Below, one piece after another: positions 1-36,858 of a DNA stretch of 36,858 nucleotides (positions are counted from its first letter, which is position 1; every line of letters begins with the position of its first letter). The DNA is taken from the NCBI GenBank assembly GCA_902537615.1, contig CACBBU010000012.1:1-36858 (forward strand), read 5' to 3'. The notes beneath the pieces are model-generated. The model did no database searches, had not been told where the DNA came from, and saw only the letters and a program-made list of their open reading frames with translations. Source of the stretch: an uncultured Alphaproteobacteria bacterium. GTDB lineage: Bacteria; Pseudomonadota; Alphaproteobacteria; Methylaequorales; Methylaequoraceae. The position numbers were made by a program, and so were the translations under genes.

Positions 1-3000
1 TAATTCGAGGCTGCTCCTGTTCCATCCGCTAACGCTAGGTTACCATTACTGCTCATAGCTATTCCGTTCGCTACGTTGGCACTCGCTGCCGTACCGGAAC
101 CTGTCATTGTTAAGGTCTCGCCTCCTTGCAAGGCATCAAAGCTACTCAACGTTGAGCCTGCTGCTGCTGTTGTTCCATCATATTGTCTCGCTAATGTTGC
201 GTTCAACGGACGCTGATTTACAGTTAACTGATGCGTTCCTCCACTTAATGTATAGTTACCCGCTAAGCCTCCATTGGATCCGTTACCTAAAGCAAGCGTA
301 CCCACTGACACTGTTTTATTCGATCCTACATCCTTACTGGCAATCGTTCCGGTTCCACTTAAAGTAAGTGTTTCTGATCCCACTAAGTTAGCATGGGTTG
401 ATAAATCTGAAGCTACTGCATTCGTTGTGGCATCATATAAACGGGTGCCGCTTACACCCACAGGACGTCTGTTAACTGTAAAGTTATGGGTTCCACCCGT
501 TAACGTATAGTTGGAAGCTGCACCACCACTACCGTCAGCTATACTAATCCCCGACAGATTACTTATTGTATAACTACCCGCGTTAGCTGAACTAATCGTG
601 GCTGTTCCGGAATGATTCAAGGCTTCTCCAGAGACCAGATTACTTAGTGTTATCGCTCCCGCTAACGCATTCGTGTTCGCATCATAGGTTTTAGATCCTG
701 ATGAGTTCAGAATTCTTTGGGTGATTGTATAATCTTGTGTTCCTCCCGTTAAAGTGTAATTTGATGCTAATCCACCATTAGATCCGTTACCAAGAGCAAG
801 TGTTCCTGCAGATGTATCTGTTAGATTGTAAGTTCCTACATTCCTCGATGAAGTTGAACCTAGACCACTTGACATTGTTAATGTCTCAGTATTAACCGTT
901 CCGGTTATTCCTGATATATCTGAGGCTGCTATATTAGTTGTGCCATTATATTGTCGTGTTCCTACAATATTAACTGCTTTTGGGTTTATTGCAAAACTAT
1001 GTGTTCCTCCTGTAAGCGTATAATTTGCAGCCAAAGCACCACTAGATGCATTAGCTCCTGCTTGATCACTGATTGTTACACCTGATAAATTTGATATTGA
1101 ATATGATCCAACGTTTTTATTAGATGTTGCCGCTGAGTTACTTAGTTGAAGCGTTTCTCCAGACACCTGGTTTGTTAATGTTATATCGCTTGCAGCAGCT
1201 GTTGTCGTTGCATTATATATCCTAGAGCTATTACTGTTTAATACTTTTTTATTTATAGTTAGTGCTGCCGAAGTCAGATTATAGTTACTTTCCAATCCAC
1301 CGCTTGATGCTGAAGCTCCAGATTGATCTCCAAGTGCGATGGTACCCAATGTAACGGATTGAGAACTTCCGGAAACATTTTTACTCGCAACAGAACCTTG
1401 TCCAGTTAATGTCAGAGTTTCTGAGCCAACTAATCCACTGTAAGACTCTGTTGTATTCGAGTCTGTAGCATTAGATGAAGCATTGGTTGTGCCGTCATAC
1501 TGGCGTGTTAGACCAATTGTAATAGGGGCTTTTGTAATATTTACTTGATGGGTACCACCAGTCAATGTGTAGTTAGCGGCTAAGCCTCCATTTGAACCGT
1601 TTGCCAAGGTGATTCCAGATGCATTAGACGTTATCGTAACATTATTTGCTACATTTTTCTTAGTTGCGGTAGAGCCTGCCGTCGTTGTTTGAGAACCAGT
1701 GACAACTGTTTCAGAACCTATTAAGCCCGTAACTGTTGGAAGTTCTGATGCAAGGACTACATCAGTGCCATCATAAACTTTACTTCCACTTAAGCCCAGT
1801 GGCTTTTGAGTAACAGTGTAGACATGATTACCGGATGATAGATTTATTTTGTAATTCGATGCTAATCCACCGTTGGATCCATTTCCAAGGGCAAGAGTTC
1901 CATTACTACTCAGTATTGAAGCACTTGAAACATCTTTACTATTTGCCGTTCCAGTTCCGCTTATCGATAATGTTTCACGACTGGAATGACTATCAGCAAC
2001 ATTTATAGGAAGGAAATAGGTTACTCCACCAGAAACAAGTCCTGTATTAAAATTGCTCGTATTTGATCCACTTCCGGGAGCTGTATAAGTTCCTTGTGCC
2101 GCCATTCTCGTAATAGTGGTAGATGCTGCATCTGTATTTCCATCATATGTTTTGGTTCCCGTGAGAAGTATTTCTCTTTGTGTAATGTCAATTTTGAGAT
2201 TTCCACCTGTAAATGTGTAGTTTGATGCAGCGTGTGTTTGATCAGCCAGTGCCCAAGTATTAAGTGTTCCAACATTAATATTAGTTCCTACATCTTCACT
2301 ATCAGATCGAGCAAATCCAGAGAAGAGAACGTTTTCACCAGAGATTAGATTTTGTATTTGAGCCTCTGTTGTGGCCGCGTGCACCTCATTATCACCATCG
2401 TAAACTTTAGTACCAGTAATGATTAAAGGAAGTGGGTTTATTGTTAAACTATGTGTCCCACCTGTAAGAGTGTAATTTGAACCAATTCCTCCGTTGGTTC
2501 CATTTGCAAGAGATAGGCCAGAGGTGTCGGTTATTGTCCTACTACCAGCACCGCCTGCAAGCAATGTTCCGGTACCGTTTATATTTAGTGTTTCACTTCC
2601 AACTGTTCCAGATGAAACCGATAAATCACTGGCAGCAGCATTAACTGTTCCATCGTATAGTCTAGTTCCGCTTACATTTACTGGTTTGGGTTCAATACTC
2701 ACAGTCAGATAACCATTTATAGCAATGGTATTTATATTATAACTGCCCGCATCAGCACCTCCTAATGCTAAAGACCCTATATTGGCATTGGTTATTGCGA
2801 TACTATTTCCAACATTAGCAGAACTTGCTGTTCCAGAACCTGAAATAGTAACGTTTGCCCCTGGATTACTGGGGTCAACAAGGCTTAAAATAGAGCCGGA
2901 TACTGCAGATGAGGCGTCATACTGTCTTGTACCAGTTATGTATGCACTTGTTGCCGTTATGTCCACTGTATGTGTACCACCGGTTAATGTATAATTACTT

Positions 3001-4090
3001 GCAGTTCCCGTTCCATTTACTAGATTAATTCCAGGCGATGTTGCGTTAACGGTTATACCAACTCCAGGTGTAGATTGAGCTGCTGTTCCAGATCCACTGG
3101 CTGTAAGTGTTTCAGATGTTCCTGTTTCAACGGTCAAAATTGATCCGGCAACACTCGTAGAACTGTCGTCAGCACGCGACCCAGAGAGATTAACGATTTT
3201 CTGTGTTATTTCAGCCTCAACATTACCATTAATCGAATAATTACTAGCAGCTCCGAATCCATCAGCTAAACTCATTCCTGTAACTACATAACCGGTACCT
3301 ACATTTGTTGACCCACCGGAGATAGTTCCTGTTCCAGATAAGGCTAATGTTTCGTTAAATACACCCGTTCTTGTTGCGGCATTATTGGGTGGGTTTCCCA
3401 TCGTGGGGTATTCAAAAAAGACTGTGTCCCCGCTATCATAAGTAGCTGTAGTGTCGTATTGTTTTGTAAGCTTAACTTTCAACGGTCTTGGCTTAATTCT
3501 GAATGTCGTTGAATTAACATTATAATTATTAGGGTCACCAGCGACACCGCCACTTCCATTTCCATTGGTCAATGATATATTACTCATTGTAAACGACGTG
3601 TACGTATTTCCAGGATCTGCAACCATTGTGAAGAAACTGTCTGTACCTGCTGTAAACTGGAGATCTTCCCCCGAAACTAACCCAATAATCTCTAATCCAC
3701 CAAATCCAGCGGAATCAGCTGCGGCTACGATATTTGTCGTTGCGTCATAGTATTTTTCACCTCTAACCTGAATATTTTTTCTTGAAATTCTTCCTGTAAG
3801 GGTTGGTGCAGAGGCGCTAGTTGTCAAACCAAAAACGTTTGAAAAGTTTGTGTGTGTTTTTGAAGCTATAGAATATGCTGCACTTCCTGTAACCGTTTGA
3901 TTTCCTTGATTCACATTGTTGTAGGTAAATGTTGGGCTACTCAGAGTCACAGATAAGCCTGAGGGCAACCCTCCTGAAACACCTGTCACACTTGGGGATG
4001 AAGTATTAAAAGAAGCTGAAGCCGTTGAATTTGTTCCATCATAAGTCTTTGTAAGATGGTAAGACGTAAGATTAAATACTTGATAGTTTT
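1..4090 (-). repeat. Tandem array of about 15 YDG-type modules within the exoprotein gene
   Basis: On the minus strand a Y-D-G, Y-D-A or Y-N-G motif recurs near 4030, 3740, 3440, 3160 (degenerate, ADD), 2910, 2650, 2390, 2140, 1760, 1490, 1210, 945, 680, 431 and 176. Spacing is mostly 250-300 bases (about 85-95 residues), with one longer unit between 2140 and 1760. Most units also have an SETLTLSG-like strand and a GNGSNGGLASNYTLTGGT-like segment. The array continues beyond position 1. The units share protein sequence but are clearly diverged at the DNA level, so they are not a recent expansion. Confidence 0.88.
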
Positions 4091-6713
4091 TATATAAGTT
4101 TCCTGGGTTATAAGCACTGAGTAATCCACTTCCTGTTCCTTGAATAGCATCACCTGAAGAGTAATCATATTGAATAAAGTTTCCAGAAAAACCACCGAAA
4201 TTTCCTCCGTTAATAGAAGTATCTGTGTTCGTAGCCCTCCAGATTCCATTAGGAGTGCTTACAGAACCACTTCCGCTGAGGTATTTAGATGTTATATTAA
4301 CTGCTGTTCCGGTTCCGTTAGCCGTTAATGATGATCCACCAACGTTTAAGTACTTATTATTACTCGTGATATTAATTGCAGAAGAGGCAGTAAAATTACC
4401 TAGATCGCTGGGTTGAGAGTTATTAGTTGCAGAATCAGTAATTGTAATATCATTAGCATTTATAGTTGCAGATGATAAATTTACATCGTAAGAACCTGTC
4501 GTATTGGAGTTTCCTAGAGTTATATTTAAATCTCCTGTACCAAGATTTACCGTACTAGATATGTCGATATCTGAATATCTATTATTCCCTCTTCCACTTA
4601 TAGATTCGTTATTGGCTTCAAGCGTTAAATTACCATTGGCAGTCGTTATGTTCGCAGATATATTGATATCCACACCTGCATTAAGTGTAAGGTCACCTCC
4701 AGAGCTTCCTGTTGCTATAATATCACTTTGAACGTAAATATTTCGCTGTGCCTTCAATATTACATTAGTTCCTGACGTTATAGCAGACTCAATAATAGAA
4801 CTATTTACCCTATAGGAAGTTGTACCACCATCAGCATATTGATCAACATTAGTGAGAACACTAGTAAGAGTAGTTCCACCAAAGGAGCTATCTCTTACAT
4901 AAATGTTACGTGGATCAAGAAGCAAAGTTCCACTGTTAAGGGAAACACCTTCTATATTTGCCCTTTTTAGGTAATTTTTAGAGGAAATTTCAACAAATCC
5001 TCCACCCTTATCATAAGACCGTGGAGGAGGGGAATCCACCAGAGATGAAATTAAAGGTTCTTTTGACCATATTGACTTATTGGGGGGATCATTATTTAAA
5101 TCAATATGACTAGTCTTATTTGTTTTTAATGCAGTTTGCTTAATATCTGCACCTTTTGCATTGATAGTTCCATTGAAATCTGTCATTTCATCGGACCATA
5201 TAACGGCTGTTCCTCCTTTTCCTAGGTCACTTGAAACATCAATATTTGTATCCGCTTTGACAATCGTTTGTTTGGAATTGTCAATTGGGGGTTGATCGCC
5301 AAAGCGAGAAACAAATCCTTTTTTAATTTTATTATCCAAATTGGTTAAATTTCCTCCCAAATAATCTCCACCTATCCTTACTTTTCCTCCCATTTGAGGG
5401 CCAGTTGCACTAATTTCTGCTTTTTCTATTTCTGTTTTTTCTGCTGTAACATCAATGTTTCCGCCTTTTCCTACGTTGGAATTAGCAAATATATCACCTG
5501 ATACCTTGTTTTTAACCTTAGCTAATAACTGTGCAGTTCCACCTTTTAGTTGACCTGAAACGTCAATTACAGTTTTTGCTGATGTTCTGATAGAATTTTC
5601 AGACATAACTATAATTGAACCACCCTTATCTTTATTTCCTTTAGCAAATAAAGAACCGTCTAGCTTCAGATTCTCAGTGGTAAGTACTTTTATTTTTCCA
5701 CCAGAACCACCACCTGCGTAAATATTACCTGTATGTGTTACGCGGTGACCTTGAACAATAACTGTTCCTGATGGTGACAAGGATCTTTTTGGTGCTGAAA
5801 CATCTATATTTCCTGCAACCTTAATAGAGTTAGCTGATGGACTTCCTATAACAATTTTTCCAGGTTTACTATTAACACCTTGAGCTACAATACTTCCAGT
5901 AGAACCAATATTCACAGCTCCTCTACTTAACCCCATAGCAGTCGCTGCAGATAATTTGATCATCCCTCCATTAGCTCTCAATGTTCCACTGTTGTTTATA
6001 AGACTTTTTAATGTATTTCCTTCAATATCAGTTATTGTTGATAGTTTATGACTTGGTACAGTAACCTTCATCAATCCGTCACCAACAAAATCTAATGTTA
6101 TTTTCTCACCCGCACCTAAGGCTATCTTACCTAATCTTGCACTGACAATTCCAGAATTTGAAACATACCCTCCTAGTAAAGCTGCATGCCCCCCGCCACC
6201 AATCGTTATTTTTCCAGAATTGATAACTCCTTTAGATTTGCCATTTCCTTTAAAGCTAAAGTTATCTTTTAAAAAGTCTTGGTCATTTATATCTAGTGTT
6301 GAAGCCGTGAATGATTTCGTATTTACTACACCATTTGGAGTAATTACCACTCCATTGGGGTTTATTAGCATTAATTTACCATTAGATTTTAATTGACCAG
6401 CAATTGATGAAGGAGTAGATCCCACAACTCTGTTTAAAGAAAAAGAGTTTGCAGATGGTTGATTAAAATCAACCCTTCCACCTGAATGTATTGAAAAACT
6501 GTCCCAATTTATAATAGTTTTGTTTGTTTTTGTGTTAACCTGGAGATGATCTGTTCCAGTACCAGTTATGCTTACCTTTCCGGATTGTACCACAGGGTTA
6601 GTTGGCATTTCACCTGAAATGGCCCAATTAGGTCTTGCACTTGCTATAGATGCTACCACCAGAGTGCTAACGATTATTCTTTTTAATTTTCCATCAACTT
6701 TATATATGACCAT
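1..6713 (-). CDS. Giant two-partner-secretion exoprotein (filamentous haemagglutinin-like adhesin with YDG/MBG repeats), 3' end outside window
   Basis: Reading from the ATG at 6713, the minus strand stays open to the window edge, about 2237 codons with no stop, so the gene is incomplete at its 3' end. A short hydrophobic segment at residues 12-26 (RIIVSTLVVASIASA) resembles a signal peptide. Residues about 30-140 match the haemagglutination-activity/TPS secretion domain, with the motifs INWDSFSI, VDFNQPSA, LNRVVG, INPNGVVI and then ASTLD. Gly/Ser/Asn-rich beta-helix-like sequence follows to about residue 870. From there at least 15 modules carry a Y-D-[GA] motif and a NYTLTGGT-type segment, as in YDG and MBG domains. 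By family knowledge the protein is exported through its TpsB partner, whose gene ends 41 bp upstream, and is displayed or released as an adhesin. The ligand cannot be read from sequence. The TPS-domain assignment is strong; the adhesive role is inferred. Confidence 0.9.
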   Translation of the reverse strand, partial: MVIYKVDGKLKRIIVSTLVVASIASARPNWAISGEMPTNPVVQSGKVSITGTGTDHLQVNTKTNKTIINWDSFSIHSGGRVDFNQPSANSFSLNRVVGSTPSSIAGQLKSNGKLMLINPNGVVITPNGVVNTKSFTASTLDINDQDFLKDNFSFKGNGKSKGVINSGKITIGGGGHAALLGGYVSNSGIVSARLGKIALGAGEKITLDFVGDGLMKVTVPSHKLSTITDIEGNTLKSLINNSGTLRANGGMIKLSAATAMGLSRGAVNIGSTGSIVAQGVNSKPGKIVIGSPSANSIKVAGNIDVSAPKRSLSPSGTVIVQGHRVTHTGNIYAGGGSGGKIKVLTTENLKLDGSLFAKGNKDKGGSIIVMSENSIRTSAKTVIDVSGQLKGGTAQLLAKVKNKVSGDIFANSNVGKGGNIDVTAEKTEIEKAEISATGPQMGGKVRIGGDYLGGNLTNLDNKIKKGFVSRFGDQPPIDNSKQTIVKADTNIDVSSDLGKGGTAVIWSDEMTDFNGTINAKGADIKQTALKTNKTSHIDLNNDPPNKSIWSKEPLISSLVDSPPPRSYDKGGGFVEISSKNYLKRANIEGVSLNSGTLLLDPRNIYVRDSSFGGTTLTSVLTNVDQYADGGTTSYRVNSSIIESAITSGTNVILKAQRNIYVQSDIIATGSSGGDLTLNAGVDINISANITTANGNLTLEANNESISGRGNNRYSDIDISSTVNLGTGDLNITLGNSNTTGSYDVNLSSATINANDITITDSATNNSQPSDLGNFTASSAINITSNNKYLNVGGSSLTANGTGTAVNITSKYLSGSGSVSTPNGIWRATNTDTSINGGNFGGFSGNFIQYDYSSGDAIQGTGSGLLSAYNPGNLYKNYQVFNLTSYHLTKTYDGTNSTASASFNTSSPSVTGVSGGLPSGLSVTLSSPTFTYNNVNQGNQTVTGSAAYSIASKTHTNFSNVFGLTTSASAPTLTGRISRKNIQVRGEKYYDATTNIVAAADSAGFGGLEIIGLVSGEDLQFTAGTDSFFTMVADPGNTYTSFTMSNISLTNGNGSGGVAGDPNNYNVNSTTFRIKPRPLKVKLTKQYDTTATYDSGDTVFFEYPTMGNPPNNAATRTGVFNETLALSGTGTISGGSTNVGTGYVVTGMSLADGFGAASNYSINGNVEAEITQKIVNLSGSRADDSSTSVAGSILTVETGTSETLTASGSGTAAQSTPGVGITVNATSPGINLVNGTGTASNYTLTGGTHTVDITATSAYITGTRQYDASSAVSGSILSLVDPSNPGANVTISGSGTASSANVGNSIAITNANIGSLALGGADAGSYNINTIAINGYLTVSIEPKPVNVSGTRLYDGTVNAAASDLSVSSGTVGSETLNINGTGTLLAGGAGSRTITDTSGLSLANGTNGGIGSNYTLTGGTHSLTINPLPLIITGTKVYDGDNEVHAATTEAQIQNLISGENVLFSGFARSDSEDVGTNINVGTLNTWALADQTHAASNYTFTGGNLKIDITQREILLTGTKTYDGNTDAASTTITRMAAQGTYTAPGSGSNTSNFNTGLVSGGVTYFLPINVADSHSSRETLSISGTGTANSKDVSSASILSSNGTLALGNGSNGGLASNYKINLSSGNHVYTVTQKPLGLSGSKVYDGTDVVLASELPTVTGLIGSETVVTGSQTTTAGSTATKKNVANNVTITSNASGITLANGSNGGLAANYTLTGGTHQVNITKAPITIGLTRQYDGTTNASSNATDSNTTESYSGLVGSETLTLTGQGSVASKNVSGSSQSVTLGTIALGDQSGASASSGGLESNYNLTSAALTINKKVLNSNSSRIYNATTTAAASDITLTNQVSGETLQLSNSAATSNKNVGSYSISNLSGVTISDQAGANASSGALAANYTLTGGTHSFAINPKAVNIVGTRQYNGTTNIAASDISGITGTVNTETLTMSSGLGSTSSRNVGTYNLTDTSAGTLALGNGSNGGLASNYTLTGGTQDYTITQRILNSSGSKTYDANTNALAGAITLSNLVSGEALNHSGTATISSANAGSYTISNLSGISIADGSGGAASNYTLTGGTHNFTVNRRPVGVSGTRLYDATTNAVASDLSTHANLVGSETLTLSGTGTIASKDVGSNKTVSVGTLALGNGSNGGLAGNYTLSGGTHQLTVNQRPLNATLARQYDGTTAAAGSTLSSFDALQGGETLTMTGSGTAASANVANGIAMSSNGNLALADGTGAASN

Positions 6714-6754
6714 TTCCCCCAAAAGTCACAGATTAACTGTTTTTCTTTTCCTCT

Positions 6755-8557
6755 CTAAAACCTCATTGACATTGAAACTAGCAGATGCTTTTGATTCAAC
6801 CGTACATCAGACACATCTTCAACATTACTTGTTGCCCAATTTTTTGAAAGTTCTATTTTTGCGGTAATTCTTTTATTAAAGAAATACTCATCACCACCGT
6901 TTATTTCTAATCCTAACCCCATTGATTTGGCTGCAGTTGCTGCCCTTTCTGTTGCTGTTGGCTGATTCACATAAGCAACACCACCAGCTCCATAAATATA
7001 CGGAGATATTGTTAAATCTTTTGAGATCCTATTGTTGAAATTAAGTTGACCCCTTAAAAACCATACTTCCTCACCACTTATAGCACCCGAGCTAAATGCA
7101 CTTAATTTTTCTTCACCAGTTATCCCTTTTTGTTCAGAATTTACCAAATCATTTAAAGTATATTGACCTCCTCCATTTACTTTAAATAGCAAATTATCGT
7201 GGGGACTTACTGAATATCTCGCATGTAGGTTAAAATGGGTAAATGTTGAAGTTGCTGTTGATTTTGATAGTGGTGTTCCTTGACCTACTTCACTGTTTGA
7301 CCTTGAGGCGATATCCAGTCCTTTTGAAATTTCAGCATCTACACCCAGACAACCAGTTGAACATAAATTATAACTCAATCCCAAACGTGCTGCTGTTATT
7401 CTATCATGGCTGAGGTCCTCATCAGTGCCTCCAGCATTGGTTTGTTGTAATTCATCAGTCCAGCTTACTGTAGCCCTTGTGAATAGTGCTGAATTTCTGG
7501 AATATATTATTGGATATGATGCTGTAACTTGGGCTGATTTCATGTTTGCCTCCAAACCCAATGATTGTACTTCACCTCCTGGACGAGTCATACTTTCCAA
7601 ATATGACAGACCAGTTGTTAATCCCTTATTTCCAATCGGAACCGATATTGAAAACCCTCCTGCACGAATTGGAACATCGTGTCCAGTACCAGACATACCT
7701 TTGATGGTTGGTCTTGCCAATCCAAATAAAGAAATTGTTTCTCCGAGCCCAAAAGCCGAACTAATATTAGTATTTGCTTGGCCTTGTTGTCTCCCCAGTT
7801 GTTCACTCTGCGAATTGTCAAATGAAATTCCACCAGATAGTAATTTATGTTCTGCCTCAATAACTAACCTTGTAGAACCTTCTTTAATGCCTGGGATAAG
7901 TGATGAAGCTAGGGTCAACCCAGCGCTATTGCTAGCTAGCAGCAGTTGTCTTTCAAGGAATTTGAGAGTTAAGTTTTTTTTGTTTATAAGCGGTTTAAGA
8001 TAGGCGTATGTTCTTAAAGTTTGGGCTTTTGGTACTTTAGAAAGATCAATCTTTTCTATGAATCCATCAATAACTTTAAAAAAGACTGAAGCTTGTTCAG
8101 GCTCTAATTCTTGTACAGGAAGAATCACCCTTACCAATGGGTAGCCTTTTTGATTAAAATCTTTTTCAATTTCATAGGCAATGCTGTATAAATCATTAAT
8201 GCTTTGAGGTACGCCAATAAGCATTTTATAATATTTATCCTTATCAATAATATTTTGAAGTTCTGGTGGAGCTAATATAATTAAGCTTTTCAAATTTATC
8301 TTTATGCCAGTGTCTTGTTGCTGCGTAACTTCAATCTGAGGTATTTCAGGGATTATCTTTTCTTGCTTTTTAAATTGATAGTAGTCTACACCTGGCGGTT
8401 TTTGGAACATTTTAGGCAACGCCTGGCTAGGTGTCTGAGGAGCTGCATATGATATTTTTGCATAAGCTAACCCAAACAATAAGAGCAAAAAAAACTGTGA
8501 AACCTTAACAAAAAATGTAGGTTTTAAACGTTCCAAATGTGAAAAACGAATGCCCAT
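6755..8557 (-). CDS. TpsB-family outer-membrane transporter (ShlB/FhaC type) for the adjacent exoprotein
   Basis: About 600 residues, the normal size for the family. The N-terminus has a hydrophobic signal peptide core (FFLLLLFGLAYAKISYA). Next comes a POTRA-like region at roughly residues 85-170, including GYPLVRVILPVQELE and FFKVIDGFIEKIDL. The rest is a 16-strand-type beta-barrel ending in the outer-membrane signature VSMSMRF with a terminal Phe. In this family the POTRA domains capture the TPS domain of the partner and the barrel exports it. The partner gene starts 41 bp downstream, and tpsB-tpsA is the usual order. I chose the ATG at 8557; an in-frame TTG at 8566 would add three residues, and no ribosome site decides between them. 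The gene follows the DnaA-box gap at 8567-8692. Confidence 0.9.
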   Translation of the reverse strand: MGIRFSHLERLKPTFFVKVSQFFLLLLFGLAYAKISYAAPQTPSQALPKMFQKPPGVDYYQFKKQEKIIPEIPQIEVTQQQDTGIKINLKSLIILAPPELQNIIDKDKYYKMLIGVPQSINDLYSIAYEIEKDFNQKGYPLVRVILPVQELEPEQASVFFKVIDGFIEKIDLSKVPKAQTLRTYAYLKPLINKKNLTLKFLERQLLLASNSAGLTLASSLIPGIKEGSTRLVIEAEHKLLSGGISFDNSQSEQLGRQQGQANTNISSAFGLGETISLFGLARPTIKGMSGTGHDVPIRAGGFSISVPIGNKGLTTGLSYLESMTRPGGEVQSLGLEANMKSAQVTASYPIIYSRNSALFTRATVSWTDELQQTNAGGTDEDLSHDRITAARLGLSYNLCSTGCLGVDAEISKGLDIASRSNSEVGQGTPLSKSTATSTFTHFNLHARYSVSPHDNLLFKVNGGGQYTLNDLVNSEQKGITGEEKLSAFSSGAISGEEVWFLRGQLNFNNRISKDLTISPYIYGAGGVAYVNQPTATERAATAAKSMGLGLEINGGDEYFFNKRITAKIELSKNWATSNVEDVSDVRLNQKHLLVSMSMRF

Positions 8558-8586
8558 CAACACCAATCTATTTTAATTTCCAAACA

Positions 8587-8654
8587 TGTGGATAATTACA
8601 TTTAACCGTTGAAAAAGCAAGGTTTTTTTTGAAACTCTTTTTTACTTATCCACA
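8587..8654. promoter_or_regulatory. Pair of perfect inverted DnaA boxes (candidate oriC or DnaA-controlled site)
   Basis: TGTGGATAA at 8587-8595 and TTATCCACA at 8646-8654 are both exact matches to the DnaA box TTATCCACA, one on each strand. Between them lies a T-rich stretch with runs of eight and six T. The gap between tpsB and dnaQ is only about 130 bp, and the neighbouring parAB and parS sites are typical of an origin-proximal region. The boxes are seen directly. Whether this is an origin, a DnaA titration site or a regulator of tpsB is not resolved. Confidence 0.6.
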
Positions 8655-8692
8655 GACTGTGATCTTAAATATATTCTTTGAAGAAAATTAGT

Positions 8693-9358
8693 TTAACCCC
8701 AAATAGGCCTGTTAATTTTTTTAAGGATATCTTCATGTAACCTTTTGTCTTCATCAGACAATTTCACTAAAATAGGCTTAGAGCTTGATGGTGTTTTAAA
8801 GTTTTCAGTAATTAATAATTGATTTTGAGAAAGATTAAGTCTTTCTTGTTTCCCCCCCAATAGTTCAATATAAACATCTTGCAGAAGATAACAGTCTGTA
8901 AGTGCTCCGTGTTTTTCCCGGTTTTCTAGGCTTATATTAAAACGTCTACACAAAGCATTAAGATTGTTCTTACTTCCAGGAAAAGCTTTTTTTGACATCT
9001 CTAATGTACAGATTGCTCTTTTAGGATTAATCATTTCTTTGCCAATTCGCTCAAGAGAATGGTTTATCATTGCCAAATCAAATGAAGCATTGTGGATTAT
9101 TAACTGCGAATCCTCAATGAAATCAAGAAACTCTTGTGCTGAATTTTCAAATGTTGGAAATTTCTCCAGAAATTTGTTATTTAGACCATGGATTTGTTCA
9201 GCTTCATTTGAAATTATTATATTCCCAGGGTTATAATACCGATGATACTTTTCTCCTGTTGGTGATTCATTAACCATCTCAACACAAGCTAATTCAATAA
9301 TTCTATCTTTTTCGGGGTTTAAACCAGATGTTTCTGTGTCTAATACCAGTTTTCTCAT
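8693..9358 (-). CDS. dnaQ: DNA polymerase III epsilon subunit, 3'-5' proofreading exonuclease
   Basis: A 221-residue DEDDh exonuclease. ExoI has D7 and E9 (LDTETSGL), ExoII has D94 (HNASFDLAMI), and ExoIII has H150 and D155 (HGALTDCYLLQD), so all four metal-binding acids and the catalytic His are present. The C-terminal tail, after about residue 180, is where the family binds the alpha subunit. The start ATG lies 4 bp after the parB stop, so the gene appears to be co-transcribed as the last gene of the mnmE-parB operon. In most alphaproteobacteria I know, dnaQ sits with coaE near secB; its place after parB is unusual. It could instead be another DnaQ-like exonuclease, but the length and motifs fit epsilon. 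Confidence 0.92.
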   Translation of the reverse strand: MRKLVLDTETSGLNPEKDRIIELACVEMVNESPTGEKYHRYYNPGNIIISNEAEQIHGLNNKFLEKFPTFENSAQEFLDFIEDSQLIIHNASFDLAMINHSLERIGKEMINPKRAICTLEMSKKAFPGSKNNLNALCRRFNISLENREKHGALTDCYLLQDVYIELLGGKQERLNLSQNQLLITENFKTPSSSKPILVKLSDEDKRLHEDILKKINRPIWG

Positions 9359-9362
9359 TAAA

Positions 9363-10403
9363 TTACTTAGGCTTCCATTTTAACTTATCAATAACGGGCT
9401 GAATCTGGTCAAGGGTTTTATAGCGTATTGACATGCTTCCACTGTTATTATTTTTATGGTTGAATTCAACTTTTAACCCAAGTAAAACAGTCAATTCTCT
9501 CTCTAGATACTCAATATTTACGTTATTTGAGTTATCCTGTGTCCCATAATTTTGACTATTATTTGTTACTGCCTTGGTCCTCTTAATATGATTAACAAGT
9601 TTTTCTGTTTTTCTTACACTCAGCTCTTCGTCAATAATTCTATCAGCTACTTCTTTTGCCTTGTCCTCAGGAAGTGATACTAAAACTCTTGCATGTCCAA
9701 AACTTAGGTCACCGCCTGAAATATGCCTTTTTACGCTGTTAGGCAGTGATAATAATCGCAAAACGTTGGCTATATGGCTTCTGCTTTTGCCTAGTTGCGA
9801 AGACAATTTCTCCTGTGTATATTCAAACTTTAACATCAGCGAACGAAAGCCCTCAGCCTCTTCAATTATATTAAGATCAGATCTTTGAAGATTTTCTATG
9901 AGAGCAACGCCTAGTGCTGTGGAATCATCAAAGTCTCTTACTATAACTGGTACTTCATGGAGTTTTACGATTTGCGCAGCTCTCCAACGTCTCTCTCCCG
10001 CAATTATTTCATATGATGAGCCTTTTTCGTTTAGAGGGCGCACTAATATGGGCTGAAGAATACCATTAGAGCGAATAGATTCAGCTAACTCATCCAACTC
10101 AGTCTGGTCAAAATGCTTCCTAGGCTGAAATTTACCTGAGATTAAGTTCTGGATGGGAAGTTTGACCTGATCATTTTCGTTATTCTCTAAATTTCCTATT
10201 TTTTTATCAAGATTATTCTTAATAACATTAAGTGAAGGAAAAGACTTCTCATTCTTCTTAATGCTAGTGGCAGTATTAATTTTAGAATCTATTTTTGTTT
10301 TTACAACGGAGGCTAAGCCCTCATCACTAGATAGAAGGGATGATAGGCCCATTCCGAGTTTTTTTGGTGATTTTTTTTTGTCTTTTTTGTGAGTTTTGTT
10401 CAT
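9363..10403 (-). CDS. parB: Chromosome partitioning protein ParB
   Basis: A 346-residue parS-binding CTPase that spreads along DNA around parS and activates ParA. The N-terminus carries the usual basic patch and LGMGLSSLLS segment (residues 16-25). A long, low-complexity Asn/Lys linker follows. The ParB/Srx nucleotide domain has GERRWRA at 136-142 and ENLQRSDLNIIEEA at 170-183, and a helix-turn-helix lies at about 195-218 (TQEKLSSQLGKSRSHIANVL). The C-terminal dimerisation region is at about 295-346. The start is 9 bp after the parA stop. Two parS sites lie upstream in the same operon, at 11799 and 13720. Confidence 0.97.
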   Translation of the reverse strand: MNKTHKKDKKKSPKKLGMGLSSLLSSDEGLASVVKTKIDSKINTATSIKKNEKSFPSLNVIKNNLDKKIGNLENNENDQVKLPIQNLISGKFQPRKHFDQTELDELAESIRSNGILQPILVRPLNEKGSSYEIIAGERRWRAAQIVKLHEVPVIVRDFDDSTALGVALIENLQRSDLNIIEEAEGFRSLMLKFEYTQEKLSSQLGKSRSHIANVLRLLSLPNSVKRHISGGDLSFGHARVLVSLPEDKAKEVADRIIDEELSVRKTEKLVNHIKRTKAVTNNSQNYGTQDNSNNVNIEYLERELTVLLGLKVEFNHKNNNSGSMSIRYKTLDQIQPVIDKLKWKPK

Positions 10404-10412
10404 AAATTATCC

Positions 10413-11195
10413 TTAATTTTTCAAGCCTCCAAAATTTCCTCTTTTTAAAACCTCTGCAGCTAAGTTGACATATGCCTCGGAACCAATACAACTATGATCA
10501 TACAACAATATTGGTTTGCCATGAGAAGGCGCTTCAGAGATTTTAATATTTCTTGGAATAATTGTGTCATAAACAGCAGAACCCATGACTTCTCTGACAT
10601 CTTCCTCCACTTGAAAACTTAATTTATTTCTTGAATCATACATGGTCAACAATATACCATCTAAATCCAGCGAGCTATTCAATCCAGACTTGATATCCTT
10701 AATTACTCTGAGAATTTGGCTAAGTCCCTCTAATGCGTAGAATTCGCATTGGAGGGGAATTAGAACTTTATTTGATGCTGTTAAAGCATTGGTGGTTAAA
10801 AAACCAAGACCCGGAGGACAATCAATAATAATTGCCGAAAAATCTACAGGCAACTTCTCAATTGCTTGCTTTAAAATAAACTCATTTCCATCCCCATTGT
10901 TAACTTCATATTCTGCTTTTGCCAGAGAAACACTGGAAGGAACAACCCCCAAACCATTTACCTCTGTTGGCTTTATTGCATCAGCAAGTTCAACTCTTCT
11001 CGTCAAAACTTCATATGCACCAGGTTGACGTTTATTTGACTGTATAGCAAACCCAGTACTAGCATTCCCCTGTGGATCTAAATCAATCACTACACACGAT
11101 TTTCCTGAAATTGACAAAGCTGTGGCTAAATTTACAGCTGTAGTGGTTTTTCCAACCCCACCCTTTTGATTTACTATTGAAAATACTGTACGCAT
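10413..11195 (-). CDS. parA: Chromosome partitioning ATPase ParA
   Basis: A 260-residue deviant-Walker ATPase that binds nucleoid DNA and moves ParB-parS complexes. The deviant Walker A is KGGVGKTT at residues 11-18, with the signature lysine K11; Walker A' is DLDPQGN at 38-44; Walker B is IIIDCPPGLG at 122-131. The length matches chromosomal ParA (Soj-type) without the N-terminal HTH of plasmid ParA. It lies between rsmG (3 bp gap) and parB (9 bp gap), the standard chromosomal order. Confidence 0.97.
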   Translation of the reverse strand: MRTVFSIVNQKGGVGKTTTAVNLATALSISGKSCVVIDLDPQGNASTGFAIQSNKRQPGAYEVLTRRVELADAIKPTEVNGLGVVPSSVSLAKAEYEVNNGDGNEFILKQAIEKLPVDFSAIIIDCPPGLGFLTTNALTASNKVLIPLQCEFYALEGLSQILRVIKDIKSGLNSSLDLDGILLTMYDSRNKLSFQVEEDVREVMGSAVYDTIIPRNIKISEAPSHGKPILLYDHSCIGSEAYVNLAAEVLKRGNFGGLKN

Positions 11196-11198
11196 ATA

Positions 11199-11858
11199 CT
11201 AATTATTTTTTTTCAGGTTCGTTATTTCTAGAGTAACCCCGCCCGATTTATCTAGTTGATTATTATTTTTAACAACTTTATATGAAAAGTTCCAGAGTTT
11301 TTTCGCATTTTCAATTTCTTTTTGATAAGTTTTGCCTTTAGGAAGAAGTAAAATCGTGTTTTTGTTAGACAAATGTATCAGAAGGCCCAACAAAACATGA
11401 AGTGGAGCAACTGCCCTAGACATAATAATATCATATTTTTCTTCTATTCTTTCCACTCTTTCATTAATAATTCCAACAGACAACATTAATTTTTGTTTTA
11501 CAAGGTGCAGAAACTCACATTTTTTTCTGTTTGACTCTATTAAAGTCATTTTAACCTGATGTTTTTGGTCTGAAAGTATTAAAAAACAGGCTAGGCCAGG
11601 AAAGCCTGCTCCTGAGCCGACATCACACACTTTAATAATATCAGTAGTTTTTTTTTTAAAAGAAATAATTCTGTTAATTAGTTTTGCTGAGTCACCAAAA
11701 TGCCTGGTCCATACACTTGAAATTGTTCCGGAACCAATTAGGTTTGTTTTTTTTTGAAATTTTAAAAGAAGATCATGATATTCAGTAAACCGAGTCATTG
11801 TTTCACGTGGAACATTATAAAGTTCTTGAAAGACTCTAGTCTGGTTAGAAATGTTCAC
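11199..11858 (-). CDS. rsmG: 16S rRNA (guanine-527-N7) methyltransferase
   Basis: A 219-residue Rossmann-fold methyltransferase that modifies G527 of 16S rRNA. The SAM-binding loop is VCDVGSGAGFPGLA at about residues 77-90, and the family motif SRAVAPL occurs later. The N-terminal residues NVPRET (15-20) are encoded by a parS site, a dual use of sequence known in other bacteria. The start ATG follows the mnmG stop by 1 bp, so translation is probably coupled. Confidence 0.95.
   Translation of the reverse strand: MNISNQTRVFQELYNVPRETMTRFTEYHDLLLKFQKKTNLIGSGTISSVWTRHFGDSAKLINRIISFKKKTTDIIKVCDVGSGAGFPGLACFLILSDQKHQVKMTLIESNRKKCEFLHLVKQKLMLSVGIINERVERIEEKYDIIMSRAVAPLHVLLGLLIHLSNKNTILLLPKGKTYQKEIENAKKLWNFSYKVVKNNNQLDKSGGVTLEITNLKKNN
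11799..11814. other. parS site inside the 5' end of rsmG
   Basis: TGTTTCACGTGGAACA reads TGTTCCACGTGAAACA on the other strand. It differs at one base from the palindrome TGTTTCACGTGAAACA and equals a commonly found functional variant. It encodes NVPRET of RsmG and lies about 600 bp upstream of parA in the same operon. It is the likely ParB nucleation site. Confidence 0.9.
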
Positions 11859-11859
11859 G

Positions 11860-13713
11860 TTATTTTTTAATATATTTTAAAAGAATGGCAGCAGCTGCAG
11901 GAGTCATTCCAGGCAATTCCCTTGCCTCTCCGATGCTTTTGGGTTTATGTTTATTCAATATTTCTTTCACTTCATTTGATAAACCTGCACATTCATCTAG
12001 TTTTTTATTAAAATCTATCACCAATCCTTTTTCTCTATTTAATTCTTCAATTTCTGACAGATATCTTTGAGAATATCTTTCATAAAAAGAGTTGACCTTT
12101 ATCTGCTTAGCTATGCGTTTATCTAGTGACAATCTTTTTAGTTTAGGCCATATACGAAATACTAACTCCCAACTGCTGTTTTTGTAACCCAGAATGTCAT
12201 ACGCTGACCTTTTCTTGCCATCTTGATTGATTTTTAAGCCTGCTTTTTGGTATATTTGTGGCGACGCAACTAATTCCTTTAAAATTTTAGTTGAATTGGA
12301 GAGTATTTCTTTTTTTTTCTTCCATTGTTTTTTCCTTGACTCCTCAACCGTGCCCAGGGATATTGCTTTATCAGTAAGTCTTTCATCAGCATTGTCAGCT
12401 CTAAGAAGAAGCCTGTATTCTGCTCTAGAGGTAAACATTCTGTATGGCTCAATCAAGCCGCCTTTAATAATATCAGAGGTGAGAACCCCTAAATATCCCT
12501 CAGAACGCTCTACCAAAAATTCCTCTTCATTAGATAAAGATTTGGCTGCATTAATTCCAGCTAGGAGTCCTTGTGCTGCAGCTTCCTCATAACCAGTTGT
12601 CCCATTTATTTGACCGGCAAGGTACAACCCTTTAATTTTTTTTGTCTCATATGTTCTTCTAATCTCATTGCTTTCTATACAATCATATTCAACAGCATAT
12701 CCAAACTTTTCAATAACTGCTTTTTCTAAGCCTTTTATTGTTTTTAGAAAATCAGCTTGGACTTTTTTTGGTAAAGATGTTGAAATACCGTTAGGATAAA
12801 CTATTCCGCCGCATTTGGTTTCTGGTTCCAAAAATATTTGATGCCTGCTTTTATCCGCAAATTTCTTAATTTTATCTTCAATTGAAGGACAATATCTAGG
12901 ACCCCTTGATTTTATACTTCCGTTATAGATAGGGGACTTATAAATACTATCATCTATAATTTTATGAGTTTTTCTATTAGTATGCGTTATAAAACATGGT
13001 TTTTGATCAACGTTTAATTTTCTTGTCATAAAGGAGAAAGGCTCTGGATCTGAATCACCATGTTGAATAATACATTTTGAAAAATCAATTGAATCACCTA
13101 TAATTCTTGCGGGAGTCCCAGTTTTAAGTCTAAAAGTTGAAAAATTATTTTTTTTAAAGAATTTTGAAAGTTTTTCTGATGAGCAACCACCAATTCTTCC
13201 CGCGCTCCATGCTTCCTGACCCATAAATATTTTTCCTGACAGAAAAGTGCCAGTTGTTAATATAATAGAACCACATGTAATTTTCCCCCTAGACTCTGTT
13301 TCAATTCCTTGGACAATTTTACTTTTTTTAACAGAGTTTACTAATATATTAGTTACCTCATCTTCAATTATATCTATCCCTTCATTTAAAATTATACTAG
13401 AGACATTCTTCTTATACAGATTTCTATCGATTTGTGCCCGAGGCCCCTGAACGGCTTCACCTCTAGTTCTGTTCAACATTCTAAATTGTATTCCAGATAA
13501 ATCTGAAGCAAGGCCCATTATACCTCCCATTGCATCAATTTCTCTAATTAAATGTCCTTTTCCTAACCCTCCCATCGCTGGGTTACAAGACATAACACCA
13601 ATATCACCTGCAGAAAAGGTTACAATGGCGACCTTAGTGTTTAGTCTTTTGGCCATAATAGCGGCCTCAACACCTGCGTGACCGCCTCCAATTACTAAAA
13701 TATCATAATTCAT
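11860..13713 (-). CDS. mnmG: tRNA uridine-5-carboxymethylaminomethyl modification enzyme MnmG (GidA)
   Basis: A 617-residue FAD protein that works with MnmE to make cmnm5U or nm5U at the wobble position 34 of tRNA. The dinucleotide-binding motif GGGHAG is at residues 9-14. The conserved blocks [41 protein letters not shown] and [18 protein letters not shown] all read through. The C-terminal helical domain, which binds MnmE and tRNA, ends in [18 protein letters not shown]. The length is normal. The gene lies 24 bp after mnmE, and that gap contains a parS site. Confidence 0.97.
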
Positions 13714-13719
13714 AAAAAA

Positions 13720-13735
13720 AGTTCCACGTGAAACA
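13720..13735. other. Second parS site, in the mnmE-mnmG gap
   Basis: AGTTCCACGTGAAACA matches the parS variant TGTTCCACGTGAAACA at 15 of 16 positions; only the outermost base differs. It fills most of the 24 bp gap between the mnmE stop and the mnmG start and lies 1.9 kb from the site in rsmG. Confidence 0.85.
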
Positions 13736-13737
13736 TT

Positions 13738-15126
13738 TTATTTTCCTATACAAAATTTATTAAAAACAACCTCTAACCTATCTTCAACATCACTTCTGCC
13801 ATATAAAGTATCCAAAGAAGATAAAGTTTTAGATAAAAAATCGCTAGCTATTTCAATACTTTTAATATTTTTAATACACATTTCTAAATCATAAATCATA
13901 GATGAAATAACATTAATCTGAGCCTTTTCAAAGAAGTAATAGTTATCATTTAAATTTCTGTCAATTATTAACAAGTTTTTATTTATGAACTTCATTAAAT
14001 TAATCAACATCTTGTAGTCACTTCTATTTACTTTACAAGATATAGAAAAAGACTTAATTTTTTTTAAATTACTGATTTGATTCATCCACCTTATTTTTCC
14101 ACTATCAAAAGAATTCAAATCATTTTTATTGTATATAACAACTAAATTTTTATCTCCAAGTTTGTTAACGGTATTCTCAATAAAATCGCAATTTTTTTTT
14201 GAAAAAGAATCTGGTGATAAAACAAGAATAAAATTTTTAGAGGTATCTAAAATTTCAAGAGTTTTCTTCACCCCTTTTTTTTCAATTGAGTTATTTGCTT
14301 TTCTTAACCCTGCAGTATCTGTAATAGCAGCTTTTTGACCAAAGATTTCAAGTTGAGCAGTATTTTTATCTCTTGTTGTTCCTTTAATAGATGACGTAAT
14401 TGCTTTGTTTTCCTGACATAAAAGATTGTAGAACGATGATTTACCACTGTTTGGCGGACCAAAGATAATAATATCCTGTCCATTATAAGCTTGCTGACAA
14501 GTATCAGAGAATTCTATCGCCTTTTTAGCATTCTGGACGAGTTTTTTTAAATTTTTTTCAACAATCATCAAATTAAAATCTTCTCCTTCCTCTGGAAAGT
14601 CAATAGCAGAGTCTAATATTGCAAGGTTTTCAGCAATTAATTCTCTCCATTCTTTGCAAATGTTTCTTGTTTGTCCAAAAGTCTGGTTTGACGCTACCAC
14701 CCTTTGTTGCTCAGTTTCCGATGAAATTAGATTAGCTAGACCTTCATAGTGGATAAGATCATTTTTACCGTTTGTATAAGCCCTTTTTGAAAATTCTCCA
14801 GGCAGCGCGAATCTACAACTTTCAAATTTTTCAAGAACTTCAAATATTTTATTAATAATTGCTGTGCTACCATGAGTGTGAATTTCCAACATGTCTTCCC
14901 CGGTATATGACAAGGGGGTCTTGAAAAAAATAATTAGGCCACGATCAATAATCAAGTTTTTATCATCAAAAAAGGTTGTTAAGTACACTTTTCTTTCAGA
15001 AAAATTATTTTTTTTCGTCAATTTTTTTGCAACATCTAGGCAGTTTGGGCCTGAAAGTCGTATCACTGCAACCGCAGAACGTCCATAAGGTGTTGACAAA
15101 GCAAAAATAGTTTCTTTTTTTTCCAT
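13738..15126 (-). CDS. mnmE: tRNA modification GTPase MnmE (TrmE)
   Basis: A 462-residue, three-part protein that partners MnmG in wobble-uridine modification. The N-terminal domain (1-120), which binds a tetrahydrofolate, contains STPYGRSAVAVIRLSG and later LPGEFSKRA. The embedded G domain has G1 GPPNSGKS (223-230), G2 GTTRD (249-253), G3 DTAG (270-273) and G4 NKND (333-336). The C-terminus is the catalytic CIGK, with Cys459. It is the first gene of the mnmE-mnmG-rsmG-parA-parB-dnaQ operon. Its start is 75 bp from the divergent amt, so the promoters probably overlap. Confidence 0.97.
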   Translation of the reverse strand: MEKKETIFALSTPYGRSAVAVIRLSGPNCLDVAKKLTKKNNFSERKVYLTTFFDDKNLIIDRGLIIFFKTPLSYTGEDMLEIHTHGSTAIINKIFEVLEKFESCRFALPGEFSKRAYTNGKNDLIHYEGLANLISSETEQQRVVASNQTFGQTRNICKEWRELIAENLAILDSAIDFPEEGEDFNLMIVEKNLKKLVQNAKKAIEFSDTCQQAYNGQDIIIFGPPNSGKSSFYNLLCQENKAITSSIKGTTRDKNTAQLEIFGQKAAITDTAGLRKANNSIEKKGVKKTLEILDTSKNFILVLSPDSFSKKNCDFIENTVNKLGDKNLVVIYNKNDLNSFDSGKIRWMNQISNLKKIKSFSISCKVNRSDYKMLINLMKFINKNLLIIDRNLNDNYYFFEKAQINVISSMIYDLEMCIKNIKSIEIASDFLSKTLSSLDTLYGRSDVEDRLEVVFNKFCIGK

Positions 15127-15150
15127 GACTTTCAGAATTATTTATTTAGG

Positions 15151-15179
15151 TTTACAATTATATATATAAAATTTAGTAT
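15151..15179 (+). promoter_or_regulatory. Candidate sigma-70 promoter for amt
   Basis: TTTACA (15151-15156) and TAGTAT (15174-15179) are separated by 17 bp and lie 22 bp before the likely amt start. On the opposite strand TATAAT (15157-15162) could serve mnmE, which would make the two promoters overlap. This is a match to consensus only. Confidence 0.35.
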
Positions 15180-15201
15180 TGTTGCAAAAAAGGATTTGTT
15201 T

Positions 15202-16473
15202 TTGATAAAACTTCTCGTAATCTTTTTAGCTACATTAGTATCTACCGAAGTTCATGGAAAGGTAAATTCCGGTGATACAGCTTGGATCCTTACATCATCT
15301 GCATTAGTGTTATTTATGACATTACCAGGGTTAGCCTTATTTTACGCAGGGTTAGTTCAATCTAAAAATGTCTTATCGGTTTTATGTCAGCACTTCGGAA
15401 TAGCTTGCTTGATGTCAATTATATGGGTTATTCTAGGTTATTCTATTGCATTTTCACCAGGTGACTCAAGTTTATTTGGTAACTTATCAAAAATGTTTAT
15501 AGAATTATCTTCTAACGCCTTAATTGGAGGTATACCAGAGGTACTGTTTGCAATGTTTCAGATGACATTTTGTATCATAACTCCTGCGCTGGTTATAGGA
15601 TCCTACGTTGAAAGGATAAAGTTTTCTGTAGTTCTCATTTTTTCAGCTCTATGGTTAATTTGTGTGTATTGTCCAGTTGCTTTTTGGGTATGGGGCGGTG
15701 GATTCTTAGCACAAATGGGAGTAAAAGATTTTGCTGGCGGTATTGTTGTTCATACAACTGCAGGTTTAGCTGCATTAGTAGTTGCTCTTATACTAGGTAA
15801 AAGAAGAAATTTTAGCTCAAACACGATGGTACCTCCACACAGTCCGATCCTTACAATGATTGGAGCGTCAATGCTGTGGGTTGGATGGTTTGGATTTAAT
15901 GGTGGCTCTGCTTTAGCAGCGGATCAGACTGCTTCAATGGCAATTTTAGTCACACACATTGCCGCTTCTATTGGAGCTTTTTCATGGATATTAATAGAAT
16001 GGTTTCGATTTGGTAAACCTTCACTGGTAGGTATGGCTACTGGTATGGTTGCAGGTCTTGCAACTATTACACCAGCTTCTGGTTTTGTAGGAATACAAGG
16101 TGCGATTATACTTGGCATAAGTGGCGGAGTATTGTGTTATGTTGCTGTAGATATCATAAGAATAAAGCTTAAGGTTGATGATAGTCTTGATGTATTTGCT
16201 GTCCACGGTGTTGGGGGTATAATTGGAACTATTCTATGCGGCTTTCTCATATCCTCTAACTGGGGCGGTGTAGGCTTTGATGAAGGATTATCAGCAGTTG
16301 ACCACGTCAAAATACAATCATATGCAGTGCTTATTACAGTAATCTGGACGGTATTAGTTACGTACATAATATTAAAAGTTATTTCTCTTTTCACATCTCT
16401 TAGGGTTGATGAACAAAATGAAATTGAAGGGTTGGACACTTCTACTCACGGAGAGAGTGGTTATCATAGCTAA
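15202..16473 (+). CDS. amt: Ammonium transporter, Amt family
   Basis: About 423 residues with an N-terminal signal-like segment and eleven predicted membrane helices. The Amt hallmarks are GDTAWILTSSALVLFMTLPG, FYAGLVQSKN, QMTFCIITPALVIG and SYVERIKF. The twin pore histidines lie in GGIVVHTTAGLAALV and VFAVHGVGGIIGTI. The short C-terminal tail ends in the GLDTSTHGESGY motif typical of the family. It conducts ammonium across the inner membrane. I chose the TTG at 15202 because AAGGA at 15189-15193 stands 8 bp before it; the TTG at 15196 would leave only 2 bp. No glnK (PII) gene is adjacent, unlike the common glnK-amtB pair. The 3' end converges on gshB with a 14 bp gap. Confidence 0.95.
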   Translation: MIKLLVIFLATLVSTEVHGKVNSGDTAWILTSSALVLFMTLPGLALFYAGLVQSKNVLSVLCQHFGIACLMSIIWVILGYSIAFSPGDSSLFGNLSKMFIELSSNALIGGIPEVLFAMFQMTFCIITPALVIGSYVERIKFSVVLIFSALWLICVYCPVAFWVWGGGFLAQMGVKDFAGGIVVHTTAGLAALVVALILGKRRNFSSNTMVPPHSPILTMIGASMLWVGWFGFNGGSALAADQTASMAILVTHIAASIGAFSWILIEWFRFGKPSLVGMATGMVAGLATITPASGFVGIQGAIILGISGGVLCYVAVDIIRIKLKVDDSLDVFAVHGVGGIIGTILCGFLISSNWGGVGFDEGLSAVDHVKIQSYAVLITVIWTVLVTYIILKVISLFTSLRVDEQNEIEGLDTSTHGESGYHS

Positions 16474-16487
16474 ATCTCCCATCGTTA

Positions 16488-17432
16488 TCAACTCTTAGCA
16501 ATCAACTTATCCCAAATTTTTTCTGCTATGTTAATTCCAGACAATTCTTTGATCTGGACAATTCCTGTCGGCGAAGTGACATTTATCTCTGTTAATGTTT
16601 CATCAATTAGGTCTATCCCAACAAAGAACAGATTCTCCTTAATTAAATACTTTTTTAAGGATTTACATATTTTTTTCTCTTTATCACTAAGATCTGTTAC
16701 CTCAGCTGTAGCACCTAGATGTAAATTTGCTTTAAAATGACCTTTTGGAGGAACTCTATTTATAACACCTACTGGATTTCCACGCAGAAGGATAACTCTT
16801 TTATCGCCATTTTTTACATTTTCTATAAATTTTTGAACAACAACTGGAACTTTATATTTATTAAGTAATTTCAGAAACTGTGCCTCTGCGTAATCAGGGT
16901 TTTTTACGTCTACCATTTCGATGCCCTCACCTCCTTTGTTAAAAAGGGTTTTGATCACAACCTTTTTATATTTTTTAAGAAAATCTTTAAAAAATTTTAA
17001 ATTACCAGTAATGTTAGTTTGAGGGATCAAATCTGAATAATACATTGGAAAAATTTTCTCTGTAAAGTTTTTTATTCCAGAAGGATCATTTATAAAAAAA
17101 GGTTTTTTATTGAATCGTTTATGTATTTCTAAAAGATAACAATTGGTTAAATAAGCCAAATCAAATGGTGGGTCTTGACGAATAAAAAAAAAATCAAATT
17201 TATTTATTTCTAACTCATCTCTTTTACCAATCTTTAGATTTTCATCTAAAAGCTGGTTACCTTTTGTGATAACCTTATTTTTTTTTAACGTAATCTGTTC
17301 AGGTGATCCTACCCAAATCTTTATGTTTTTTTTTAAACCTTCTTTAATAATAGAGATGGTTGAATCAGAATTCTCATTCAACTTTTCTAACGGATCCATT
17401 TGAAAAAAAGCAAAAAGAGGTTTATCTGCCAT
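16488..17432 (-). CDS. gshB: Glutathione synthetase
   Basis: A 314-residue ATP-grasp ligase that joins gamma-glutamylcysteine and glycine to give glutathione. The family start is clear: FQMDPLEKLNENSDSTISI at 10-28 parallels the MDPI...DST motif. RQDPPFD (85-91), the ATP-binding loop NKGGEGIEMVD (165-175), GDKRVILLRG (209-218) and the metal/substrate motif INVTSPTG (283-290) are all present. It overlaps the upstream BON lipoprotein gene by 11 bp, so the two are probably translated together with ftsK as ftsK-BON-gshB. Confidence 0.96.
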   Translation of the reverse strand: MADKPLFAFFQMDPLEKLNENSDSTISIIKEGLKKNIKIWVGSPEQITLKKNKVITKGNQLLDENLKIGKRDELEINKFDFFFIRQDPPFDLAYLTNCYLLEIHKRFNKKPFFINDPSGIKNFTEKIFPMYYSDLIPQTNITGNLKFFKDFLKKYKKVVIKTLFNKGGEGIEMVDVKNPDYAEAQFLKLLNKYKVPVVVQKFIENVKNGDKRVILLRGNPVGVINRVPPKGHFKANLHLGATAEVTDLSDKEKKICKSLKKYLIKENLFFVGIDLIDETLTEINVTSPTGIVQIKELSGINIAEKIWDKLIAKS

Positions 17433-18006
17433 TTTTATTTTTATTTTTTTCTACATCAACTAATAGAACTAGCTTCTTTATATCGTTCATGTTATTTAAA
17501 AAATTTTCAATTTTTGTTTTCTCTTCTATGTCTGAAGAAATTCCCATTACATAAACATTTCCATTAACGACGTCTACACTGTAATTATTACTATAGATTC
17601 CTGATTCAAATAATAATCTATTTTGAATTTTGGTTTCAAAAATAAAGTCCTCTGCTTTTCCATAAAAGGAATTTGAAGGTCCAATTTCAATCTCGTTATA
17701 AATTTCTTCAACTCCCTGAATTTTCCAGACCTTCTGTATTAATTCTAATCTTTTTTCTTGACTTTTAACATTTCCAGCTAAAAGAACTTTTCCATTAACA
17801 ACTGAAACCGTTATATTTGAAAAATTTGATAATTTCGTTAAAGTTATTTTTGATACTATTTTTGACATTAAATAAGTATCTTCTATAGTACCCGAAAACC
17901 CCCTTGTTGATGTTGAGGCACTTCCTACGATTGATCCAGCGGTACTTAAAATAGCACATGAATTTACTAAAAAAGAAATAATAAAAAGATTAATTATCTT
18001 TGCCAA
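17422..18006 (-). CDS. BON-domain lipoprotein (YraP/DolP-like)
   Basis: A 194-residue protein. The N-terminus IINLFIISFLVNSCAILSTAG is a lipoprotein signal with Cys17 as the likely acylated residue, although Asn at -2 makes the lipobox imperfect. Two BON domains follow: about residues 45-110, with VSVVNGKVLLAGNVKSQEKR, and about 115-188, with YSVDVVNGNVYVMGISS. Dual-BON lipoproteins of the DolP type sit at the outer membrane, bind anionic phospholipid and support envelope integrity; that role is taken from the family. The gene overlaps ftsK by 17 bp upstream and gshB by 11 bp downstream. Confidence 0.87.
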   Translation of the reverse strand: MAKIINLFIISFLVNSCAILSTAGSIVGSASTSTRGFSGTIEDTYLMSKIVSKITLTKLSNFSNITVSVVNGKVLLAGNVKSQEKRLELIQKVWKIQGVEEIYNEIEIGPSNSFYGKAEDFIFETKIQNRLLFESGIYSNNYSVDVVNGNVYVMGISSDIEEKTKIENFLNNMNDIKKLVLLVDVEKNKNKNGR

Positions 18007-20176
18007 CTAGAACCTCTCTTCTTCCAACATGATTTGCTGGACTCACTATTCCTTCTGACTCCATTTTTTCTATAATTCTAGCTGCTCTATTGTATCCTAT
18101 TTGTAAATGTCTTTGAATAAAACTTGTGGAAGCTTTCTTTTCTCTGCAGACAATTGAAACTGCTTTATCATAAAGATCATCACCCGACTCGTTAAATCCA
18201 AGTGATATACTTTGAGTATCCTCGTCGTCATTGGTTACCGAATCTAAATACTCCGGTTCGCCCTGTGATTTAAGGTGATTAACTACAGCAATAACTTCTT
18301 CAGTTTTAACATATGGTCCGTGAACTCTTAACAATTGATCACCCAGCATTGTAATTAACAAATCACCCTGTCCTAGGAGTTGCTCAGCACCTTGTTCCTC
18401 TAGAATTGTTCTACTATTAATTTTATTAACAACTTTGTAACTAATTCTTGTGGGAAAATTGGATTTTATTGTTCCCGTAATAACATCTACTGATGGTCGT
18501 TGTGTTGCAACTATAAGATGAATACCTGAAGCCCTGGCCATTTGTGATAATCTTTGTATTGCAGATTCAATTTCTTTTCCGGAGGTTATCATTAAATCAG
18601 CTAATTCATCAACAACTACAATAATTTTTGAAAAAATATTAAGATCTAATGGTTTTTTTTCCATAACCGGTTTTCCCGTCTCAGAGTCATAACCAACTTG
18701 CGTCTCTTTAAAAATTACCTTTCCTTGATCCAAAATTTTCTTAACTTTAATATTATAATCATCAATTTCTCTAACTCCTAAGTGTGCCATCATTTGATAC
18801 CTATTTTCCATTTCTTTAACAATCCATTTCAAAGCAGAAATTGCTTTTTTTGGATCAGTTACAACCTCTGTTAAAAGATGAGGAATCCCTTTATAAATAG
18901 ATAATTCTAACATTTTTGGATCAATCAAAATCAATCTGCATTCCTCAGGTGTGAGTTGATACAGAATTGATAAAAGCATGGCGTTAATCCCAACTGACTT
19001 TCCAGAACCAGTTGTTCCGGCAACTAAAAGATGAGGCATCTTTGCTAAGTCAACAATAACTGGTCTTCCAAAAATATCCTTACCTAATGCTAATGGTAGT
19101 TTACAGTTGGCTGATTTGTATAATTCATCATCTAATAACTCTCTTAGATAAACTGTCTCTCTATTTTTGTTTGGAATTTCTATTCCCAAAGCGTCTTTAC
19201 CTGGGATTGTAGAAATTCTTGCTGAATTAGCTCGCATTGACCTCGCAATATCATCTGACAACCGAATTACTGAAGATGATTGAGTTCCCGGTGCAGGTGT
19301 AAGTTCAAATAGAGTAACTATTGGGCCTTGTTTCACTTCAGTAATCTCACCGTTTATTTTAAAATCAGTTAAAACACTCTTCAATAAGTCCTTGTTCACC
19401 TCAGTATTTCTTCTGTTTTCTACCTCAACACCAGGTGTTCTTTTTGGTTTTTCTAAAAGGTCTATAGAAGGAAAATTAAAATCTAGTAGTATATTTTTTT
19501 TGTGTTCAGAACTCTTTGTGATTATTTTATTTGATAAAGATTTCTTTTTTTGGTGTGTGAAAACTTTATCTAACTTTACATTTTTTCCAAAATTAAAAAA
19601 TTTTGCAAAGCTAAAAATGAGGAAAATCAGACAATTGTAAATAAAATTTGTTATTTTACCTATTTGCTTTACCTTAATATTCAAGGAAAAATAAATAGTA
19701 CCAAGTGTTAGTATTGATAAAAAAAACAATATTAAAGAAGGACTCCAAAATTCCTCCAGAAAATAATTTAGGTAGTTATATAGTCCGATTCCAAGAATAC
19801 CCGTACCTAAACTATTACTGACATAGTTTTGAGAAATGAATTCAATGAGAAGACTTGAAAAAATTAGCAAAAAGGGTAACAAGGTCCAATTATACCAAGT
19901 TACTAATCTTCCTAAAAGGTTCCCCAAGGAATGAAAAATAAAAAAAACAGGAATTAGAAAAGAAATATACCCAAAAATGTCTATTAAGAAAGAAGATAAG
20001 TATGAACCAAAAACTCCAAGAAAATTTGAGCTTTCTTCAATATTGGAGTCGTACTGAAAAAAACTATTATCTATATTATTATATGTTATTAAAGATACTA
20101 AAGTTGTAAAACCGATAGAGAAAAGAAGGAAAGAAATTAAAAATTTCTCAAAATTGTCTTTAAAATTTTTAAACAT
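17990..20176 (-). CDS. ftsK: DNA translocase FtsK
   Basis: A 728-residue septal DNA pump that clears chromosome dimers at division. About four membrane helices lie in residues 10-195. A short, lysine-rich linker follows, far shorter than in E. coli. The motor has Walker A AGTTGSGKS (386-394) and Walker B IIVVVDELADLMI (518-530), plus MARASGIHLIVATQRPSVDVITG and NFPTRISYKV. The C-terminal winged-helix gamma domain, which reads KOPS, is intact at about 665-728, with STSFIQRHLQIGYNRAARI. It starts an operon with the BON lipoprotein and gshB. Confidence 0.97.
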   Translation of the reverse strand: MFKNFKDNFEKFLISFLLFSIGFTTLVSLITYNNIDNSFFQYDSNIEESSNFLGVFGSYLSSFLIDIFGYISFLIPVFFIFHSLGNLLGRLVTWYNWTLLPFLLIFSSLLIEFISQNYVSNSLGTGILGIGLYNYLNYFLEEFWSPSLILFFLSILTLGTIYFSLNIKVKQIGKITNFIYNCLIFLIFSFAKFFNFGKNVKLDKVFTHQKKKSLSNKIITKSSEHKKNILLDFNFPSIDLLEKPKRTPGVEVENRRNTEVNKDLLKSVLTDFKINGEITEVKQGPIVTLFELTPAPGTQSSSVIRLSDDIARSMRANSARISTIPGKDALGIEIPNKNRETVYLRELLDDELYKSANCKLPLALGKDIFGRPVIVDLAKMPHLLVAGTTGSGKSVGINAMLLSILYQLTPEECRLILIDPKMLELSIYKGIPHLLTEVVTDPKKAISALKWIVKEMENRYQMMAHLGVREIDDYNIKVKKILDQGKVIFKETQVGYDSETGKPVMEKKPLDLNIFSKIIVVVDELADLMITSGKEIESAIQRLSQMARASGIHLIVATQRPSVDVITGTIKSNFPTRISYKVVNKINSRTILEEQGAEQLLGQGDLLITMLGDQLLRVHGPYVKTEEVIAVVNHLKSQGEPEYLDSVTNDDEDTQSISLGFNESGDDLYDKAVSIVCREKKASTSFIQRHLQIGYNRAARIIEKMESEGIVSPANHVGRREVLVGKDN

Positions 20177-20225
20177 CTATTAATTTACTTATACTTACAC
20201 AAAATTTTAAAAAATATAAGATATT

Positions 20226-21413
20226 TTGGATAATCATCAACACAACATAATTATAGTAGGTTCTGGCATAGTTGGAATGACACTCGCTCTAATGCTATCT
20301 AAGCAAAAATGTAAAGTAGCGATTTTAGACAAAAATAGTAAAAAAAAACTTCTTGAGTTAAAGGATTTAAGAACATCCGCTTTATCTCAGGGGTCTAGTA
20401 GGATACTAAAAGAAATATCTTTATGGGATAAAATTAAGAAAAAAGCTCAGCCTATAAGTGAAATTAATGTTTCAGAGGGAACAAATATTAATGATCTTAA
20501 TTTTAAATCTGAATCCCTAAACGAGGGTCCTCTTGGCTACATTGTTGATAATACGTACTTAAAAACGACAATTTTTAAAGAAATATTAGAATCAAATTTC
20601 ATAAAATTTTTTGGAGGAGTAAACATTAAGGATATTAAAAAAAAAAATGGTAGCTCCGTAGTACTCTCTAACAAAGGAAATTTTTCAGCACCTCTAGTCG
20701 TTGGTGCTGATGGAAGGAATTCTAAAATGAGATTTTTTGCCAATATCAAAAGTTTCTTTTTTGACTACAATCAAACAGCTTTCGTGTTTAATATTTCACA
20801 CACATTATCTCATCAATCCAAAGCTCTTGAAAGATTTTTCCCCTCAGGACCTCTAGCATTGCTACCAATGCAAAACAACAATAAAAAATCTTCTTCTGTA
20901 GTCTGGACAGTAGATTCACAATTTAAAAAAAAACTAATGGAAAGAAAAAACTTTAATAATGAGTTTGAAAAAAAATACGCAAAAGCTTTTGGCCGAATTA
21001 CGAAAATCTCCAAGCCAGTAGCTTATGATTTAAATGTAATTTCGTGCTATGAGCACTTTAAAGAAAGAATTGTGCTTGTTGGGGATGCTTGTCAGGCAAT
21101 ACACCCTATTGCTGGACAAGGCTTAAATTTAGGGCTCAGGGATTCATATCATCTTGCAAATATTATCTCTGAAGGTTTAAAGCTTGGCTTAGACGTTGGA
21201 AGTGCCTATGTTCTCAGAGATTACTCATCAAAAAGATTAATTGATAAAAATTTATTGGTGCAAGCTACTCACAGATTAAATCAACTATTTTCAAACAATT
21301 CAATGATAGTAAAAATTATAAGAGAAAATGGTTTAAAAATTTTTAATAAATCAGATTATCTTAAGAAAAAAAGTATGATGTTTGCTATGGGCCTAATGAA
21401 GTTTGACTTTTAA
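20226..21413 (+). CDS. FAD-dependent ubiquinone-biosynthesis hydroxylase (UbiH/UbiF/UbiL family)
   Basis: A 395-residue flavin monooxygenase. The FAD-binding GSGIVG is at residues 12-17, the middle motif GADGRNSKMR is at about 160, and VLVGDACQAIHPIAGQGLNLGLRD is at about 281-304. These three match the family that hydroxylates the ubiquinone ring. Which ring position it acts on cannot be told from sequence, so I give no symbol. The start is TTG at 20226; no ATG lies nearby and the GxGxxG motif must be kept. It is divergent from ftsK with a 49 bp gap and overlaps the converging DUF971 gene by 29 bp. Confidence 0.9.
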   Translation: MDNHQHNIIIVGSGIVGMTLALMLSKQKCKVAILDKNSKKKLLELKDLRTSALSQGSSRILKEISLWDKIKKKAQPISEINVSEGTNINDLNFKSESLNEGPLGYIVDNTYLKTTIFKEILESNFIKFFGGVNIKDIKKKNGSSVVLSNKGNFSAPLVVGADGRNSKMRFFANIKSFFFDYNQTAFVFNISHTLSHQSKALERFFPSGPLALLPMQNNNKKSSSVVWTVDSQFKKKLMERKNFNNEFEKKYAKAFGRITKISKPVAYDLNVISCYEHFKERIVLVGDACQAIHPIAGQGLNLGLRDSYHLANIISEGLKLGLDVGSAYVLRDYSSKRLIDKNLLVQATHRLNQLFSNNSMIVKIIRENGLKIFNKSDYLKKKSMMFAMGLMKFDF

Positions 21414-21687
21414 GACCTATTTCATACAAAAAATCCCAGCTATAAATTCCTGTATCATGTCCATCACTGAAAGAAATTCTGACAGCATAATTACCGACTT
21501 TCTCAATTTTTTTAATCAAAACTCCTGAAAACTTTTCAATATTGGGAGAATCCAGATTTTTTTTGTTTTCAGCTGATGGAGTATACGCTCTTAAAAAGGA
21601 CGATGATAGAATTAGAAAGCTTCCTTTATTATAAGCAATTTGTAGGGACTTTTTATCAATAGATAATTTAATAGAATTAGGGATCAT
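21385..21687 (-). CDS. DUF971 protein (gamma-butyrobetaine hydroxylase-like N-terminal domain)
   Basis: A 100-residue single-domain protein. The family signature is clear near the C-terminus: ISFSDGHDTGIYSWDFLYEIG. The domain is also found fused to iron-sulfur carrier and hydroxylase proteins, but its role as a stand-alone protein is not settled. It is the last of three genes, LON-domain / Trm112-like / DUF971, with a 5 bp gap to the previous stop. Its 3' end runs 29 bp into the opposing ubiH-type gene. Confidence 0.87.
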   Translation of the reverse strand: MIPNSIKLSIDKKSLQIAYNKGSFLILSSSFLRAYTPSAENKKNLDSPNIEKFSGVLIKKIEKVGNYAVRISFSDGHDTGIYSWDFLYEIGLKSQTSLGP

Positions 21688-21692
21688 TTCAT

Positions 21693-21848
21693 TTAATCAA
21701 CAACCAGTAAAGGAACACCGTTTTTAATTTTATAGACATTTTTTTTGTCGTCAGTATGAAGAATTTTTTTTTTTTTATCATAGAAAAGACTTTTTCCAGT
21801 CTTTGGACAGATTAAAAAAGGTACAACAGTTTCGTCAAATTCATTCAT
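21693..21848 (-). CDS. Trm112-like small zinc-ribbon protein (YcaR/UPF0434 type)
   Basis: A 51-residue gene short enough to be missed by common length cut-offs. The protein begins MNEFDETVVPFLICPKTGKS and ends YKIKNGVPLLVVD before a TAA. The LxCPxTGxxL block and the IxxGVPxLL ending fit the Trm112/UPF0434 family. Only one cysteine of the first CxxC-like pair remains (CPKT), as in many family members. The start lies 3 bp after the LON-gene stop and the gene ends 5 bp before DUF971, which supports a three-gene operon. An A13 tract encodes its central lysines. Confidence 0.87.
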   Translation of the reverse strand: MNEFDETVVPFLICPKTGKSLFYDKKKKILHTDDKKNVYKIKNGVPLLVVD

Positions 21849-21851
21849 TCT

Positions 21852-22529
21852 TCAAGAGAGTTTTTCACTTTCACCTGTGGTAGAACTAAAGCTCATACTC
21901 ATCTTCATTAAAGAAATAAGTATATCAAGTCTTTCGTCAAGTGACTTTGCTTGGAGTAGGGCCTGTTTTTCATTTACATCAAATGGACAGCCCATAGAAA
22001 TAGAATTAACCAAATCTTCATCACTTGAAACTTCAATAGCCTCCCAGTCTGCGTTGATTGACATTTTTTCAAGATAAAACTTCAAATTTTCAATAAAAAC
22101 TGATCTTTTTTCTTTATGCCTTAAAACAGGGCGATCAAAGTCACTTTTAAATGTTTTCCATCCAACCTTGGCTCTTCTAAAACCATTCATTAAATTGAGT
22201 TCACTTTTTAATTCAAATCTGCATAGGCCCTTGAGAATTATTTCATATCTATTATCGTTTGTCTGTGAAAAAGCTGTAATATAACCAGCACAACCAACTG
22301 AATAAAGTTTAGGTCCTTTTCTTGACTTTGAATCTCTATTTTTCTCAGTTGGTTGGATCAAGCCAATAGATCTCCCGTTAGCTAGGGCATAGTCAAGCAT
22401 ATGCAAATACCTGTTTTCAAACAAGTTTAGTGGCAGCTTTGCCCTCGGCAAAAGAAGAACTTTACTCAGTGGGAAAAGAGGCAGTGTCTCTGGGAGTTCT
22501 TCAAAATTTTTATCAAAATTATAAGGCAT
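21852..22529 (-). CDS. LON substrate-binding (N-terminal) domain protein
   Basis: A 225-residue stand-alone LON N-domain with no ATPase or protease part. The signature is LPLFPLSKVLLLPRAKLPLNLFENRY (about 16-41), then IGLIQP and GCAGYITAFSQTNDNRYEIILKGLCRF. Proteins of this kind are common in alphaproteobacteria and presumably handle or recognise unfolded polypeptides, but their function is not firmly known. It begins the LON / Trm112-like / DUF971 operon. The thioredoxin-like gene that often precedes it is absent here; a tRNA gene lies upstream instead. Confidence 0.92.
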   Translation of the reverse strand: MPYNFDKNFEELPETLPLFPLSKVLLLPRAKLPLNLFENRYLHMLDYALANGRSIGLIQPTEKNRDSKSRKGPKLYSVGCAGYITAFSQTNDNRYEIILKGLCRFELKSELNLMNGFRRAKVGWKTFKSDFDRPVLRHKEKRSVFIENLKFYLEKMSINADWEAIEVSSDEDLVNSISMGCPFDVNEKQALLQAKSLDERLDILISLMKMSMSFSSTTGESEKLS

Positions 22530-22602
22530 ATGATATTATATGATAATCTTTCATAACATTTAAAATAAATATTTAAAAATATATTATTCTTGATTGATGA
22601 TG

Positions 22603-22631
22603 TTGTAATTAATTTTTTTTAAGAGTATATT
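22603..22631 (+). promoter_or_regulatory. Candidate promoter for tRNA-Gly
   Basis: TTGTAA (22603-22608) and TATATT (22626-22631) are spaced by 17 bp. The expected start, near 22638, lies about 12 bp before the mature tRNA. The match to the sigma-70 consensus is 4/6 and 5/6. Confidence 0.5.
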
Positions 22632-22649
22632 AATTTATTTTGTAATACT

Positions 22650-22724
22650 GCGGGAATAGCTCAGTGGTAGAGCATCACGTTGCCAACGTGAGGGTCGCGA
22701 GTTCGAATCTCGTTTCCCGCTCCA
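22650..22724 (+). tRNA. tRNA-Gly (anticodon GCC)
   Basis: The cloverleaf is complete. The acceptor stem is GCGGGAA / TTCCCGC, the D-arm is GCTCAGTGGTAGAGC, the anticodon stem is CACGTTGCCAACGTG with GCC in the loop, and the T-arm is GCGAGTTCGAATCTCGT. A discriminator T and an encoded CCA end at 22724. It reads GGC and GGU glycine codons. Confidence 0.98.
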
Positions 22725-22774
22725 TTTCTGATTTTTGTAAAAATTATTTTCTGTTGAGCCGTGCAGATTTTATA

Positions 22775-23557
22775 CTATACAATTATTCTGGTCCAAGAGT
22801 TGTCATACAGGTCCTGTGAATCCTTCGGTCCTCTGGGTCCATACCATTTATCTGGAGAAATGATTTTTTCTTTTTTTTTCCCTAAAAAAGCACCCCACCA
22901 AGAGAAAGAACTATTACTCATTATGATGCTATCACATTGAGACAATGCATATAAATCTTCAACCTCATTATCATTTTCTAAATTAACAAGGTCTTTAAGA
23001 TTAACCTCTCGCTGTAATGAATTAAAATCATCTGAAAAAATTAAAAACTCATATTCGTCCTCAAAATATTTGGTTGCCTTTTTAAGGTATAATGAGTAAT
23101 CAATATTATAAAAAACTCCCTCTGTACTTTTTGCACGATAATCACCCAGTCTAAAATGAATTCCTACTTTTTTCTTTTTAATTTTATTAAACTTATTCAA
23201 AACTTTATTAGTTAATGATTTTGGAAATTCAAAGAGGCTTTTAACCTCATCTTCGTATCCTGTGAAATACTTTTTTGATTGAAAATATCCAATTAAACAT
23301 AGATTGTTTGAGTTAGGTATTGGTGTATAACTATAATTTGGTTCTTTATAAAGAGAAAAAACGTTTTCATTTGTCTCTGAAATATTTTTATAAAGGTTAT
23401 CTTTATATCTGACATGGGGGTACCCTTGACCATTGTATATTGAACCAATTTTATAGTTTATTGCATACTCCGTTTGAACCCTCTTTGCATGAGCAAACCC
23501 AGCAGATATTTGAAATAACTGATTTCCCAGGCCTCCAATTAAGTCATTAATAATCAT
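22775..23557 (-). CDS. GT11-family glycosyltransferase (alpha-1,2-fucosyltransferase-like)
   Basis: A 260-residue, GDP-fucose-type transferase. Three family blocks are visible: GGLGNQLFQISAGFAHA at 8-24, the donor-binding block HFRLGDY at 134-140, and SNSSFSWWGAFL at 214-225. The usual second block is HxRRxDY; here the second Arg is Leu. No membrane segment is seen. It probably adds a deoxyhexose to a surface polysaccharide. The 13 bp gap to the upstream ColD-like gene suggests one transcript. If ColD makes a colitose precursor, the donor here could be GDP-colitose or a related 3,6-dideoxyhexose instead of GDP-fucose; this is inference. Confidence 0.88.
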   Translation of the reverse strand: MIINDLIGGLGNQLFQISAGFAHAKRVQTEYAINYKIGSIYNGQGYPHVRYKDNLYKNISETNENVFSLYKEPNYSYTPIPNSNNLCLIGYFQSKKYFTGYEDEVKSLFEFPKSLTNKVLNKFNKIKKKKVGIHFRLGDYRAKSTEGVFYNIDYSLYLKKATKYFEDEYEFLIFSDDFNSLQREVNLKDLVNLENDNEVEDLYALSQCDSIIMSNSSFSWWGAFLGKKKEKIISPDKWYGPRGPKDSQDLYDNSWTRIIV

Positions 23558-23570
23558 AGTCTCAATATGT

Positions 23571-24896
23571 CTAATTTATTTTTTTATGAAATTTATTAAT
23601 AGTTTCCGTTAGTCTAAGAAGCTGATTCTCCAGATTAATATGAGAATTACCAACAAAAAAACCTCTTCTGTCTACAGCCTCTACATTCCTTAATATCCCT
23701 GAAATTTCATAATTCATAAAACTACACACTGAATTTTTTAAAAAGTTTCCAGTTAAAATTGGTCTAGTTTCAATACCATTTTGATGGAGTTCATAAATAA
23801 CATGATCTCTTTTGTCTTTTAACGATCCTTCTAATAAAATACTGAAACCATGCCAAGATGAATCTTCATCACATTTTTGAATACTACAATAAGTTTGATT
23901 ACCAAGAAGTTTTTTAAAAATGCGGGCGTTTTCTTTTCTCCTTTTAAGAAAATTTGGAAACTTTTGTAATTGAGTAAGCCCTAAAACTCCGTTTAGTTCA
24001 TTAGGACGCAAATTATATCCAGGTAAAATAAAGTTAAAAGAGTTTCTGAACTTAGCGATAGGGGTATCATTTATTGATTTTTTTTCAATTGAATCTCTGG
24101 TCCATCCATGAGCACGAAGAGACCTTGCGTACTCAAATATATCTCTATCATCGGTAGTTATCATTCCACCTTCTATTGTTTGAATGTGATGTGAGAAGAA
24201 AAAACTGTGTGATGCAGCAACCCCAAAACTTCCTGTGTATTTTTTGCTGTATTTAGCTCCTAGTGACTCACAATTATCCTCAATCAAGAGTAATTTATTT
24301 TTATCACATATTTCTTTAATTTTATTGAATTCACTTGGGTTTCCTAAAATATTAATTGCAAGTACACCTTTAGTTTTTTTTGAGATTGCATTATTAATTT
24401 TTTCAGAATCAATATTTAATGTTTGATAATCAATATCAACGAACTTTAATTTAATTCCATACTGTGTAAAAGGTGTATAGCTTGTGCTCCAGCCTAAAGA
24501 GGGAACAATAATTTCGTCACCTTTTTTAAAATCATATTTAGACAGCAAAATCAGAGCTGCAGCTATTAAAAGATTTGCTGATGAACCAGAATTGACCATA
24601 ATGGCATATTTAACGCCAAAATGTTCAGCAAAACTTTTTTCAAAGCTTTCAACCTTTTCTCCCATTGTCAGATTACCTGTGTATAGCTGGTCAATTATTG
24701 CGTTGTGCTCTTTATGATCCCAGGTTGAGTGGGCTAATGGATAGAATATTTCCTCCTTATTTTTAATGTTTTTGTTCAGAACAAAGGAATCATTTAAAAA
24801 ACTTTCTTTTCCTTTAATTTGATATTCTTTTAAGCTTACTGGTTTTTCTGAAAGTAATCGAATCTTATCTTTTATACTTATGTTGCTCTCTCTCAT
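23571..24896 (-). CDS. PLP-dependent sugar 3-dehydratase (ColD-like, DegT/DnrJ/EryC1 fold)
   Basis: A 441-residue member of the sugar aminotransferase fold. The PLP contacts are NSGSSAN (102-108) and the Asp of IEDNCESLG (D207). Where aminotransferases have SFHxxKxIxTGEGG with the Schiff-base lysine, this protein reads SFFFSHHIQTIEGG, so the lysine is replaced by His236. That substitution defines the 3-dehydratases ColD and RfbH/DdhC. The four-cysteine [2Fe-2S] motif of RfbH is absent after RAHGWTR, which favours ColD (GDP-4-keto-6-deoxymannose 3-dehydratase). An N-terminal extension of about 50 residues is longer than in classical ColD. It precedes the GT11 gene by 13 bp. ColC and the GDP-mannose dehydratase are not in this window. 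Confidence 0.85.
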   Translation of the reverse strand: MRESNISIKDKIRLLSEKPVSLKEYQIKGKESFLNDSFVLNKNIKNKEEIFYPLAHSTWDHKEHNAIIDQLYTGNLTMGEKVESFEKSFAEHFGVKYAIMVNSGSSANLLIAAALILLSKYDFKKGDEIIVPSLGWSTSYTPFTQYGIKLKFVDIDYQTLNIDSEKINNAISKKTKGVLAINILGNPSEFNKIKEICDKNKLLLIEDNCESLGAKYSKKYTGSFGVAASHSFFFSHHIQTIEGGMITTDDRDIFEYARSLRAHGWTRDSIEKKSINDTPIAKFRNSFNFILPGYNLRPNELNGVLGLTQLQKFPNFLKRRKENARIFKKLLGNQTYCSIQKCDEDSSWHGFSILLEGSLKDKRDHVIYELHQNGIETRPILTGNFLKNSVCSFMNYEISGILRNVEAVDRRGFFVGNSHINLENQLLRLTETINKFHKKIN

Positions 24897-25100
24897 AAGA
24901 TAAAAGTAAGCATTTAATGTGCCAAAGACATATGCTAGGGGATAAAATAATAAATATTGTATGTAAAAAAATATAAATCCTACTAAAAATTTTAAATAAA
25001 GAAAAAAAGAAACATTTCTTGTATTGCAAGTGATTATATATTATAAGTTAAGGCCCTAAAATTTTAAAAAAATATAGTATTTATAGCTATAATATATATT

Positions 25101-25745
25101 ATGGACAAGAAGACTCTAAAACATACTCTTTCTTTTGCAGATGCCTTTACTTTTCTTAAAAATTTTAGATATAAGCCAAGAAATGAATGGACTAAAGACG
25201 AACGAACAATTTTTAAAATTTGTAATTTTATTGTTTTATCAAAAAAAAGAATTAACAAAATATTTTTAGCATTTTCAAGCCTAGCTAAACTTAGTGATAA
25301 GAGTCACTACAATTATAATGAAGTAGACATAATAAAAATAAAGGATCTTTTACTACAAAATCTTGAAGAAACTCTTCAAAAATTTAACAAAAAGATTAAA
25401 TTATTCAAAGAAGAAGATATTAATATTGTACAGGAGCATTTAAAAAAAATAAAAGAAGAAAATCTAAGATTAGAAAATGAAAACAAGAGACTTAACTTTG
25501 TGATTACTAATTATATAAGAGAAAATGAGTTGTTAAAGATTGATGAGGTAAAAGAAATTTTAAATAGAAAAAATATAAAAGAAAATTTTAAAAAATCGCA
25601 GAAAACCAATAGTTCTAGAGAGGAAAATATGAGAAAGTTTATTGAGAAATGGAAGAAAGGTCTTACAACATTTGAAATTAATGAGGAAATTGTTAATGAA
25701 AATTTAACAGTGAAAAAAGAACTAAAAAAAAAAGTAAAACTATAA
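25101..25745 (+). CDS. Unrecognised lysine-rich coiled-coil protein
   Basis: A 214-residue protein that I cannot assign. Residues 1-65 look globular (FADAFTFLKNFRYKPRNEWT, then FIVLSKKRINKIFLAFSSLAKL). From about 85 to 150 there are heptad-like runs rich in Lys, Glu, Leu and Ile (VQEHLKKIKEENLRLENENKR), which predict a coiled coil. The C-terminus is highly basic. No signal peptide or membrane helix is evident. The stop abuts the converging secB stop, and about 200 bp of A/T-rich sequence (24897-25100), in which I see no gene, lie upstream. The start ATG follows TATAAT by 7 bp. The long open frame and plausible protein composition support a real gene. Confidence 0.7.
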   Translation: MDKKTLKHTLSFADAFTFLKNFRYKPRNEWTKDERTIFKICNFIVLSKKRINKIFLAFSSLAKLSDKSHYNYNEVDIIKIKDLLLQNLEETLQKFNKKIKLFKEEDINIVQEHLKKIKEENLRLENENKRLNFVITNYIRENELLKIDEVKEILNRKNIKENFKKSQKTNSSREENMRKFIEKWKKGLTTFEINEEIVNENLTVKKELKKKVKL

Positions 25746-26213
25746 TTACTTTTTCTTGCCCTCTGATTTTTTGCTCTCGTACATTCCGACAAAATCAACT
25801 GGATTCAGCATTAAAGGCGGGAACCCTCCCTCTCTTGTAGAGTTAGCTATTACTGTTCTTAAAAAAGGAAATAAAAATTTAGGACACTCTATAAGAAGAA
25901 TTTTTTCTAAAACATCTGACTCTGCATTTTCAATAGTGAAAATGCCACAGTAACTCCCTTCTATCAAAAACAGGGACTTATCCTCAATCTTTGTTTCTCC
26001 TTTGACAATAAGTTCAACCTCAAAAATATTTTTTCCATGATCATTTAAAGCTTTTGATTTTACATCAACGTCTATATTAAAAGATGGGTTAGCAGAAAAA
26101 TTCCTTAAAGATTCAGGCGCACGGGGGTTTTCAAAGGATAAATCCTTGAGGTATTGAGCATTTATTATAAATTTAAGGTTGTTTGTATTTGAATTTTTTT
26201 TTTTATTTGCCAT
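25746..26213 (-). CDS. secB: Protein-export chaperone SecB
   Basis: A 155-residue, tetrameric export chaperone that holds preproteins unfolded and hands them to SecA. The family blocks are FIINAQYLKDLSFENP (15-30), then VELIVKGETK, YCGIFTI, IECPKFLFPFLRTVIANSTREGGFPPLMLNPVDFVGMY. The length is normal. It is divergent from the Tim44-like gene (71 bp gap), an arrangement shared by many alphaproteobacteria. Confidence 0.97.
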   Translation of the reverse strand: MANKKKNSNTNNLKFIINAQYLKDLSFENPRAPESLRNFSANPSFNIDVDVKSKALNDHGKNIFEVELIVKGETKIEDKSLFLIEGSYCGIFTIENAESDVLEKILLIECPKFLFPFLRTVIANSTREGGFPPLMLNPVDFVGMYESKKSEGKKK

Positions 26214-26284
26214 ATTAAAGTATCATTATGATTTTGAAAACAATATAATACATAAAAAAAGGTATTGCTTCTATAATAAAAAAA

Positions 26285-26968
26285 ATGAATAACGTACCAT
26301 ACATAGACATACTCATCCTTGCAATGATAGCTATTTTCATAATCAATAGACTAAGGAATACTTTAGGAAAGAAAACAGGCAACGAGCACGACCTAGCCGA
26401 TAAATTTACAAGGGGAAAGTCGGATCTAAAAGAATCCAAACCTGACAAAGTATCAAAAGAAAGCGTTGAGGAAACTAACATGGAAGATTCAAGACAAATT
26501 TTTCACGAAAACCCAGGTATTTCAAGCGAACTTTCAAAAATTCATAAAATAGATCCTTCTTTCAAAGTTGACGAATTTATCACAGGGGCAAAAAAAGCAT
26601 TTGAATTCATAATAGATAAATATTCTGACGAAAACATTAAGCCACTGAAAAAGTTATTATCAGCTGATATTTTTAAAATGTTTGATAAGCAGATTAGCAA
26701 TAGAGCAAAAAAAAATGAAAATTTAGATGTTAACATAATAGGAATTAAAGAGGCAAAAATTGAAGGTGTGTCGTTAAAAAGTAATGTTGCTTCAATAAAA
26801 GTAAAGTTCTCGTCGGAGCAAGTTCAAATAATAAAAAACGACAAAGGCAAAATAATTAGTGGGGATGGAAACCAGATTTTATCAATAGTTGAAAATTGGT
26901 TTTTTTCAAAAGATCTTAAAAGAAAAGATCCCAACTGGATATTAGAAAAAATTGAAGAAAGTAATTGA
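26285..26968 (+). CDS. Tim44-like domain protein (TimA type)
   Basis: A 227-residue protein with one N-terminal membrane helix (IDILILAMIAIFIINRLRNTLGKKTG) and a Glu/Lys/Ser-rich linker. The Tim44 domain covers about 90-227, with FKVDEFITGAKKAFEFIIDKYS and ending in ENWFFSKDLKRKDPNWILEKIEE. It is the bacterial relative of the mitochondrial import-motor anchor Tim44, inner-membrane bound, with function not well known. The mltA start TTG overlaps its stop by 4 bp (TTGA), so expression is likely coupled. Confidence 0.93.
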   Translation: MNNVPYIDILILAMIAIFIINRLRNTLGKKTGNEHDLADKFTRGKSDLKESKPDKVSKESVEETNMEDSRQIFHENPGISSELSKIHKIDPSFKVDEFITGAKKAFEFIIDKYSDENIKPLKKLLSADIFKMFDKQISNRAKKNENLDVNIIGIKEAKIEGVSLKSNVASIKVKFSSEQVQIIKNDKGKIISGDGNQILSIVENWFFSKDLKRKDPNWILEKIEESN

Positions 26969-27978
26969 TATTTAAAGTTTTAATTCTTTTCTTCATCTTT
27001 TTTTATAAAGATACTCACCCAAAAAATTCAATAGACACTAATCAACTTGTAAAGTCTGATTATTTTGAGAAGGATATTAGTAGTTTCTTCAAGTTATTTA
27101 AAAAGGTTTGTGAGAAAAAATTACATGAAAATATTCAAAAACATCCTTCTTACCCAAAATTTGGAACAATAAGTCAATGGAAAATGGCGTGTGAGAAACT
27201 TAACACAGAAAACTTAAATTTATCATTTCTATTACAAAATTTTAGGCTTGAAGTTCTTTCAAACAAACAAGGTATTTTGACAGGTTATTACGAACCCGAA
27301 ATTAATGTATCATTTAACAAAACAAAAAAATTTAATATTCCTATCTTAAAATATGATAAAAATTATGATCAGCTTGACCGAAAAAAAATTGAATCAAACT
27401 TTAGAATGCAAGATGTATTACTATGGACAGATAGTAAAATTGAATTATTTTTTTTACAAATCCAAGGCTCTGGTATTGGTTCGTTGGAAAAGAAAAAAAA
27501 AATAAAAATTAATTACGGGGGAAATAATAATAAAAAATACTCATCAATTGGAAAACTTTTAAAAGAAAAAAATCTCATCAATGGAGAAATTAATTTATTT
27601 ACAATAAAAAGATTTCTATACAAAAACCCGAACCTTGTTGATGAGATCCTTAATCATAATCAAAGATATATTTTTTTTAATATTGATAAAAAAAACACTG
27701 AAAAAAGCTCAGTGGGTTCAATAGGGCTAAGCCTTATACCTTTTGCAAGTGCAGCAATAGATAAAAAATACTATCCATTAGGAGTGCCGTTAATTTTAGA
27801 TAAAGTCAATGAAAGCAAGCTTCTTCCAGTTATTTCTATGGATACTGGGGGGGCAATAATTGGAAAAAATAGGGCCGACCTATTTACTGGTAGAGGAAGT
27901 GAAGCAGAAAAAATTGCTGGAGAACTCAAAGAAAAACTGTTTATATATGTATTAGTTCCGAGAGATAACTATGACTGA
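26965..27978 (+). CDS. mltA: Membrane-bound lytic murein transglycosylase A
   Basis: A 337-residue muramidase-like enzyme that cleaves peptidoglycan with formation of 1,6-anhydroMurNAc. The N-terminus is a hydrophobic signal segment (VLILFFIFFY) with no clear lipobox. ILTGYYEPEI (about 104-113), the conserved IQGSGIG and the 3D domain with MDTGGAIIGKNRADLFTGRG are present. The Asp in MDTGG is the family catalytic residue. The start TTG overlaps the preceding stop codon. The 3' end overlaps the smr gene by 8 bp. Confidence 0.95.
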   Translation: MIFKVLILFFIFFYKDTHPKNSIDTNQLVKSDYFEKDISSFFKLFKKVCEKKLHENIQKHPSYPKFGTISQWKMACEKLNTENLNLSFLLQNFRLEVLSNKQGILTGYYEPEINVSFNKTKKFNIPILKYDKNYDQLDRKKIESNFRMQDVLLWTDSKIELFFLQIQGSGIGSLEKKKKIKINYGGNNNKKYSSIGKLLKEKNLINGEINLFTIKRFLYKNPNLVDEILNHNQRYIFFNIDKKNTEKSSVGSIGLSLIPFASAAIDKKYYPLGVPLILDKVNESKLLPVISMDTGGAIIGKNRADLFTGRGSEAEKIAGELKEKLFIYVLVPRDNYD

Positions 27979-28480
27979 ACAAGATTGGGAAGAATTTAAA
28001 AGAAATGTAATTCCTATTAAAAAAAAAAATAACTTACTCAAGAAAAAGAGTGACGAAAAGTTTACTTTTAAAAAAAAAGAAGATAAAGCAAAATTTGAGA
28101 CACAATTTTTTTATGGCGAAAATGATGAAAAAAACCTTCTTGAAAAAAATACTTTAAAGAGAATTAAAAAAGGAAGGTTAAAAATAGAATCAAGACTTGA
28201 TCTTCATGGTTTTACAATAGAAGAATCTAAAGAAAAAGTAGTCAATTTTATCCTGAGAAATTATAAATCTAAGAAAAGACTATTGCTGCTTATTACTGGA
28301 AAAGGAAAGCGACTTTCTGTGTCTGAAGGCTGGCGAGGGACAGGAAAACTTAAAGAAAATGTTCCTTTATGGTTAAAATCAGTTCAACTATCAAAATATA
28401 TATTATGGTTTGACTCTGCTAATAGAGAAAACGGAGGTGAGGGGGCTCTTATGATTTATCTTAAAAAAATCAAAGAATGA
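27971..28480 (+). CDS. Smr-domain endonuclease-like protein
   Basis: A 169-residue protein. A basic N-terminal tail (1-70) leads into an Smr domain with LDLHG at 76-80, the [10 protein letters not shown] loop at about 105-114 and the ending [12 protein letters not shown]. Smr domains are found in MutS2 and in stand-alone nucleases acting on DNA or colliding ribosomes; the substrate here is unknown. It completes the Tim44-mltA-smr operon and overlaps the converging hslU end by 11 bp. Confidence 0.93.
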
Positions 28481-29780
28481 ACTTTGATAAGTCGTTATTT
28501 TTATAAATCTCACCAATTTGTTTGGTTACATACTTATCATCAATTTTTATTTGATCATTTTTTTTATCTGAAGCGGAAAAACTAATATCATCTAGAACCT
28601 TTTCTAAGATAGTATGCAGTCTTCTTGCTCCAATGTTTTCAACTTCGTCGTTTACTCGGGTGGCTATCTTTGCAATCTCCGATATGGCGTTTTCGGAAAA
28701 TTTTAAATTTACGCCTTCCGTTGCAATTAATTCTTCATATTGTCTTATTAAATTATTTTCTGGTTCTTTAAGAATTCTTATAAAATCCTCTTTATTTAGA
28801 GCAGACAGTTCAACTCTGTTAGGAAGCCTTCCTTGGAGTTCTGGAAGTAAGTCTGAAGGTTTCGCAACATGAAAAGCTCCAGATGCAATAAAGAGTATAT
28901 GATCTGTTTTTATAGTACCATACTTTGTTGATACAGTTGACCCCTCAATTAAAGGGAGGAGATCTCTTTGTACTCCCTCACGACTCACTTCAGCCGTTCC
29001 TCTACTATTTTTTCCACAAATTTTATCAATCTCATCAATAAATACTATTCCATCTTGTTCAACGTTGTTAATTGCCCTTTTAACTAAATTATCATTATCA
29101 ATTAATTTATCCGACTCTTCACTAAGAAGAAATTCATATGACTCTTTAACAGAAAGCTTTCTTTTTTCTCTTTTTTGTCCAAAGCCTTTTCCAAAAATTT
29201 CGCCTAAATTAATCATTCCCATCATTCCACCCGGCATTCCTGGAATCTCCATGGATTTCATTGGGGATGACGAGTTTGATAATAATTCAATCTCAATTTC
29301 CTGATCATCTAATTCTCCCTTTCTAAGCATTTTTTTAAATTTTTCTTTAGTTTGTGTACTGGCCGATGAACCAACTAATGCCTCTATAACCCTTTTTTCC
29401 GCACTTACCTCTGCCCTTGCTTTTACCTCTTTTTTTAAACTTTCTTTATTATTATTTATTGAAACCTCAAGTAAATCTCTAATAATCTGTTCAACGTCTC
29501 TTCCCACATAACCTACTTCAGTAAACTTTGTCGCCTCAACTTTTATGAAGGGAGCATCAGCTAATTTAGCTAACCGTCTTGCGATTTCTGTTTTTCCTAC
29601 TCCTGTAGGCCCAATCATAAGGATGTTTTTAGGGAGTACCTCTTCCTTCAACGAGCCTTTGATTTGTTGTCGTCTCCACCTATTTCTTAATGCAATAGCT
29701 ACTGCTCGTTTAGCGGTATTCTGACCAACAATAAATCTATCAAGTTCAGATACAATTTCTCTAGGTGTAAATGTTGTCAT
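28470..29780 (-). CDS. hslU: HslU, ATPase subunit of the HslUV (ClpYQ) protease
   Basis: A 436-residue AAA+ unfoldase. The N-terminus is [16 protein letters not shown], Walker A is GPTGVGKTE (57-65), and the pore loop GYVGRDVE and Walker [12 protein letters not shown] (about 240-250) follow. An I-domain with a Met/Gly-rich stretch sits between them. The C-terminal residues LSKFIL fit the tail that activates HslV. The start overlaps the hslV stop by 4 bp. Confidence 0.98.
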
Positions 29781-30328
29781 ACAATTTTTTCTAAAATAAT
29801 GTTATTATTTGTGTAGATACAAAGATCAGCAGCAATTTCAAGACTTTTTTTTGCAATTTGTTCTGCATCAAGCTTTGAGTCATATAACGCTCTTGCTGCA
29901 GCAAGCGCATAATTACCGCCAGACCCTATTGCCATTAAACCGTCTTTGGGCTCAAGTACATCACCGTTTCCACTCAGAATCAAACTACTTTCTTTATCAG
30001 CTACAATCATCATGGCCTCTAATCTCCTCAAATATCTGTCTGTTCTCCAGTCTTTTGCCATTTCGACACATGCTCTCATGAGATTATTTGAAAATTTTTC
30101 TAATTTTGATTCTAGTCTTTCAAATAAGGCAAAGGCATCTGCCGTTGCTCCAGCGAACCCAGTGATAACCTTACCTTCAGCAAGTATTCTTACTTTCTTG
30201 GCATTTGCTTTAATTACTGTATCACCTAAAGTCACCTGTCCATCACCTGCAACTACAACTTCATTTTTTTTTCTCACCGAAACAATTGTCGTTCCGTACC
30301 ATTTTTGAAAGTCTTTTTCGCTAGCCAT
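29777..30328 (-). CDS. hslV: HslV, threonine protease subunit of HslUV
   Basis: A 183-residue, proteasome-beta-like peptidase. The catalytic threonine is expected to be T13 in [11 protein letters not shown], so a 12-residue propeptide would be removed. GDGQVTLG and the [14 protein letters not shown] block are present. It is the first gene of hslVU and is divergent from hisB (73 bp gap). Confidence 0.98.
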
Positions 30329-30344
30329 TAATTTTATACCTCAA

Positions 30345-30372
30345 TTGATAATTTAATATTAATCTATATATT
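30345..30372 (+). promoter_or_regulatory. Candidate promoter of the his operon
   Basis: TTGATA (30345-30350) and TATATT (30367-30372) are spaced by 16 bp, 29 bp before the hisB start. Both hexamers match 5 of 6 consensus bases. No his leader peptide is seen in the 73 bp gap. Confidence 0.45.
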
Positions 30373-30401
30373 TTAGATTTAATATCCAATAAAATTTAAT
30401 T

Positions 30402-30989
30402 ATGCGCAAACATTCGCTTACTAGAAAAACTAAAGAAACCGACATTTCAGTCAAAATTGCGTTAGACGGAAAAGGAACAAATAACATTAGTACTGGTATT
30501 GGATTCTTGGATCATATGTTAGAACAACTTTCTAAGCATAGTATGATTGATATTGATTTATCAGCTAAGGGTGATTTACACATTGACTATCATCATACAA
30601 CAGAGGATAGTGCTTTAGCTCTGGGAGAGGCATTTTCAAAGTCTCTTGGTGACCGCAAGGGTATTTTTAGATTTGGTCAGGCTCTATCAGCTATGGATGA
30701 AACACTTTCAAGAATAGTGGTAGATTGCTCAAACAGGCCCTATTTAGTTTGGAAAGTTAATTTCTCTAAACCAAAGCTTGGTGAAATGGACACAGAACTT
30801 TTTAAAGAATGGTTTCAAGCTTTTGCTCAGACAGCTGGAATAACCCTCCATGTTGAAAACTTATATGGTGAAAATAACCATCACATAGTTGAATCTTGTT
30901 TTAAGGGTCTTGCAAGAGCTCTTAAAGAAGCCATTACAATTGACCAGAAAAGAAAAGATGAGATTCCTTCAACTAAAGGAACTCTTTAA
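30402..30989 (+). CDS. hisB: Imidazoleglycerol-phosphate dehydratase
   Basis: A 195-residue, dehydratase-only HisB (no phosphatase domain), catalysing the sixth step of histidine synthesis. The metal-binding blocks are [29 protein letters not shown] (about 64-79) and [18 protein letters not shown] (about 164-181). It begins hisB-DUF2628-hisH-hisA-hisF-hisE-hinT. Confidence 0.98.
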
Positions 30990-30996
30990 AAAGAAG

Positions 30997-31353
30997 ATGC
31001 AAACCTTTTTCATATTTACAAAAAAAAAGCATCCAATAAAAGTTATGGATAATGGATTTTGTAGAACTTCATTCATCTTAGGCTTATTTTGGGGCCTAAA
31101 TAAAGGATTGTGGGGACCAGTGGCGATAAATTTTTCACTGATTTTAATTATGAGTTTTTACTCTTCTGATTTAACAACAGGACTTGTTTTATTTTCTAAT
31201 ATTTTTTGGGGGTTTTTTGGGAAAGACCTGCTTATTCAAAAATTTTTAAAAAATAACTATTCTCCACAAAATATCATCAATGCTTCCTCAAAAGAAAAAG
31301 CATTATTAATTTATCAAGCAAGAAGTAAAAATGAAGTTAGTTTCAATAATTGA
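30997..31353 (+). CDS. DUF2628-type small membrane protein
   Basis: About 118 residues. An upstream in-frame ATG at 30889 would overlap hisB by 100 bp, so the ATG at 30997, 8 bp after the hisB stop and just downstream of AAGAAG, is the better start. The sequence FTKKKHPIKVMDNGFCRTSFILGLFWGLNKGLW matches the family opening, and two membrane helices follow (IMSFYSSDLTTGLVLFSNIF region). Its function is unknown, but this gene sits between hisB and hisH in many alphaproteobacteria. It overlaps hisH by 23 bp. Confidence 0.82.
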   Translation: MQTFFIFTKKKHPIKVMDNGFCRTSFILGLFWGLNKGLWGPVAINFSLILIMSFYSSDLTTGLVLFSNIFWGFFGKDLLIQKFLKNNYSPQNIINASSKEKALLIYQARSKNEVSFNN

Positions 31354-31987
31354 CTATGGTTGCGGAAACATAAGATCAGTTTTTAATGCTTTTAATGCAA
31401 TTAGAGAAAGTAAAAATATTAGTGTTCGTGTAACCAACAAGGAAGAGGAAATTAAAAGAGCTAATTATTTAGTACTTCCAGGGGTAGGATCGTTTGAATC
31501 TTGTATCAAAGGTTTAAAAAATTCAAATTTGTTAGGTACTATTACACAGAAAGTTAAAGATGACTGCATTCCTTTTTTAGGAATTTGTGTTGGGATGCAG
31601 ATGCTTGCTACACATAGTTATGAAAATGGAAAATTTGATGGACTAAACTGGATTGAAGGTGAGGTAAAAAAGATGCAAAAAACTCACGAAAGCCTTAAGA
31701 TACCTCATATGGGATGGGGTAATCTAGAATTGAAAAAAGAAACTGCCTTTATAAAAAAATTAAAAACAAAGTTAGAATTTGAAAAAGTTTCAGCATACTT
31801 TGTTCATAGTTATAATTTTTTAACGAAAAATGATAAAAACAAAATAATGACAACAGATTATGAACAAGAAATTACAGCAATGATTTCAGAAAACAATATA
31901 ATTGGAACACAATTTCACCCAGAAAAAAGCAATTTTTTTGGACTTATTTTTTTAGAAACCTTCCTTGAATTAGAGAAAATTTTATGA
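31331..31987 (+). CDS. hisH: Imidazole glycerol phosphate synthase, glutaminase subunit HisH
   Basis: A 218-residue, class I glutamine amidotransferase that supplies ammonia to HisF. IDYGCGNIRSV marks the start, the catalytic Cys is C86 in LGICVGMQML, and the His-Glu pair lies in GTQFHPEKS near the C-terminus. It overlaps hisA by 4 bp. Confidence 0.97.
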   Translation: MKLVSIIDYGCGNIRSVFNAFNAIRESKNISVRVTNKEEEIKRANYLVLPGVGSFESCIKGLKNSNLLGTITQKVKDDCIPFLGICVGMQMLATHSYENGKFDGLNWIEGEVKKMQKTHESLKIPHMGWGNLELKKETAFIKKLKTKLEFEKVSAYFVHSYNFLTKNDKNKIMTTDYEQEITAMISENNIIGTQFHPEKSNFFGLIFLETFLELEKIL

Positions 31988-32712
31988 ACCTTTACCCTGC
32001 TATTGATTTAAAAGACGGAAACTGCATTCGTCTTACAAAAGGAAAATTAGAGAAAATTACTTTTTATAACCCTAATCCATTAGATCAAGCAAAAGAATTT
32101 ATAAAGCTTGGTGCAAAGTGGGTTCATATGGTTGACATAGATGGTGCCTTCAAAGGAGAAAATTGTAATCATGAAATATTTATAAAAATTAAAAAAAAGT
32201 TAAAATGTTATCTTCAAGTTGGAGGGGGAATCAGGAATGAAAAAACTGTTGCTTATCTAATAGATAACGATATAGATAGGATTGTTCTTGGTACCGTAGC
32301 TGTTACAAGTCCAAAGCTTGTAAAAAAATTATCCGCGAAATTTCCCGGTAAAATTGCTATTGGTTTAGATGCTAAGAAAGGGTTTGTAACTACTGAAGGC
32401 TGGTCTAAAACAAAAAAAATTACTGTTACTGAACTTGCCAAAAAATACGAAGACATAGGGATAAGTCATATTATTTTTACCGACATTGATAAAGATGGCG
32501 TCTTAGAAGGAGTAAGTTGTGATCAACTACAAGACCTATTAGAATCAACGAACATTAATGTTATTGCATCAGGAGGAGTTTCATCTCTTGAAGATATAAA
32601 AAAGCTGAAAAAAATAAGTATTAATAATCAAAACCTAGTTGGTGTTATAGTTGGAAAAGCAATTTATGAGAATAAAATTAAAGTAGATCAAGCGGTAAAC
32701 TTTTTAAAATGA
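31984..32712 (+). CDS. hisA: ProFAR isomerase
   Basis: A 242-residue TIM barrel that opens the ribose ring of ProFAR. The catalytic Asp D8 lies in [14 protein letters not shown], the phosphate loops are [11 protein letters not shown] and [11 protein letters not shown], and the second acid is in [12 protein letters not shown]. The next gene, hisF, starts 7 bp downstream. Confidence 0.97.
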
Positions 32713-32719
32713 AAAAAAA

Positions 32720-33487
32720 ATGAAAGTTAGAATAATCCCCTGCCTAGACGTTGACAAAGGAAGGGTCGTAAAAGGAATAAATTTTGTTGACCTTATTGAC
32801 GCAGGTGACCCTGTAGCACAGGCTAAAATTTATAGTGAAAGTGGTGCTGACGAAATTACTTTCCTTGATATTACAGCAACCCATGAAAAAAGAAACCCTA
32901 TGGTTGATATAATAGAAAAAACTGCCTACCAATGCTTTGTCCCTTTAACAGTTGGAGGTGGTGTCAGAAAGCTTTCAGATATGGATAAATTTCTGACAGT
33001 TGGTGCTGACAAAGTTTCAATAAATAGTGCAGCAATCAATAATCCAAAGCTAATAATGGAGGGTGCAAAACGATTTGGCAACCAGTGTATAGTTGTGGCA
33101 ATAGATGCAAAAAAAATAAAAAACACATGGAAGGTTTTTATCAATGGAGGGAGAGTTAATACTAATTTAGATGCCATTACTTGGGCCAAGGAGGTTGAAG
33201 ACTTGGGGGCAGGAGAGATTCTTTTAACATCTATGGATAGAGATGGAACAAAGGAAGGGTTTGACTTAGATTTAACTGAAAAAATTTCAGAGTCAGTGAA
33301 TATTCCCGTAATTGCATCAGGGGGCGTTGGCACATTAGACCATTTTGTTGATGGTGTTAAAAAAGGGAAGGCATCAGCTTTACTTGCTGCCTCTGTGTTT
33401 CATTTTGGAGAGTTCTCAATCAATGAAGTTAAAAAACATTTAATTTTAAATGATATTGATGTAAGAATGGATTATATTTCAAGGTAA
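32720..33487 (+). CDS. hisF: Imidazole glycerol phosphate synthase, cyclase subunit HisF
   Basis: A 255-residue TIM barrel that pairs with HisH. The catalytic acids are D10 in [15 protein letters not shown] and the Asp of [14 protein letters not shown]. The phosphate-binding loops [11 protein letters not shown] and [11 protein letters not shown] are intact. It lies between hisA and hisE. Confidence 0.98.
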
Positions 33488-33490
33488 AAA

Positions 33491-33781
33491 ATGGAAGAAA
33501 AATTATTTTTCAAATTATCACAAATTATCAAAAAAAGAAAAAAGGACCTTCCTAAAAACTCCTATGTTGCCAAGCTATTTAGGAAAGGTAAAGTCAAAAT
33601 TGCTAACAAGCTTGGTGAGGAAGCAGTAGAAACCGTAACAGCTTATTTATATGAAGGAAAAAAAGAATTACTAGAGGAATCTGCTGACCTTATCTTTCAT
33701 TTATTGGTTTTATTAGAAGACTCAGGTTTAACAATTGAGGAAGTGGAAGAAACACTGACAAAAAGAATTAAAAATGATTGA
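33491..33781 (+). CDS. hisE: Phosphoribosyl-ATP pyrophosphatase
   Basis: A 96-residue, MazG-fold enzyme for the second step of histidine synthesis, present as a separate HisE with no HisI fusion. Motifs: KLGEEAVETV and ESADLIFHLLVLLEDSGLTIEEV. It starts 3 bp after hisF and overlaps hinT by 8 bp. No hisI gene is in the window. Confidence 0.96.
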   Translation: MEEKLFFKLSQIIKKRKKDLPKNSYVAKLFRKGKVKIANKLGEEAVETVTAYLYEGKKELLEESADLIFHLLVLLEDSGLTIEEVEETLTKRIKND

Positions 33782-34142
33782 TATTACAAACTATAATGAT
33801 GACAATATTTTTGCTAAAATCTTAAGGCAAGAGATGCCGTCAAAAAAAATTTTTGAAAATGAATATGTTTACGCCTTTGAAGATATTTCCCCCCAAGCCC
33901 CCGTTCATATTTTAATAATACCAAAAATGCCTTTTTGTAGTTTTAATGATTTTTCAAAAAAAGCAGATGGTAAATTTATGTGTGAATTTATAAAATCTAT
34001 AAGCCTAGTTGTTGAAAAATTAGAACTTAAGGAAGGTTATAGACTAATAACAAATGTTGGAAAATATGGAGGACAAGAGGTCCCCCACCTTCACTTTCAT
34101 TTGTTATCTGGAAAACCAATTGGAAAAATGGTTTCAACCTAA
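33774..34142 (+). CDS. HIT-family nucleotide hydrolase (HinT-like)
   Basis: A 122-residue histidine-triad protein. The HxHxH motif is VPHLHFHLLSG at 103-113 (H105, H107, H109), and FAKILRQEMPSKKIFE and APVHILIIPK are typical of HinT. It hydrolyses nucleoside phosphoramidates in the family. It is translated with hisE (8 bp overlap) and its 3' end overlaps xthA by 9 bp. Confidence 0.95.
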   Translation: MIDITNYNDDNIFAKILRQEMPSKKIFENEYVYAFEDISPQAPVHILIIPKMPFCSFNDFSKKADGKFMCEFIKSISLVVEKLELKEGYRLITNVGKYGGQEVPHLHFHLLSGKPIGKMVST

Positions 34143-34916
34143 TTTAAACTCATAACTTATCGGGACATGATCAGATGGTTGAGGTAATGATCTAGTTTCA
34201 ATCATAATCTTCGCCCCTAAAGACTCCACATTTTGGTGGTCTGTTATCCAAATGTGGTCCAACCTTCTGCCTCTGTTATTCTTTTTAAAATCTTTTGATC
34301 TATAGCTCCACCAGGTAAATACATTTTCTGGTGGTGAAATGAACATTCTGGTAGTATCAACAAACTTTCCTTTATTCATAATTTTAATTAATTTTTCTCT
34401 CTCAACTTTTGTGTGACTTACAACGTTTTGTAATTGCCTATGAGACCAAACATCATCTTCATTTGGGGAGACATTTAAATCACCACAAACAACATTTATT
34501 TGATTTTTTTTAAACCTAAAGAACGTTGTCATTTCATCTAAAAATCTAAGTTTATGATCAAACTTGTCATTTTCATTTATATCTGGTAAATCTCCTCCCG
34601 CTGGAACATAAATTGAATGTACTGAAAAATTTTTAAAATTTGCTTGGATATGTCTTGCGTCATTTTGATTACAAAACTTGTGTGAAATTATTTTGGTTGC
34701 TTCAATTTTAGATATTATTGCAACACCATTGTATGATTGAACGCCATTTATATAAACATAATAGCCCTTTTTTTCTAAAATATTTTTAGGGAAACATTCG
34801 TTAATTGTTTTTGTTTCTTGAAGACAAATAATATCAGGGTTTTCTTCTTTTATTACGAAAAGTAATTGATCTTTTCTTACTCTAATGGAATTGACATTCC
34901 AGCTAAGTACTTTCAT
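34134..34916 (-). CDS. xthA: Exodeoxyribonuclease III (AP endonuclease)
   Basis: A 260-residue member of the EEP nuclease family that repairs abasic sites. Motifs in order: SWNVNSIRVR (5-14), CLQETKT (about 32-38), VCGDLNVSPNEDDVW, GRRLDHIWIT and the catalytic SDHVPISYEF. The start and the rho stop share position 34916, so translation is coupled to rho. Confidence 0.96.
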   Translation of the reverse strand: MKVLSWNVNSIRVRKDQLLFVIKEENPDIICLQETKTINECFPKNILEKKGYYVYINGVQSYNGVAIISKIEATKIISHKFCNQNDARHIQANFKNFSVHSIYVPAGGDLPDINENDKFDHKLRFLDEMTTFFRFKKNQINVVCGDLNVSPNEDDVWSHRQLQNVVSHTKVEREKLIKIMNKGKFVDTTRMFISPPENVFTWWSYRSKDFKKNNRGRRLDHIWITDHQNVESLGAKIMIETRSLPQPSDHVPISYEFKLG

Positions 34917-36172
34917 TAAGATTTCATAGATTCAAAGAAATCTGAGTTATTCTTTGAATTTTTAATTTTATCAATTAAGAACTCCATAGAGTCATTTACG
35001 CCCATTGGCATCAAAACCTTTCTTAGGATCCACATTTTGGATAGATCATCTTTAGAAACTAAGAGTTCTTCTTTTCTGGTTCCTGATTTTGTAACATCAA
35101 TAGACGGGAAAACTCTTTTGTCAGAAAGCTTTCTATCAAGAATTATTTCTGAATTCCCCGTTCCTTTGAACTCCTCAAAAATAACTTCATCCATTCTTGA
35201 GCCTGTATCAACTAAAGCTGTTCCAATAATAGTTAAAGAGCCGCCTTCCTCAATGTTTCTAGCTGCACCAAAAAATCTTTTTGGTCTTTGAAGCGCATTC
35301 GCGTCAACACCACCTGTTAAAACTTTTCCAGAACTTGGGACCTGGGTGTTATAGGCTCTTGCTAATCGTGTAATTGAATCTAGTAATATTACAACATCCC
35401 TTTTATGCTCAACTAATCTCTTTGCTTTTGAAATTACCATTTCTGAAACTGCAACGTGTCGGCTGGCTGGTTCATCAAATGTAGAAGAAACAACCTCACC
35501 TTTAACAGACCTAATCATGTCCGTAACCTCTTCAGGTCTTTCGTCAATTAAAAGAACAATTAGATATACTTCGGGATGATTTGAAGTTATTGAATGAGCA
35601 ATATTTTGCAACATTACGGTTTTCCCAGTTCTCGGTGGAGCAACAATCAATGCCCTTTGTCCTTTACCTAGGGGTGCGATTAAATCCATAACTCTGTTTG
35701 TAATATCTTTCGTCATTGGATTTTCAACTTCCATTTTTAATTTTTCATCAGGATAAAGTGGAGTTAAATTATCAAAGTTTATTCGCTGTTTTGTTTTTTC
35801 CGTTGTTTCAAAATTAATTTTATCAATTTTGGTAATAGCGAAGTATCTTTCAGATTCTCTTGGAGCTCTCATTTCTCCTTCAACAGTATCACCAGTGCGA
35901 AGACTATGTTGTTTAATCTGTGAAGGTGATACGTATATATCGTCTGGCCCAGGCAGGTAGTTTGCATCAGATGATCTCAAAAAACCAAAGCCATCTTGAA
36001 GAATCTCTAACACGCCCTCACCATATATAGCGTCTTTATTTGATGCCATCTGTTTTAAGATAGCAAAAATCATATCTTGTTTTCTTAATGTGCCTGCGTT
36101 TTCTATTCTTAGTTCTTCAGCAATTTTAAGAAGTTCAGAAGGGTTCTTTGATTTTAAGTCTTTTAAATGCAT
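34916..36172 (-). CDS. rho: Transcription termination factor Rho
   Basis: A 418-residue hexameric RNA helicase. The Rho-N helical domain (1-45) and cold-shock-like RNA domain with [22 protein letters not shown] (61-82) come first. The motor has P-loop APPRTGKT (178-185), [12 protein letters not shown] and [16 protein letters not shown]. The Q-loop and R-loop region reads [20 protein letters not shown]. Its order with hemJ and hemH upstream is the alphaproteobacterial pattern, but here xthA replaces the expected mnmE downstream. Confidence 0.98.
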
Positions 36173-36231
36173 AAAGTTAAGATTTGGGAATAAAAGAGGA
36201 GTTTTTTTTATAGGTTATAAAAGGTTATTTG

Positions 36232-36660
36232 TCAATCAAATGGTTTAAATACTACAAGTAAAACAACAAGTACGAATAATACCGTTGGTATTTCATTTAT
36301 AATTCTAAAAAAACTTTCCTTTTTTCTATTTTTGTATCCTTCAAAATCAGTTTTTATTTTTGCACAATACATATGAAAGCACGACATTAAAGCTACTAAT
36401 ATTATTTTTATAATAAGCCAAGTTGTTAAAAAATAATTATTTAATAAAGCGAGAGTTATACCCAGAAACCATGTTAAAAACATTGACGGATTCATTATGA
36501 AACGCAGTAACTTTTTTTCCATAATAGTGAAGGTATTGTATTTGTCAGATTTTATTTTACAACTTGAATGATAGACAAACAGTCTAGGTAAATAAAATAA
36601 TCCTGCCATCCAGGTAGTAAAAAAAATAATATGGAGAGATTTTAGAATGCTATACGTCAT
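36232..36660 (-). CDS. hemJ: Protoporphyrinogen IX oxidase HemJ
   Basis: A 142-residue protein with four membrane helices. The family block LHIIFFTTWMAGLFYLPRLFVYH (9-31) includes the conserved histidine, and INEIPTVLFVLVVLLVVFKPF ends the protein as usual. It oxidises protoporphyrinogen IX in haem synthesis. It lies 8 bp after hemH, fitting the pathway order of substrate and ferrochelatase. Confidence 0.93.
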   Translation of the reverse strand: MTYSILKSLHIIFFTTWMAGLFYLPRLFVYHSSCKIKSDKYNTFTIMEKKLLRFIMNPSMFLTWFLGITLALLNNYFLTTWLIIKIILVALMSCFHMYCAKIKTDFEGYKNRKKESFFRIINEIPTVLFVLVVLLVVFKPFD

Positions 36661-36668
36661 TAAATTTA

Positions 36669-36858
36669 CTAATTAAGCCACCCCAATAATTCTCGATCAA
36701 TAATTTGTTGATACATTTTTATTGCAATTTGAGAATCATTTAAACAATCTACATAGAAGAAACTTTTTCCCCCTTTTTCCTTAAAATCCTCTTCTCCTTC
36801 CATCTTTATTTCCTCTAATGTTTCTAAACAATCAACTGAAAAGCCAGGTGCCATAATT
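36669..36858 (-). CDS. hemH: Ferrochelatase, C-terminal fragment (5' end outside window)
   Basis: About 62 codons at the right edge, open to the window end. The sequence [16 protein letters not shown], then [10 protein letters not shown] and a final LLGWLN, matches the C-terminus of ferrochelatase. The Met in MAPGFS is internal to the protein, not a start. It inserts iron into protoporphyrin. The gene is expected to continue past 36858 with a full-length N-terminus. Confidence 0.9.

Follow-up and report, generated by a model that had tools for sequence, protein, structure and literature searches.

The window, by which we mean the whole stretch of DNA that was analyzed (36,858 nucleotides), corresponds to the entire contig C12 of an assembly of 1,232,828 bases in 46 contigs, 78.7% complete, from a genome labelled here G000. 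At its left end lies the 5' part of a tpsA gene (1..6713, minus strand), which starts with an ATG at 6713, stays open for 2,237 codons and runs off the contig edge, as the original prediction had described it; relatives have the frame as well, free of stops. A putative signal sequence, delimited by eye (6618..6713, minus strand, residues 1 to about 32), is followed by a TPS secretion domain (5802..6587, minus strand, residues 43–304) that matches PF05860 with an E-value of 3.6e-27 and carries an NPNG motif at residue 118; the N-terminal region is also matched by TIGR01901 (E 3.2e-21). The PF05860 match was obtained when the N-terminal 638 residues were scanned alone, while the Pfam scan of the whole protein returned no TPS domain, probably as a result of search filters acting on a repetitive query. 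Relatives of this domain among solved structures in the PDB are EtpA (E 1e-44), HMW1 (E 9e-31) and HxuA. The assignment as a TPS-domain exoprotein had been made to depend on a match of residues 30–140 to this domain, and the N-terminal part does match PF05860.

The intermediate region (3774..5801, minus strand, residues 305–980), for which the stretch tested gave no confident Pfam match, presumably continues the β-helix, by analogy with the TPS family. It leads into an array of YDG units, the window portion of which (3..3773, minus strand) matches PF18657 with an E-value of 1.2e-62. Pfam at its default level recognizes 10 significant stretches of PF18657 in this part, and a profile built from the protein's own units counts 15 (a1–a15), in agreement with the predicted minimum of 15 YDG-type modules. 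The array had been described as a mixed YDG/MBG one, of which the YDG component stands and the MBG component falls, as neither PF18676 nor any other MBG family is matched at E-values up to 0.01 in either half of the gene. Pfam scans of both halves recognized no ligand-binding domain outside the TPS head. The last three units in the window, a13 (type S, 465–710), a14 (type V, 210–464) and a15 (type P, 3–209, truncated by the contig edge), form the beginning of a central conserved block (3..710), all on the minus strand.

The outer-membrane transporter gene tpsB (6755..8566, minus strand) encodes 603 amino acids from a TTG at 8566, with an ATG at 8557, and its stop at 6755 is separated from the tpsA start codon by 41 nucleotides. 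The product matches ShlB (PF03865, E 1e-23), so that the dedicated transporter that had been proposed is found directly adjacent to the exoprotein gene; POTRA_2 scores at E 2–3e-4, below the Pfam cut-off, and profile searches match the TpsB4 chain (2mhj) and, weakly, CdiB. No other TpsB was found in the assembly, and the tpsB-tpsA pairing is conserved in relatives. The domains and the adjacent ShlB-family gene therefore bear out the expectation that a small genome encodes a TPS exoprotein for secretion together with its own TpsB. At higher coordinates, again on the minus strand, the synteny flank comprises an RNase_T family exonuclease gene (DnaQ-like, 8693..9358) and parB, parA, gidB, mnmG and mnmE (9363..15126); the ammonium transporter gene amtB (15196–16473) follows and is separated from gshB by 14 nucleotides (16474..16487). 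Elsewhere in the window (22650–24896), a tRNA-Gly gene lies beside genes for a family 11 glycosyltransferase and a DegT-type aminotransferase, perhaps a surface-glycan island.

Contig C1 of this assembly has at its right end a minus-strand frame of 2,918 codons that runs off the contig on one side and closes with a stop on the other (L009:3031-11787). It contains 34 YDG units (PF18657, E 6.9e-237), one of which bears an insertion of ~100 residues (about 907–1011 of this half) that is conserved in G011. Taken as the 3' half of tpsA, this frame brings the protein to at least 5,155 residues (226 + 291 kDa, 517 kDa in total) and about 49 YDG units, a length that is a lower bound if sequence is missing between the halves and slightly too large if their ends overlap. 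The window thus probably reveals less than half of the protein, for which more than 2200 residues had been predicted, and the unfinished end noted at the window edge likely continues to the stop on contig C1. Together the halves occupy at least 15.5 kb, about 1.3% of the 1.23-Mb assembly. The 5,155 residues include just two cysteines, at positions 2910 and 2917 of the 3' half (CX6C), which places them 9 and 2 residues before the C-terminal end, and both are invariant in 20 of 20 aligned family sequences in the frame PCxxxxGxC(N/D); their assignment to this protein presumes that contig C1 carries its 3' half.

That the two halves belong to one gene is strongly supported. Both run off contig ends in matching directions, and the assembly contains one TPS head and one cysteine tail. 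The gene is split in the same manner in all nine genomes that were read closely at both ends, as it is in the additional genomes covered; among 32 genomes of the order, none has the whole gene on a single contig or record. In every relative with both halves read, the break falls around one central YDG block: the V, P and S unit types of G000 are located at the broken ends, and units of relatives that are more than 70% identical to them are at or near broken ends as well, with single units at 70–71% in G009 and G020 as weak exceptions. After the 3' half, relatives have the same MFS gene followed by purH, and in G010 and G007, which gave no TPS match, MFS-purH shares a contig with parB and ftsK, which are neighbours in the window. 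In G013 the block is arranged otherwise, with the MFS gene adjoining mnmE, indicating local rearrangements of the region. The contig ends of G005 share exactly 15 nucleotides in frame and would give a joined product of 4,303 amino acids, an overlap that a collapsed repeat could mimic. The MFS gene beside tpsA has in-frame stops in G010 (L200, G010:C1:287894-289090), G017 (L189, G017:C38:1-1149) and G005 (G005:C27:56215-57393); no TPS gene was found in G010 and G017.

A rival reading is that C12 holds the start of one giant gene and C1 the end of another. In its favour, no contig connects them, and many relatives do have an additional TpsA that is shorter but has these domains too, encoded by a tpsB2-tpsA2 pair between amtB and gshB. 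The TpsA2 head is about 48–50% identical, and TpsB2 about 50% identical, to the corresponding parts of the window pair; the TpsA2 tail has the form PCX6CD in G011 and is without cysteines in G009 and G026. Two giant genes nevertheless appear very unlikely. In the window, the site of the second pair is empty, as the 14 nucleotides between amtB and gshB attest, and the assembly has a single TPS head and a single TpsB. Moreover, TpsA2 is complete within one contig in relatives, at 1,320–1,651 codons, and the identical pairing of 5' and 3' parts of the large gene recurs across the order.

Between G000 and its closest relative, G001, dN/dS is 0.11 for the head, 0.10 for residues 600–1630 and 0.09 for the last 1,231 residues. 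Values of about 0.1 are not those of a chance open frame, and tpsA is a real gene under purifying selection; together with the collinear, orthologous units they led us to reject a pseudogene or a free expansion of repeats. The synonymous divergence from G001 is 0.47–0.71 in tpsA (both halves) versus 1.2–1.6 in tpsB, parA and parB, for which recombination or codon constraint are possible explanations. A foreign origin of the gene was likewise rejected: its GC content is 0.40 versus 0.32, but the GC3 of the halves (0.24 and 0.23) is similar to that of mnmG and mnmE, so that the higher overall value is attributable to amino acid composition. The outer YDG units are about 40–63% identical to one another, and somewhat more toward the central types. 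For many of them, other genera have orthologues arranged in the same order (G009 and G011; 51–95%), from which it follows that the array is for the most part old rather than the outcome of recent expansion.

In the distant genome G003, full-length V, P and S units are 76–87% identical to those of G000, whereas every other unit is at most 69% identical. Between G000 and G003 or G005, synonymous sites approach saturation (pS 0.72–0.95) at 76–87% protein identity of the full-length units, which argues for constraint at the protein level rather than recent exchange, and the idea that the central block has lately moved from one genus to another accordingly finds no support. The statistic for the contrast between V/P/S and other units is a guide only, as the choice of best matches among several similar units somewhat favours V/P/S and units are treated as independent, and the contrast differs between comparisons: in G008, the units preceding the block are also well kept (70–97%). 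We consider it a speculative and rather doubtful idea that the central V/P/S block is more than stalk and forms the functional part of the fibre, for example a site of binding or self-association, with a copy number that varies by lineage and that short-read assemblies conceal. If it were true, every assembled genome of the order would be without the most constrained part of its largest known surface protein.

On the basis of these data, the tpsB-tpsA operon is probably a type Vb system that builds an anchored fibre of the HMW1/CdrA kind, likely adhesive. TpsA would enter the periplasm via the putative signal sequence; by analogy with known two-partner systems, its TPS domain would be recognized by TpsB and the chain threaded through this transporter. 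Outside, the chain may fold into a TPS/β-helix head and then into a stalk with at least some 49 YDG domains. The CX6C motif would form a small disulfide loop unable to pass TpsB, hooking the C-terminus in the transporter and keeping the fibre on the cell, with the TPS/β-helix domain presumably outermost; the cysteine tail itself is modelled with low confidence. A model of two YDG units has high confidence (pLDDT 97.6) and long strands that cross from one unit into the next, as would be in keeping with a fairly stiff rod. No solved relatives of the YDG array were retrieved by sequence at E 0.01, nor by Foldseek with the two-unit model at E 0.001, and in a fold comparison the best Z score of this model, 3.8 to Rib adhesin domains, is too weak for use. 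The likely task of such a fibre, as for HMW1 and CdrA, would be adhesion at a distance, to particles, phytoplankton or other cells. Export, anchoring and fibre orientation are inferred here from known families. Adhesion and its target are the weakest step, which depends on analogy because no ligand-binding domain is recognized and a free-living, planktonic life is what is known of the organism (PMC12542740). The suggestion of a long surface fibre or adhesin made in the original prediction is thus upheld as to the fibre, which is the best reading, and is an inference as to adhesion.

Many TpsA proteins are released, and this one could be a free exoprotein comparable to mature FHA. We regard that as unlikely: the cysteine pair near the C-terminus, the sole one in the protein and without exception in the family alignment, makes retention at the surface more likely than release. 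Some TpsA proteins are anchored at the surface by means of a C-terminal disulfide, which is required for this and remains periplasmic (PMC8151025). The same C-terminus bears on another family of TPS exoproteins, the CdiA proteins of contact-dependent inhibition, which deliver a C-terminal toxin and are of similar size, 180–650 kDa (PMC5422565), and whose transporter CdiB is the weak hit of the TpsB profile. Such a role is hardly credible and was rejected, as the VENN motif is absent, the 3' part is a YDG array with no match to a toxin family, the final 40 residues are the conserved cysteine tail, and the next gene, conserved in relatives, encodes an MFS transporter. A fibre displayed for purposes other than adhesion, such as a protective coat or spacer that keeps off phages or grazers, or a surface that collects nutrients or metals, is a possibility of some, if minor, weight. 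It would be compatible with Pfam scans that recognize a ligand-binding domain nowhere beyond the TPS head and with the biology of the host, an obligate methylotroph of oligotrophic surface water for which attachment is not an obvious life style (PMC12542740). Against it, the adhesins EtpA and HMW1 are among the closest TPS relatives of solved structure, and the scarcity of acidic residues (155 D+E in 2,918) gives no hint of a metal-binding polymer; PADLOC had no hits in the TPS part or in TpsB, a result that says little.

A close parallel is CdrA/CdrB of Pseudomonas aeruginosa, which likewise combines a TPS head, a stalk of small repeats, a C-terminal cysteine hook and a single cognate TpsB (PMC7616799). 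CdrA is held in CdrB by this hook, and its N-terminus is the adhesive tip (PMC7616799). CdrA measures 70 nm (PMC7616799), from which a crude scaling by mass would give some 165 nm for the present fibre. The differences are of size, CdrA having 220 kDa (PMC7616799) versus at least about 517 kDa here, of repeat type, its stalk being described as MBG2-type in place of YDG, and of release, CdrA being freed by LapG. No match to LapG (PF06035) was found in the G000 assembly, which is 78.7% complete, while a Caulobacter control was positive, so that a CdrA-like control of release finds no support. HMW1A/HMW1B of Haemophilus influenzae and EtpA/EtpB of enterotoxigenic E. coli share the TPS domain with tpsA, but the chain is much longer here. 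HMW1 and EtpA are also glycosylated by a dedicated third partner (PMC8151025), whereas no HMW1C-type enzyme was found here; the profile PF18254 has no match in the 32 genomes, and none in the control genomes either.

In size, the protein is of a known kind, since TPS exoproteins range from about 100 to 650 kDa (PMC5422565) and a sample of the class Alphaproteobacteria contains TPS-headed open frames of 3,000–6,701 codons. One frame with a TPS head, at G130:C10:191524-192396 in another alphaproteobacterium, has 6,701 codons. The longest alphaproteobacterial frames (4,700–6,700 codons) are found in genomes of 2.4–4.8 Mb, whereas for TPS carriers of up to about 1.5 Mb outside the order of the window genome, the longest frame among those listed has 3,083 codons.

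The window TpsB is 88% identical to that of G001 and L142, and an alignment scan of named genomes with it matches MED715, MED657, several AG- single-cell genomes and others. By sequence, the window genome is placed in the genus of MED715. MED715, MED657 and AG-892-F10 belong to the order TMED127, 'Methylaequorales', whose members have genomes of about 1.5 Mb and are abundant, streamlined, obligate methylotrophs of the oligotrophic open-ocean surface (PMC12542740). A TpsB of this family with 48% identity is also encoded by L160 (CAJWHN010000077.1), filed under Flavobacteriales, probably through a binning error. The tpsA gene is widespread in TMED127, and because it is broken in the order's assemblies, gene tables show it as fragments, which in AG-892-F10 lie at the ends of contigs 1 and 9; the words 'adhesin', 'secretion' and 'hemagglutinin' do not occur in the main text of PMC12542740. 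Unusual features are such a size in a genome of some 1.5 Mb, conservation across a planktonic order and a central block left unclosed in every assembly. That a protein of 5,000 residues or more is conserved, at the cost of about 1.3% of the assembly, suggests that contact with something outside the cell matters to these plankton.
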